A stretch of DNA of 35,241 nucleotides from a virus. Position 1 is the stretch's first letter. The number at the start of each line of letters is the position of its first letter. The DNA lies in IMG/VR virus record IMGVR_UViG_3300023257_000067, positions 1-35,241 of that record; one strand, given 5' to 3'. The translations under genes were made by a program, and so were the position numbers. Of the stretch, positions 1 through 35,241 are shown piece after piece. The notes under the pieces were generated by a model. That model made no database searches. It was given only the letters and a program-made list of their open reading frames with translations, and had not been told where the DNA came from.

Positions 1-88
1 TAGCTGCAATTTTTTTACGCTTATCTATTTCTAATTTACGCTTATCTATTTCATATTGTAAATCTTTTGTACTTGTAAAATCAAACAT
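1..88 (-). CDS. Small protein, 3' part cut by window edge
   Basis: Starts at 88 behind an AAAGGA ribosome site; the readable part begins MFDFTSTKDLQYEIDKRKLE and contains two copies of the charged unit EIDKRK, so it is probably helical. The first residues MFDF match the start of the protein at 33469-33768. The rest lies outside the window, so no function can be given. Confidence 0.6.
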   Translation of the reverse strand, partial: MFDFTSTKDLQYEIDKRKLEIDKRKKIAA

Positions 89-109
89 TTTATATCCTTT
101 CCTTTAATT

Positions 110-328
110 TTAACCAAATTCATTAACCCAGCCTTGCCTCATTCTTTCTTTTTTCTGAGGATGCATATTTAACTTAATATCATCAGATCTTCCTTTATAA
201 TAATTATATGAATAACATTTATTATATAATAAACAATCTTGATTAGGACACCATACATTATCAGAAAAGTCAAAATTCATTTCAGTTTTACAACATTCAC
301 AAATTAAATCATCTATACATTCAGACAT
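110..328 (-). CDS. Small zinc-ribbon protein
   Basis: A 72-residue protein. I chose the start at 328 rather than the upstream in-frame ATG at 346 because GGGGG lies just before it. Two cysteine clusters, CECC near residue 12 and CPNQDC near residue 28, form a likely zinc ribbon; a Lys/Arg-rich tail follows. It is transcribed from the promoter at 357-385. Function unknown. Confidence 0.7.
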   Translation of the reverse strand: MSECIDDLICECCKTEMNFDFSDNVWCPNQDCLLYNKCYSYNYYKGRSDDIKLNMHPQKKERMRQGWVNEFG

Positions 329-356
329 TTTGTACCCCCATTTCATTGTTTAATAT

Positions 357-385
357 ATAGTATCATAAAAAATAAGTTGTGTCAA
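357..385 (-). promoter_or_regulatory. Early sigma70 promoter, extended -10
   Basis: TTGACA (385-380), 17-nt spacer, TACTAT (362-357) preceded by TGA. It drives the zinc-ribbon gene that starts at 328. It overlaps the 3' end of the upstream gene, and the TGA of its extended -10 is that gene's stop codon. Confidence 0.85.
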
Positions 386-674
386 CATAAATATTTTCTG
401 TAATATATCTTTTACCCATAACCCACCATTCTTTATCACCGGCAATCCACTCTACCGCAGGACCGTCTATACGATGTCGTGCACCTTCTTTATACCATAA
501 CATAGTACCATTAGCTCTTTCTACCGCAGGTCCATCTGTACGATGTAACATACCATGTTGATACCAGAATTTAGAACCATCAGCATATATTATGGCTGGT
601 CCATCTATACAATGTAATAAGCCATGTTCATTATATTTTAATACATCATCTTTATAATACAATTCTTTATTCAT
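363..674 (-). CDS. HRxDGPAV-repeat protein (copy 1)
   Basis: A 103-residue protein with three tandem units of about 24 residues: LHCIDGPA, LHRTDGPAV and RHRIDGPAV, each followed by an aromatic strand such as FWYQHG or LWYKEG. Such units resemble the MORN-like repeats of YwqK-type proteins; the biochemical role is not known. Two more copies are at 3299-3595 and 32299-32556. Its last codons (VDTTYFL and the stop) are made by the promoter of the next gene. The start lies 13 nt after the 3' end of the tRNA-Gln gene, so the two probably share a transcript. Confidence 0.75.
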   Translation of the reverse strand: MNKELYYKDDVLKYNEHGLLHCIDGPAIIYADGSKFWYQHGMLHRTDGPAVERANGTMLWYKEGARHRIDGPAVEWIAGDKEWWVMGKRYITENIYVDTTYFL

Positions 675-686
675 TATTCTTCTTTT

Positions 687-761
687 TGGCAGCGGCAGAG
701 GGAATCGGACCCATCTTCATGTGATTCAAAGTCACATTGCTTACCATTAGCATATACCGCT
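687..761 (-). tRNA. tRNA-Gln (TTG)
   Basis: Acceptor AGCGGTA/TGCCGCT (7 bp), D stem TGCT/AGCA, anticodon stem TGTGA/TCACA with loop CTTTGAA, discriminator G and encoded CCA. The T arm is weak (three G-C pairs, loop TCCGATT), so the gene may be decaying. It lies wholly inside a 42-codon open frame (see findings). Confidence 0.75.
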
Positions 762-819
762 ATATGTTTATACTCACCTTTAATACAAATTTTTTCCATC
801 TATTTTTCTTTATTAATGA

Positions 820-921
820 TTAACACCCATTGTCCTCTAATGGTACACCATTTAATCTCCAAAAGACATTTTCTTATATCTTTTTCTTTTCTGCCTTTGG
901 AGCATATTTCAATTTACTCAT
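820..921 (-). pseudogene. Decayed small gene
   Basis: A start at 921 gives MSKLKYAPKAEKKKI and stops at 874-876. Beyond the stop another frame is open and protein-like (KDIRKCLLEIKW, ending INKEK at about 792). This looks like one short gene broken by a frameshift in an A-rich tract, or two overlapping tiny ORFs. No family recognised. Confidence 0.3.
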
Positions 922-943
922 AATTACTACCACCATTTATTTG

Positions 944-1019
944 TGGTGGAGATGAGGAGACTCGAACTCCTATGAATTTGCTTGCAACACAAATGCTTGC
1001 CCAATTAAGCTACATCCCC
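944..1019 (-). tRNA. tRNA-Ala (TGC)
   Basis: Acceptor GGGGATG/CATCTCC, D arm GCTTAATTGGGCAAGC, anticodon loop GTTGCAA, T arm with TTCGAGT, discriminator A and encoded CCA. Its first 10 nt overlap the 3' end of the upstream CDS (stop codon TAG at 1010-1012). Confidence 0.92.
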
Positions 1020-1231
1020 TTATAAACAACTATTCCATTACAAGTGAGCGCGAATTTTTTAGCATCTTCTTCTTTCAAAAATGCCCAAGGATATAAATCA
1101 GAACTAATAAATTTACCAATACAATTATGTTTACACCATTCCCGGGCAATATCTCTTTTTGTAGTTGTAAAATTCCCCACTTTTAAAAAATCAATTCTAA
1201 TAACTCCCCAATAATTTGGATAATTTTTCAT
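1010..1231 (-). CDS. Conserved small protein (73 aa)
   Basis: Starts at 1231 (MKNYPNYWGVIR) behind AAAGGATATGAT; the longer frame to 1318 covers the preceding gene and is rejected. Rich in Trp, Lys and Asp, with one central Cys pair region (WCKHNC). The stop codon TAG is positions 8-10 of the tRNA-Ala gene, so translation would end inside the tRNA. No family assigned. Confidence 0.65.
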   Translation of the reverse strand: MKNYPNYWGVIRIDFLKVGNFTTTKRDIAREWCKHNCIGKFISSDLYPWAFLKEEDAKKFALTCNGIVVYKGM

Positions 1232-1242
1232 ATCATATCCTT

Positions 1243-1407
1243 TTAAAACAATGATTTCCAAAATCCACCAAAATAAAGAATAGTACTTAAAATAATTATG
1301 GATAAAATAGCATGCCATGCATTTGTTATTTCTTGTTTACCATGACGTGATATATTTATACCTATACTAATTGACCATAAAGATATTAAAATTATTTGAG
1401 GCCACAT
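1243..1407 (-). CDS. Small phage membrane protein (54 aa)
   Basis: Strong site AAAGGAG before the ATG at 1407. The protein begins MWPQIILISLWSISIGINIS, a membrane helix, then a short polar loop (RHGKQEITNAWHAI) and a second helix ending FGGFWKSLF. This MWPQIIL-type two-helix protein is common as an unnamed ORF in tailed phages. Inner-membrane location is likely; role unknown. Confidence 0.7.
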   Translation of the reverse strand: MWPQIILISLWSISIGINISRHGKQEITNAWHAILSIIILSTILYFGGFWKSLF

Positions 1408-1432
1408 ATATTCTCCTTTCTCTAAATTATTA

Positions 1433-1508
1433 TGGAGAGCATGAAGGGACTCGAACCCTTATGATACGGTTTTGCAGACCGCAACCTAACCAATTCGGTA
1501 ACATGCTC
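1433..1508 (-). tRNA. tRNA-Cys (GCA)
   Basis: Acceptor GAGCATG/CATGCTC, anticodon loop CTGCAAA on stem GCGGT/ACCGT, T arm AAGGG TTCGAGT CCCTT, discriminator T as expected for Cys, encoded CCA. Confidence 0.93.
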
Positions 1509-1510
1509 AA

Positions 1511-1584
1511 TGGTAGCCCTTGTTGGAATTGAACCAGCTTTTTCTCTTTGTAAGAGAGATATTATACCAATCTATTAAAGGGCT
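1511..1584 (-). tRNA. tRNA-Val (TAC)
   Basis: Acceptor AGCCCTT/AAGGGCT, anticodon stem TCTCT/AGAGA with loop CTTACAA, T loop TTCAATT, discriminator A, encoded CCA. Two nt separate it from tRNA-Cys. Confidence 0.9.
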
Positions 1585-1585
1585 A

Positions 1586-1661
1586 TGGTGTGGCTGAGGG
1601 ATCTCAAATCCCTTTGCACGGAGGCCACAACTCCGCTGCGTATCAGTATGCATCCAGCCAC
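1586..1661 (-). tRNA. tRNA-His (GTG)
   Basis: Acceptor GTGGCTG/CAGCCAC with a G at -1, anticodon stem CGGAG/CTCCG and loop TTGTGGC, T arm AGGGA TTTGAGA TCCCT, encoded CCA. The discriminator is A, where bacterial tRNA-His usually has C. Confidence 0.9.
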
Positions 1662-1669
1662 CACAAGTA

Positions 1670-1846
1670 TTATTTAACTTTTTTAATTTTCAATTTATTA
1701 AGTATTGATTTAAGTTTATCTACAGCATCATCTAATGACCTGTTACTTTTATTTATAATAATAGGAATACTACCACATATAGGACAACGTATACCTGTTA
1801 TACCATCAAATTCATAATTACAATATGTACATCTTAATCTATTCAT
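1670..1846 (-). CDS. Rubredoxin-like zinc-ribbon protein (58 aa)
   Basis: Starts at 1846 behind AGAGGTGTAAT. Two knuckles, CTYC (residues 6-9) and CPIC (residues 21-24), in the first 25 residues, then a basic helix rich in Lys. The tail after the ribbon suggests nucleic-acid or protein binding, but this is inference. Lies between an unknown gene and the His-Val-Cys tRNA trio. Confidence 0.75.
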   Translation of the reverse strand: MNRLRCTYCNYEFDGITGIRCPICGSIPIIINKSNRSLDDAVDKLKSILNKLKIKKVK

Positions 1847-1869
1847 ATTACACCTCTCATATTTAATTG

Positions 1870-2154
1870 TTATTTTGTTATTCTTAAATAATTTTTAAGC
1901 ATAATATCTCTATCTATTGTTGTTGGTATAGGTAAATCAATATCACCTGTATGCGTTATATCAAATTTACCATCCCAAAAACGCTTATCCGTAATATGTT
2001 CTTTAAGCCATGGTCTTACTGCTTCTGATACTCTTGGTATCATATGAGTCATTAATCCCTTTTGGCCTGTAATATATTCCAAATCTTCATATATATCATT
2101 CATTTTTGTATGAAGCATATCAGTTGTTAAATTTCTAAGTCGTTGTATATTCAT
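1870..2154 (-). CDS. Unknown protein behind a structured leader (94 aa)
   Basis: Starts at 2154 (MNIQRLRNLTTDMLHTKMND) with AAAGGA 4 nt upstream. Mixed helix, then a strand-rich C-terminus (WDGKFDITHTGDIDLPIP). I do not recognise the family. It is the first gene after the promoter at 2345-2373, and the RNA between promoter and start codon is closed by a 26-bp stem, so the leader may control it. Confidence 0.65.
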   Translation of the reverse strand: MNIQRLRNLTTDMLHTKMNDIYEDLEYITGQKGLMTHMIPRVSEAVRPWLKEHITDKRFWDGKFDITHTGDIDLPIPTTIDRDIMLKNYLRITK

Positions 2155-2166
2155 AATATCCTTTCT

Positions 2167-2331
2167 TGTAATAAATATAATAATGGGTCAGAGAATAATG
2201 TCTGAGCAATCCATGTAGAGTTGCAACTCCGTTATTGGCTACCACCAAGTATAAATCATATTCCCGGTTATATCTTTATACATATCGTTCCCCGCTCTTC
2301 TTTGGTCTGACCCACTATTATATTTATTACA
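2167..2331 (-). ncRNA. Structured leader RNA with 26-bp terminal stem
   Basis: Arms at 2331-2306 and 2192-2167 pair over 26 bp (one G-U pair in RNA, all others Watson-Crick). The 113-nt interior contains further helices: ACCAA/TTGGT stacked on GTATAAA/TTTATAC, a GAGTTGCAACTC hairpin and GAGC/GCTC. The promoter at 2345-2373 would start RNA near 2338, just outside the stem, and the ribosome site of the next gene follows the 3' arm by 2-3 nt. It fits no riboswitch or ribozyme that I recognise. A short element with terminal inverted repeats is the alternative. Confidence 0.6.
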
Positions 2332-2344
2332 TATTGTTAAAAAT

Positions 2345-2373
2345 ATAGTATCATAGATTTTTTATTATGTCAA
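2345..2373 (-). promoter_or_regulatory. Early sigma70 promoter, extended -10
   Basis: TTGACA (2373-2368), 17 nt, TGA-TACTAT (-10 at 2350-2345). Reads into the structured leader RNA and the gene at 1870-2154. Confidence 0.85.
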
Positions 2374-2385
2374 GAAATTCTTTTT

Positions 2386-2413
2386 GTCAAGTATATGATG
2401 GTAAATACTTGAC
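2386..2413. repeat. 9-bp perfect inverted repeat
   Basis: GTCAAGTAT (2386-2394) and ATACTTGAC (2405-2413) separated by 10 nt, lying between tRNA-Ile and the promoter at 2345-2373. There is no T tract on the minus side, so an operator or RNA-processing stem is more likely than a terminator for the tRNAs. Confidence 0.5.
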
Positions 2414-2420
2414 TAATTTT

Positions 2421-2495
2421 TGGTACTCCTAGGAAGAATCGGACTTCTCGTCTATCAATTATAGGTTGATGGCTCTACCATTGAGCTATAGGAGT
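2421..2495 (-). tRNA. tRNA-Ile (TAT), C33
   Basis: Acceptor ACTCCTA/TAGGAGT, D arm with GCTCAATGGTAGAGC, anticodon stem ATCAA/TTGAT and loop CCTATAA, encoded CCA. Position 33 is C, not the near-universal U. TAT would read the AUA codon, which is frequent in AT-rich genes. Confidence 0.82.
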
Positions 2496-2496
2496 A

Positions 2497-2574
2497 TGGT
2501 GGGGTCAGACGGAATTGAACCGCCGCTGTCAAAGAATTTCACTCTTTCGCTCTACCTGACTGAGCTACAACCCC
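2497..2574 (-). tRNA. tRNA-Phe (GAA)
   Basis: Acceptor GGGGTTG/TGACCCC with wobble pairs at its inner end, anticodon stem AAAGA/TCTTT with loop GTGAAAT, T arm GGCGG TTCAATT CCGTC, encoded CCA. Confidence 0.9.
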
Positions 2575-2579
2575 TTGTA

Positions 2580-2932
2580 TGGTGGAAGTGCGGGGTATCG
2601 AACCCCGGTCTGTAAATATTCCATATTAATAATTTTTACATACATATTCTGAATATTGTTTTTCATCTATTTAAATATTATCAGACTTAATATCTAAAGG
2701 ATTATTCTGTTAAAGTTTCATTAACATCAGAACAGACTACCAATATTAACTATCCTGTTAGTCGTCGCCTTTATTAGATTCACAGGAAAAAATCTAACAA
2801 GACGTTAGCTATGCCGCTAAAGCGTAATTATAATCGTCAGCAATTACTTTAGTTTTCTTGTTTTACGAGTATCAAGAATTTCTCGGTATGTTATTAATAT
2901 TTCCCTATCCACATCGAATCCATTTCACCCCC
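2580..2932 (-). ncRNA. ssrA: tmRNA (transfer-messenger RNA)
   Basis: A 353-nt tmRNA. The 5' end GGGGGTGAAATGGATTCGA and the 3' end with T arm CGGGG TTCGATA CCCCG and acceptor strand CACTTCC-A-CCA form the tRNA-like domain. The tag reading frame at 2841-2809 (GCT GAC GAT TAT AAT TAC GCT TTA GCG GCA TAG) encodes ADDYNYALAA, ending in the ALAA degron of bacterial tags. Upstream of the resume codon is CTAAAGTAATT. It would rescue stalled ribosomes and mark their products for proteolysis. It sits directly behind tRNA-Ile/Phe in transcription order, downstream of a broken gene and the promoter at 3293-3321. Some phages are known to carry tmRNA genes; no introns or permutation are seen. Confidence 0.95.
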
Positions 2933-3265
2933 ATATTTATTATTTATATTATTAGAATATTTTTCAACAGGTTTACGACAAGTATGTAATAAAAAATATC
3001 GTTTTAACCATTTACCACTATACCATTCTGCTTTTTGTTTTTTATAACCATTTTACATTTCATGTGGATCACATATCTCAGCCTGTTTAAAAACATCTTT
3101 ACAAAATTTAATACATAATTTATCTAATATATCAGATATAAGCTCTTTTAAAGCCTATTTTGGATTTTCTTGAAATCCATCTTGTTTTAATCCCGGTTTT
3201 GATTTAGCAAAAACATATTGTGGTATACTAAATGGTTGAATATCCATTTCCATTTTTAAAATCAT
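2894..3265 (-). pseudogene. Gene with two in-frame stops
   Basis: A good start (AAAGGATATAATATG, ATG at 3265) opens 36 codons, then TAG at 3155-3157. The same frame continues 33 codons to TAA at 3053-3055, and then 52 more codons into the tmRNA. Codon use and composition look protein-like throughout (for example KELISDILDKLCIKFCKDVF and EWYSGKWLKRYFLLHTC). Both stops are one C-to-T change from a Gln codon. I call a pseudogene; readthrough is the alternative. No family recognised. Confidence 0.5.
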
Positions 3266-3292
3266 ATTATATCCTTTCTTATTATTTATAAC

Positions 3293-3321
3293 AAAGTATC
3301 ATAGATTTATTGTTATGTCAA
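3293..3321 (-). promoter_or_regulatory. Early sigma70 promoter, extended -10
   Basis: TTGACA (3321-3316), 17 nt, TGA-TACTTT (-10 at 3298-3293). Reads into the interrupted gene, the tmRNA and the Phe/Ile tRNAs. Its TGA is the stop codon of the upstream repeat protein. Confidence 0.83.
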
Positions 3322-3595
3322 GATATTCTTTTTTTGTTAAAAGTTCACCATCAATCCACCATTCTACAGCACCATTATTATATTCTACAGCTGGACCATT
3401 TGTACGATGTTGTTTTCCCATCCACCACCATTCTTTATGTTTACTATTATCAGACTCTATTGCTGGACCATCTATACGATGTCTTAAACCATTATACCAC
3501 CATTCTTCAAAACCATCATAAGGTGCATAAAACTGTTTTACTGCTGGACCATCTATACGATGTAACTGACCTTTATCATTTCTATATTCTATCAT
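3299..3595 (-). CDS. HRxDGPAV-repeat protein (copy 2)
   Basis: A 98-residue protein with three repeats: LHRIDGPAV, RHRIDGPAI and QHRTNGPAV, each followed by a Trp-rich strand (EEWWYNG, KEWWWMG, VEWWIDG). Same MORN-like family as copies at 363-674 and 32299-32556. It starts after an AAAGGA site at the end of a leader with an 8-bp hairpin, a leader type shared with copy 3. Its last residues (LDITINL) and stop are encoded by the downstream promoter. Confidence 0.75.
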   Translation of the reverse strand: MIEYRNDKGQLHRIDGPAVKQFYAPYDGFEEWWYNGLRHRIDGPAIESDNSKHKEWWWMGKQHRTNGPAVEYNNGAVEWWIDGELLTKKEYLDITINL

Positions 3596-3624
3596 ATTAT
3601 ATCCTTTGTGTAGAATAAATTTAC

Positions 3625-3661
3625 CCTCTCAGATTTACTGAGAGGTCATTTAAGACGCTTT
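3625..3661 (-). promoter_or_regulatory. Conserved motif plus hairpin (leader module 1)
   Basis: On the minus strand AAAGCGTCTTAAA (3661-3649) is followed by stem CCTCTCAG/CTGAGAGG (3645-3625) with a 5-nt loop. The same motif and a longer version of the hairpin occur at 32582-32624, again just before an HRxDGPAV gene. It may be an attenuator, a processing site or an operator. Confidence 0.55.
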
Positions 3662-3681
3662 CATAGTCAATATATATCATA

Positions 3682-4639
3682 TTATCCTTTTATTACAGCT
3701 AAAGGTTTAAGTTCAACCACTATATCAACAAGATCTTCTTGATTTTTCATAACAACTGAAATATCTTTATATGCACTTGGAGCTTCATCTAAATCTTTTT
3801 TATTTCTAATAGAATGAATAACACCTATATCATCTAACATACGTTGTTCATCTTCAAGATTTAACATTTTTCGAGCTTGTTTACGACCCATCATACGACC
3901 AGCTCCATGAGAACATGACATAAAACTTTCTTTATTACCTTTACCACTAACAATATAACTTGATGTGCCTTGTGAGCCTGGTATAATACCTTGTTCACCC
4001 AAACGAGCACTTGTAGCTCCTTTACGGTGAATCATTACATTAGTATTAAAATGATTTTCCATAACAGCATAATTATGTGCTATATTTATAAAGTTGTCAA
4101 ATTTTATATCATCTATAATATTAACAAATGCTTCTTTAACTCTATTCATCATAAATTTTCTATTAGCTAATGCAAAATCAACACAACAACGCATTTCAGT
4201 TAAATAATTTTGACCTTCTTCTGAATTAATTGGAAGAAAAGCTAATTGATGCTCTTTAGGTACAGAAGAACACCATACACTATTTAATTTAATAGCTAAT
4301 TTATTGTAATGATCAGCAACCTTATATCCTATGTTACGACTACCAGAGTGTATCATAATCCATACTCTACCATCATCACCTTTTTGTATTTCAATAAAAT
4401 GATTACCTCCACCTAATGTTCCAATTTGTTTTAAAGATGAATTATATTCATTTTCAATAACTGACCAACCCGAAAGTTTTTCATTATCAACATCATTTAA
4501 CCATTCATCTTGTTCTTTATTTTGATGATTAAATCCTACAGGAACAGATATTCTCATACCACCCATAATTTTTAAAATATCTTCATGATTTATATAAGTC
4601 AATGATGTTCTTAAAGCACACATGCCGCATCCAATATCA
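3682..4639 (-). CDS. rtcB: RtcB RNA ligase, 3' exon
   Basis: C-terminal 318 residues of R-type RNA ligase RtcB, which joins 2',3'-cyclic-phosphate or 3'-phosphate ends to 5'-OH ends with GTP and Mn2+. The exon opens with DIGCGM, containing the metal-binding Cys, then GTLGGGNHF, HSGSRNIG, RKGATSARLGEQGIIPGSQG and SCSHGAGR with the guanylylated His, and ends AVIKG as in the family. Joined to the 5' exon at 4882-5093 it gives 389 residues, close to the 408 of E. coli RtcB. In a phage with many tRNAs it probably repairs tRNAs cut by host defence nucleases; that role is inference. Confidence 0.93.
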
Positions 4640-4881
4640 CATTAATTCATATATTTCTATATGGAATGGACTATACCATCACTTGAATCATTGATGTAAT
4701 AGCATCTATTCAAGGCTCGCCGTATTATTATTTTTAAATAATCTGTATCCTTACCTATTAATATGATACAAGTCTCTGAACCATTTGAACATGTTTCCAT
4801 GAACTCTGGCTGCTGATTGTCTTATCATTTCTGACTTAGAGTTCCAGCAATTGAGCGAGTTTTACAGGGGCCGATTAATTA
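4640..4881 (-). other. Group I intron in rtcB
   Basis: This 242-nt segment interrupts rtcB between the GTT and GAT codons of AVG-V/D-IGCG. P1 pairs exon GGGGT with intron GCCCC, leaving a U-G pair at the 5' site, and the intron ends in G (4640). Core signatures in order: AATTGCTGGAACTC, AATCAGCAGCC, GGTTCAGAGACTTG (P7 region) and GGTATAGTCC near the end. Removing 4881-4640 restores the frame exactly. There is no ORF inside, so it must depend on another endonuclease for mobility, or be immobile. Likely subgroup IA by its motifs. Confidence 0.88.
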
Positions 4882-5093
4882 ACCCCTACTGCATTTGGCA
4901 CAACAACATCTTTAGTTGCCATAACACCGCCTATAGGCATACCGTATCCTTGATGCGAATCTGGCATTATAGCGATATGTTTAAATGCAAAAGGAAGATT
5001 GGCAAGATTTTTTGCTTGGTCTAAAGCACCATCTTCAATGTCATCCAACCATAATTTTATTGGTATTTTTTCTGTTGATATTACTTTATTCAT
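4882..5093 (-). CDS. rtcB: RtcB RNA ligase, 5' exon
   Basis: The first 70 codons and two bases of the next of rtcB, starting at 5093 behind AAAGGAGAATATT. It contains KHIAIMPDSHQGYGMPIG, the family's first metal-binding motif, and GGV..TKDVVVPNAVGV. Unspliced, the frame reads one Asn and stops at TAA inside the intron (4875-4877), giving a 72-residue dead product. See the 3' exon for function. Confidence 0.92.
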
Positions 5094-5105
5094 AATATTC
5101 TCCTT

Positions 5106-5312
5106 TTATTTCTCTGTTGCCGGTCCACATATTTTAGAATTTAAATCTTCTATTAATGAAAGAACACCTGCTGGTTGTCTGTACCAAAATTCATAATCAA
5201 AATCTTTATATCCGTATTTTTTAGAAATTTTAACAATACGTTTAGTTTTTTCTTTCCAAAAATTTATATTATAATCTACTGGATTTTTATATCTATCTAT
5301 AGTCTTATTCAT
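5106..5312 (-). CDS. Unknown small protein (68 aa)
   Basis: Starts at 5312 (MNKTIDRYKNPVDYNINFWK) behind AAAGGAAAAA. Basic N-terminal half, aromatic centre (YDFEFWY-like: DYEFWYRQPAGV), then a short acidic tail. First gene after the promoter at 5344-5372 and 12 nt before rtcB, so probably co-transcribed with it. Family not recognised. Confidence 0.65.
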   Translation of the reverse strand: MNKTIDRYKNPVDYNINFWKEKTKRIVKISKKYGYKDFDYEFWYRQPAGVLSLIEDLNSKICGPATEK

Positions 5313-5343
5313 TTTTTCCTTTCTTAATATGACCTGTTCTTAT

Positions 5344-5372
5344 AAAGTACTATATATTTTATATCATGTCAA
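5344..5372 (-). promoter_or_regulatory. Early sigma70 promoter
   Basis: TTGACA (5372-5367), 17 nt, TACTTT (5349-5344); here the triplet before the -10 is TAG, not TGA. Drives the gene at 5106-5312 and rtcB. Confidence 0.8.
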
Positions 5373-5378
5373 GATATA

Positions 5379-5756
5379 TTATACAACAACATAATAAGGC
5401 ATACCGCCCGGCAAATGTGGCCACATATAACGTGAAAAGGGGCATTTAACTTTATCACATGCTGTACCGAGTGAAAAAAGTTGATCCATTACAGAATGAA
5501 GCCCTGTCCATTGATTACCATTCATATCATCACAAGCTTTTAAAAAAGACATTCCACCACCACTATCAGATTGAAATTCTTTAGGTAATTGTGAAAGCAT
5601 AGAAGAAATATCTTTTTTATGTGACTCTAATCTCTGTCTATGAAAACTAAAATGACATGTAATACCATCAGCTATAACAGAATCAGAAGTATCTTCATCA
5701 TTTTTAAACAAACAATCCATAAATATCGTATCTACATTTTTTGCTGTAAGCTTCAT
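5379..5756 (-). CDS. Conserved phage/bacterial protein with GGGMSFLKAC motif
   Basis: A 125-residue protein starting LTAKNVDTIFMDCLF and containing HRQRLESHKKDI, GGGMSFLKACDD, NGNQWTGLH, a Cys-containing segment KVKCPFSRYMW and the C-terminus LPGGMPYYVVV. This arrangement is familiar from an unnamed family widespread in phages and prophages. Cys and His residues might bind metal, but no function is known to me. It has its own AAGAAAGGA site and is 13 nt from the phosphoesterase gene. Confidence 0.75.
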   Translation of the reverse strand: MKLTAKNVDTIFMDCLFKNDEDTSDSVIADGITCHFSFHRQRLESHKKDISSMLSQLPKEFQSDSGGGMSFLKACDDMNGNQWTGLHSVMDQLFSLGTACDKVKCPFSRYMWPHLPGGMPYYVVV

Positions 5757-5768
5757 ATTAGTCCTTTC

Positions 5769-6533
5769 TTAAATAGTTATAATCATATCTTTTTTAAATT
5801 CCGGATTTTCTGAATGGTTTTTATACCCTCTTGGATTACATACAACCCTTGTATCATGTATTATATAATCGCATGAATTATGAAGATGTCCATGACACCA
5901 TAGATCAATATTATTTTCTTTTATCATATCTTCTAAATCAATAACAAATGATGCTGTCAATATATCATTTTTATATATTGGCAATGAAGATTTAAGACTT
6001 GGTGCTGTATGTGTTATAACAACAACTTTTTTATTACCTGTATTTTTTAACTCTCGCTTTAAAAAATCTGTTGATTTTTTATTTAAAGTTAATAAATCAT
6101 TTGCATTAATCAATTTTTCTTTATGTCTATCTTCTGTCATAATTTTAATGTAATTATAATCATTCATGGCAATTTCAGAATAATGCATTGCTGTTTCTTG
6201 ATTATCATATAACATAAAATCGGTCCACATGGTACAACCTAAAAATACAGTATCATCAATATCAAGTCTATCATTATCTAAGACTGTAATATTATTAGAT
6301 TTTATTGATCTTTCTTTAAATTCTTTTAATAAATCTGTCATGTTATTATAATAATACTCATGATTGCCTGGTACAAAAATAACTTTTTTATTTTTGAATT
6401 TATTTTCAATCCACTTATATGAAGAAATACCAACACTTATATCACCTGCTAAGATAACTATATCAGAATCAATATATGGTACTTTCATATCACCAAATTC
6501 AGTATGTAAGTCATTTAATATATGTAGATTCAT
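5769..6533 (-). CDS. Calcineurin-like metallophosphoesterase
   Basis: A 254-residue protein with the full set of metal-binding motifs: DLH (residues 8-10), GD (30-31), GNHE (56-59), a THT box in VVVITHTAPS and GHLHN near the C-terminus. Such enzymes hydrolyse phosphomono- or diesters with two metal ions; the substrate here is unknown. Its ATG overlaps the stop of the preceding 31-residue ORF (TAATG), so the two are translationally coupled. Confidence 0.88.
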   Translation of the reverse strand: MNLHILNDLHTEFGDMKVPYIDSDIVILAGDISVGISSYKWIENKFKNKKVIFVPGNHEYYYNNMTDLLKEFKERSIKSNNITVLDNDRLDIDDTVFLGCTMWTDFMLYDNQETAMHYSEIAMNDYNYIKIMTEDRHKEKLINANDLLTLNKKSTDFLKRELKNTGNKKVVVITHTAPSLKSSLPIYKNDILTASFVIDLEDMIKENNIDLWCHGHLHNSCDYIIHDTRVVCNPRGYKNHSENPEFKKDMIITI

Positions 6534-6628
6534 TATTCATCCCAATTATATCCATTTAATTCAGACATTGCTTTTATTTCATCAATTGTTTTTCCCTCAC
6601 CTGTATCACCATATATAATAATATTCAT
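6533..6628 (-). CDS. 31-residue P-loop micro-ORF
   Basis: Begins MNIIIYGDTGEGKTIDEIKA behind AGGAT, and ends at TAATG shared with the phosphoesterase start. GDTGEGKT is a perfect Walker A match directly after a beta strand, the start of a P-loop NTPase fold, but the protein ends 20 residues later. Either a remnant of an ATPase kept as a leader peptide for the downstream gene, or a functional mini-protein. Confidence 0.6.
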   Translation of the reverse strand: MNIIIYGDTGEGKTIDEIKAMSELNGYNWDE

Positions 6629-6656
6629 TTTTATCCTATTTTATATTTAAAAGTTC

Positions 6657-6729
6657 TGGTCTGGGATGTTGGCGTCGAACCAACCTGACCGCACTTCCAG
6701 GGCGCAGTCCGCACCTCGCTGTATCCCAG
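6657..6729 (-). tRNA. tRNA, probably Pro (TGG), C33
   Basis: Acceptor CTGGGAT/ATCCCAG with the C1-G72 pair typical of tRNA-Pro, T arm GTTGG TTCGACG CCAAC, discriminator A, encoded CCA. The anticodon stem is TGCGC/GTGCG with loop CCTGGAA, giving TGG but with C at 33. The D arm is short (16 nt between acceptor and anticodon stem). An offset reading (loop CTGGAAG, GGA) has a poorer stem. Isotype less certain than the gene itself. Confidence 0.7.
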
Positions 6730-6766
6730 ATAATTATATTCATTTTTATCCTTTTAATATTAAGAG

Positions 6767-6808
6767 CTCTGGTGGCAGGACTCGAACCTGCATTCTTCGG
6801 TTTAACAG
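6767..6808 (-). pseudogene. 3' half of a broken tRNA-Asn
   Basis: From the anticodon loop on, this is a normal tRNA-Asn: loop CTGTTAA (GTT), ACCGA, variable AGAAT, T arm GCAGG TTCGAGT CCTGC, acceptor strand CACCAGA and discriminator G. No 5' half precedes it. The complementary acceptor strand TCTGGTG lies 877 nt upstream at 7691-7685. There is no encoded CCA. Confidence 0.75.
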
Positions 6809-6882
6809 ATATTTTTTTTAAAAACGCTTATAATGATATTCTTTGAGTTTGTATTATATATCAATTGTTTCTTCTTTATTTA

Positions 6883-7437
6883 CTAAAGCATTAATTCTTT
6901 TTTTAATTTTAATATTCTTGTTCTTACACAATGATCACTAACATTTAATTCTTTAGCAGTTCCAACATATGTACCATGTTTTTTATATATTTTCATTATA
7001 TCTATTTTATCCCAATCAACATTATATCTAATTTTAGCGCCACAACTTAAAGAACATGTTTTATTAGTTATTAATTTATCTTTACCACATATAGGGCATT
7101 TATCAATCATTATTTTTTTTATTTTATAGTCTACAAAATCTTCATTAAATAATGTTGGATTTTCTGGGATTTCAGCATTATTATAATGAATTAATCTATG
7201 ACAATTAGAACATACCATTATACATTTTCTTAATTCTTTAACTATTCTTTTCCATGATATACAATTTGCTCTAATAGCACCCATAGAAAATAATTTTTCT
7301 TTTGGATTTAAATGATGAAAATCAAAAACTTCTGATGGATATTCTTTTTTACATATACAACATTCATTATTAAATGATTTAACCATTCTTTCTTTTGTAA
7401 TTTTACGCCATTTTTTTACATTTTCCGATTTATTCAT
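6883..7437 (-). CDS. HNH homing endonuclease
   Basis: A 184-residue protein. The N-terminal HNH nuclease has zinc knuckles CCICKK and CSNC around DFHHLNP and CHRLIH. It is followed by a second zinc module (CPICGKDK ... CSLSC) and a C-terminal helix-turn-helix for target recognition (GTYVGTAKELNVSDHCVRTR). Free-standing HNH genes of this build are mobile in T4-like phages. GGAGG before the start is abutted by a 13-bp hairpin. It lies inside the disrupted tRNA-Asn locus. Confidence 0.88.
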   Translation of the reverse strand: MNKSENVKKWRKITKERMVKSFNNECCICKKEYPSEVFDFHHLNPKEKLFSMGAIRANCISWKRIVKELRKCIMVCSNCHRLIHYNNAEIPENPTLFNEDFVDYKIKKIMIDKCPICGKDKLITNKTCSLSCGAKIRYNVDWDKIDIMKIYKKHGTYVGTAKELNVSDHCVRTRILKLKKELML

Positions 7438-7449
7438 TTTCGATCCTCC

Positions 7450-7485
7450 ATATAAATAATTAACTTTCTTTATAATTATTTATAT
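7450..7485 (-). promoter_or_regulatory. Hairpin next to the HNH ribosome site
   Basis: Perfect 13-bp stem (7485-7473 with 7462-7450), 10-nt loop, ending at the base next to GGAGG (7449-7445). Homing endonuclease genes of T4 are often held down by early-transcript hairpins at the ribosome site, so translational control is likely here. Confidence 0.6.
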
Positions 7486-7508
7486 AAAAGTTCGTAAAAT
7501 TATATTTT

Positions 7509-7599
7509 TGGCTCCAGCGGTTGGATTCGAACCAACGGTGAGACATTAAAGTCTGACGGGTTAACAGCCCGTTCCCTGCTGCCGCTCGGGTACACTGGA
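7509..7599 (-). tRNA. Type II tRNA with GTT (Asn) anticodon
   Basis: 91 nt. Acceptor TCCAGTG/CGCTGGA, D arm CCC..GGG with GAGCGGCAGCA loop, anticodon stem ACGGG/CCCGT with loop CTGTTAA (GTT), then a long variable arm with its own stem AGAC/GTCT, T arm TTGG TTCGAAT CCAA, discriminator G, encoded CCA. Long variable arms belong to Ser, Leu and Tyr tRNAs; G73 and the body are Ser-like, yet the anticodon reads Asn codons. The amino acid attached is therefore uncertain. Confidence 0.85.
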
Positions 7600-7619
7600 A
7601 TATTTCTTATTGTTCTTAT

Positions 7620-7648
7620 AAAGTATCATATATAAAATATTATGTCAA
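7620..7648 (-). promoter_or_regulatory. Early sigma70 promoter, extended -10
   Basis: TTGACA (7648-7643), 17 nt, TGA-TACTTT (7625-7620). Reads into the type II tRNA and the HNH gene. It is part of a roughly 50-bp imperfect direct repeat with 7691-7742. Confidence 0.83.
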
Positions 7649-7665
7649 GACTAATTTATAATGTA

Positions 7666-7691
7666 TGCTTAGCCAATTAAGCTACACCAGA
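7666..7691 (-). pseudogene. 5' half of a broken tRNA-Asn
   Basis: Acceptor strand TCTGGTG (7691-7685), then TA and a complete D arm GCTTAATTGGCTAAGC. After A26 the sequence no longer pairs with anything (TACATTATAAATT) and runs into the next promoter. The acceptor strand is exactly complementary to CACCAGA of the 3' half at 6767-6808. Confidence 0.72.
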
Positions 7692-7711
7692 ATATTTCTT
7701 ATTGTTTTTAT

Positions 7712-7740
7712 AAAGTATCATATATTTTGTACTATGTCAA
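7712..7740 (-). promoter_or_regulatory. Early sigma70 promoter, extended -10
   Basis: TTGACA-type -35 (7740-7735), 17 nt, TGA-TACTTT (7717-7712). The original promoter of the now broken tRNA-Asn. Confidence 0.83.
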
Positions 7741-7773
7741 GAACAAAATATTTGTAATAATATTAAATAATTA

Positions 7774-7850
7774 TGGTAGGGGGGGATGCCAGAATCAAAC
7801 TGGCCACACCACGAATCCAAATCGCAGTCGACATCTTGCCATTATCCCCT
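7774..7850 (-). tRNA. tRNA-Pro (TGG) with expanded C tract in acceptor
   Basis: Anticodon stem TGCGA/TCGTG with canonical loop TTTGGAT, T arm GCCAG TTTGATT CTGGC, encoded CCA. The 5' strand AGGGGAT would pair perfectly with ATCCCCT, but the 3' strand has seven C in place of four, so three bases are extra. Either a slippage mutation that damages the acceptor stem or a homopolymer sequencing error. Confidence 0.7.
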
Positions 7851-7860
7851 ATATTTTTTA

Positions 7861-7934
7861 TGGTGGGACCAGAAGGTAACGATCCTTCGTAGATCGGGTA
7901 AGAACCGACTATTCTACCATTGAATTATGATCCC
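7861..7934 (-). tRNA. tRNA-Lys (CTT)
   Basis: Acceptor GGGATCA/TGGTCCC, anticodon stem GTCGG/CCGAT with loop TTCTTAC, T stem GAAGG/CCTTC, encoded CCA. The T loop is ATCGTTA instead of TTCGANT. Confidence 0.87.
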
Positions 7935-7937
7935 TAG

Positions 7938-8011
7938 TGGTGGGTCCAGAAGGTAACGCTCCTTCATCTACTGGTTAAAAGCCAGTTGTTCTGCTATTGA
8001 ACTATGAACCC
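7938..8011 (-). tRNA. tRNA-Lys (TTT)
   Basis: Acceptor GGGTTCA/TGGACCC, anticodon stem ACTGG/CCAGT with loop CTTTTAA, T stem GAAGG/CCTTC with unusual T loop AGCGTTA, encoded CCA. Shares the odd T loop with the neighbouring tRNA-Lys (CTT), suggesting duplication. Confidence 0.9.
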
Positions 8012-8020
8012 ACAAAACAA

Positions 8021-8058
8021 AAAAGGTGAAGATACTTTATATGTATTCTTCACCTTTT
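8021..8058 (-). terminator. Intrinsic terminator
   Basis: Stem AAAAGGTGAAG/CTTCACCTTTT plus ATAC/GTAT with one bulged base, 7-nt loop, followed on the minus strand by TTTTTTGTTTTG. It lies between the 25-residue ORF and the Lys tRNAs. No promoter follows, so the tRNAs may come from readthrough. Confidence 0.75.
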
Positions 8059-8085
8059 AATATTAGTATATTTTATATTAAATGA

Positions 8086-8163
8086 TTAGAATACAGTTGC
8101 TCCTTGTGGTATAAGTACCTTGTGTTTAAATATATTATTATTCGGTTTTAATATTTTCATCAT
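8086..8163 (-). CDS. Possible 25-residue peptide
   Basis: MMKILKPNNNIFKHKVLIPQ, ending GATVF. The ribosome site is weak (AGAGA). The hydrophobic C-terminus and placement between a gene and a terminator make a real short gene plausible, but there is little else to support it. Confidence 0.4.
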   Translation of the reverse strand: MMKILKPNNNIFKHKVLIPQGATVF

Positions 8164-8184
8164 TTTTTTATTCTCTCAATCTAT

Positions 8185-8418
8185 TTATATTTTATCATTT
8201 GTTTTTAAAATAATATCTTCAATATTAATTAATTTCATATTAACATGTTTCTGTATCCATTCATTACCTGTTAATTGTTTAGGCATGTTATTTTGAATAT
8301 ATTTATCATCATAATAACAATCATGTTTTATTGAATCAGATATTTGCTGAATCATAAAATCTTTTAATTTTATATGGTCTGATGTTGGTGGTTGCCATTC
8401 ATTTGCTTTTTTAAGCAT
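8185..8418 (-). CDS. Unknown protein (77 aa or slightly longer)
   Basis: The frame is open from 8670, but its upstream part crosses a tRNA gene and another gene, so I start it at the first Met after the tRNA (MLKKANEWQPPTSDHIKLKD). A TTG at 8439 (LLIKYQY) is an alternative. Mostly helical, with a C-terminal segment NEWIQKHVNMKL. Family not recognised. Confidence 0.5.
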   Translation of the reverse strand: MLKKANEWQPPTSDHIKLKDFMIQQISDSIKHDCYYDDKYIQNNMPKQLTGNEWIQKHVNMKLINIEDIILKTNDKI

Positions 8419-8475
8419 ATACTGATATTTAATAAGCAAATCTTTATTCTTTTTTATTCTTTCTTTTGTTGTTAA

Positions 8476-8548
8476 TGGATGCGGAGGGCGGAATCGGACC
8501 GCCGTATTATGGCTTATGAAACCAAATGGTTTTCCAAAACTCTCCGCA
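8476..8548 (-). tRNA. tRNA with CAT anticodon (Met or Ile2)
   Basis: Acceptor TGCGGAG/CTCCGCA, T arm GGCGG TCCGATT CCGCC, discriminator T, encoded CCA, anticodon loop TTCATAA. The D arm GTTTTGGAAAAC leaves a very small loop. Lacks the C1xA72 mismatch of initiators; could be elongator Met or a lysidine-modified Ile tRNA. Confidence 0.75.
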
Positions 8549-8551
8549 TTA

Positions 8552-8737
8552 TCACCATCCAATAGCTTTTGAAATCTCTGGTGTAAATCCACCAAGCTCA
8601 TTAAATCTTTTTTCAAATACTCTATAAAACGGTTTTGTTTTATCAAAATATGGATGACCTGATGGAGCAAATCTCCATAAAGAAGCCATTTGCATTTGAG
8701 TCATATTGTTTATTGTTTCTATTTCTTTATCGGTCAT
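8552..8737 (-). CDS. Conserved small phage protein (MASLWRFAPSGHPYF)
   Basis: A 61-residue protein with the conserved core QMASLWRFAPSGHPYFD and the C-terminus GGFTPEISKAIGW, a set seen in many unnamed phage and prophage ORFs. Starts at 8737 behind AAAGGATATT. Its stop lies 4 nt from the 5' end of the CAT tRNA. Function unknown. Confidence 0.75.
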   Translation of the reverse strand: MTDKEIETINNMTQMQMASLWRFAPSGHPYFDKTKPFYRVFEKRFNELGGFTPEISKAIGW

Positions 8738-8757
8738 AATATCCTTTTAATAATTTA

Positions 8758-8831
8758 TGGTAGGGATAAAAGAAATCGAATCTTTATTACAGCGTTATCG
8801 GCACTGTGTTCTACCATTGAACTATATCCCC
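8758..8831 (-). tRNA. tRNA-Ile (GAT), C33
   Basis: Acceptor GGGGATA/TATCCCT, D arm GTTCAATGGTAGAAC, anticodon stem CAGTG/CGCTG with loop CCGATAA, T loop TTCGATT, encoded CCA. As in tRNA-Ile (TAT), base 33 is C. Confidence 0.83.
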
Positions 8832-8835
8832 TCAT

Positions 8836-9141
8836 TTAAGCTAATTCTGGATCATTTACTATATCGTATTTAGGACATTTTATATTTTTATTAATTATAA
8901 TATAATCGTTATTAGATATTTTGTCAAATGTTTTATTTCTTAATTTATTATCATCAAATGTCCATTCTTCATCACAACCTTTAAATTGTATTGTTGGTTT
9001 ATCTTCATTAGAAGGCAACCATTTATATCTTTCTTTACTAATAGAAACACATAAATTAATATTAACAGGATTATTATATATTTTATCTCCATTAATATCC
9101 TGTACCCATGAAATAGGAGGTCTAATAAAATTACTGTTCAT
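8836..9141 (-). CDS. Unknown protein (101 aa)
   Basis: Starts MNSNFIRPPISWVQDINGDK, overlapping the stop of the upstream gene in another frame (AATGAACAGTAA). Contains a Trp/Lys strand region (RYKWLPSNEDKPTIQFKG, then CDEEWTFDD) and a Lys/Asn-rich end. No family recognised; its tight coupling to the 9131-9499 gene suggests a shared role. Confidence 0.65.
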   Translation of the reverse strand: MNSNFIRPPISWVQDINGDKIYNNPVNINLCVSISKERYKWLPSNEDKPTIQFKGCDEEWTFDDNKLRNKTFDKISNNDYIIINKNIKCPKYDIVNDPELA

Positions 9142-9499
9142 TTTTATCCTCTATTATGTTAAATTTATTTTTAGCTTCTTCTAATGCTTGAATAAATCCT
9201 GTTATATGCTCTTTATCATTAAATAATATATCAGCCTGCATTTCAAGATAACCGCCAAATATTAATACAATACCATCTCTTAATCGTTCCCAAATTCTTT
9301 TATACCAAGAACTTGCATTATAATAATTGTTCCAATATAATTTCTTTTCAATCATCATAGTAATATCATTTATTTCTCTATCATATTCTAACCATAACGT
9401 AAAATCATGATCTTGATCACCACATGCACACGCTATTCTATAAAATATAGTATCATGGTATTCATCCATTTTCATTACTTTATAAGATAATTTATTCAT
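9131..9499 (-). CDS. Conserved protein with CACGDQDHDFTLWLEYD core
   Basis: A 122-residue protein, started at 9499 (MNKLSYKVMKMDEYHDTIFY); the longer frame to 9634 overlaps a real gene. The signature FYRIACACGDQDHDF, WLEYDREI, a Trp-rich middle (SSWYKRIWERLRDG) and a C-terminal helix with ITGFIQALEEAK are typical of a widespread unnamed phage/bacterial family. A cysteine/histidine pair may bind metal. Function unknown. Confidence 0.72.
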   Translation of the reverse strand: MNKLSYKVMKMDEYHDTIFYRIACACGDQDHDFTLWLEYDREINDITMMIEKKLYWNNYYNASSWYKRIWERLRDGIVLIFGGYLEMQADILFNDKEHITGFIQALEEAKNKFNIIEDKNEQ

Positions 9500-9500
9500 T

Positions 9501-9665
9501 TTAATCTTTAACCTTTTTATTATAAAATTTTTTTCTTTTTTTCTTTTTTTCTTTTTGCACAATAGTATAATATTCATAACATTTAACATATTCACCACCA
9601 TGAGTTTCTCTGCAAATACCTTCACATTTACCATTATCTACTGAACACAATTCTTTTATTTCCAT
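9501..9665 (-). CDS. Small Cys- and Lys-rich protein (54 aa)
   Basis: ATG at 9665 behind AAAGGAGAATA. Starts MEIKELCSVDNGKCEGICRE, with four Cys in the first 30 residues, then an almost pure Lys/Arg tract and the end YNKKVKD. The stop is one base before the start of the 9131-9499 gene, so they are coupled. A metal-binding knuckle with a nucleic-acid-binding tail is likely, by composition only. Confidence 0.65.
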   Translation of the reverse strand: MEIKELCSVDNGKCEGICRETHGGEYVKCYEYYTIVQKEKKKKRKKFYNKKVKD

Positions 9666-9674
9666 TATTCTCCT

Positions 9675-10040
9675 TTATACAATTATTAAATTATCCGATC
9701 CATATTTATATCTATAATATTTTTTTATTGTATCTTCAGTACCGCCTGTTCTATCTGGTGAAACGCATGCTATTAATATATCTGACATTTTTGCTATATC
9801 AGTATTTCTTTTATACCCTGCTGATATTCCATTTTTAGTCCACAGAGCAGGATACCATATAGTTTTGGTGTTATATTGTTCTGATAATATCACAGCAAAT
9901 CTATCAGCACCTTTAGAACATAATCCAGAACATATAGTATCACCTTTTTGATAAACTTTTAGAAAAGCATTTTTAACACTTTCAAATGATATACTATCAT
10001 CTCTTTTTCTTGATCCAACAATACCAATTACTTTAGACAT
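9675..10040 (-). CDS. SLOG/DprA-like nucleotide-binding protein
   Basis: A 121-residue Rossmann-type protein with the marks of the DUF2493/SLOG group: IGIVGSRKR at the N-terminus, ICSGLCSKGADRFA in the middle, YKRNTDIAKMSDILIAC and SPDRTGGTEDTI. Relatives bind nucleotides or nucleic acid; in phages they are unnamed and sometimes linked to nucleotide signalling. It follows a decayed small ORF and the promoter at 10151-10179. Confidence 0.75.
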   Translation of the reverse strand: MSKVIGIVGSRKRDDSISFESVKNAFLKVYQKGDTICSGLCSKGADRFAVILSEQYNTKTIWYPALWTKNGISAGYKRNTDIAKMSDILIACVSPDRTGGTEDTIKKYYRYKYGSDNLIIV

Positions 10041-10042
10041 TT

Positions 10043-10143
10043 TTTTATTTATCCTTTTTGGTTGCGGTGCAGCAGGCGATATAGGTTTACGTTTTAAATT
10101 CTTTTTGTTCTAATGCAATATTCCTTTGTATGACCACCCTCAT
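10043..10143 (-). pseudogene. Decayed small gene before the SLOG gene
   Basis: Between promoter and SLOG start three frames each carry protein-like stretches: MRVVIQRNIALEQKEFKT, GGHTKEYCIRTKRI and LKRKPISPAAPQPKRINKK, the last in frame with the SLOG ATG. This fits one short gene with frameshifts. GGH..C recalls the small Cys/Lys protein at 9501-9665. Confidence 0.3.
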
Positions 10144-10150
10144 TGTTTAT

Positions 10151-10179
10151 AAGGTATCATAAAAATTATATCATGTCAA
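10151..10179 (-). promoter_or_regulatory. Early sigma70 promoter, extended -10
   Basis: TTGACA (10179-10174), 17 nt, TGA-TACCTT (10156-10151). Drives the SLOG gene and those after it. Confidence 0.8.
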
Positions 10180-10195
10180 GATAAAAATAAGATTT

Positions 10196-10269
10196 TGGAG
10201 CTGAGTATGAGAATTGAACTCATATCATGTGATTGGCAACCACATATACTACCATTGTACTAACCCAGC
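10196..10269 (-). tRNA. tRNA-Gly (GCC)
   Basis: Acceptor GCTGGGT/ACTCAGC, anticodon stem TGTGG/TCACA with loop TTGCCAA, T arm ATGAG TTCAATT CTCAT, discriminator T as in Gly tRNAs, encoded CCA. Confidence 0.92.
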
Positions 10270-10270
10270 A

Positions 10271-10342
10271 TGGTGGCATGTCAGGGTATCGAGCCCTGCA
10301 TTCCTCAGATATGAACCGAAAATGGTGCCCAGACCCCATGCC
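10271..10342 (-). tRNA. tRNA-Met (CAT)
   Basis: Acceptor GGCATG/CATGCC (6 bp, then G-A), anticodon stem TTCGG/CTGAG with loop TTCATAT, T arm CAGGG CTCGATA CCCTG, discriminator A, encoded CCA. The D arm GGT CTGGGC ACC is short. Second CAT tRNA of the window; one of the two may be the AUA-reading Ile type. Confidence 0.8.
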
Positions 10343-10346
10343 ATAA

Positions 10347-10553
10347 TTAACTTTTTTTCTTTTTTATCACCTTATTTTTATCACCATATATAACCCATCC
10401 TAAAAGAAAAGCAAATGGACCAATACAAGATATAATAATAGCTAATATTCTATTTTTTGATGTAAAATCAAACTCTTTTGTCCACCAATAAACAAAACTT
10501 TGATATCCAGATGCAAACCATAAAAATACTAATAAAAAAAATAAAAATAACAT
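10347..10553 (-). CDS. Small phage membrane protein (68 aa)
   Basis: Starts MLFLFFLLVFLWFASGYQSF behind AAAGGAGATAAT. Two membrane helices flank the polar segment YWWTKEFDFTSKNR; the second (IIISCIGPFAFLLGWVIYGD) ends in a Lys-rich tail. The FASGYQSF and WTKEFDFT elements are familiar from unnamed phage membrane ORFs. Inner-membrane location likely. Confidence 0.72.
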   Translation of the reverse strand: MLFLFFLLVFLWFASGYQSFVYWWTKEFDFTSKNRILAIIISCIGPFAFLLGWVIYGDKNKVIKKKKS

Positions 10554-10569
10554 ATTATCTCCTTTCTTT

Positions 10570-10598
10570 AATATACTATAAAATTTATATTATGTCAA
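10570..10598 (-). promoter_or_regulatory. Sigma70 promoter
   Basis: TTGACA (10598-10593), 17 nt, TATATT (10575-10570). Drives the membrane protein gene at 10347-10553 and the Met and Gly tRNAs. Confidence 0.75.
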
Positions 10599-10609
10599 TA
10601 AATATTTTT

Positions 10610-10687
10610 TGGAACCCCTGATGGGACTCGAACCCACATTAAATCTCGCTTTAGAAGAACGATGCCAATCCATTCGGCTACAGGGGC
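10610..10687 (-). tRNA. tRNA-Arg (TCT)
   Basis: Acceptor GCCCCTG/CAGGGGT (G-T at pair 1), anticodon stem TCGTT/AGCGA with loop CTTCTAA, T arm GTGGG TTCGAGT CCCAT, encoded CCA. Reads AGA, a common Arg codon in these genes. Overlaps the 3' end of the upstream CDS by 10 nt. Confidence 0.9.
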
Positions 10688-10893
10688 TTAATACTTTGAT
10701 TAAAAATATCTTTAAGTGCATCTATTGCTTTTGTTGTAATCATATAAGTTGTTTTTTTACCATCTATATATCCTATAATAGATATTATAACAGCACATCC
10801 TGATATATATAATATGTTCAATAATGAAAGATCACATAATATACAGTTTATTAATATTGATGTTAATAGTAAAGAAATTATTATTTTATACAT
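10678..10893 (-). CDS. Small membrane protein (71 aa)
   Basis: Starts MYKIIISLLLTSILINCILC behind AAAGGATAAAA. Two hydrophobic helices (residues 1-20 and 25-45), then GYIDGKKTTYM and an amphipathic C-terminal helix. The stop codon TAG is bases 8-10 of the tRNA-Arg gene, the same arrangement as at tRNA-Ala. Function unknown. Confidence 0.65.
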   Translation of the reverse strand: MYKIIISLLLTSILINCILCDLSLLNILYISGCAVIISIIGYIDGKKTTYMITTKAIDALKDIFNQSIKPL

Positions 10894-10905
10894 TTTTATC
10901 CTTTA

Positions 10906-10991
10906 TGGAGGTAGGGATGGGATTTGAACCCATAGGGCTATTACACCCGACTGATTAGCAATCAGCTCCGATACCATTCTGGCACCCTACC
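10906..10991 (-). tRNA. tRNA-Ser (GCT)
   Basis: Type II. Acceptor GGTAGGG/CCCTACC, anticodon stem GCTGA/TCAGT with loop TTGCTAA, long variable arm GGGTGTAATAGCCC, T arm ATGGG TTCAAAT CCCAT, encoded CCA. The discriminator is T rather than the G usual for Ser. Confidence 0.9.
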
Positions 10992-10994
10992 ATA

Positions 10995-11288
10995 TTATTT
11001 TATTTGACCTATAACACTATCACCTTTAAGACCAACAGGCTCATATATTGAAAATCCTAAAAAATAAACAGGTGCAACAATAGACTCACTAAATATAATA
11101 CTTAATACTATATTACCTGTAATTAATTCATATTGAATATCAGAGTTCTTTTTATCTGATTTATTAATTAAGCCGTAAGTATCATATTCTATACCATTAA
11201 TTACTTTGGTATCACCACATCCTGTAATAGATAAGAATGTACACACAAACATTAAGCATACTACAAATAATATAATTTTTTTAAACAT
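10995..11288 (-). CDS. Phage lipoprotein
   Basis: A 97-residue protein with a signal peptide (KK then 16 hydrophobic residues) and a lipobox SITGC at residues 20-24, so a membrane-anchored lipoprotein is expected. The mature part CGDTKVINGIEYDTYGLINK and a C-terminal hydrophobic segment (IIFSESIVAPVYFLGFSIYE) match an unnamed lipoprotein family seen in phages and Gram-negative bacteria. Good site AAAGGAGAATAAG. Confidence 0.78.
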   Translation of the reverse strand: MFKKIILFVVCLMFVCTFLSITGCGDTKVINGIEYDTYGLINKSDKKNSDIQYELITGNIVLSIIFSESIVAPVYFLGFSIYEPVGLKGDSVIGQIK

Positions 11289-11311
11289 CTTATTCTCCTT
11301 TTAATTTTAAA

Positions 11312-11385
11312 TGGCGGATTGCCAAGGAATTGAACCCTGATCATCTGGATTGGAGTCAGATATACTACCATTGTACTAACAATCC
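11312..11385 (-). tRNA. tRNA-Trp (CCA)
   Basis: Acceptor GGATTGT/GCAATCC, anticodon loop CTCCAAT (stem TCTG/CAGA with an A-C mismatch next to the loop), T loop TTCAATT, discriminator G as in tRNA-Trp, encoded CCA. Confidence 0.88.
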
Positions 11386-11388
11386 ATG

Positions 11389-11476
11389 TGGTGGGAATGG
11401 AAGGAATCAAACCTTCTTGATCGCTAAGGATACGAGATTTACAATCTCGCCAATCTTCATAACTGTCTACACTCCC
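11389..11476 (-). tRNA. tRNA-Tyr (GTA)
   Basis: Type II. Acceptor GGGAGTG/CATTCCC, anticodon stem CGAGA/TCTCG with loop TTGTAAA, long variable arm, T arm GAAGG TTTGATT CCTTC, discriminator A, encoded CCA. Confidence 0.92.
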
Positions 11477-11481
11477 AAATT

Positions 11482-11664
11482 TTATTTTCTAACTTTTGTC
11501 CATTGTGGAACACTATATCCTATAAGTATCTGTTTTTCATATCCATTCTCAAATGCTGCTTTATTAATTTTTAAAGTAACATTTGAAACCATAAAAGTTA
11601 AAACGCATATGCCAAATATTATATAAAATATTGTATAAGTCCAAAATCTATCATGTGAATCCAT
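11482..11664 (-). CDS. Small membrane-anchored protein (60 aa)
   Basis: Starts MDSHDRFWTYTIFYIIFGIC, one membrane helix (residues 8-27), then KAAFENGYEKQ and the end YSVPQWTKVRK. The FENGY..Q...W.K tail is typical of an unnamed single-helix family in phages and bacteria. Begins after AAAAAAGGAAAA; just 5 nt upstream of tRNA-Tyr. Confidence 0.68.
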   Translation of the reverse strand: MDSHDRFWTYTIFYIIFGICVLTFMVSNVTLKINKAAFENGYEKQILIGYSVPQWTKVRK

Positions 11665-11697
11665 TTTATTTTTCCTTTTTTATTTTATTTTATTTAT

Positions 11698-11726
11698 ACT
11701 TTATACTTTATATTATATAATGTCAA
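11698..11726 (-). promoter_or_regulatory. Sigma70 promoter
   Basis: TTGACA (11726-11721), 17 nt, TAAAGT (11703-11698). Weaker -10 than its relatives. Precedes the gene at 11482-11664 and the Tyr/Trp tRNAs. Confidence 0.65.
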
Positions 11727-11744
11727 CATAAATATTTTTATTTT

Positions 11745-11819
11745 TGGAGCCAGCAGAGTGGAATCGAACCCTCATTAAATGCTTACAAAACATTTTTATT
11801 ACCATTATAAGATACCGGC
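11745..11819 (-). tRNA. tRNA-Thr (TGT)
   Basis: Acceptor GCCGGTA/TGCTGGC, anticodon stem AATGT/GCATT with loop TTTGTAA, T loop TTCGATT, encoded CCA. Reads ACA. Short run to the promoter at 11830-11858. Confidence 0.9.
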
Positions 11820-11829
11820 TTATTTTTAT

Positions 11830-11858
11830 ACTATATATAATATATATATGATTGTCAA
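11830..11858 (-). promoter_or_regulatory. Sigma70 promoter
   Basis: TTGACA (11858-11853), 17 nt, TATAGT (11835-11830). Start of the minus-strand tRNA region, divergent from the plus-strand packaging operon. Confidence 0.78.
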
Positions 11859-11868
11859 CATTTTTATT

Positions 11869-11876
11869 TATAAATA
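11869..11876 (+). promoter_or_regulatory. Candidate T4-type late promoter
   Basis: Exact TATAAATA, 56 nt before the first gene of the packaging operon. In T4 this octamer is the gp55-dependent late promoter. In AT-rich DNA a chance match is possible; position supports it. Confidence 0.45.
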
Positions 11877-11882
11877 AATCTG

Positions 11883-11911
11883 TTTACAATAAGATTATAA
11901 TGAAATATATT
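11883..11911 (+). promoter_or_regulatory. Sigma70 promoter for packaging operon
   Basis: TTTACA (11883-11888), 17 nt, TATATT (11906-11911), with GGAGATATATT before the ATG at 11932. Confidence 0.65.
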
Positions 11912-11931
11912 TAAGACTATGGAGATATATT

Positions 11932-12396
11932 ATGACAAATAAATTATCAGAAGAATTTAATGTAACTAATATCATTGATGAAGATATCATAGAACATGTA
12001 ACACCACAAACAAATAATCCAGATAGTATTATAATGAACAATATAGATAATGCTAATACTGTATTAGATAAAATTATAACTGAATTAAATAGTGGTAATT
12101 TTTCAGCAAGATTAGCTGAAGTTGCTGGTCAACTTGTTAATGCTGTTACGACAGCGACAGAAAAAATCTATATGAAAGGGTTTAATATAGAAACTTTACA
12201 AATTAAAAAAAGTATGATACATTTAAAAGAAAGGGAATTAGAACTAAGAAAATTAATTAAAAATAGAGATAATAAAGAACCTAATGAAAAAATTATAGTA
12301 ACAGATAGAGAAACGATTTTAAAAATGTTGGAAAATAAAAAGGTCAAAAAATTAATAGATTGCACAAATGAAAGGAGTTTAGATAATGATGAATAA
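11932..12396 (+). CDS. Putative terminase small subunit (T4 gp16-like)
   Basis: A 154-residue helical protein. The central segment NSGNFSARLAEVAGQLVNAV, then TTATEKIYMKGFNIETLQIK, resembles in layout the core of T4 gp16 (an acidic N-terminus, then a helix pair around a conserved 'ARxxEVxxxLxxxxxxTxxxI' pattern). gp16-type rings bind DNA and regulate the gp17 motor. It heads the operon that contains terL, as in T4 where 16 precedes 17, but three kinase-module genes stand between. Similarity judged by eye, so moderate confidence. Its end overlaps the prkA start by 11 nt. Confidence 0.55.
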   Translation: MTNKLSEEFNVTNIIDEDIIEHVTPQTNNPDSIIMNNIDNANTVLDKIITELNSGNFSARLAEVAGQLVNAVTTATEKIYMKGFNIETLQIKKSMIHLKERELELRKLIKNRDNKEPNEKIIVTDRETILKMLENKKVKKLIDCTNERSLDNDE

Positions 12397-14320
12397 CGAC
12401 TTTAGACAAGTTATTTTGGATCAAAGAAAAAATGATATTAAAGAATTATGGCAAGGAAATTGTATTGATTATCTTTATAAGGTAAAAAAGAATCCTGAAA
12501 TATCACAATTATCAGCAGCAAGAATATATAATATTTTAGCATCACAGGGGTCATCAGATCTTGATGATACATTAAAAATTACTGGATATGAAGATTTGGT
12601 AAAATATGATTTCTTTGATAATAAGATTTTTGGTACTTATGAACCTATCCATGATATTATGAGATTTCTTAAAGCTTCTGCTCGTAGAACAGAAACAGGT
12701 AAAAGAATATTAATACTTGTTGGTCCTGTTGGTTCTGGAAAGAGTACAATAGCTAATCTAATTAAAAAGGGATTAGAAAACGATACTGTTCCTAAATATA
12801 CTATCAAAGGTTGTCCTATACATGAAGAACCTTTACATCTTATTCCTGAAAAGGATAGACCTTGGTGGGAAGATCAACTCAATATTAAAATTGAAGGTAC
12901 TTTATGTCCTGTATGTCAAATGAGATTAAAAAATGTTCGATGGGAAGATGTTGAAGTTGAGCAAATTAAATTCTCAGAACAACAAAGAACTGGTATTGGT
13001 ACATTTCAGCCAAGTGATCCAAAGTCTCAGGATGTTTCAGAACTTATTGGCAGAATTGATATGAGTAAAATGACACGTTATGGTGAAACTGATCCTAGGG
13101 CATATCAGTTTAATGGTGAACTACAAGTAGCTAATGGTGGTCTTATTGAATACATTGAAATCCTTAAAGCTGATATTAAATTTCATTATGTTTTAATTAC
13201 AGCTGCCCAGGAACAAGTTATTAAGGCACCGGGATTTCCACAGATGTATATTGATACACTCATTTTAGCACATACAAATCAAACTGAATATGATACATTT
13301 AAATCTGATAAGAAAAATGAGGCATTACATGATAGAATGTATCCAATAAAAGTGCCATGGAATCTTAAAATAGATGATGAAGTTAAAATCTATGAAAAAA
13401 TGATTGCAGAGAGTGATTTCAGAAATATTCATATAGCACCACATACATTGAAGATAGCTGCAGAATTTGCAATATTAACAAGACTTACACCATCAACAAA
13501 AGTATCATCACTTATTGAAAAGATGAAAATCTATAATGGTGAAATTACTGAATCTATGAGAAAAGAAGATGTTGATGTTAAATCTCTTAGATCAGAGGGT
13601 AAGGCTCAAGATGAAGGAATGTCAGGTATTTCACCAAGATTTATTATAAACGCTTTAAATATAGCTCTTGGTATGAAAGAGGACAAAAAATGTATAAATC
13701 CTATTGATATTATAAGAGCATTAATGTCAAATTTTAATCATCATATAGGTATCAGTACAGAAGATAAAGATAGATATATTGGAATGATTACAAGTGGTAA
13801 AGATTCTGTAAGTTCTGAATATAAAGACATTGCCAAAAAAGAAGTTAATAAAGCATTTTTGGAAGCATATGAAGAACAAGCTCAGTCTTTATTTGACAAT
13901 TATATCTTAAATGCAGAAGCGTTTTGTAAAAAAGATAAACTTATTGATTCAATAACAGGTGAATATAGTAATCCTGATGAAAAACTTATGCGACAAATTG
14001 AAGAATATATAGGAGTTCCTGTAAATTCTAAAAATACGTTTAGAAATGGTATCTTTGTATATAAAGCATCTAAACTTGAAAAAAATGAACCATTTACATT
14101 TAATGATTATGAACCATTAAAAGAAGCTATTGAAAAGAAATTAATATCAGACCTTAAAAATATAGTATCATTGACTATAGCTGATAAATCAAATGATAGT
14201 AAAAAAGTTAAAGCAAGACGAAAGAGTGCTATTAACAGACTTAAAAAGATGGGATATTGTGATGAATGTGCAAGTGTTCTTTTATCATTTGTCGGTGAAA
14301 CAATTAGACGTGAGGGATAA
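12386..14320 (+). CDS. prkA: PrkA-type AAA+ serine protein kinase
   Basis: A 644-residue protein, full length for the family (E. coli YeaG 644, B. subtilis PrkA 631). AAA-type Walker A GPVGSGKST at residues 113-121, then IKGCPIHEEPLHLIPE, GIGTFQPSDPKSQDVSELIG, DPRAYQFNGEL, ILAHTNQTEYDTF, KMIAESD..IHIAPHTLK, DEGMSGISPRF and the C-terminal kinase-like domain with NPDEKLMRQIEEYIG. It is closer to the Bacillus PrkA pattern than to YeaG. A CPIH...CPVC pair (about residues 145-180) may bind metal. In bacteria PrkA works with a DUF444 protein and SpoVR in starvation and stress responses, and both partners follow here. Starts at the first of two ATGs behind AAAGGAG. Confidence 0.93.
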   Translation: MMNNDFRQVILDQRKNDIKELWQGNCIDYLYKVKKNPEISQLSAARIYNILASQGSSDLDDTLKITGYEDLVKYDFFDNKIFGTYEPIHDIMRFLKASARRTETGKRILILVGPVGSGKSTIANLIKKGLENDTVPKYTIKGCPIHEEPLHLIPEKDRPWWEDQLNIKIEGTLCPVCQMRLKNVRWEDVEVEQIKFSEQQRTGIGTFQPSDPKSQDVSELIGRIDMSKMTRYGETDPRAYQFNGELQVANGGLIEYIEILKADIKFHYVLITAAQEQVIKAPGFPQMYIDTLILAHTNQTEYDTFKSDKKNEALHDRMYPIKVPWNLKIDDEVKIYEKMIAESDFRNIHIAPHTLKIAAEFAILTRLTPSTKVSSLIEKMKIYNGEITESMRKEDVDVKSLRSEGKAQDEGMSGISPRFIINALNIALGMKEDKKCINPIDIIRALMSNFNHHIGISTEDKDRYIGMITSGKDSVSSEYKDIAKKEVNKAFLEAYEEQAQSLFDNYILNAEAFCKKDKLIDSITGEYSNPDEKLMRQIEEYIGVPVNSKNTFRNGIFVYKASKLEKNEPFTFNDYEPLKEAIEKKLISDLKNIVSLTIADKSNDSKKVKARRKSAINRLKKMGYCDECASVLLSFVGETIRREG

Positions 14321-14622
14321 TTTTAAACAATTATGTAAACCACTTAACTTTGAGGATGCTATTAATAAAGGACAACTTTATAGAATAGCATTTTCAAAGG
14401 AAAATATAGATAAGTTAAAATTAATTTTAACTAAACTAAACTGTAAAAGAATTAAATTTAAAACCAACATGGAAATGTAAATGTGGTTGGAAATCAACAT
14501 GGTATATAAATAAAAATAAATTAACATTAAATCAATATATACCATTACTTGTAACAGATATGACTTCAAAAAATATTAAATGGTATTGTCCAAATTGTAA
14601 AAAAATTAACAGAATAGTTTAA
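14310..14622 (+). pseudogene. Zinc-ribbon gene with a frame break
   Basis: Frame 1, from a possible GTG at 14310, reads NFKQLCKPLNFEDAINKGQL, then YRIAFSKENIDKLKLILTKL, and stops at 14480. A second frame, open from about 14440, reads LKPTWKCKCGWKSTWYINKN and ends WYCPNCKKINRIV at 14622, a clear two-knuckle zinc ribbon but without a start codon. A shift near AACTGTAAAAG would join them into one protein of about 100 residues. Pseudogene, sequencing error or programmed shift cannot be separated here. Confidence 0.5.
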
Positions 14623-14633
14623 AGGTTATAAAT

Positions 14634-14864
14634 TTGAAACTTATTGATAATATTAACAATTTTTTCAAAAAAAAATTCAGAATTGTTAATACAAATGATT
14701 TATTTAAAATTCAATCTAAAATGTGGTATGCCTCATGGGAAGATGAGGCATACCGTTTGAATGGTACTAATGTATTTAGTTTATATGAAAGTGATAGATG
14801 GCTTGATATTAGAGAAGTATATGAAAAATTATCTAACAATAGAATAACATATAATAAAGAGTAG
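14634..14864 (+). CDS. Unknown protein in the kinase operon (76 aa)
   Basis: Starts with TTG at 14634, 8 nt after AAAGG; no ATG fits. Basic amphipathic N-terminus (MKLIDNINNFFKKKFRIV), then an aromatic, acidic region (WYASWEDEAYRLNG, ESDRWLDIREVYEKL). Lies between prkA and the DUF444 gene; family not recognised. Confidence 0.55.
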   Translation: MKLIDNINNFFKKKFRIVNTNDLFKIQSKMWYASWEDEAYRLNGTNVFSLYESDRWLDIREVYEKLSNNRITYNKE

Positions 14865-14871
14865 GTATAAT

Positions 14872-16167
14872 ATGACAATAGTTCATCATGAAAATTGGGA
14901 TTTATCAAATAAAGGAAAAAAGGATATTGAAAGACATCAACAAAAAATTGATAATGTCATTCGTAAAAATATTAAGAATGTTATAGGTGAAGAAACTATA
15001 ATCACTAAAAGACATGGTAAAAAAATAAAAATTCCAATAAGAGGTCTTGAAGATTATAAGTTTATATATGGTTTTGATAATAAAAAATTAGGTGGTATAG
15101 GTCAAGGCAAAGGTAAAGAAGGTGATGTATTTAAAAAATATCCTGTTAATAATGGGCCTGGTAATATAGATGGCTCTGATTATATTGAAACAGAAATTGA
15201 TATTAATTATATAATAGATTTAATGTTTGAGGATTTAGGATTACCATATATTGAAGAAAGAACTAAAATTGAGCAAGTAATTCCAAAAGGTTGGAAATTT
15301 AATTCTATAACTAAAACTGGTATTAAATCAAGAATACATAAACATAAAACATTAAAAGAATCAATTAAAAGAACTTTGATGTATGTTAAAGAAATTATTA
15401 GTGAAACTGGATGTACTGAAGATATTGCTAATAAAGCTCTTATACAATCTAAAGGTGATTTAGATAAAGCTATTAATATTGTTAATAATAATGAAGTGTG
15501 TGATGATATACAAGATATGATTTTTATTGAAGATGATGATTTAAGATATAAACAGATAGAAGAAGATGTTGAATATCATAGTAATGCAGTTGTTATCGCG
15601 ATGATTGATACATCAGGGTCTATGGACATTAATAAAAAATATCTTGCTCGATCTATGTTGTTTTGGCTTACCGAATTTCTTAAAAAGACTTATAAACATG
15701 TTAATATTAAATTCATTACACATACAACTGATGCTAAGGTAGTTGATGAAGAAGTATTTTTTAAAAAAGGTGAATCGGGTGGGACTAACTGTCATACAGC
15801 ATTTGATTTAGCTGACCATCTTATAGAAACTGAATTTCCTGTTAATGAATGGAATGTCTATTGCGTATATGTAGGTGATGGTGAAGATTGGGAATCTGAA
15901 AAAACAATAAATTCTGTTAATAAACTTCTTAACAGAAAAATAAATATGTTAGCTTATTGTGAAACCAATCCTGATGATATAGGTGGATATCCATCATATA
16001 GAACTTTATTAGATAGTTTTAGAAATCGTTTTAATTTCAAAATAAGAACTGAAAATGGTAATAATTATTATAAAAATGATAAAAAACATTTTTTGGCATG
16101 TAGGATTGATAAGAAAGAGGATATATATCCTTGTTTAAAACATATTTTATTTACAAAGGATCAATAA
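14872..16167 (+). CDS. DUF444 (YhbH/YeaH) von Willebrand-type protein with UBA-like insert
   Basis: 431 residues. The N-terminal half has the family pattern (NWDLSNKGKKDIERHQQKI, KIKIPIRGLEDYKF, GIGQGKG, DYIETEIDI), and the C-terminal half is a vWA domain with MIDAS motif DTSGS (residues 246-250), FITHTTDAKVVDEE, KKGESGGTNC and a glycine/aspartate-rich strand GDGEDW. Bacterial YhbH is partner and substrate context of PrkA. Compared with YhbH, residues about 171-207 (VKEIISETGCTEDIANKALI then QSKGDLDKAINIVNN) look like an inserted UBA/TS-N three-helix unit. Its stop overlaps the spoVR start (TAATG). Confidence 0.9.
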   Translation: MTIVHHENWDLSNKGKKDIERHQQKIDNVIRKNIKNVIGEETIITKRHGKKIKIPIRGLEDYKFIYGFDNKKLGGIGQGKGKEGDVFKKYPVNNGPGNIDGSDYIETEIDINYIIDLMFEDLGLPYIEERTKIEQVIPKGWKFNSITKTGIKSRIHKHKTLKESIKRTLMYVKEIISETGCTEDIANKALIQSKGDLDKAINIVNNNEVCDDIQDMIFIEDDDLRYKQIEEDVEYHSNAVVIAMIDTSGSMDINKKYLARSMLFWLTEFLKKTYKHVNIKFITHTTDAKVVDEEVFFKKGESGGTNCHTAFDLADHLIETEFPVNEWNVYCVYVGDGEDWESEKTINSVNKLLNRKINMLAYCETNPDDIGGYPSYRTLLDSFRNRFNFKIRTENGNNYYKNDKKHFLACRIDKKEDIYPCLKHILFTKDQ

Positions 16168-17645
16168 TGAATAAATCAGATTTACATAGACTTATAAAAA
16201 TAGAAGACCGTATTAAAGAAATTATGGTACAAAAAGGCTTAAAATTTGATGAAGTTGAATTTGATATTGTACCGCCAAAAAAGATGATTGAAATAATGGC
16301 GTATAATTCACCATCTAATATAAGTAACTGGAAATTTGGCAGAAATTATGAAAGACTTAAAACTATTTATGATAACGTATCATCACATAGTTTACCATAT
16401 GAGGTTGTAATTAATTCAGATCCACACAGAGCATATTTGATGAATAACAATACTTTAGCAGTTCAAGCTCTTGTAATATCACATGTTTATGGGCATGTTA
16501 ATTTTTTTACTGAAAATAATCTATTTAAAAATTCAAGGCGTGATATTATTAATATATTAAGTTCAGCCAATAAAAGATTTATAGAATATGAAAAACTTTA
16601 TGGTACTGATGATATTGAAAAAATTATAGATGCTGGTCATGCCTTACAATTACACACTAATATTTTTGATAATGATGAAACAGAAGATGAAAAAAGACTT
16701 AGAATTTATAATCATCAAAAAAAAATGGATAGACCTATCAGCTCTGAATTTAGTGATATCATTATAGATGATAAACATAATAAATATAACATAGAAGCAT
16801 ATAATAACAAGTTATGGAAAAGTCTTAAAGCTATATCACCTGTTGAACCTACAGAAGATATTTTAAGATTTGTTATAGATAATTCAAAGATATTAGATGA
16901 TTGGCAAAAAGATATTCTTGAAGTATTAAGAATAGAGGGTCAATACTATTGGCCTAATATAAAAACAAAATATATGAATGAAGGATATGCTGTATATACA
17001 CATGAACAGATTATGGACCAATTATTTAGAGAAGGTCATTTAACAGCATCTGAACATGGTCAATATAATTATAGTAATTCACTTGTAAAAGCTTTTAATA
17101 GAGAAACCATAAATCCTTATCTTATTGGTTCTGTAATGTGGTATGATATAAAGGATAGATGGGATAAAGGTCGGTATGGCAGTGATTGGAATGAATGTGA
17201 TAATGTAAAAGAAAGGGAATTATGGGACACCAAAGAAATGAATGGTGCTAAAAAAGTAGATGAAGTAATGCGATCATATATGGATTGGTTCTTTATGAAT
17301 GAATTTTTAACACCAGATATTATTGATAAATCAGATTTATATGTATATGAAATAATTCAGAAAAATCATTCAGTTGAATATGTTAGGACGGGTTATACAA
17401 TAGAAGAAGTACGGGAAATGATTATATCAAGTTTTGCTAATAAATCAATTCCAAAAATATCTATTATTGATAGTAATTATAATAAAAACGGTACTTTATT
17501 AATGAATCATAGTTTCAGTACCTTACCACTTAATAAAATATATGCTAAAGAAACAATGAAGCATATTAAAAATATTTGGGGTAGTGATATACATTTAAGA
17601 ACAAAAAATTCAGACGGTACAAAAGATGTGTTTTTAAAAATATAG
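16167..17645 (+). CDS. SpoVR family protein
   Basis: 492 residues, started at 16167 (AAAGGATCAATAATG) rather than at the in-frame ATG at 16131 inside the previous gene. SpoVR signatures: GLKFDEVEFDIVPPKKMIEI, the HVYGHVNFFTENNLF metal-like motif, NEGYAVYTHEQIM, and NPYLIGSVMWYDIKDRWDKG. B. subtilis SpoVR affects spore cortex formation and E. coli YcgB shares the YeaG-YeaH regulon; the biochemistry is unknown. Third member of the kinase module, directly before terL. Confidence 0.92.
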   Translation: MNKSDLHRLIKIEDRIKEIMVQKGLKFDEVEFDIVPPKKMIEIMAYNSPSNISNWKFGRNYERLKTIYDNVSSHSLPYEVVINSDPHRAYLMNNNTLAVQALVISHVYGHVNFFTENNLFKNSRRDIINILSSANKRFIEYEKLYGTDDIEKIIDAGHALQLHTNIFDNDETEDEKRLRIYNHQKKMDRPISSEFSDIIIDDKHNKYNIEAYNNKLWKSLKAISPVEPTEDILRFVIDNSKILDDWQKDILEVLRIEGQYYWPNIKTKYMNEGYAVYTHEQIMDQLFREGHLTASEHGQYNYSNSLVKAFNRETINPYLIGSVMWYDIKDRWDKGRYGSDWNECDNVKERELWDTKEMNGAKKVDEVMRSYMDWFFMNEFLTPDIIDKSDLYVYEIIQKNHSVEYVRTGYTIEEVREMIISSFANKSIPKISIIDSNYNKNGTLLMNHSFSTLPLNKIYAKETMKHIKNIWGSDIHLRTKNSDGTKDVFLKI

Positions 17646-17775
17646 AGGAAAGTGGTAATTAGATCACAATATGCCCCTTAATAAGCACAAAATTACGGAT
17701 TGCGGGGCCGGTAATTTAAATCCGTTTAATATGAGACCGGAAAGCTTATGCAGGATAGAACCTGCTTCCTCTATA
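17641..17775 (+). ncRNA. Pseudoknot-rich structured RNA upstream of terL
   Basis: Ends close on each other through TATAGAGGAA/TTCCTCTATA (10 bp; the first arm includes the spoVR stop). Inside: GTGGT/ATCAC hairpin, GCCCC (17673) with GGGGC (17704), ATAAGC (17681) with GCTTAT (17744), ACGGATT (17695) with AATCCGT (17719), CCGGT (17708) with ACCGG (17736), and a GCAGG/CCTGC hairpin. Several of these cross, so at least two pseudoknots are implied. An AATTTTT tract follows. It matches no class I know; it may be a cis-regulator of terL, a processing element or a free RNA. Confidence 0.65.
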
Positions 17776-17801
17776 ATTTTTAAAAATATAACAAAACTTA
17801 A

Positions 17802-17842
17802 AATTTATCCTCTTATTATATAAATATAGTAGAGGATAAATT
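17802..17842 (+). promoter_or_regulatory. Hairpin sequestering the terL ribosome site, late promoter in its loop
   Basis: AATTTATCCTCT (17802-17813) pairs perfectly with AGAGGATAAATT (17831-17842), which holds the terL Shine-Dalgarno and ends at the ATG. The loop contains exact TATAAATA (17819-17826), whose start point would fall near 17832. A transcript begun there lacks the 5' arm and is free for translation, while readthrough RNA is locked. T4 uses this layout for several late genes. Confidence 0.75.
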
Positions 17843-19387
17843 ATGTCAATTAAATATAATGAATTTGTTAAAAAGCCATTAGAAGAATATCAATATTCTA
17901 AAAATGAATTATTAGAGCTTAGTTCATGCTCTGATAATATAAAAATTTTTTACAAATATGTTAAGATAGTCCATCCAGATAAAGGTCTTATAACCTTTAA
18001 TCCCTATAATTTTCAGAAAAAAATCCTCAAAACTGTTGATCTTAATAGATTTACTGCTATATTATGCTCTCGCCAAGCCGGTAAAACTGTGGTAATGTCA
18101 GTTTATGCATTACATTATGCTATTTTTAACGCTGATAAGTATGTTGGTATCGTATCTAACAAACAAACATCTGCTATTGATATTTTATCCCGTATTAAAA
18201 GAATGTATGAAGAACTTCCTGTATGGATAAAACCTGGTGTAAAAGAATATAGTAAAACATTTATAGCGTTTGATAATGGTACTAAAATAACTGTATCAGC
18301 AACAAGTGCTGATGCTTTTAGAGGTAGAACACTTAACCTTTTAATTGCTGATGAATTAGCATTTGTTAGAAAGGGTATTGCAGAAGATTTTTGGGCTGCC
18401 AATTATCCTACTATATCAACATCTACTGAAGCAAAAATTATTATTATTAGTACACCGAATGGTATGTTCAATTTATTTCATAAACTTTATTCTGGTGCTG
18501 ATAGAAAAGAAAACACATTTATACCACTGAAATTTACATGGAGAGATGTACCAGGTAGAGATAAAAAATGGGCTGATGAGCAATTAAGAAATTTAGGTGA
18601 AACTAAATTTAAACAAGAGCAAGAAGTTGAATTTTTGGGTAGTGTTAGAACTGTTATAGATACTAACATATTAGAATCATTATATAATATGACTTTTGAA
18701 CCACTTCTAACTGATCTTGATGGTGCATTTAAGATACTTGAAAAACCAGAACTTAGTGCAACATATATTATTGGATGTGATGTAGCAAAAGGTACTGGTG
18801 AACATTCATCTACAATGCAAATATTAAAAGTACAGAGTGTTAAACCAGTTAAATGTAAACAAGTTGCTGTATTTGATAGTAATAAAATAGATGTTTATGG
18901 ATTTTCAGATATTATTAATAGGACATCTTATTATTATAATAATGCTTATATCATGTGTGAAAATAATGCAGAAGGTGCTGCTGTAGTGAATAGATTATGG
19001 TGGGATTTTGAAAATAGTAATCTAGTCAATTCTGGAAGTAAACGAAAAGATCTTGGTATACGAGCATCAAGAGCTTCTAAACCAAAAGCTGTATTATTAA
19101 TGAAAAGGCTTATAGAAGATGGTTCTATTGATATATTTGATATAGAAACTATAAATCAATTAGGAGCTTTTATTGAAAAAAATAAAAAGTATTTTGGTCA
19201 AGGATATCCTGATGATTTAGTATCTGGTCTTTATTGGGCATGCTATTTTTTTGAGATGAATATCTTAGAAGATGGTTTTGAATTAAGAAAAACAAAAAAA
19301 GAAGATGATGGGTGGGGAATACTATCTGATGTTGATACTAAAGAAGATTGGTCATGGGTTACTGATGGGTCTTCAATGGTTGGATAA
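17843..19387 (+). CDS. terL: Terminase large subunit (T4 gp17-like)
   Basis: 514 residues. Packaging ATPase with Walker A SRQAGKT (residues 76-82), Walker B LLIADE followed by coupling region, and SAT..STPNG motif IIISTPNGMFNLF. The C-terminal RNase H-type nuclease has GCDVAKG (first Asp), CENNAEGAA and YPDDLVSGLYWA (third acidic site). It cuts concatemers and drives DNA into the prohead through the portal. Slightly shorter than T4 gp17 (610). Expression is probably late, given the hairpin/late promoter at its start. Confidence 0.93.
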   Translation: MSIKYNEFVKKPLEEYQYSKNELLELSSCSDNIKIFYKYVKIVHPDKGLITFNPYNFQKKILKTVDLNRFTAILCSRQAGKTVVMSVYALHYAIFNADKYVGIVSNKQTSAIDILSRIKRMYEELPVWIKPGVKEYSKTFIAFDNGTKITVSATSADAFRGRTLNLLIADELAFVRKGIAEDFWAANYPTISTSTEAKIIIISTPNGMFNLFHKLYSGADRKENTFIPLKFTWRDVPGRDKKWADEQLRNLGETKFKQEQEVEFLGSVRTVIDTNILESLYNMTFEPLLTDLDGAFKILEKPELSATYIIGCDVAKGTGEHSSTMQILKVQSVKPVKCKQVAVFDSNKIDVYGFSDIINRTSYYYNNAYIMCENNAEGAAVVNRLWWDFENSNLVNSGSKRKDLGIRASRASKPKAVLLMKRLIEDGSIDIFDIETINQLGAFIEKNKKYFGQGYPDDLVSGLYWACYFFEMNILEDGFELRKTKKEDDGWGILSDVDTKEDWSWVTDGSSMVG

Positions 19388-19390
19388 ATA
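19383..19390 (+). promoter_or_regulatory. Possible late promoter (7/8 match)
   Basis: GATAAATA just before the AAAGGAAATAAG site of the next gene. One mismatch to TATAAATA and inside AT-rich DNA, so weak. Confidence 0.25.
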
Positions 19391-19401
19391 AAGGAAATAA
19401 G

Positions 19402-20559
19402 ATGATTAAAAAAGAATGGAAAGAACTAACAGGGATTACTAATACTTTAGCACATGATTTATCCCTTGATGAAAAAATTAACATTGAAGATATGACTTGT
19501 AACGAATTAAAAATATTATATAAACATGATAATGGATTATTATATAATAATGCTTTCTTTAATGATAATACTAATATAGGATATGTTAATCCTAAAAAAA
19601 TAACTAAAAGTATTTTAACAGCTAATAATTTTGGTGGAAAAACATCTAAATGTAGAGTTAATTTTTATTATAACATGATACTTAAAAATAATATACTTGA
19701 TGGTGATTGGGATATAAAAGATATTATTAATATACCATCAATCAGTTATAAAAATAAGGAAGTAATAGCTTTAGAAAAAAGTATAAAAGAAATAGGATAT
19801 AAATCACAAAAAGAATTGGGTAAAAGTAAAAGTAATAGTGAAGTAGTTATAGCTATTGGTAGAAATGGTGAACTTTTACATGTTGATGGTATACATAGAT
19901 TACGAGTTGCAATAAAATATAATATTGAAAGAATACCTGTGATAATTGTTTTACGACATAAAAACTGGATACCAATAAAAGATGATATAATAAAAAACAT
20001 ACATAATTTAAAACGATCTATACTATATCAACCTATAACACATCCGGAATTTTCTGAATTTAAATCAGCTTATGATCATTATAGATATGATGTTATAAAG
20101 AAAAATTTAACATTAAAAAAAGGAACTCTTTTAGATATTGGATCATGTTATGGGTATTTCTGTAATAGATTTGAAGAATCTGGATTTAATTGTACTGCTG
20201 TTGAAAATAATAGTACTTTTGCTTATATGATAAATAAATTAAAAAATATAAATCAAAATACATTTAATATTATTGATCAGTCATTATTTAGCATGAAAGA
20301 AAAAAAATTCGATATTGTTTTAGGATTAAATGTGTATCAACATTTTATGAAAGGAAAATCAAAAATGAAACAATTTATAAATTATATCAAAACCTTAAAG
20401 GTAAAAGAACATTTTATACAAGTTCCTGAATATTTAAAAATAGAAGATTCAGATGATATAATGTCATTAGATTTTATTACTATGATTATAAAATACGGTA
20501 ATTTAAAAAACATGATTGAATTACCATCTAAAAGCAGAAAAATGTATAAATTATTCTAG
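19402..20559 (+). CDS. ParB-like domain fused to SAM methyltransferase
   Basis: 385 residues. A helical N-terminal part leads to a ParB/Srx-type core: EVVIAIGRNGELLHVDGIHR, where DGIHRL (162-167) is the typical nucleotide-binding loop. The second half is a class I methyltransferase: motif I LLDIGSCYGYF (243-253), an acidic residue after strand 2 (VENN), and FDIVLGLNVYQHF. The target is unknown. It interrupts the usual terL-to-neck gene order and looks like an added gene; it might modify DNA, RNA or protein during late infection. Confidence 0.78.
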   Translation: MIKKEWKELTGITNTLAHDLSLDEKINIEDMTCNELKILYKHDNGLLYNNAFFNDNTNIGYVNPKKITKSILTANNFGGKTSKCRVNFYYNMILKNNILDGDWDIKDIINIPSISYKNKEVIALEKSIKEIGYKSQKELGKSKSNSEVVIAIGRNGELLHVDGIHRLRVAIKYNIERIPVIIVLRHKNWIPIKDDIIKNIHNLKRSILYQPITHPEFSEFKSAYDHYRYDVIKKNLTLKKGTLLDIGSCYGYFCNRFEESGFNCTAVENNSTFAYMINKLKNINQNTFNIIDQSLFSMKEKKFDIVLGLNVYQHFMKGKSKMKQFINYIKTLKVKEHFIQVPEYLKIEDSDDIMSLDFITMIIKYGNLKNMIELPSKSRKMYKLF

Positions 20560-20574
20560 AAATTAAATTATCAT

Positions 20575-20582
20575 AATAAATA
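20575..20582 (+). promoter_or_regulatory. Possible late promoter (7/8 match)
   Basis: AATAAATA followed by AGATAGAGGATTAAT and the neck gene start. One mismatch to TATAAATA. Confidence 0.3.
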
Positions 20583-20597
20583 AGATAGAGGATTAAT

Positions 20598-21365
20598 ATG
20601 AAGAAAAGTGATCTAATAGAAAAAATAAAACGAAGATTAGGATATCCTATAGTAAAAATTGAGCTTGATGATATGCAAATAACTGACCATATTGATTATG
20701 CAAGGACTAAATTTATAAAATGGGCGGTTGGCCAAGCAACACAAGAATATTACTTTACACAAATGTTAATAGGTGGTCAAGAAGATTATGATATGCCTAG
20801 TGGTACTACAAGTATAATTGGTTATGATATATCATCTACTGGTGGTATAAACACTCTGTTTACTATGGAGAATTATCTTTATAATGCTGGTATGTTTAAT
20901 AGCGTAATTAACGGTGATTCTGGATATAATTTAGTATCATATCATATTGCTAGAGATTTCTTAGATACTGTAAAAAGATATACTGTTGATGCTTATAATT
21001 TTAGATATAATCAATTTACTAATATATTAACAATAAATCCTGTACCTCCTACAGGTAGTTCACTTACAGTAAGTGGTGTAACATATGATTCACCAGGTTT
21101 TATTCTTATTAGATCATATAAGACTGTTGGTGAAAATGCTGATTTATATGAAAATTTATGGGTACAGGATTATGTTACAGCTTTATGTAAAAAAACTTTA
21201 GGTATGATAAGAAGAAAATTTGCTAATTTCACAAGCATTGGTAATACAGGTATAGCACTTGATGGTGATAGCTTAATGTCAGAAGCTGATACAGCTATAG
21301 AAAAATTAGAAGAAGAATTGAGACTTGAAGAAACTTTTGAAGGAGGCGAAATTTTAATCGGATAA
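20598..21365 (+). CDS. Neck protein (T4 gp13-like)
   Basis: 255 residues with the layout of T4 gp13: RRLGYPIVKIELDDMQITDH at the N-terminus, a variable middle with LTINPVPPTGSS, then WVQDYVTALCKKTLGMIRRK, GIALDGDSLMSEADTAIEKL and the C-terminus GGEILIG (T4 FGILVG). gp13 joins the head completion complex at the portal after packaging. Starts behind AGAGGATTAAT. Confidence 0.8.
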   Translation: MKKSDLIEKIKRRLGYPIVKIELDDMQITDHIDYARTKFIKWAVGQATQEYYFTQMLIGGQEDYDMPSGTTSIIGYDISSTGGINTLFTMENYLYNAGMFNSVINGDSGYNLVSYHIARDFLDTVKRYTVDAYNFRYNQFTNILTINPVPPTGSSLTVSGVTYDSPGFILIRSYKTVGENADLYENLWVQDYVTALCKKTLGMIRRKFANFTSIGNTGIALDGDSLMSEADTAIEKLEEELRLEETFEGGEILIG

Positions 21366-21369
21366 TATT

Positions 21370-21813
21370 ATGAGATTTATCAAATACTTACAAGAAAAAT
21401 ATACAGGAATAGATGGAAGTAGTAATAAATATTCTGTTTATGAAAATCCGACTCCTTTAGATTTTAAAATGGCTTTAGAAGAAAAACCTAAAGTAAAAAG
21501 TGTGAGATTTATGGCTGATATAGAATCTAAAAAAATTTGGATAGCAAATGGTAATACAATTCATTCGTGGATGTGGTATGGATGTGTTAAAAAAAATGCT
21601 AAAACTAAAAGAGGATATGATGGTCCTGAAATGTTATCAGGTGAAGCTGAAAAAATAGGTAATAAATGGTATATGATACGATCTGATAGTATAAAAGAAG
21701 ATAGATCGGATGATGAAATTAAGGAATTATTTAGTTATAATTGGAAGTGGGTCAATAAATATATTATAGTAGATAATTGGATAAAAATTTTTAAAAAAGA
21801 AAGAGGCATATAA
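21370..21813 (+). CDS. Unknown late protein with MRFxxYLxE start
   Basis: 147 residues beginning MRFIKYLQEKYTGIDGSSNK. The first nine residues resemble the capsid-targeting peptides of T4 internal proteins, and the gene at 22490 has a similar start. The centre has SVRFMADIESKKIWIANGNT and the rest is mixed and basic. It lies between the two neck genes, so a virion protein is plausible. Family not recognised. Confidence 0.6.
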   Translation: MRFIKYLQEKYTGIDGSSNKYSVYENPTPLDFKMALEEKPKVKSVRFMADIESKKIWIANGNTIHSWMWYGCVKKNAKTKRGYDGPEMLSGEAEKIGNKWYMIRSDSIKEDRSDDEIKELFSYNWKWVNKYIIVDNWIKIFKKERGI

Positions 21814-22425
21814 ATGACAAGACAACCTTTTGGTGGACTTAATAAACCTGGATGGTCTTTACATGATTTACAAGGTAATCCAGAACATGGATTAATGGAA
21901 TCATTAATATCAGAATATACAGATGTTTCAGGTATTGAAGTTAAATATTATATAAGATCTGCTGATGCTTCATATGATCCTTTGTATGGTGAAGATGATT
22001 CTATAGAATTTGATAGTTATAAAGAAACAAAAATATTATATGATATTGATCAAGAGCCTAGTATAATGACTGCTTTTGGTATTTATGGCGAAGATACTAT
22101 AACAATACAAATGCCTAAATCTATATATTATAGAGATGTAAGCAAAACTGTAGAGCCTAGACCCGGTGATATTATTAATATTAAATGGAATAATAGAAAT
22201 TTTGAGATAGCTAATGTGGATGATGATGATAAAGTATTTCAATTAAAAAGATTTATATGGTTGATGGTACTAAAACCTTACAGATTTTCAGAACAAAGTG
22301 ATACTGCTTCAGAAATATCTTTATCCAAACCAGTTAGTGCATATGGTGATAATGAATGGCTTGAAGCACAAAGTGAAAAAATAGATGATTATGATGATGT
22401 AGATACTAGTATATATGGATTTTAA
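21814..22425 (+). CDS. Neck protein (T4 gp14-like)
   Basis: 203 residues. The gp14 pattern is visible: a region SGIEVKYYIRSADASYDPLY-GEDDS, then FGIYGEDTITIQMPKSIYYR and EPRPGDIINIKWNNRNFEIA, matching the order in T4 gp14 (GVECYYVPRE..., QVQDEVTLSINPNLF, EGDLIYFPMDNSLFEI). gp14 binds gp13 at the head-tail joint. Shorter than T4 gp14 (256), with a divergent acidic C-terminus. Confidence 0.78.
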   Translation: MTRQPFGGLNKPGWSLHDLQGNPEHGLMESLISEYTDVSGIEVKYYIRSADASYDPLYGEDDSIEFDSYKETKILYDIDQEPSIMTAFGIYGEDTITIQMPKSIYYRDVSKTVEPRPGDIINIKWNNRNFEIANVDDDDKVFQLKRFIWLMVLKPYRFSEQSDTASEISLSKPVSAYGDNEWLEAQSEKIDDYDDVDTSIYGF

Positions 22426-22447
22426 AAATTCTGAAAAAATATAAAAA

Positions 22448-22476
22448 TTTACTTATTACTAATATTGTTATATAAT
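22448..22476 (+). promoter_or_regulatory. Sigma70 promoter
   Basis: TTTACT (22448-22453), 17 nt, perfect TATAAT (22471-22476), then AAAAGGAAAAATA and the ATG at 22490. Confidence 0.68.
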
Positions 22477-22489
22477 AAAAGGAAAAATA

Positions 22490-22993
22490 ATGAGATTTGA
22501 AAAATATATGATTGAACAAATGATAACAGGTGCTTTTTTTATTAGTCCAAAGGGTGAGTTAATAGGAGCTGGTGCTAAAAAACATATTAACATAATAATA
22601 GATGATCCTAAAAAATTTGGATATACTGATGAAAAAATAAAAAAAATATTTTTTAAATATAATGAAAAAATGGGTCAAGAGGGTAAAGCTAGAGAAGAAA
22701 TCATACTTGACCTAATAAAAAAAGGTTGGATTCATTTAAGAAGACGACCTAACAAATACTGGATTATTAATGCAGATAGAATGACTAAAAAAGTAAGAGA
22801 TGTTATATCCGACTGGTCAAAAAAAATACTAAAAGGTATAAAAGGTGTTAAAGAAGTTGATAAATATATGGATGTTAAAATAATGACTATGAATGGTCAA
22901 TATAGCCGAAATTTAACAATAGATGATATAGCTAATAAATATGCTTTACAGGAATCAAAAGATAAAAAAATAGAACATAAAATTATAATATAA
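22490..22993 (+). CDS. Conserved phage protein, MRFxKYMxE start
   Basis: 167 residues. After MRFEKYMIEQMITGAFFISP comes GELIGAGAKKHINIIIDDPK, KFGYTDEKIKK and GQEGKAREEIILDLIKKGWI, then a basic segment (HLRRRPNKYWII). The AFFISPKGELI / KFG / GQEGKAREEI order is shared with unnamed proteins of phages and bacteria. The N-terminal nine residues resemble a capsid-targeting peptide. Own promoter at 22448-22476. Confidence 0.62.
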   Translation: MRFEKYMIEQMITGAFFISPKGELIGAGAKKHINIIIDDPKKFGYTDEKIKKIFFKYNEKMGQEGKAREEIILDLIKKGWIHLRRRPNKYWIINADRMTKKVRDVISDWSKKILKGIKGVKEVDKYMDVKIMTMNGQYSRNLTIDDIANKYALQESKDKKIEHKIII

Positions 22994-22996
22994 AAA

Positions 22997-23045
22997 TGAT
23001 TCATATATAAAACATAAAGATATGTTATGACTCATATATGAATCA
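22997..23045 (+). repeat. 12-bp inverted repeat with inner stem
   Basis: TGATTCATATAT (22997-23008) and ATATATGAATCA (23034-23045) are perfect complements, with AACATA/TATGTT inside. It sits between two late genes and 7 nt before the AGGAG of the second, so it may control translation or processing. Confidence 0.5.
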
Positions 23046-23060
23046 AAATTAGGAGATATT

Positions 23061-23273
23061 ATGAAAATTAATAAAAGAATTGATAAATATTTAAATGTTG
23101 AAAGATATAAAGTTGGTGATAATATATTTATTACATCTAAAATACATGGTTTAAAATCTAATCATAAAGGTGTTATTACTAAAATAGATGGTGAATATCA
23201 TCTTGTATTACCAAAAGGACGTAAAAAAGGTGAAGAAGTTGAATTATATAGACATGAAATGAAAAAAGCATAA
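23061..23273 (+). CDS. Small basic SH3-like protein (70 aa)
   Basis: MKINKRIDKYLNVERYKVGD followed by strands typical of a KOW/SH3-type barrel (NIFITSKIHGLKSNHKGVIT, KIDGEYHLVLPKG) and a basic tail. Start behind AGGAGATATT. Last gene of the plus operon before the terminator. Function unknown; RNA or DNA binding possible. Confidence 0.6.
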   Translation: MKINKRIDKYLNVERYKVGDNIFITSKIHGLKSNHKGVITKIDGEYHLVLPKGRKKGEEVELYRHEMKKA

Positions 23274-23280
23274 TATTTAA

Positions 23281-24153
23281 TCAAAAAAATAAATTCAAAT
23301 TAGACTTGTTGACAGAATTCAACAAGTCTTTTTTATTCATAGGATCTAATAATATCTCAATCTTGGCTGTGAAATATTTTTTAATCATCTTATCATAATC
23401 TATCTGAACAATTTCATTAAATTCTTTTGGCCATCTTAAAAAAGAAACACTTTCAAAACCAAATGCATTTTTCTTTACATAAATTATTTTAGCTTTACTC
23501 TTATTATGTATATCCTCATATTTATCAACTATATCCAGATGCTTAAGCATTTCTCTGTAATTATAAACACCTTTAACATGCCAAGGTGTACCCTTTCTAG
23601 GACCAGTAGGTGATATATATTTATTGATATTATTAACACTTGTATTGACAGATATTTCTTCTGGATATACCTCTTTTAATTCTTTCTTATATCTTTCTAT
23701 AATATTTATTAATTCATCATCAGATGTATCTTTTAAAATAAGATTCATTATATTTTTAAGTCTTGGTCTTACTGCTTCTGGTGTCTCTGATCTAATAATT
23801 TCAAGTCCTGTTGTTTTGAGTTTATCTACCGGCGCCCCTTCTTCATCAACACACCAAAATGAATATTTCTTCTTTTTAACAAATAATGTTGACTTAGCTA
23901 CAATTTCTTGCTTAAATGTAATTCTAAAATCAGTTACATTAGAGTTATAGCATTTTCTTTGTATTTCTCTATAAGATCTTGAATCAACATTATCTTCTAT
24001 TACAGAAGATATTTTTCTAATATAATCAATAATTTTTTCTTCATCTAAAGATCTCCATTTGTCTCCTATATGCTTATCAAGAAACGATCCGAGATTAATA
24101 AAAAGTGAATCAGTGTCAACTCCGTCAAATGTAGAGGATGTAATCCTGTACAT
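23281..24153 (-). CDS. Family B DNA polymerase, C-terminal part (gp43B-like)
   Basis: 290 residues as an ORF. It opens with the catalytic motif C, GVDTDSLF, and continues like the palm/thumb of T4 gp43: KQEIVAKSTLFVKKKKYSFW, KTTGLEIIRSETPEAVRPRL, SPTGPRKGTPWHVKGVYNYR, FGFESVSFLRWP. The ATG at 24153 lies in a hairpin and is out of frame with the better start at 24181 (MTRGNKSVEDVQDYILYI then TGA), whose end YILYI is what should precede the DTDS motif. A +1 shift at ATT-TGA-C would join them. Partner of 24399-26165. Confidence 0.85.
   Translation of the reverse strand: MYRITSSTFDGVDTDSLFINLGSFLDKHIGDKWRSLDEEKIIDYIRKISSVIEDNVDSRSYREIQRKCYNSNVTDFRITFKQEIVAKSTLFVKKKKYSFWCVDEEGAPVDKLKTTGLEIIRSETPEAVRPRLKNIMNLILKDTSDDELINIIERYKKELKEVYPEEISVNTSVNNINKYISPTGPRKGTPWHVKGVYNYREMLKHLDIVDKYEDIHNKSKAKIIYVKKNAFGFESVSFLRWPKEFNEIVQIDYDKMIKKYFTAKIEILLDPMNKKDLLNSVNKSNLNLFF
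23302..23335 (+). terminator. Intrinsic terminator of the packaging operon
   Basis: Stem AGACTTGTTG/CAACAAGTCT, 8-nt loop, then TTTTTT. It ends plus-strand transcription but is located inside the last codons of the opposing polymerase gene. Confidence 0.85.
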
Positions 24154-24181
24154 CCTCTACACTCTTATTACCTCTTGTCAT
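24125..24181 (-). CDS. Alternative N-terminus of the polymerase C-part
   Basis: ATG at 24181 behind AAGGATAAATAAT reads MTRGNKSVEDVQDYILYI and stops at TGA (24125-24127). Skipping one base there enters the polymerase frame as ..YI-DGVDTDS. A perfect 12-bp inverted repeat (24131-24160) lies in this coding stretch, just before the stop. Likely the true start of the C-part if frameshifting or a repair of the frame occurs. Confidence 0.55.
   Translation of the reverse strand: MTRGNKSVEDVQDYILYI
24131..24160 (-). repeat. Perfect 12-bp hairpin at the polymerase frame break
   Basis: GTAGAGGATGTA and TACATCCTCTAC with a 6-nt loop. It contains the ATG at 24153 and ends a few bases before the TGA where the frame changes. 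Confidence 0.7.
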
Positions 24182-24194
24182 ATTATTTATCCTT

Positions 24195-24397
24195 TTATAA
24201 TTTAAATTCTTTTTTAATAGTTTTTAACCATTCTATATCTGTTAAAGTTTCGATATCAGTTATTCTTTATCTTTATATATTATATCATGTTTCTCAAAAA
24301 TACTAATCAATTCTCTTTTAACACTTTCTTTAAATACCTCCTGTATATGCATTTCAAAAAAATACCAAACATCATTTATTAATTGTTTATTTTTCAA
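24195..24397 (-). pseudogene. Small ORF between polymerase parts, frame broken
   Basis: TTG at 24397 (behind GGAGAGTTATAA) reads MKNKQLINDVWYFFEMHIQE and KHDIIYKDKE, stopping at 24260. The next frame continues ITDIETLTDIEWLKTIKKEF to a stop at 24195. One shift gives a protein of about 68 residues. It separates the two polymerase genes; family not recognised. Confidence 0.45.
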
Positions 24398-24398
24398 A

Positions 24399-26165
24399 TT
24401 ATAACTCTCCTTTAATTTTATTAATTATATCAATTAGTTCTTGACTTGGTTCATTAAGCAATTCATTTACAAATCGTTCACCATTTTTAATGGTCTGACG
24501 ACCACATGATGTAATGGCTTCTGCAATATTTATGTTAAAATATCTACTATAAGGTACTGACATTATACCAAAAAATCCATTTAATACTAATTTTAAAGCT
24601 AATTGTAATGAATGATATTGCTTAATTTTATCCTTAGTATTTTTTAAATCATTATCTCTTAAAACTGGTAATGATTTTTTCATTTTAATCATTTTCTTTT
24701 TAACTTTAATTCTTTTCTTAAATACTGTTTTTTCAACATCAGCTACTACTCCCATTTTACTATTTGAAAAAACAGATCCACATGGGGCAACTGATAACAA
24801 ACGGTTTTTAATAGCTTTATTGAATATTTCAAGACTTTTATTTTTAAAGTCTATTATTTTAGAGCCTTTCATTAAGTTAAAAGATGGGTAACATTTTGTT
24901 TTAGTAAAAGTCATAATTTCATTTTCTGTAAATCCTAACACCCTACCATAATATGTTTCAGGTGACATATTTAATGTTATTATAGCTGTAGGATAAGACG
25001 ATGCTATATCAAGATCAACAACCCACATATGTTTACCCTTCTGTGGTTCTTTAACATATGCCGCCTCAAATCCTTCTTGAACACCGCCAGTAAAATGAGG
25101 AGCACATAACCCTCTCCTTCTATAATATGTGAGCATTAACCCTTCTATTAACTGTGTTAATGTTCTATAATTCTTCATAGGTGATTTACATAATAAAGAT
25201 AGGGTCTGAACAAGATTAATATACTTTAATTTATCATCTATTTGATGTACTCTATAAGCATCTATAATATTATAATCAACATATTTTTCCCAATTGTTAT
25301 TATAAAGACCTCTTAAATCTTCATATTCAGAGTAATCAAGTTTACCAACACCGAGTTCAAAATTTGAAACAAAATCAAGACTATATCTTTCAAGTCTATT
25401 AGGTGAATACCATTTATATAAATCAATATAATCAAGTATAGATACACCAGCTATATCAACATTCATGTCTTTACCATCTTTTGACATCCATGTTTTTACA
25501 ATACTTATAGGTGATAATTTTTTATATATTGCAGTATCATTACCAAATAAGTTTTTTGACCTATTGATAATATATGGTATATCAAATCCATTTATATACC
25601 AGCCACTTATAGTATCACATGGACTTTTTGACATAAAATTAAAAAATGACATTAACAACATTTTATCATTTTTACATTCTATATAATTAATAAAATCAAC
25701 ATTTTTATATTTACCGTTATATGGTTTAGTACCAAATGTGGTGGTTATACCCGTTATATTATTATGGACAGATATAAGTGTTATAGGGTCATCAGCATTA
25801 TTTATATCTGGAAATTTACCACTATCACTATGAGTTTCAATATCAATAACATAATTTTTAAGTTTTGGCACATCCATCAATTCATCGTCTATACCATAAT
25901 ACCTTTCAGCTAAAAATTGTATCTCAGGACGTACTCTATCTTCATATAAATCTTTTTGATCTTTACATGCACTATAGTAATCAGAATATGATTTAAATTC
26001 TATTTTCTTAGCATTAAATCCATCTGTTGTTTTAAAGTCACCATCTTTTTTTCTTTTAAAAGCATACGGTACATATGGTATGTTAGTATAAAGATTTTCA
26101 CCTTTTAATTGTTCCCACAAATGTATTGTATTAGTATTTATTGAATAATAAACATTCTTAAACAT
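24399..26165 (-). CDS. Family B DNA polymerase, N-terminal part (gp43A-like)
   Basis: 588 residues. 3'-5' exonuclease with VIDIETHSD (DIE at 108-110), a second motif around DTISGWYINGFDIPYI and third YNIIDAYRVHQID. Then polymerase motif A WVVDLDIASSYPTAI and motif B LKLVLNGFFGIMS. It ends NGERFVNELLNEPSQELIDI.., shortly before where motif C should be; that motif is in 23281-24153. Split gene 43 is known in some T4-like phages. The two parts would have to assemble into one enzyme. Confidence 0.92.
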   Translation of the reverse strand: MFKNVYYSINTNTIHLWEQLKGENLYTNIPYVPYAFKRKKDGDFKTTDGFNAKKIEFKSYSDYYSACKDQKDLYEDRVRPEIQFLAERYYGIDDELMDVPKLKNYVIDIETHSDSGKFPDINNADDPITLISVHNNITGITTTFGTKPYNGKYKNVDFINYIECKNDKMLLMSFFNFMSKSPCDTISGWYINGFDIPYIINRSKNLFGNDTAIYKKLSPISIVKTWMSKDGKDMNVDIAGVSILDYIDLYKWYSPNRLERYSLDFVSNFELGVGKLDYSEYEDLRGLYNNNWEKYVDYNIIDAYRVHQIDDKLKYINLVQTLSLLCKSPMKNYRTLTQLIEGLMLTYYRRRGLCAPHFTGGVQEGFEAAYVKEPQKGKHMWVVDLDIASSYPTAIITLNMSPETYYGRVLGFTENEIMTFTKTKCYPSFNLMKGSKIIDFKNKSLEIFNKAIKNRLLSVAPCGSVFSNSKMGVVADVEKTVFKKRIKVKKKMIKMKKSLPVLRDNDLKNTKDKIKQYHSLQLALKLVLNGFFGIMSVPYSRYFNINIAEAITSCGRQTIKNGERFVNELLNEPSQELIDIINKIKGEL

Positions 26166-26174
26166 ATTTATCCT

Positions 26175-26375
26175 TTACCAATTCTCAGAACATGACAAAT
26201 CTAATATCTCATTAAGAAATTCTACTTCCTTTATAACACCTAATGATGTAGGTGTAAACGAATATTTTATAGCACCACCTATAGCACCAAAATAATATTT
26301 ATCTCTTTTTTCATTAACATCTATTATCCATTTATCAATTTTTATTATTTCATCTGCTGTGAATTCAAATTTCAT
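26175..26375 (-). CDS. Conserved small phage protein (GAIGG..YSFTPTSLG)
   Basis: 66 residues. The block FGAIGGAIKYSFTPTSLGVI in the middle and the C-terminus ENW are typical of an unnamed family common in large phages. It is 10 nt upstream of the polymerase N-part. Weak ribosome site. Function unknown. Confidence 0.7.
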   Translation of the reverse strand: MKFEFTADEIIKIDKWIIDVNEKRDKYYFGAIGGAIKYSFTPTSLGVIKEVEFLNEILDLSCSENW

Positions 26376-26394
26376 TATATCATCTATACCACAT

Positions 26395-26721
26395 TTATTT
26401 TATTCCACAATATCTAACTATATAAAAAATTTCATCACAAATACGATTTTCACTAATAGTATATAAATAAATTTTACTATAATTTTCTTTCATAATATAT
26501 TCTATAATATCAGTTGTTTTGGTAGATTTTATTGATATAATTTTATATATTGTATCACCATCTTTAAATATAGGTTTATCAACAATATCTATTTTTTCAA
26601 AAAAATGAGCATATAAATCTTGAAGAATGCTTTTTAAATAAATTAAATCTTGAGGTTGATTTTTATTAGACATTTCTATATTCATTATTTCTTGATTTTT
26701 ATTAAACATTTCTATATTCAT
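26395..26721 (-). CDS. Unknown protein with duplicated N-terminus (108 aa)
   Basis: The first 22 residues are two copies of MNIEM(F/S)NKNQ, from a 36-bp tandem repeat at 26656-26727, so two start codons with the same context exist; the second may be the ancestral one. The rest has KSILQDLYAHFFEKIDIVDK and strands with Tyr/Ile. Family not recognised. Confidence 0.6.
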   Translation of the reverse strand: MNIEMFNKNQEIMNIEMSNKNQPQDLIYLKSILQDLYAHFFEKIDIVDKPIFKDGDTIYKIISIKSTKTTDIIEYIMKENYSKIYLYTISENRICDEIFYIVRYCGIK

Positions 26722-26727
26722 TATACC
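26656..26727. repeat. 36-bp tandem duplication
   Basis: Two copies (26656-26691, 26692-26727) differing at a few positions, spanning the start region of the 26395-26721 gene and duplicating its start codon. Confidence 0.8.
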
Positions 26728-26729
26728 AC

Positions 26730-27260
26730 CTATACCACATTAAACATAATATTATTAGATTCCCATAAATCTTTTATAAATGTTTTTTCTTTATCTGATT
26801 GAAGTGAATTAACAATTCTCTTATCCTTATTAGTATCAATCATTAAGAAGATTGTAAAGTCAAAAGATTTACTATATATCATACATTGGCCTATACCTTC
26901 TCTTATTGATGATCCATTATCACCTTTTTTTATTTCTATAGCAATATTAAGATCTTTAAATTCTACTATCATATCTGGTCTATGAAATACATTAAAAAAC
27001 AATAAGTTATGTACTGTTGATTTTTTATCACCTTCCCATATTAAAGACTTTTGTGCTTTATTTTTTGCTGTACTTTCTTTAATACCATCAAATTCTATAA
27101 ACATGTTTTCTATTTTTCTAAGCAAATGTGGATAAATAAATTGTTTAATCCTTGATTCGTCTTGTTTTATATAGTCTATTGTACCATAAATATCGGGATG
27201 TTTCAAAACATGTATAATATCATTTAATATCTTAACTCTTTTCTTCGATTTATTTAACAT
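26730..27260 (-). CDS. PD-(D/E)XK nuclease-like protein
   Basis: 176 residues from the start at 27260 (MLNKSKKRVKIL), chosen for AGAGG just upstream over the ATG at 27275. The C-terminal half reads RPDMIVEFKDLNIAIEIKKG then IREGIGQCMIYSKSFDFTIF, where PD, E-I-K and the later Gln helix fit the PD-(D/E)XK nuclease fold. The N-terminal half is helical. Possibly a host-DNA or recombination nuclease; substrate unknown. Confidence 0.62.
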   Translation of the reverse strand: MLNKSKKRVKILNDIIHVLKHPDIYGTIDYIKQDESRIKQFIYPHLLRKIENMFIEFDGIKESTAKNKAQKSLIWEGDKKSTVHNLLFFNVFHRPDMIVEFKDLNIAIEIKKGDNGSSIREGIGQCMIYSKSFDFTIFLMIDTNKDKRIVNSLQSDKEKTFIKDLWESNNIMFNVV

Positions 27261-27275
27261 AATACCTCTCACCAA

Positions 27276-28388
27276 TTATCTACCAACATCTTTTAAATAT
27301 ATTTCCTTTGCTTTATCCCATGATATGCCAATCATATCATCATAAAACAAAATATCTTTGTTCTGTCTATTAGTTTTAATAACATTTTCTATTCTTTTTT
27401 TAGCATATCGTTCTTTCCACAATTCTGTTAATGATTCAACAGAGTTATCAAATTTTCTTTCACCCGGATTATCAACTTTTTTACTTAAAAATTTATTAGT
27501 ATCATTAAATAATCCACAAAAATAAACCCCTCTTGAAAAATTATTAATAGGTGGTTTAACTTTCAATTGCTTATAAACAAATTGTAATAATCTTGTTTTA
27601 GGATGACTTTTAGTTTGTAATTCTTTAACTTGTTTTAAATAATTTTTGTTTATCCATTTTCTAATTTCTTTATATACATTATCTGATGGTTCTAATGGAA
27701 TTTTACCTTCTGTTGATTTGCATTTTCTCCAATATTTTAATCTGTTATATTGAGATAGACCACCGTAAATACTTGTTGTACTTATACTTACAAGTTTATC
27801 ACCATATCGTTTATCCCATGCATTTTCAACAACATTAGATGCTGTTAATAATGCTATTAATTTACCACCGACATAATTATATCCTAATGGTTGTGTTGGT
27901 ACTATAGATGAACCCATTGCAGTATGCTTTAACATTTTTTCTTCAAGTCTTTGCTTTATAGTCCAACCAATATAATTATCTCTGCCACCTAAAGAAATAA
28001 AATCAGAACCTACAGATATAACACCTAAATATTTTTTAGTTATTTTATCTTGAATATAAAATCTAAGAAGTCTTCCAGGACTTGCATTCCAATACAAGGT
28101 AGATGAAAATATTCTTAATATTGTCCATATCTTATTAGTTATTGGTGTAGATGCTTGTATAACCTCTGGTTCTAATTTAAGATAATCATCATAATTTTCT
28201 GGAATCCATAAAGAATTTTTTATTTCCCATATTTTATTTAAATCTTTATTAGACCATTTCTTTAAATTAATTTCTTCCCATTTACGATAAAGTGTATATT
28301 CTTCAACAGGCATCATAGACATTTTTTTAAAATTTTCTTCTATTAAATTTTTCATATTATCATATTTCATCTTCAGATAATTTTTCAT
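27276..28388 (-). CDS. DUF4338/DruA-like protein
   Basis: 370 residues. The centre has the block TLYWNASPGRLLRFYIQD, LGVISVGSDFISLGGRDNYI-GW, MGSSIVPTQPLGYNYVGGKL-IALL and TTSIYGGLSQYNRLKYWRKC. This order (RD.xIGW, then PT......GGKL) is that of DUF4338 proteins, which occur in large phages and, as DruA, in the Druantia defence system. The activity in phages is unknown to me. Its start overlaps the end of the 28360-28611 gene. Confidence 0.62.
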   Translation of the reverse strand: MKNYLKMKYDNMKNLIEENFKKMSMMPVEEYTLYRKWEEINLKKWSNKDLNKIWEIKNSLWIPENYDDYLKLEPEVIQASTPITNKIWTILRIFSSTLYWNASPGRLLRFYIQDKITKKYLGVISVGSDFISLGGRDNYIGWTIKQRLEEKMLKHTAMGSSIVPTQPLGYNYVGGKLIALLTASNVVENAWDKRYGDKLVSISTTSIYGGLSQYNRLKYWRKCKSTEGKIPLEPSDNVYKEIRKWINKNYLKQVKELQTKSHPKTRLLQFVYKQLKVKPPINNFSRGVYFCGLFNDTNKFLSKKVDNPGERKFDNSVESLTELWKERYAKKRIENVIKTNRQNKDILFYDDMIGISWDKAKEIYLKDVGR

Positions 28389-28611
28389 ATTCTATTTCAA
28401 AAGATTCACCATTTTTACCAGCATCATATGCTTTACGCATTAAATTAGATACAGACCAACAGTCATTAAAATCTCTTGCTAAATTTGCATCTTCTGGTTC
28501 ACCATCTGATACACTAAAAGAACATTTACCATCAATATAAATTTCTAATATATTAGAATAATTTCTTTGTTCAAGTGCTTCTTCTGTTAATGATTTTTCC
28601 ACTATTTTCAT
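28360..28611 (-). CDS. Conserved small phage protein (DGEPEDANLARDFNDC)
   Basis: 83 residues from the start at 28611 (MKIVEKSLTEEA) behind TAGGAGC; the frame to 28629 is less likely. The motif VSDGEPEDANLARDFNDCWS, then LMRKAYDAGKNGESFEIE, is a well known unnamed phage family (also in bacteria). Acidic. First gene of the minus operon that ends with the polymerase. Confidence 0.75.
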   Translation of the reverse strand: MKIVEKSLTEEALEQRNYSNILEIYIDGKCSFSVSDGEPEDANLARDFNDCWSVSNLMRKAYDAGKNGESFEIEYEKLSEDEI

Positions 28612-28644
28612 AATATATGCTCCTATCAAGTTTTTATATTAATT

Positions 28645-28673
28645 ATTATAACAAACAATATTATTTTTGTAAA
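28645..28673 (-). promoter_or_regulatory. Sigma70 promoter of the polymerase operon
   Basis: TTTACA (28673-28668), 17 nt, perfect TATAAT (28650-28645). Start near 28638, 27 nt before the ATG at 28611. Confidence 0.8.
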
Positions 28674-28763
28674 ACACAATAAAAAATATAAATATAAATG
28701 TACTAAAATTCAGACGTTATAAAGAGCTTTTAATGATATATTATACAATTGGATGGATATTTT

Positions 28764-29096
28764 ATGCTTAAAATTATAGTTAGTGTTGGCGTCCCTTTAT
28801 TAATAGCTGTTTGTGGAATGTTTGTTTTATATGGTGGATTAATTAGAAGACAAAAAGATCATTGTAAATATATTAAAAATTTAAATCATTCATTATGGGA
28901 TGATAAGGGGAGGCCGATTTTGCAAAGCATAGATGGGTGTCATGAAATTAGAGATGAACTAAAAATATTAATTTCTAATGGTTTTGAAAAAATGGAACGA
29001 ATTGCAGAACAAAGAGAAAAAGTATGGAATGATAGATTTGATCAATTTATAGCAATAAAGACTAAAATAGAACAGCTTGAAAGGTATAAAAAATAA
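28764..29096 (+). CDS. Membrane-anchored coiled-coil protein (110 aa)
   Basis: Start at the ATG 28764 (MLKIIVSVGVPLLIAVCGMF); a TTG at 28749 is the alternative. One N-terminal membrane helix, short basic stretch RRQKDHCKY, then a long polar region ending in a coiled coil (RIAEQREKVWNDRFDQFIAI, KTKIEQLE). Inner-membrane protein with the soluble part likely inside or in the periplasm; a lysis role such as a spanin is possible but not shown. Confidence 0.62.
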   Translation: MLKIIVSVGVPLLIAVCGMFVLYGGLIRRQKDHCKYIKNLNHSLWDDKGRPILQSIDGCHEIRDELKILISNGFEKMERIAEQREKVWNDRFDQFIAIKTKIEQLERYKK

Positions 29097-29279
29097 ATGA
29101 ATGCTATCATACGTGAATCTGAATACTTAATGAATAAAGCTATTGATTTAGCTAATGAAATTAGATCTATAGATAATATAGATGATTGTACTATCATAAA
29201 ATCATTGAATGAAAGATCAAAAAAATTAGCTTATGGTTATGCCTCTTTAAATACCGAATTAAATAAATTATCTGAATAA
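29097..29279 (+). CDS. Small helical protein (60 aa)
   Basis: Begins right at the stop of the previous gene (TAAATG). MNAIIRESEYLMNKAIDLAN and the rest is mostly helical with a heptad look (NERSKKLAYGYASLNTELNK). Probably coupled to the upstream coiled-coil protein. No family recognised. Confidence 0.55.
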   Translation: MNAIIRESEYLMNKAIDLANEIRSIDNIDDCTIIKSLNERSKKLAYGYASLNTELNKLSE

Positions 29280-29291
29280 AATATATTTTAA

Positions 29292-29320
29292 TTTACATTT
29301 TATATAAAATGTATTATTAT
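29292..29320 (+). promoter_or_regulatory. Sigma70 promoter with palindromic operator candidate
   Basis: TTTACA (29292-29297), 17 nt, TATTAT (29315-29320). A perfect 20-bp palindrome TACATTTTATATAAAATGTA (29294-29313) covers the -35 and spacer, where a dimeric repressor would block polymerase. Confidence 0.65.
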
Positions 29321-29351
29321 AATTAATAAAAATATTAAAAGGAGGTAACAT

Positions 29352-29492
29352 ATGCCAAGAGGAGATCAAAAAGGACCACCTAATAATTCACAAGGACCAA
29401 GAACTGGCCAAGGTGGTGGTAGAGGAAGAAATACAGCAAGCAAGGGAGCAGGCAAACAAACTGGTGGTAAAAGGAATATCAAAAATAAATAA
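29352..29492 (+). CDS. Basic Gly-rich peptide, DUF5320-like start (46 aa)
   Basis: MPRGDQKGPPNNSQGPRTGQ followed by GGGRGRN and a Lys/Arg-rich end; no acidic residue after Asp5. The strongest ribosome site in the window (GGAGGTAACAT). The first residues recall DUF5320 proteins (MPRGDxTGPxGxGPxTGRG). Disordered and very basic, so nucleic-acid binding or packaging with DNA is likely; inference only. A 16-bp hairpin follows the gene. Confidence 0.68.
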   Translation: MPRGDQKGPPNNSQGPRTGQGGGRGRNTASKGAGKQTGGKRNIKNK

Positions 29493-29505
29493 AATTGACC
29501 ATATG

Positions 29506-29540
29506 GTGAGATAGTTGTAAATTATTTACAACTATCTCAC
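29506..29540. terminator. 16-bp perfect hairpin between convergent genes
   Basis: GTGAGATAGTTGTAAA (29506-29521) and its exact complement (29525-29540) with a 3-nt loop. No long T tract on either side, but location between convergent transcripts suggests bidirectional termination or RNA end protection. Confidence 0.65.
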
Positions 29541-29547
29541 ATGTTTG

Positions 29548-29769
29548 TCATATGACAAACAAATCCTGTGGTATCAATCTTTTACACCATATATTATATC
29601 TTGATACCAACATCTGTTTAAATATAGTCATTGTAAAATTATCTAAAGTATGATACATAAATAATTCTTTTAACTCTATATCATCATTACAATAACTTAA
29701 ATATTTTTCTTCATTATTATTTTCAGATATTATAATAATATTTTTATAATCACTTACCAGTACTTCCAA
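29548..29769 (-). CDS. Unknown protein overlapping dut (about 73 aa)
   Basis: The frame is open from 29802, but that part lies inside dut; I start at TTG 29769, 10 nt after GGAG. Reads MEVLVSDYKNIIIISENNNE and ends CKRLIPQDLFVI. Hydrophobic strands, acidic loops. Family not recognised and start uncertain. Confidence 0.45.
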   Translation of the reverse strand: MEVLVSDYKNIIIISENNNEEKYLSYCNDDIELKELFMYHTLDNFTMTIFKQMLVSRYNIWCKRLIPQDLFVI

Positions 29770-30181
29770 AACCGCTTTCTCCTCTATCACCTTCAATATC
29801 AATATTACTCTCTATTAACACTACATCAGGAACTTTAGCAATAACCATCTGTGCTATTCTATCACCTTTATCAAAAGTCAAACTTTTTTTACCATGATTA
29901 ATTAATATGACACCAACATTTCCTAAATAATCCATATCAATAGTTCCAGGTGAATTCAATACTGTTATACCATATTTTATAGCAAGACCTGATCTTGGTC
30001 TTATTTGTGCTTCATACCCATATAACAATTCTATACGAATATCCAAAGGTATTAACAGAATTTCATCCGAATTAATTATAAAATCATGGGGTGTATAAAG
30101 ATCATATCCTATAGATCCATTAGTAGCCTTTGTTGGTATATAAGCATTTTCATTCATTCGTTGTACTTTAAATTCCATCAT
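29750..30181 (-). CDS. dut: dUTPase (trimeric type)
   Basis: 143 residues with all five dUTPase motifs in order: GYDLY (25-29), RPRSGLAIK (from 61), GTIDMDYLGNVGV with the catalytic Asp, GDRIAQMV and the C-terminal ESGFGSTG. It hydrolyses dUTP to dUMP, keeping uracil out of DNA and feeding thymidylate synthesis. Starts in an ATGA overlap with the upstream gene. Confidence 0.95.
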   Translation of the reverse strand: MMEFKVQRMNENAYIPTKATNGSIGYDLYTPHDFIINSDEILLIPLDIRIELLYGYEAQIRPRSGLAIKYGITVLNSPGTIDMDYLGNVGVILINHGKKSLTFDKGDRIAQMVIAKVPDVVLIESNIDIEGDRGESGFGSTGK

Positions 30182-30468
30182 TGTTCTCCTTTATTAAAAT
30201 CATCTATTAATTGTACTGATAAAAATATTTTCTTCAATTCATTTTTTATTTCATCATTTTCAAAAATATTTTTAGGTACATTATTCAATATTTCGCTTAT
30301 ACAATCTTCATGTACAGTTCTATCATTAACTTTATTAGCATCAACTAATGAATTCATATGAAATAATAAAGCTGTTTCAAGCTGTTCCATATATGACAAC
30401 TCATTATATACTTCTTCATACAATTCATCCATTTCTTCATTACAATCATTCTTTTTAATACATTCCAT
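30178..30468 (-). CDS. Acidic helical protein (96 aa)
   Basis: MECIKKNDCNEEMDELYEEV, then LETALLFHMNSLVDANKVND and a helical C-terminus. Its stop overlaps the dut start. Starts behind GGGATATGTAATA. No family recognised. Confidence 0.6.
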   Translation of the reverse strand: MECIKKNDCNEEMDELYEEVYNELSYMEQLETALLFHMNSLVDANKVNDRTVHEDCISEILNNVPKNIFENDEIKNELKKIFLSVQLIDDFNKGEQ

Positions 30469-30535
30469 TATTACATATCCCTTATCTTATTAATACATTT
30501 ATCTTTTATATATTTTGTAATATATTTTTTAAACA

Positions 30536-31897
30536 TTACCTTTTCTTTTTATATCCCGATGGTTGATTATCATGAATTTCTTTCATATTTCTTTCATCTC
30601 CTGATATCTTACAATCTTCTAACCATAAATCCAATTCAACGCTATCATACATTTTAAGTGATCTTGTATCAAAATAAAATTTATCAATATCTCCTACTCT
30701 ACCGCCTAATCTATTCTTAACAAATTTATAATACTTTTCACTCTCATATACCATATCATCTTCGTTACGACCTATAATAACCATGGCATCTGCTGTAGCT
30801 ATTACACCCATTGATTCTGCAACATGATTAAAATCAATCTCATTAAATACTGTTATTGACCCTTCTCTATTTAACTGAGTTACTGATACAACAGGACATT
30901 CAAATTCAAATGACATGGCTCTCAATTCTTCTGATATCATCTTAACATCCACATATAAATCACCACGATTCTTATATGAAGATTTCATTAGATTTATATA
31001 ATCCACATATATGATATCGGGTTTTGTATCACGCATTATCAATTCCCTAATATATCTTTTGAAGTCCATAACAGATGCTTGACCTGTAGGGTACTGTTTA
31101 ATAAAAAGATTTCCTGTATTTTTTAACTTACTGTATTTATTAAGTTTATTAATTAACAACTTCTTATATTTTTGAACAGTATAAATTTTATTGATATCAA
31201 GACTTGTCAAAACACTATCAAATCTTTGAGCAAACGCATCTTCAGACATTTCTAATGTAAGCAATACAACATTTTTACCATGAAGAACCTGTCTTGCTGC
31301 AAAATTACACATTAATTGTGATTTACCATCATGTATTCTGGCGACTACAACAGATAATGTAAAAGGAGGGAATCCACCGTTAATATATTCATCAAATACT
31401 GGAAAATATGTGGGTACTCTAATATCAGATGCAGTAAAAATCCTTTTAAGTCGTTCTCTATAAGACTTAAAATAATCAAGACCTAAATCTATTTTAAGGT
31501 CTTTACATAATGCTTCCTTAATAATATTCTCAATTTTAGATGTTTCTTCTTTTTTTTCAATGATATTAACAGATTCTAATATAGCTTTTTTAAGAGCCTT
31601 ATCTTTAAGGAATTTATTTGTTTCATCAAAAAGATAATCATAATTCTTTGCTATATCAAAAGAGATAGCCTCTATTTCATCATAATATTCTTTGATATCG
31701 GTATTCTTAACACTTGATATTACAACATCTTTTGGTGGTATTTTATTATATTTTACAAAATATTTTGATGTATATTCAAATATATCAGATGCTGTGCTAT
31801 CATCAAAATAATCTTTATTAAATACAGATGTTATGATAGTTAAGAATTTCTTATCTTGTAATATTGATTTTATTATTAATTTTTCTATAAATTCCAT
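30536..31897 (-). CDS. DnaB/gp41-type replicative helicase
   Basis: 453 residues, hexameric helicase of the RecA-like class. N-terminal helical domain, linker, then the C-terminal motor with VVVARIHDGKSQL (GKS at 191-193), VVLLTLEMSED, DIIYVDYINLM (Walker B) and CPVVSVTQLNREGS. The Walker A lacks the usual first glycine (ARIHDGKS). T4 gp41 similarly departs from consensus. It unwinds DNA ahead of the polymerase with primase. No ribosome site; the promoter at 31904-31932 would start RNA at the ATG. Confidence 0.9.
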   Translation of the reverse strand: MEFIEKLIIKSILQDKKFLTIITSVFNKDYFDDSTASDIFEYTSKYFVKYNKIPPKDVVISSVKNTDIKEYYDEIEAISFDIAKNYDYLFDETNKFLKDKALKKAILESVNIIEKKEETSKIENIIKEALCKDLKIDLGLDYFKSYRERLKRIFTASDIRVPTYFPVFDEYINGGFPPFTLSVVVARIHDGKSQLMCNFAARQVLHGKNVVLLTLEMSEDAFAQRFDSVLTSLDINKIYTVQKYKKLLINKLNKYSKLKNTGNLFIKQYPTGQASVMDFKRYIRELIMRDTKPDIIYVDYINLMKSSYKNRGDLYVDVKMISEELRAMSFEFECPVVSVTQLNREGSITVFNEIDFNHVAESMGVIATADAMVIIGRNEDDMVYESEKYYKFVKNRLGGRVGDIDKFYFDTRSLKMYDSVELDLWLEDCKISGDERNMKEIHDNQPSGYKKKR

Positions 31898-31903
31898 TAA
31901 TAT

Positions 31904-31932
31904 AATATACTATTGATTATGGGTATTGTAAA
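31904..31932 (-). promoter_or_regulatory. Sigma70 promoter giving a leaderless helicase mRNA
   Basis: TTTACA (31932-31927), 17 nt, TATATT (31909-31904). The expected start is within 1-2 nt of the ATG at 31897. Confidence 0.65.
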
Positions 31933-31933
31933 A

Positions 31934-32299
31934 TTAAATTCTTTCAAATTGTCTACATACTATAATTTTTACATGATCACCTTGTTTACAATCATTTATA
32001 CAAACAGCACATTTTTTATTAACATTTTTCCATTTACATTTTTTTGTAGATGCCTTTTTTCTATTAGCAGCACCAAGAATATATAATTTATCAACTTTAA
32101 GTTTTATAAGAATATCATTTTCCTTATTTTTAATACTTTTAGATTTTAAAAAAGCGTTTAAAGTTATATAACATTTAATATTATCAACATCTGACTTCTT
32201 TTTAATTCTCACAGGATTTTTAATTTTCATGTTGCTTATAGTAGCCATAAACCACTTTGATTTACATCTGTACACAATCTTACCTTTTATTATTTTCAT
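31934..32299 (-). CDS. Unknown basic Cys-containing protein (121 aa)
   Basis: Start at 32299 (MKIIKGKIVYRCKSKWFMAT), overlapping the previous stop (TAATG), behind GGGAGATA. Strongly basic; the C-terminal third has KKCKWKNVNKKCAVCINDCK with four Cys, a likely zinc site, and the end VKIIVCRQFERI. No family recognised. Confidence 0.62.
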   Translation of the reverse strand: MKIIKGKIVYRCKSKWFMATISNMKIKNPVRIKKKSDVDNIKCYITLNAFLKSKSIKNKENDILIKLKVDKLYILGAANRKKASTKKCKWKNVNKKCAVCINDCKQGDHVKIIVCRQFERI

Positions 32300-32556
32300 T
32301 ATATCTCCCACATTTTGTTAGGTATTATTGAATTTATTCTTTGTTTATTAAATTTAATTCTATAATCATTAAATTCATGTTCTGTATATTGTTTACCTTT
32401 TATAAACCATAACATAGAACCATCAGCGTATTCTACTGCTGGGCCATTTGTACGATGTCGCATACCCATATTATACCATTCTTTAATACCATCTGCCCAT
32501 TCTATTGCTGGTCCATTTGTTCTATGCAATAACCCTTGTTTATGATATATTTTCAT
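32299..32556 (-). CDS. HRxDGPAV-repeat protein (copy 3)
   Basis: 85 residues: two repeats, LHRTNGPAIEWADGIKEWYN and RHRTNGPAVEYADGSMLWFI, then a different tail (EHEFNDYRIKFNKQRINSII). Same MORN-like family as copies 1 and 2. AAAGGATATAAT before the ATG; upstream is leader module 2, as for copy 2. Confidence 0.75.
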   Translation of the reverse strand: MKIYHKQGLLHRTNGPAIEWADGIKEWYNMGMRHRTNGPAVEYADGSMLWFIKGKQYTEHEFNDYRIKFNKQRINSIIPNKMWEI

Positions 32557-32581
32557 ATTATATCCTTTGTATTACAGGGGT

Positions 32582-32624
32582 AAAAGATCTCTCAGTAAGT
32601 CTGAGAGATCTTTTAAGACGCTTT
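32582..32624 (-). promoter_or_regulatory. Conserved motif plus 14-bp hairpin (leader module 2)
   Basis: AAAGCGTCTTAAA (32624-32612) overlaps the stem AAAAGATCTCTCAG/CTGAGAGATCTTTT (14 bp, 5-nt loop, 32582-32614). Same motif and core hairpin as module 1 at 3625-3661. It could terminate the DUF932 transcript or act as an RNA-processing site. Confidence 0.65.
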
Positions 32625-32644
32625 GTTAATAATAACATACTTGA

Positions 32645-33451
32645 CTATGGAAGTGCTAAAGTATTGTTTTCAAGACCGTAGAAATCATTTTCCAATTTAT
32701 TGATAGTCTTGTATCCATTAGAAAATATGTTACTACCATTTCTGGCTTTGGTCTTATGGGTTGATATTGCTGTAAGGACATTATATGCACCCCACATAGT
32801 TTCATTTTCATTATATTCATTCATTATACCATCGTAATATCCCTGAATAGTACCCTGCATTTTATCAGAAAGATATTTTCTTCCTTCTACAAATTTGTTG
32901 AACTGATTTTTTGTAAAAGGTATTTCATTCCATCGTTTCCAAGTCTCTATATTATCTTTAAAGTTAGTAAATTTGGATTCAAAAGATAAGAGTAACTGTT
33001 CGGAATTATTATTAAAATGATAAAATCTTTCTGATAAAAGATTTTTTTTACCTACAACCATACCATTTTCACAAAAATATCTGTAACCTGAGATATCAAA
33101 ACCATATGATGTTGAACCATCATAACCATTGACAATTTCAACCATCAGACCTACCATATCACCTTTATTGTTAATATCAAAATTTAGCTCATCTGTATCA
33201 AATATAATCTGTCGTTTCCATCTTTTACCAGTAGAATCAAGATGGTCTTTTACAATTGATTTGTTATAAGATGTAAAAGCACTATCAAATAGATCTGATA
33301 TTACTTGATTTGGTACAACCTCATATCCTGTTGATACAGTACCAAGTACTTCATTTGTATCTTCATTAATTAGAGCTACTTTATTATCAAGTGATATACC
33401 CGATTCAGTATATAGACCCTCTTTTCTTATGCCAAAAAATGGATTAGTCAT
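32645..33451 (-). CDS. DUF932 phage/plasmid-like protein
   Basis: 268 residues. Family marks: VSTGYEVVPNQVISDLFDSA near residue 40, SYGFDISGYRYFCENGMVVG in the middle and MWGAYNVLTAISTH near the end. DUF932 proteins are frequent in phages and plasmids; their biochemical role is unresolved. Starts behind AAGAAAGGATATAAA; co-transcribed with the 33469-33768 gene 17 nt upstream. Confidence 0.85.
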   Translation of the reverse strand: MTNPFFGIRKEGLYTESGISLDNKVALINEDTNEVLGTVSTGYEVVPNQVISDLFDSAFTSYNKSIVKDHLDSTGKRWKRQIIFDTDELNFDINNKGDMVGLMVEIVNGYDGSTSYGFDISGYRYFCENGMVVGKKNLLSERFYHFNNNSEQLLLSFESKFTNFKDNIETWKRWNEIPFTKNQFNKFVEGRKYLSDKMQGTIQGYYDGIMNEYNENETMWGAYNVLTAISTHKTKARNGSNIFSNGYKTINKLENDFYGLENNTLALP

Positions 33452-33468
33452 TTTATATCCTTTCTTAA

Positions 33469-33768
33469 TTAAATAAAATCATATATTTTTTTTATTGTAC
33501 TGGTACTAACATCCACAAGTTTTTTAGGCAAAACATCAGCAGTAATAATTTTAACCCATTTATTATGCCCTGCTTGAGCTTCTGTTTTTGTGAGATACAT
33601 TTCAACAATTACCCATGCACTATTATTCCATGCTGGATGTGATACCCCTGTTTCAAAGGGTTGATCTGAATCAGTAACCATACAAGTATCTACAATAATT
33701 TTATCTTTTTTAAAATTATCAACAACACGATCTTCATGATTACTTGCCATATCCATAAAATCAAACAT
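33469..33768 (-). CDS. Conserved phage protein (TCMVTDSDQPFETGVSHPAW)
   Basis: 99 residues. IVDTCMVTDSDQPFETGVSH, NNSAWVIVEMYLTKTEAQAG, HNKWVKIITADVLPKKLVDV: an order seen in an unnamed, widely distributed phage family. Single beta-rich domain. The first gene after the promoter at 33798-33826. Confidence 0.78.
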   Translation of the reverse strand: MFDFMDMASNHEDRVVDNFKKDKIIVDTCMVTDSDQPFETGVSHPAWNNSAWVIVEMYLTKTEAQAGHNKWVKIITADVLPKKLVDVSTSTIKKIYDFI

Positions 33769-33797
33769 TTTATACTCCTTTGTGATTGTTTAAATAC

Positions 33798-33826
33798 AAT
33801 CTATCATATATTTAAGGTTAGGTCAA
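33798..33826 (-). promoter_or_regulatory. Early sigma70 promoter, extended -10
   Basis: TTGACC (33826-33821), 17 nt, TGA-TAGATT (33803-33798). Drives the 33469-33768 and DUF932 genes. Confidence 0.8.
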
Positions 33827-33828
33827 GA

Positions 33829-33981
33829 TTAATATTTTGAAGGTCTTTTCATAGATGTTTTAGTGTTACCGCAAACAGTACATTTATATTCATTATCTTT
33901 TACAAGAGCGTTAAATACTCTCATACCTTTGCCGTATTTTTTATCCTGAAATTTATGTTTACAAGTACATTTTAATATCAT
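33829..33981 (-). CDS. Small zinc-ribbon protein (50 aa)
   Basis: Start at 33981 (MILKCTCKHKFQDKKYGKGM) behind AAAGGATATAAA; the frame to 34023 has no site. Knuckles CTC and CTVC with KYGKGMRVFN between; this MILKCTCKHxxQDKxYGxGxRV start is shared with unnamed phage proteins. Ends at the -35 of the next promoter. Confidence 0.75.
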   Translation of the reverse strand: MILKCTCKHKFQDKKYGKGMRVFNALVKDNEYKCTVCGNTKTSMKRPSKY

Positions 33982-34013
33982 TTTATATCCTTTCGTGTTT
34001 GATTGTTTAATAT

Positions 34014-34042
34014 AAGGTATCATAGATTTAAGGTCAGGTCAA
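34014..34042 (-). promoter_or_regulatory. Early sigma70 promoter, extended -10
   Basis: TTGACC (34042-34037), 17 nt, TGA-TACCTT (34019-34014). Drives the zinc-ribbon gene. The stretch TTGACCTGAC..TTAAA is shared with the plus promoters at 34919 and 35165. Confidence 0.82.
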
Positions 34043-34048
34043 GATATA

Positions 34049-34453
34049 TTAACAAAAATCTTCACCTATCATATTATAGTACATTACAGGACATTCTTTT
34101 AACATTTTTTTGAATTTTGAAAGACTGTATATAGTACCATATTCATCTTTAATTTTTTTAAGTTTTTCATTATTATCACATGCCCATGTAAAGGAAGAAC
34201 ATGACTTAACACCTGTTTTTTTTAATGGTTTTGTTTTATTAAATCCAAGTTCACGACCAATAGATGATTCATTTAAATTTTCTGTTATAGGTTTATTACC
34301 ACATATAGGACATTCTGTATACCATTCAGAATTGCTAGAATGAATTTCTTCATTATCACCTTTACATAATGTTATATCACAATCCCAACAATATGCACCT
34401 GCCGCGGATCGTTTACCTATATGTTTACCATCACTATAAAAATTTGTTCCCAT
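34049..34453 (-). CDS. Zinc-binding phage protein (134 aa)
   Basis: MGTNFYSDGKHIGKRSAAGA, then YCWDCDITLCKGD and ECPICGNK, two pairs of cysteines forming a zinc site, and a C-terminal helical part with SLSKFKKMLKECPVMYYN. MGTNFY/IGK..AG starts are frequent in unnamed phage proteins. Begins behind AAAGGAGAATATT. Confidence 0.72.
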   Translation of the reverse strand: MGTNFYSDGKHIGKRSAAGAYCWDCDITLCKGDNEEIHSSNSEWYTECPICGNKPITENLNESSIGRELGFNKTKPLKKTGVKSCSSFTWACDNNEKLKKIKDEYGTIYSLSKFKKMLKECPVMYYNMIGEDFC

Positions 34454-34464
34454 AATATTCTCCT

Positions 34465-34590
34465 TTATTGTTTAATAGTATCTTTTATTGTTTTAATAAG
34501 AATTGTCATAACACAACCAAGTAATAATGGTCCAAGCCAGAATCTACCATCTGATATACATTGTATTAAATTTAAAAATATATTTTCCAT
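34465..34590 (-). CDS. Single-helix membrane peptide (41 aa)
   Basis: MENIFLNLIQCISDGRFWLG followed by the helix PLLLGCVMTILI and a basic tail KTIKDTIKQ. Start behind AAGGAGAATC, so expressed between its neighbours. Function unknown. Confidence 0.65.
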   Translation of the reverse strand: MENIFLNLIQCISDGRFWLGPLLLGCVMTILIKTIKDTIKQ

Positions 34591-34598
34591 GATTCTCC

Positions 34599-34826
34599 TT
34601 ATTTTTTAAGACCTTGAAGCATATCATTTTCATCAATAGATATATTTTTTAAATAGTTATTCATTAATTTATACCATTTTCCTTCAATCTTTTTTTCATA
34701 TCTAATGGCGAGTTTTGAAACCTTGAAAGACATATCATCTCTAATAAGTCTAATATTTTTAACACCATATCCTGTATCTTTAAAACCTTTTTTCTTTGCC
34801 CATTCAATAAAATCATCTCGTTTCAT
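34599..34826 (-). CDS. Conserved small phage protein (75 aa)
   Basis: Start at 34826 (MKRDDFIEWAKKKGFKDTGY) behind AAAGGATATAAT. Layout of an unnamed phage family: DDFIEWAKKKGF, a core YRF-type strand (MSFKVSKLAIRYEKKIEGKW) and a C-terminal DMLQGLKK. First gene after the promoter at 34857-34885. Confidence 0.72.
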   Translation of the reverse strand: MKRDDFIEWAKKKGFKDTGYGVKNIRLIRDDMSFKVSKLAIRYEKKIEGKWYKLMNNYLKNISIDENDMLQGLKK

Positions 34827-34856
34827 ATTATATCCTTTCAAATCATTGTTGAATAT

Positions 34857-34885
34857 ACCCTAACACATGATTTTATTTAAGTCAA
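34857..34885 (-). promoter_or_regulatory. Early sigma70 promoter, extended -10
   Basis: TTGACT (34885-34880), 17 nt, TGT-TAGGGT (34862-34857). Divergent from the plus promoter at 34919. Confidence 0.72.
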
Positions 34886-34918
34886 TAATATTTTGTTTGA
34901 TTTAAAATTATTTTTTGT

Positions 34919-34947
34919 TTGACCTGATTTAAAATATGTGATACTAT
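34919..34947 (+). promoter_or_regulatory. Early sigma70 promoter, extended -10
   Basis: TTGACC (34919-34924), 17 nt, TGA-TACTAT (34942-34947). Drives the gene at 34976. Same module again at 35165. Confidence 0.88.
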
Positions 34948-34975
34948 ATTATAAACAATCAAACAGGGGATAAAA

Positions 34976-35143
34976 ATGTCAATAATAGATGGAAATAAAA
35001 TAATTAAAAGAAAATTACAAAATAGAGATTTACAATATATTAAAGACTTTAAAAAATCTTTACAAGGTAGAAATCTCATAGATGAATTATATGGAACATA
35101 TTTTAGGGATTTATATACAGATGAAGAATTATTAAATTGTTGA
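34976..35143 (+). CDS. Small charged protein (55 aa)
   Basis: MSIIDGNKIIKRKLQNRDLQ, then a helical region with Lys and Asp and the end DLYTDEELLNC. ATG behind AGGGGATAAAA, about 30 nt from the promoter start. No family recognised. Confidence 0.65.
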   Translation: MSIIDGNKIIKRKLQNRDLQYIKDFKKSLQGRNLIDELYGTYFRDLYTDEELLNC

Positions 35144-35164
35144 TATCACATAAAATCTTTTTGT

Positions 35165-35193
35165 TTGACCTGACTTAAAATATGTGATACTAT
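35165..35193 (+). promoter_or_regulatory. Early sigma70 promoter, second copy of module
   Basis: TTGACC (35165-35170), 17 nt, TGA-TACTAT (35188-35193), nearly identical to 34919-34947 including flanks. Drives the gene that starts at 35221. Confidence 0.88.
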
Positions 35194-35220
35194 ATTATAA
35201 ACAATACGAAAGGGGAACAC

Positions 35221-35241
35221 ATGACATATATAGATAATATT
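35221..35241 (+). CDS. Start of a gene cut by window edge
   Basis: ATG behind AAAGGGGAACAC and a strong promoter; only MTYIDNI is visible. Confidence 0.6.

Follow-up and report, generated by a model that had tools for sequence, protein, structure and literature searches.

A tailed, T4-like phage represented by a 35-kb IMG/VR fragment (35,241 nt; this whole stretch is referred to below as the window) carries a complete one-piece tmRNA (ssrA) gene, which has diverged far from its bacterial counterparts in sequence while keeping their fold and their tag peptide. Judging from the sequence, in which every defining tmRNA feature that could be tested was found, the encoded RNA is very probably functional.

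A tmRNA gene in a T4-like phage fragment

The original prediction had placed a tmRNA with the tag ADDYNYALAA at positions 2580-2932, and ARAGORN returned the same coordinates and tag on the minus strand, with the coding part at nucleotides 92-124. A search with the covariance model of the tmRNA family, which had been named as the check to make, gave a full-length match (RF00023, model positions 1-374 of 374, not truncated; 144.6 bits for a gathering score of 47, E = 5.8e-57). The tRNA-like ends, the encoded CCA and the tag frame ending in ALAA that had been read from the letters are likewise all present according to Rfam, the written-out helices and ARAGORN. The gene and its central elements are:

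2580..2932, minus strand: one-piece tmRNA (ssrA), 353 nt, 3' end formed by the encoded CCA (ARAGORN, Rfam RF00023, pair counts)
2842..2846, minus strand: UAAUU directly 5' of the resume codon, with an A four bases ahead of that codon as the counterpart of E. coli A86 (alignment columns)
2809..2841, minus strand: tag frame GCU GAC GAU UAU AAU UAC GCU UUA GCG GCA UAG, encoding ADDYNYALAA and a stop (ARAGORN coding part 92-124)

An identical 353-nt copy is present in a second IMG/VR contig, L005 (40 kb). L005 and the window share 99.94% identity over 12.6 kb and by this measure are two assemblies of one virus, not separate lineages; L005 confirms the sequence. The GC content of the tmRNA is 32% and that of the phage 27%. 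Among the genes of the window are those for a T4-type large terminase, a DnaB-type helicase, a family B DNA polymerase, a head-tail adaptor and a dUTPase, and 18 tRNA genes in the window plus 9 further ones in L005 bring the known tRNA genes to 27. Neither the window nor L005, the 40-kb contig that overlaps it, yielded an SmpB match (PF01668), and the two together leave the phage genome incomplete; the phage tmRNA probably makes use of host SmpB.

Other parts of the window hold genes of separate interest. PrkA kinase, DUF444 (YeaH) and SpoVR genes, a bacterial stress trio, lie consecutively at 12386-17645 of this phage, and PrkA relatives among phage records are few and mostly from Thermus phages. 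The phage also encodes, at 27276-28388, a protein matching the Druantia DruA domain (PF14236, E = 2.3e-21), and three small proteins of HRTDGPAVEYADGS-EWW-like repeats, apparently paralogues, are encoded at 363-674, 3299-3595 and 32299-32556.

The prediction had called phage tmRNAs known but uncommon, and the published census agrees, with 402 of 18,146 phage genomes (2.3%) carrying one (PMC9004378). They have been listed for Bacillus phage G and mycobacteriophages (PMC4131195) and described in huge phages, some of which also encode SmpB (PMC7162821). The gene described here is a well-supported further example of something already known: as in Bacillus phage G, the mycobacteriophages Bxz1 and Wildcat, Melnitz and the huge phages, it lies in a phage genome, often in such cases together with tRNAs (PMC4131195, PMC9004378, PMC7162821), whereas its tag is of Desulfobacterota type and, unlike the tmRNA of methylophage Melnitz, it is made in one piece. 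A DNA search of the tmRNA against 50,697 phage records gave no match, and no tmRNA scored above threshold in the terminase relatives (54-62% identity); these relatives, mostly fragments, do not support the tmRNA as a fixed trait of the phage group.

Two other phage contigs yielded tmRNAs of unusual form. The 175-kb phage L254 (IMGVR_UViG_3300027675_000004) has one at 1503-1895 with a predicted 28-residue tag, ADENTRLLAEANAIVAHVFADAPVVATI, that lacks the usual LAA end, and no SmpB was found in that contig. The 163-kb phage contig L255 has a probable permuted (two-piece) tmRNA at 1202-1593 with the predicted tag ANDEQFLMAA.

Conservation of the tmRNA fold

We wrote out the helices on the phage RNA itself and counted pairs in an alignment of 32 sequences, made up of the phage tmRNA, one tmRNA from another phage and 30 from Desulfobacterota. 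As the structure was drawn on the phage row, that row is bound to pair; what is informative is that the bacterial rows form pairs at these sites with different letters. The structure comprises an acceptor stem of 7 bp with a G3-U70 pair, H2 (three blocks, 20 bp), pseudoknot 1, a tag-end hairpin, H5, pseudoknots 2-4 and the T-arm, the pseudoknots being as follows:

2855..2885, minus strand: pseudoknot 1 (CGAG/CUCG + UUCUUG/CAAGAA), tmRNA positions 48-78
2753..2797, minus strand: pseudoknot 2 (UUAGAUU/AAUCUAA + UCCUGU/ACAGGA), tmRNA positions 136-180; second helix paired in 95.3% of cells
2706..2749, minus strand: pseudoknot 3 (UUAAUAU/AUGUUAA + UCUGUU/AACAGA), tmRNA positions 184-227; second helix 90.1% paired
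2648..2698, minus strand: pseudoknot 4 (UUUAGAUAUU/AAUAUUUAAA + UCUGA/UCAGA), tmRNA positions 235-285; second helix 100% paired

On the formation of the pseudoknots the original prediction had staked itself beforehand, and pseudoknots 1-4, helices 1 and 2, H5 and the T-arm all pair. The tRNA-like domain has 7/7 acceptor pairs, 5/5 T-arm pairs and the 3' CCA, and the alanine identity pair G3-U70 is GU in all 32 aligned sequences, the phage included. Standard pairs occupy 84.5% of the alignment cells, compared with 39-48% when the partners are slid by 1-3 columns, and changes on both sides occur in 58 of the 92 pairs (shuffled mean 32.5; none of 500 shuffles as high). The second helix of pseudoknot 1 is weaker, with 52-84% of cells paired, because the alignment is poor there. 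When the loops of each pseudoknot were shuffled alone in the single phage sequence, the result was not significant (18-47% of shuffles), so the support for the pseudoknots is comparative.

The phage tmRNA is at most 67% identical to any same-tag bacterial tmRNA sampled. Across the 73 pairs that form in at least 70% of the bacterial rows, it leaves 48 unchanged, alters 4 on one side and alters 21 on both, the two-sided changes being mostly from G-C to A-U. Divergence to this extent with the fold kept points to selection on function. Compared with the one-piece tmRNAs of Desulfobacterota (RF00023), the phage RNA shares the full set of domains, ADDYNYALAA, G3-U70, CCA and the resume region, but it is AT-rich as well as divergent, has UAG rather than UAA after the tag and lies in a phage tRNA array.

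Tag peptide and host phylum

A comparison of the tag and resume region with bacterial tmRNAs, also proposed at the outset, showed the same tag, written with different codons, and an invariant A. In four codons of the tag frame, those of three alanines and of the stop, the phage departs from the bacterial consensus with the amino acids unchanged, so that it is the peptide that is conserved and not the DNA. Alignment columns T87, A88 and A89 are invariant in the 32 sequences, A88 being the conserved A before the resume codon; the role of, and requirement for, A86 upstream of the resume codon have been described (PMC2481249).

A degenerate search for the tag in 84,980 genomes gave at least 118 matches, whose affiliation we read from the record titles. 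Among the 118 matches listed, ARAGORN called a tmRNA at 103, and about 107 were titled as Desulfo-, Delta- or Thermodesulfobacteriota; the other matches listed came from vaguely titled Proteobacteria bins, from a KSB1 bin and from one Competibacteraceae bin in which ARAGORN called no tmRNA. Going by these titles, ADDYNYALAA is, among the matches listed, a tag almost confined to Desulfobacterota, and the earlier suggestion that the tag could tell the host group held at this level. Desulfobacterota tmRNAs sampled regardless of their tag mostly belong to the tag family A-[DN]-[DN]-Y-x-Y-A-L-A-A. From the tag we therefore assign the host, with fair confidence, to Desulfobacterota, at phylum level and no finer, and the virus probably infects bacteria of the sulfate-reducing type.

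A finer host rank was sought in a tree of 105 tmRNAs and dropped. The phage, whose composition is skewed, forms a long branch there that could not be placed, and all bacterial sequences in the tree had been selected for the same tag, so we claim no order or family. Compared with 395 Desulfobacterota genomes, the window DNA gave only short, low-identity matches at the level of genes, and DNA similarity to the window revealed no prophage or clear spacer in them.

Among 2.9 million viral contigs, one RNA-phage contig, L084 (IMGVR_UViG_3300035593_000956; 3927 nt), was the sole place outside this virus where the exact tag occurred. L084 has an RNA-phage gene order, with frames of 408, 116 and 654 aa resembling maturation, coat and replicase proteins, and its positions 1-124 correspond to nucleotides 21-145 of a Desulfobacteraceae-type tmRNA, being 87.7% identical to L121 with the tag and stop included. 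The stretch that follows the tag is in no other viral contig, and L084 is either an assembly chimera or a true RNA recombinant.

Transcription unit and the interrupted gene upstream

A phage promoter motif, TTGACA-N12-TATGATACT, has 22 matches (≤3 mismatches) where 4.3 are expected, a number that none of 100 shuffles reached. Two exact copies delimit the unit that contains the tmRNA:

3295..3321, minus strand: promoter motif, exact, ahead of the interrupted gene (motif scan)
2933..3265, minus strand: interrupted gene, its ATG behind AAGAAAGGA as ribosome-binding site (reading-frame inspection)
2939..2967, minus strand: candidate promoter TTGAAA-17-AATAAT, weak, 6 nt ahead of tmRNA nucleotide 1 (sequence scan)
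2497..2574, minus strand: tRNA-Phe(gaa), 5 nt after the tmRNA (ARAGORN, RF00005)
2421..2495, minus strand: tRNA-Ile(tat), 1 nt after tRNA-Phe (ARAGORN, RF00005)
2383..2416, minus strand: 12-nt inverted repeat just past tRNA-Ile, with no T-run after it
2347..2373, minus strand: next promoter motif, exact, starting the following unit (motif scan)
359-385, 2347-2373, 3295-3321, 7622-7648 and 7714-7740, minus strand: exact motif copies ahead of minus-strand genes (motif scan)

Between the motifs at 3321-3295 and 2373-2347 thus lie the interrupted gene, the tmRNA, tRNA-Phe, tRNA-Ile and the inverted repeat, the last of which is a possible end of the unit. In the region of the weak candidate promoter, promoter-like sequences were overall not above chance. 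The original prediction had put the tmRNA at the end of a transcript that begins with a gene containing two stops; the gene, its stops and an exact promoter ahead of it are there, but the tmRNA is followed by tRNA-Phe and tRNA-Ile and so is not the last element.

In the interrupted gene, a TAG occurs at 3157-3155 (codon 37) and a TAA at 3055-3053 (codon 71); from there the frame stays open into the tmRNA as far as 2896, and the stretch from the TAA to the tmRNA contains no start codon. Codon-use scores of its three segments (0.40, 0.32 and 0.37) are coding-like throughout, the reference median being 0.36 in the true frame and the 95th percentile -0.05 in wrong frames. No homologues were found in phages, viral contigs or PHROGs. 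On the most economical account, the arrival of the tmRNA truncated a gene that is now decaying; it may be such a pseudogene or else something that is read through. We had also considered rtcB as the interrupted gene meant by the prediction and rejected it, since rtcB is broken by a group I intron and the gene with two stops beside the tmRNA fits better.

rtcB and its group I intron

The RNA ligase gene rtcB lies on the same strand, 750 nt from the tmRNA:

3682..5093, minus strand: rtcB, exons 5093-4882 and 4639-3682 (PF01139 on both exons; exon boundaries)
4640..4881, minus strand: group I intron, 242 nt, between GTAGGGGT and TGATATTGG (RF00028, 66.9 bits, gathering score 50, E = 4.2e-17)

Rfam missed the intron in scans of the whole window and of 4 kb and matched it in a 301-base scan. 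It has U-G at the 5' splice site (AGGGGU pairing with GGCCCCU) and a terminal G, and its removal joins GV and DIGCGMC in one frame, restoring the conserved GVDIGCGMC. The intron is compact, has no reading frame and sits at the codon before the DIGCGMC motif. In the rtcB of Bacillus phage CM1, that codon is likewise interrupted by a related intron (74.8% identity over the first part), but there a 495-nt ORF lies between the exons. In four other viral rtcB genes (L020, L033, L035 and L046), an intein-like sequence follows VDIG, within a few codons of where the window has its intron. To judge from these sequences, the active-site motif of viral rtcB looks like an insertion hot spot.

The family B DNA polymerase gene at 23281-26165 is also split, into two frames (phrog_262 profile positions 9-564 and 577-837), by an insert of ~250-330 nt adjoining the DTDS motif; Rfam gave no intron match in this insert.

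In E. coli, tmRNA is the most frequent RNA target of RtcB (PMC9650030), and since RtcB repairs tmRNA there, we regard the rtcB neighbourhood as the most interesting part of the arrangement. As in the E. coli RtcAB system, the ligase is RtcB, for which tmRNA is the top target in that bacterium; in the window, by contrast, both partners are phage genes, and repair of the one by the other would be an extension from E. coli. No rtcA or rtcR was seen. Phage tRNAs have been proposed to counter host defences that cut tRNAs (PMC10264068), and the presence of the tmRNA, 27 tRNA genes and rtcB in one region would fit a supply-and-repair kit for translation RNAs.

Proposed function and rival explanations

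From the gene, its structure, its tag and its neighbourhood, we infer expression, charging, a partnership with SmpB and a benefit to the phage. We consider it likely that this is a functional phage tmRNA, co-transcribed, processed by the host, alanylated and used with host SmpB to sustain translation in infection. It would be transcribed from the phage promoter together with the upstream interrupted gene and the downstream tRNA-Phe and tRNA-Ile, and released by host RNase P and 3'-end nucleases, after which host AlaRS would load it with alanine by way of G3-U70. Together with SmpB and EF-Tu of the host it would then free stalled ribosomes, adding ADDYNYALAA to the nascent chains to mark them for host proteases. 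The benefit would most likely lie in sustained translation at a stage of infection when host RNAs disappear or are cleaved, the tmRNA belonging to an extensive set of translation RNAs that the phage brings along and that includes the repair ligase RtcB. A more specific version, in which tmRNA and rtcB form a module that keeps ribosome rescue alive under attack, is rather doubtful: the diverged tmRNA would be poorly recognised by host nucleases or SmpB-like defence proteins, RtcB would reseal cut tmRNA and tRNA, and RNA-cutting defences would fail to shut down translation.

The original prediction had also suggested that the tmRNA might act on the interrupted gene. It is release factors that recognise stop codons; the ribosomes that tmRNA enters have an empty A-site. 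As tmRNA serves ribosomes without a stop codon there, action on a gene with ordinary in-frame TAG and TAA stops is unsupported. That this is the main role of the tmRNA is highly improbable, even though the two share a transcription unit and processing of the tmRNA 5' end would leave a stop-less stretch, from 3053 to the tmRNA start at 2932: the two preceding stops would end translation normally, translation could not restart at a start codon behind them, and no relatives with the arrangement were found. It is less credible still that a bacterial tmRNA was joined to a phage contig in assembly. Metagenome contigs can be chimeric, but the same arrangement in a second IMG/VR contig already contradicts this, and the RNA is close to the phage in GC content and unlike any bacterial tmRNA sampled (67%).

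Two further readings accept the gene and dispute its use. As a decoy or inhibitor, the RNA would bind host SmpB or tag host proteins and so disturb host ribosome rescue; the TLD-only RNA of mycobacteriophage DS6A is thought to inhibit tmRNA, perhaps by titrating SmpB (PMC4131195), and tagging of host proteins for recycling has been proposed for phage Melnitz (PMC9004378). Unlike the DS6A RNA, however, the one described here has an mRNA-like domain, a resume region and four pseudoknots that are complete and appear to be under selection, none of which an SmpB sponge needs, and we hold this reading to be quite unlikely. We judge it slightly less probable again that the gene is a host tmRNA acquired by chance, for instance by imprecise excision at an ssrA attachment site, and now functionless. 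Prophages are known to use ssrA as an attachment site (a point taken up in PMC9004378), and the broken upstream gene, whose frame enters the tmRNA, looks as if the tmRNA had landed there; but the tmRNA is of full length rather than an attachment-site fragment, it sits inside the tRNA array of a T4-like phage, and strong divergence with 21 two-sided pair changes and an unchanged tag needs long selection.

A functional tmRNA used by the phage remains our preferred reading. The gene shows that a phage tmRNA can drift to two-thirds identity with every helix and tag residue kept, an argument for phage tmRNAs being put to use rather than simply carried along. For this virus, known from metagenomes alone, the tag also indicates a probable host phylum, and the closeness of rtcB suggests a connection of phage tmRNAs with RNA-cutting defences that can be put to the test.

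Follow-up and report, generated by a model that had tools for sequence, protein, structure and literature searches.

A PrkA-DUF444-SpoVR gene trio between the terminase genes of an uncultured group of T4-like phages

PrkA, DUF444 and SpoVR are common across bacteria and are biochemically unsolved. The PrkA family owes its name to in vitro phosphorylation, and its status as a kinase is disputed. The bacterial loci prkA-yhbH-spoVR and yeaG-yeaH-ycgB encode the same three proteins as the locus described here, with the key residues conserved, and in many bacteria the gene order PrkA-DUF444-SpoVR is also the same. In nitrogen-starved E. coli, YeaG and YeaH jointly quiesce metabolism (PMC10954441). 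The function of E. coli YeaG requires Lys116 and Lys426 and is destroyed by the K426A substitution (PMC4664914). A yeaG mutant was treated as a kinase mutant in phosphoproteomics (PMC8055822), whereas neither kinase nor protease activity was detected for purified B. anthracis PrkA (PMC13001217).

All three genes are also carried by the Thermus phages phiYS40, TMA, MN1, phiLo, Lalka27a, Lalka27b and Lalka8, where they are annotated as serine kinase, SpoVR and vWA or conserved protein. Thermus phages, including phiYS40, are already available in culture. Unlike the present locus, they have the gene order DUF444-SpoVR-PrkA; their PrkA is about 30–37% identical to ours and forms a separate branch of the PrkA tree, and in the regions compared the trio does not lie between TerS and TerL, being beside terL in the Lalka phages. 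In the Ralstonia jumbo phage RsoM2USA, ORF28 (SpoVR) and ORF30 (PrkA) are close together at 21.9–26.7 kb of the 344-kb genome and have proteobacterial best matches (PMC8504454, Table 2); terminase linkage of the two genes is not stated in the part of that description considered here. No functional data on any phage trio were found in the literature.

The window (the whole stretch of viral DNA analysed, 35,241 nucleotides) carries the trio on the plus strand, flanked on the 5' side by a gp16-like small terminase subunit (TerS, 154 aa, 11932..12396) and on the 3' side by a gp17-like large subunit (TerL, 514 aa, 17843..19387; Pfam Terminase_6N and Terminase_6C), both on the same strand. The three genes encode, in this order, PrkA, an AAA+ ATPase with a helical C-terminal domain (644 aa, 12386..14320), a DUF444/YhbH/YeaH-type VWA protein with a DTSGS MIDAS motif (431 aa, 14872..16167) and SpoVR with its C-terminal domain (492 aa, 16167..17645). 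All are nearly full length according to Pfam: AAA_PrkA (PF08298; 1.1e-118, 396.8 bits) and PrkA_C (PF06798; 1.6e-71, 241.4 bits), each with a cut-off of 25; DUF444 (3.9e-87, 293.5 bits, residues 8–426); and SpoVR (4.4e-93, 312.6 bits) and SpoVR_C (1.1e-9, 38.6 bits), both over the cut-off. Chance or misannotation as the source of the trio is excluded by these matches. The DUF444 protein also matches TIGR02877 (8e-95, 318 bits), under the equivalog cut-off of 468 bits. The match of gp16 to the PHROG terS profile is weak (E 0.07), and its identity is confirmed by a clade profile of this gene, which finds the gene immediately 5' of gp17 in other T4-like phages. The nearest relatives of TerL in the phage collection are about 36% identical and belong mainly to cyanomyoviruses. 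The Pfam and gp16-profile matches bear out the original prediction of three intact, full-length genes arranged in this order between a gp16-like gene and terL. The overlap of gp16 and PrkA amounts to 11 bases, DUF444 and SpoVR have one base in common (TAATG, the SpoVR start codon being ATG at 16167 and not TTG at 16131), and PrkA and DUF444 are separated by 551 bases.

A motif search located the T4-type late promoter motif TATAAATA on the plus strand 5' of gp16 (11869..11876) and 5' of TerL (17819..17826). Among 35 dereplicated relatives the motif precedes gp16 in 14 (1.9 expected) and TerL in 23 (1.7 expected), and it was found 5' of PrkA, DUF444 or SpoVR in none of 114 cases; the contrast between gp16 and the trio genes is significant at p=1.4e-10. 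Since TATAAATA precedes gp16 and TerL and no gene of the trio, the trio is probably expressed as part of a gp16 late operon, the motif at 11869..11876 being the probable promoter of gp16-PrkA-DUF444-SpoVR. The trio is thus apparently turned on late in infection together with the packaging genes, in line with the late or packaging control proposed originally. A structured RNA was sought in the gap between SpoVR and TerL and was not found.

The order gp16-PrkA-DUF444-SpoVR-TerL was found in 60 distinct virus records, in which PrkA identity goes down to 56%; the search of phage genomes called for by the original prediction therefore revealed a conserved linkage. The dN/dS values are 0.02–0.19 for the pairs with measurable dS, and a T4-type portal was found in 11 of 15 records. 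Inteins, which usually mark conserved, important phage genes, interrupt all three trio proteins (PrkA, DUF444, SpoVR) in phages, and also TerL.

Retention of the trio between TerS and TerL could alternatively indicate a role in assembly, in which an AAA+/VWA machine would remodel terminase, portal or prohead proteins and would owe its position to this direct part in virion assembly or packaging. The fixed place between gp16 and gp17 and the predicted co-transcription with gp16 agree with such a role, as do the Thermus phages Lalka27a and Lalka8, with the trio between portal/minor head genes and terL, and YS40, with only two genes between the trio and terL. However, among the other records with both a trio and a recognised terL, most have the two far apart, so a position beside terL is not a general phage rule. 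T4-like phages outside the clade (L118–L128), in which gp16 and gp17 overlap, package without a trio here, and one contig assigned to the clade by its TerL (L114) has gp16 and TerL with no trio between them. A direct assembly or packaging role is therefore considered unlikely, and it is quite improbable that the UBA-containing AAA+/VWA/SpoVR machine is a working part of packaging or head assembly constituting a novel terminase-associated ATPase system.

The trees of PrkA, DUF444 and SpoVR are concordant: in each, the phage sequences form a single clade whose sister group is the same set of six bacteria, among them Spirochaetota and Thermodesulfobacteriota. Because all three trees record the same history, the trio is, on the phylogenetic evidence, a single acquisition that entered as a unit, as the original prediction of joint gain had it. 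The outcomes that would have spoken against the module, namely separate recent pickups of the three genes and decay in relatives, were looked for in the trees and synteny and did not appear. The proposed Bacillus-type character of PrkA and DUF444 has to be abandoned, as the AU test rejects both a grouping of the phage clade with Bacillota (p=3e-10) and such an origin of the trio. The alignment of DUF444 revealed a UBA/CUE-like insertion at about residues 170–208 (15379..15495, plus strand) common to the phage clade and the sister bacterial group only; its match to UBA_8 is 1.8e-6 in the sequence L149 (over the cut-off) and 0.016 in the window. Compared with bacterial trios, the window copy thus resides in a phage, between terminase genes and with phage late-promoter motifs, and represents a subtype with this insertion that is otherwise present in six sampled bacteria only. 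At the sequence level the genes are intact, share one origin, keep their order among relatives, are under purifying selection and lie behind a late-promoter motif; judged by this, the trio is a stable, selected part of an uncultured T4-like phage group and not a recent acquisition.

The Walker A motif of PrkA read from the translation (GPVGSGKS, residues 113–120, 12722..12745, plus strand) contains Gly113, Pro114, Val115, Lys119 and Ser120, all invariant in an alignment of 61 sequences. Lys119 is the equivalent of YeaG Lys116 and is kept in all aligned rows, and further near-invariant AAA+ positions are also retained. The sequence matches the solved PrkA structure 9xip (E 1.9e-118), for which no paper was found. 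The AlphaFold2 model of PrkA (pLDDT 87) has a helical C-terminal half; rows from the phage collection were left out of the alignments used for the structure models. Foldseek matched the model to Lon, NtrX, BchI, NorQ (including the NorQ-NorD VWA complex) and CbbQ; BchI, NorQ and CbbQ rank near the top of the list (E about 1e-5), and Lon and NtrX score slightly better. In NorQ-NorD, CbbQ-CbbO and BchI-BchD an AAA+ motor has a MIDAS/VWA partner, which resembles the putative pairing of PrkA with DUF444. PrkA differs from AAA+ proteins of the MoxR/BchI class by a long insert and by a helical C-terminal domain of its own, and no complex of PrkA with DUF444 was found.

The system was originally described as a kinase system, in which PrkA would be a genuine Ser/Thr protein kinase acting on host or virion proteins. 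The in vitro phosphorylation behind the family name, the phosphoproteomics of the yeaG mutant (PMC8055822) and the loss of YeaG function in K426A (PMC4664914) are in favor of this assignment. However, the position of YeaG Lys426 is occupied by Asn422 in the window PrkA, and among 24 clade members checked it is Asn in 23 and Asp in one; the protein departs from YeaG at both Arg232 and Lys426, two residues reported as needed. Purified B. anthracis PrkA was without detectable kinase activity (PMC13001217), and no kinase fold is present among the 50 listed Foldseek matches of the PrkA model with its helical C-terminal half. As AAA+ matches lead that list, the absence of a kinase is a weak negative. 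With Asn at the functional Lys and an AAA+ fold whose matches include BchI, NorQ and CbbQ, the label "kinase" appears weak and doubtful, and genuine kinase action is very improbable.

In SpoVR, His106, His110, Glu151, Glu272 and His279 are invariant in the alignments. Its AlphaFold2 model (pLDDT 92) gave nothing significant in a Foldseek search of the PDB; with a best E of 0.058 (TM 0.08) the listed fold matches carry no meaning, and a sequence search of the PDB gave no match.

The reading that we prefer, tentatively and at somewhat less than an even chance, is that the trio forms a MoxR-like AAA+/VWA machine with SpoVR, acquired once, controlled as a phage late function and imposing or maintaining a starvation-type host state. 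A T4-like lineage would have taken up once the whole operon of a rare subtype with the UBA-like insertion in DUF444, now present in a few Spirochaetota, Thermodesulfobacteriota and other bacteria. The operon would have become fixed between TerS and TerL, and late transcription from the gp16 promoter would put it beyond the host's own starvation regulators. Gene linkage and fold suggest that PrkA may form a MoxR/BchI-like ring with DUF444 as its VWA/MIDAS adaptor, like NorD for NorQ and CbbO for CbbQ, and that SpoVR with its invariant His/His/Glu/Glu/His set may be the client or effector. Run late, the machine would keep the host starvation-like, quiescent and viable during virion production, similarly to the "metabolic brake" reported for YeaG/YeaH; that phenotype comes from E. 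coli YeaG, and the identity between one enterobacterial YeaG and the PrkA of the window is only about 28%. That the trio holds cells in a productive state, as first proposed, is plausible.

Alternatively, the trio might interfere with the host trio as a decoy or dominant-negative version, or counter a defence based on dormancy or stress, so that the infected cell would stay metabolically active. Host trios do function in quiescence (PMC10954441) and the phage copies look free of host control, but all catalytic-type residues are kept in the trio proteins, so a dead decoy fits poorly, and late expression is late for counter-defence. A search with defence-system profiles matched nothing beyond a marginal P-loop, and the trio was rejected as a defence-system member. 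Such interference is improbable.

The proposed starvation-type machine, if true, would tie quiescence of this kind to late phage infection in slow-growing hosts. A phage lineage in which all three genes have stayed linked despite deep divergence, under strong purifying selection and with the late-promoter pattern described above, is independent evidence that they form one working unit, and the phage trio offers a natural minimal system for reconstitution.

Two small reading frames between PrkA and DUF444, originally suggested as extra parts of the module, are confined to close relatives and hence are not conserved module parts. The first is the remnant of a zinc-ribbon ORF (14193..14480, plus strand), and the second is a 76-aa ORF (14634..14864, plus strand) present in the closest relatives only. 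The zinc-ribbon frame is interrupted in the window by a 5-base difference and is open in near-identical relatives.

PrkA (12386-14320), DUF444 (14872-16167; VWA-type, carrying a MIDAS motif) and SpoVR (16167-17645, with the Pfam-matched frame open from 16131) are each recognized by Pfam at nearly full length in the window, an IMG/VR virus record of 35,241 bases. The ATG start codon of SpoVR at 16167 has one base in common with the DUF444 stop. TerL (17843-19387, Pfam) lies downstream of the trio. The gene at 11932-12396 has a weak PHROG terS match, and a profile of this gene together with its relatives matches the gene immediately 5' of gp17 in other T4-like phages, in which gp16 and gp17 overlap. 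The gene is therefore assigned as gp16 (TerS), and the trio thus sits between the terminase subunit genes, as was originally predicted. T4-type portal genes are present in 11 of 15 related records. The gene 3' of TerL (19402-20559, plus strand) has a methyltransferase domain joined to an N-terminal part that by eye is ParB-like; in the clade of related uncultured phages, the more distant members were not found to carry this gene.

Relatives were collected by scanning IMG/VR twice with PrkA and once with TerL, and their PrkA is 56-100% identical to that of the window. The order gp16-PrkA-DUF444-SpoVR-TerL on a single strand was found at 68 loci, or 60 distinct records (some near-identical to one another) after removal of same-contig repeats, so the linkage is conserved. 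Intergenic gaps in this order have a small median and some contain additional genes. The remaining loci are mostly truncated at contig ends, the exceptions being L061 and L063, where no terminase gene lies within reach of the trio, and L114. The latter, a whole 4.8-kb contig, has gp16 and a clade TerL (54% identical) with no trio between them; the interval is occupied by two opposite-strand genes, one lipoprotein-like and one for a probable nucleotide kinase. The dN/dS values for PrkA, DUF444 and SpoVR are 0.02-0.19 in pairs with measurable dS. LAGLIDADG inteins interrupt PrkA (loci L034, L035, L038, L040 and L085, at two sites near window residues 214 and 289), SpoVR (L040 and L084) or DUF444 (L061) of several relatives, as well as TerL of L087. 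Since inteins prefer conserved, important phage genes, their presence indirectly supports the importance of the trio.

The T4 late-promoter motif TATAAATA occurs 63 bases 5' of the gp16 start and 24 bases 5' of the TerL start. It is not enriched across the window (17 found vs 21 expected), and therefore individual sites prove nothing. The motif was then counted within 150 bases upstream of genes in 38 dereplicated relatives, with expectations from dinucleotide shuffles. It precedes gp16 in 14/35 relatives (1.9 expected) and TerL in 23/35 (1.7 expected), and none of the 114 regions upstream of PrkA, DUF444 or SpoVR contains it (Fisher p 1.4e-10); an earlier test over all loci agrees. This pattern fits the proposed packaging/late control, and its simplest reading is that gp16-PrkA-DUF444-SpoVR would form a late operon, and that a separate late promoter would drive TerL.

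One tree was built per protein (66 rows each, 24 clade members sampled). All 24 members form one group in the three trees (SH-aLRT 99, 100 and 100), and its sister is in each case the same six bacteria, L149-L154 (SH-aLRT 100, 100 and 99); a careful PrkA tree gives 100/99 at both nodes. The trees are concordant, with no sign of separate pickups. The suggested resemblance to the Bacillus type did not hold, as grouping of the phages with Bacillota is rejected for PrkA (AU p 2.8e-10). In DUF444, the six bacteria share with the phage clade a UBA/CUE-like insertion of about 40 residues that all other groups aligned lack; Pfam detects it above cut-off in L149. Together, the concordant trees and this insertion argue that the trio came into the phage lineage a single time, as one unit. 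Its place within bacterial diversity suggests transfer from bacteria to phage, which a tree does not prove. The trio of L150 is flanked by chromosomal genes. The bacterial subtype is rare: matches of at least 66% identity occur in 2/247 genomes from the phylum of L151 and likewise 2/247 from that of L150, query genome included in both.

Trios are also found in Thermus phages, in huge uncultured phages and in YeaG-type loci of IMG/VR, some of which may be host DNA; a further case, from the literature, is RsoM2USA (PMC8504454). Many large IMG/VR contigs (L229-L308, viral_contigs) carry YeaG-type trios. Phage or phage-associated trios look far commoner than the literature found suggests. As sampled here, the PrkA tree requires no fewer than three changes between phage and bacteria, so the module was probably acquired by phages more than once. 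In other trio-bearing phages with an identified terL, a long distance usually separates that gene from the trio, the Lalka phages and YS40 being exceptions; in LR756502 about 245 kb lie between PrkA and the sole SpoVR match found. Among the phages examined, the terminase-flanked position was seen in the window's clade only. The module is a known host module with known occurrences in some phages; what is new is that a diverse clade of uncultured phages has it fixed between TerS and TerL, together with a T4 late-promoter pattern. No description of this arrangement in T4-like phages was found in the literature searched, which was mostly open-access.

PrkA retains Walker A and other near-invariant AAA+ positions. 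Its AlphaFold2 model (pLDDT 87) matches Lon, NtrX, BchI, CbbQ and NorQ, including NorQ-NorD VWA complexes. Several such AAA+ proteins operate with VWA partners, as the entry titles also indicate, and PrkA and the MIDAS-bearing VWA protein DUF444 may be a pair of this kind. In SpoVR, the invariant H106, H110, E151, E272 and H279 look, by sequence, like a metal site; the confident model (pLDDT 92) has no significant structural match in the PDB. The predicted kinase role is doubtful, because neither kinase nor protease activity was detectable for B. anthracis PrkA (PMC13001217) and YeaG K426, needed in E. coli (PMC4664914), is replaced by Asn in the window, as in 24/24 aligned cellular rows outside the YeaG type. 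The original observation of the trio stands, and its interpretation holds in part. Since E. coli YeaG and YeaH jointly quiesce metabolism under nitrogen starvation (PMC10954441), the phage-controlled trio might by analogy act late as a metabolic brake on the host, the least certain step.

Elsewhere in the window, family B DNA polymerase is encoded by two separate minus-strand ORFs (23281-24153 and 24399-26165) matching consecutive parts of a single phage polymerase profile; either the polymerase is split, or the two ORFs are separated by an insertion or a break in the frame. A DruA/DUF4338-like gene (27276-28388, minus strand; Pfam DruA 2e-21, PADLOC DruA 4e-20) sits amid phage replication genes, with no other Druantia parts identified. 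The region 687-11819 (minus strand) contains 18 tRNA genes, a tmRNA (tag ADDYNYALAA) and an RtcB-like RNA ligase, and for a fragment of only 35 kb this translation set is unusually large.

Follow-up and report, generated by a model that had tools for sequence, protein, structure and literature searches.

A putative short-range translational bypass element at motif C of a split family-B DNA polymerase gene in uncultured phages

The split polymerase gene and its interrupted junction

The stretch under analysis, hereafter the window, comprises 35,241 nucleotides of viral DNA and carries on its minus strand a family-B DNA polymerase (PolB) gene in two pieces, an N-part (26165-24399) and a C-part opening with an ATG at 24181. 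The N-part (24399..26165, 588 aa) comprises the exonuclease together with motifs A and B, and ends directly past motif B at a point identical to that of the split relative L005. It matches PF03104 (exonuclease, 4.5e-20), PF00136 (polymerase, 8.1e-19) and phrog_262 (2.3e-120), in agreement with an earlier note on this DNA, which had described a split DNA polymerase whose N-part ends after motif B. The ATG of the C-part is led by a Shine-Dalgarno sequence (AAAAGGA, 24190..24196, minus strand), and similar purine-rich sequences lie 5' of the ATG in the element-bearing relatives described below. From this ATG a first ORF, MTRGNKSVEDVQDYILYI (24128..24181, minus strand), is read, the last six residues of which correspond, by family comparison, to the strand preceding DTDS in the PolB family. 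A second ORF of 278 aa (23281..24117, minus strand) contains motif C (DTDS), the remaining palm and the thumb, and matches phrog_262 at positions 578-837 (1.5e-47); its frame opens 3' of a TAG, holds an alternative ATG (24151..24153, minus strand) and extends to 23281. The two halves of the polymerase are thus encoded by separate ORFs, and each half carries conserved domains of its own.

Between the halves, a 45-aa ORF with a TTG start can be read from the sequence (24260..24397, minus strand), which is probably the decayed remnant of an inserted ORF. The relative L114 has at this place a 111-aa ORF of unassigned function (2132-2464, phrog_28377), and the 45-aa ORF may be a decayed relic of an ORF of that type. 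Among cultured phages no close relative of the window's PolB was found, the best matches being at ~34% identity, and a scan of bacterial and archaeal genomes pointed to no clear host, its three relatives being a weak one and two that share one archaeal MAG bin and may lie on phage contigs. The window also contains a match to DruA of Druantia adjoining the polymerase (27276-28388, minus strand; PF14236, 2.3e-21), a tmRNA (2580-2932, minus strand; tag ADDYNYALAA) and, within 687-11819, 18 tRNAs that include tRNA-Ile with GAT (anticodon GAU) and with TAT.

At the junction of the two C-part ORFs, the putative take-off codon ATT (Ile, 24128..24130, minus strand) is immediately followed by the stop TGA (24125..24127, minus strand), with which begins the 10-nt stretch that we propose to be bypassed, TGACGGAGTT (24118..24127, minus strand); this is missing from 84 uninterrupted relatives and ends in a candidate landing triplet, GTT (24120-24118). 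Colinear homologues read ..D-x-[VI]-x-Y-[IG]-DTDS at the same place, so that relative to them the window has 10 extra nucleotides and its DGVDTDSLF lies in the +1 frame with respect to the ORF of MTRGNKSVEDVQDYILYI. This is as the earlier note had it, for the start at ATG 24181, the ..DYILYI followed by TGA and the DGVDTDSLF in +1 are all present on the minus strand. The 10-nt insertion with a TTGAC repeat that it had proposed stands in respect to the 10 nucleotides in excess of the relatives, but not in respect to the direct repeat TTGAC..TTGAC, whose period is 9 and not 10. It had also considered a read error, and relatives devoid of the extra bases do exist (84); yet the arrangement is shared by the locus L001, identical to the window, and by L002/L003 from two other samples, which shows that the interruption is not a sequencing error. 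For the window's own lineage, a search with the pattern ACATCCTCTACATN{0,14}TGACACTGATTCACTT brought up no version lacking the insert.

A hairpin, a stop and a short gap in ten lineages

The take-off codon is the end of a hairpin (24128..24163, minus strand) with a 15-bp stem (24163-24149 with 24142-24128), a 6-nt loop and a folding energy of -21.3 kcal/mol. The perfect 12-bp hairpin that had been noticed immediately upstream is present, the inverted repeat GTAGAGGATGTA/TACATCCTCTAC pairing perfectly over 12 bp and over 15 bp once the last codon, ATT, takes part, so that the 3' arm contains the take-off codon; the alternative ATG at 24153 lies within the 5' arm. Over 6.7 kb, 16 mismatches separate two strains of the window's phage; two of these fall in the hairpin (one turning A.U into G.U, one in the loop), and both are neutral to pairing.

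Related sequences, confirmed by tblastn and taken from viral contigs, provided 96 unique loci with readable junctions. The junction is uninterrupted in 84 of these, mostly as D-x-[VI]-x-Y-[IGMVCAS]-DTDS, and these comprise 60 loci that are colinear with the N-part and 24 that are split and element-free, in which the C-part starts a few codons before the strand (for example MEKDFVAYIDTDS in L005). In the colinear relative L006 the junction reads YIDTDS, which aligns with YGDTDS of RB69 gp43. A comparison with related split sequences, as proposed in the earlier note, thus sets ten lineages with the element beside 24 split relatives without it. Indeed, at least ten divergent lineages, the window included, share one layout: a leader of 17-26 codons, the strand D-x-[VI]-x-Y-[IS], a stop, a gap of 7-11 nt and DTDS. 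Since this layout recurs in ten lineages, the arrangement in the window is not due to chance, and several of the elements were recovered in assemblies of two or more samples (L001/L002/L003 for the window's lineage, L120 and L128 for L114, L021 and L087 for L017).

The take-off codon is ATT in eight of the ten lineages, ATA in one and TCC in one, and the stop is TGA in nine and TAG in one. Counting the gap from the stop codon, inclusive, up to the codon at which reading would resume, an ATT is separated from a GAC by TGACGGAGTT in the window (10 nt), TGACGATT in L114 (8 nt) and TGAAGGAGTT in L097 (10 nt), and from a GAT by TGAGTGGCTT in L014 (10 nt), TGAAGATA in L121 (8 nt), TGACGGAAGTT in L119 (11 nt), TAGAGAAGATC in L210 (11 nt) and TGACAGATT in L211 (9 nt); in L017 TGAATTT (7 nt) stands between TCC and GAT, and in L187 TGAAATA (7 nt) stands between ATA and GAC. 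Divided by three, the gap lengths leave 1 in five lineages, 2 in four and 0 in one. In all ten, frame 0 ends within the strand that abuts DTDS in uninterrupted relatives, with an Asp at position -6, and skipping the gap joins this conserved strand straight to DTDS, matching the 84 uninterrupted relatives. By this comparison, the two disjoint ORFs would encode consecutive parts of one protein, adjacent in 84 relatives and 7-11 nt apart in ten lineages.

Across the ten lineages the hairpin has 11-16 bp and energies of -16 to -23 kcal/mol, and the boundary of the stem coincides exactly with the take-off codon, whose three nucleotides close the 3' arm in most cases. Two-sided changes affect 8 of the 15 pairs, with 24 compensatory cells and 97% of the cells paired, a level reached by none of 500 shuffles, and pairing amounts to 31-56% when the arms are slid. 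In the 3' arm the sequence is constrained by its coding of xVxYI, and the 5' arm keeps pace through compensatory changes. Equally placed stems in the 84 uninterrupted relatives span 2-7 bp in most cases and never exceed 9 bp, with the exception of L209 (13 bp). A covariance model matches the window at 24125-24166 with 59.5 bits and L209, which is outside the training set, with 31.9 bits. This gap-less relative retains a relic hairpin and encodes MKKGDKDISNKDYIAYI-DTDS colinearly; judged by its sequence, it is a natural version of the predicted bypass product.

When run over 747 kb, the RNA model detected no clear element in genes other than PolB. Likewise, among the matches listed in a search of viral contigs for a hairpin followed by ATTTGA, a stem of at least 10 bp together with a rejoinable ORF occurred in PolB elements only, a further match (L347) having an 11-bp stem and no evident rejoinable ORF. 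Rfam gave no family above cut-off at the junction.

Bypassing and the alternative readings

We consider that programmed short-range translational bypassing, driven by the refolding of the hairpin in a PolB gene putatively split by a homing endonuclease, is probably the best explanation for these sequences. According to this proposal, a split of the homing-endonuclease type would have divided the PolB gene 5' of motif C, and translation of the C-part would begin at ATG 24181 and, after 18 codons, bring ATT into the P site and TGA into the A site. The hairpin, unwound during translation, would then refold behind the ribosome, pulling the mRNA and releasing the Ile-tRNA from ATT, and the ribosome would slide some 10 nt forward until this tRNA pairs again, with GTT in the window and with ATT, ATC or ATA elsewhere. 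Decoding would restart at GAC, yielding ..DYILYI-DTDSLFI.., that is the family sequence, and the resulting 296-aa C-part would assemble with the 588-aa N-part. Because the stem abuts the P-site codon, we infer that its lower ~10 pairs form only as the ribosome advances roughly as far as the gap is long.

The gap, its recurrence, the conservation of both flanking frames and the covariation of the hairpin are observed directly, and it is from these that we infer the hop of the ribosome over the gap, for which the refolding hairpin would be the driver. As gap lengths of all three residues modulo 3 occur, no fixed frameshift can serve all ten lineages, and the strand can be connected to DTDS in every one of them solely by skipping a variable number of nucleotides, which favours bypassing. 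The residue preceding DTDS would then be Ile in nine lineages and Ser in one, both of which occur in the 84 uninterrupted relatives, whereas other readings place Val, Leu or Phe there in some lineages, and Leu or Phe (two lineages) are found in none of the 84. The recoding event at ATT-TGA, with the hairpin as a part of it, that the earlier note had proposed is in line with the same layout in ten lineages and with the strong covariation. However, neither of its two alternatives, programmed +1 frameshifting or a damaged gene, fits, as all cases are explained by a hop of 7-11 nt that re-creates the family sequence exactly.

Landing codons were also inspected. The landing codon is identical to the take-off codon in L114, L211 and L187 and is read by the same tRNA in L210, while the two codons differ in seven lineages, the window among them, which speaks against bypassing, and wobble is often needed there for pairing; such pairing with the take-off tRNA is full with wobble in the window, L119, L097 and L017, and limited to two of three pairs in L014 and L121, so that, wobble counted, the triplet is pairable in eight of the ten lineages. 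Nevertheless, a pairable triplet stands at the landing site in 45 of the 84 uninterrupted relatives, so that ancestry accounts in part for the pairability, which, with the ancestral codon taken into account, is not significant and is not counted here. A landing-codon statistic (7/10) was accordingly dropped as support, its null having ignored the ancestral codon.

Counting against bypassing is the fact that five of the ten gaps, that of the window included, are on their own compatible with +1 shifting. Programmed +1 frameshifting at ATT-TGA-C, as in RF2, would produce DYILYI-DGV-DTDS from the window, whose gap of 10 nt leaves 1 modulo 3, and L017 has TCC-TGA, which is the antizyme shift site. 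We nevertheless regard this reading as unlikely, since gaps of 8, 9 or 11 nt are found in the other five lineages and the shift would add two to three residues, one of them always acidic, between the strand and the catalytic Asp (DGV in the window), which is seen in 0 of the 84 uninterrupted relatives. Moreover, there is no stimulatory Shine-Dalgarno sequence 3 nt 5' of the shift codon, the sequence at that place being CATCCTCTAC. Frameshifting as the mechanism shared by the lineages, which was the first alternative of the earlier note, is thus contradicted by gaps that range from 7 to 11 nt with all residues modulo 3. In respect to stop readthrough, its frame fits L211 only.

It is improbable that the leader ORF simply ends at TGA, with the C-part being made by internal initiation or reinitiation at ATG 24153 in the window or at the TTG of TTGA in L114, L119 and L121. 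A canonical start (ATG, GTG or TTG) in the DTDS frame is indeed present in eight of the ten lineages, but L210 and L211 have none, and the starts vary in kind and place, being inside the hairpin or at the stop; ATG 24153 has no conserved equivalent. The product would furthermore lack the strand, the codons of which stay conserved in the 0 frame.

A damaged gene, in a phage that relies on another polymerase or is a relic, appears very improbable, even though the window's own phage is represented by partial records only. The element occurs in ten lineages and in several samples with a covarying hairpin, and the C-parts have dN/dS of 0.10-0.32 (0.10 for the window against L114), synonymous sites being near saturation in some pairs; by this sequence measure they are under purifying selection. 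The second alternative of the earlier note, a damaged gene now served by ATG 24153, is disfavoured by these values and by the conservation of the upstream 0-frame strand in all lineages. In agreement, neither PolA nor PolIII alpha was found in two records with the element (189 and 204 kb, possibly incomplete), in which the two pieces of a single PolB are the sole polymerase found. In the records G002 (L210) and G003 (L206), the N- and C-halves lie ~5 kb apart with unrelated genes between them.

Removal of the gap from the RNA by splicing or processing is highly improbable: group I introns do occur in gene 43 of T4-like phages (PMC2993671), but an insert of 7-11 nt beside a simple hairpin is far below any known self-splicing intron, and no Rfam family reached the cut-off here.

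Comparison with known systems and spread of the element

To our knowledge, efficient bypassing has essentially one well-studied natural example in bacteria and phages, T4 gene 60. In this gene, split by an endonuclease, a stop follows the take-off codon, and the bypassed insert may protect from cleavage (PMC5009743); a 5' stem-loop acts as a motor, refolding behind the ribosome so as to pull the mRNA and block backward motion, and gaps below 56 nt are crossed at 99% processivity per nucleotide (PMC5009743; PMC11194080). The PolB element has in common with gene 60 and its mobA a split probably related to homing endonucleases, a short untranslated insert near the 5' end of the downstream fragment, a stop directly after the take-off codon and a 5' stem-loop able to refold behind the ribosome (PMC5009743; PMC3014915; PMC11194080). 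On the other hand, gene 60 encodes a topoisomerase and its gap has 50 nt, against 7-11 nt in PolB, a 5-7-fold shorter hop, and gene 60 bypassing is described as apparently unique among T4-related phages whereas the PolB element is found in ten lineages. Also unlike gene 60, the upstream hairpin of the PolB element terminates in the take-off codon, and take-off and landing codons are often not identical. There is no take-off hairpin within the gap, which is too short for one, and this also counts against bypassing, as does the leader of 17-26 codons, too short for a nascent-peptide signal like the KKYK of gene 60. An in-gap stem-loop and a nascent-peptide signal ~30 aa before take-off are features of gene 60 and not of bypassing generally, but their absence means that the PolB element shares only part of what characterizes the gene 60 type. 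With this limit, the view that the element would work like gene 60 is well supported by the sequence comparison.

Other systems are similar in part. The gp43 of Aeromonas phages 25 and 44RR (43A/43B) is likewise a PolB made as two proteins, with an endonuclease gene or untranslated sequence between them, and the two parts from phage 25 co-purify and are active, but no bypass element is reported in the text consulted (PMC2988022). RF2-type +1 frameshifting shares an NNN-TGA site with the stop in the A site, and differs in that the PolB gaps are in all frames, with no Shine-Dalgarno sequence 3 nt upstream and with a hairpin directly upstream. The byp elements of Magnusiomyces capitatus mitochondria are also short bypassed inserts with take-off and landing codons that do not always match (PMC5009743); they are, however, mitochondrial and apparently independent of mRNA context at 81 sites, while the PolB element occupies one gene with a constant hairpin and stop.

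A review has noted that counterparts of gene 60 bypassing were long presumed, perhaps over shorter distances (PMC5009743), and we found no earlier report of such an element in the open-access literature searched. On the sequences at hand, the PolB element seems to represent a new family of ribosome bypassing, a rare phenomenon. If true, it would be the first widespread and recurrent phage bypassing system, in a minimal form of one hairpin, one stop and a gap of ten nucleotides, and would illustrate how bypassing has been enlisted repeatedly so that an essential gene can tolerate inserts, the enzyme surviving while the insert breaks the endonuclease target. Differing in hairpin, gap, stop and landing codon, the ten diverged variants would provide a ready-made mutational series on how the ribosome leaves the message and finds it again. 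Gene callers will annotate a truncated C-part at such loci.

In L141 and L119 the two halves are separated by homing endonuclease ORFs (phrog_559, 6.9e-68 and 7.5e-52, with phrog_3339 also matched) and an endonuclease ORF is also present in L190 (GIY-YIG), while L206 has only a 60-aa tail with a weak match and the window has none or a decayed one. By analogy, the insert may persist because it protects the motif-C site from the homing endonuclease. The tree of C-parts requires 9 gains or losses of the element, each imposed by well-supported branches, versus 10.5 with shuffled labels, a count that takes in the doubtful L190. Between distant lineages the element can be much more alike than the coding sequence (91% versus 59% identity for L119 and L211, 88% versus 58% for L114 and L119), which fits lateral movement, strong constraint or both. 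We lean towards a mobile family of short bypass cassettes (hairpin, stop and insert of 7-11 nt) at PolB motif C of uncultured phages, which would break the endonuclease target while ribosomes hop.

In L190 (3450-3510), the split PolB with the GIY-YIG endonuclease has a 2-nt offset, ATATAGAT, before DTDS and a weak hairpin, possibly reflecting a +2 slip from ATA to ATA, an assembly error or another route. A related PolB in L159 (696-4334) has an intein inside motif C (..YGD|S...HN|TDS..); this intein in DTDS, the simple splits and the homing endonuclease ORFs together indicate that the site before motif C is a hotspot. In L054 and L198, a tRNA-like sequence, as read by eye, lies directly 5' of the split C-part.
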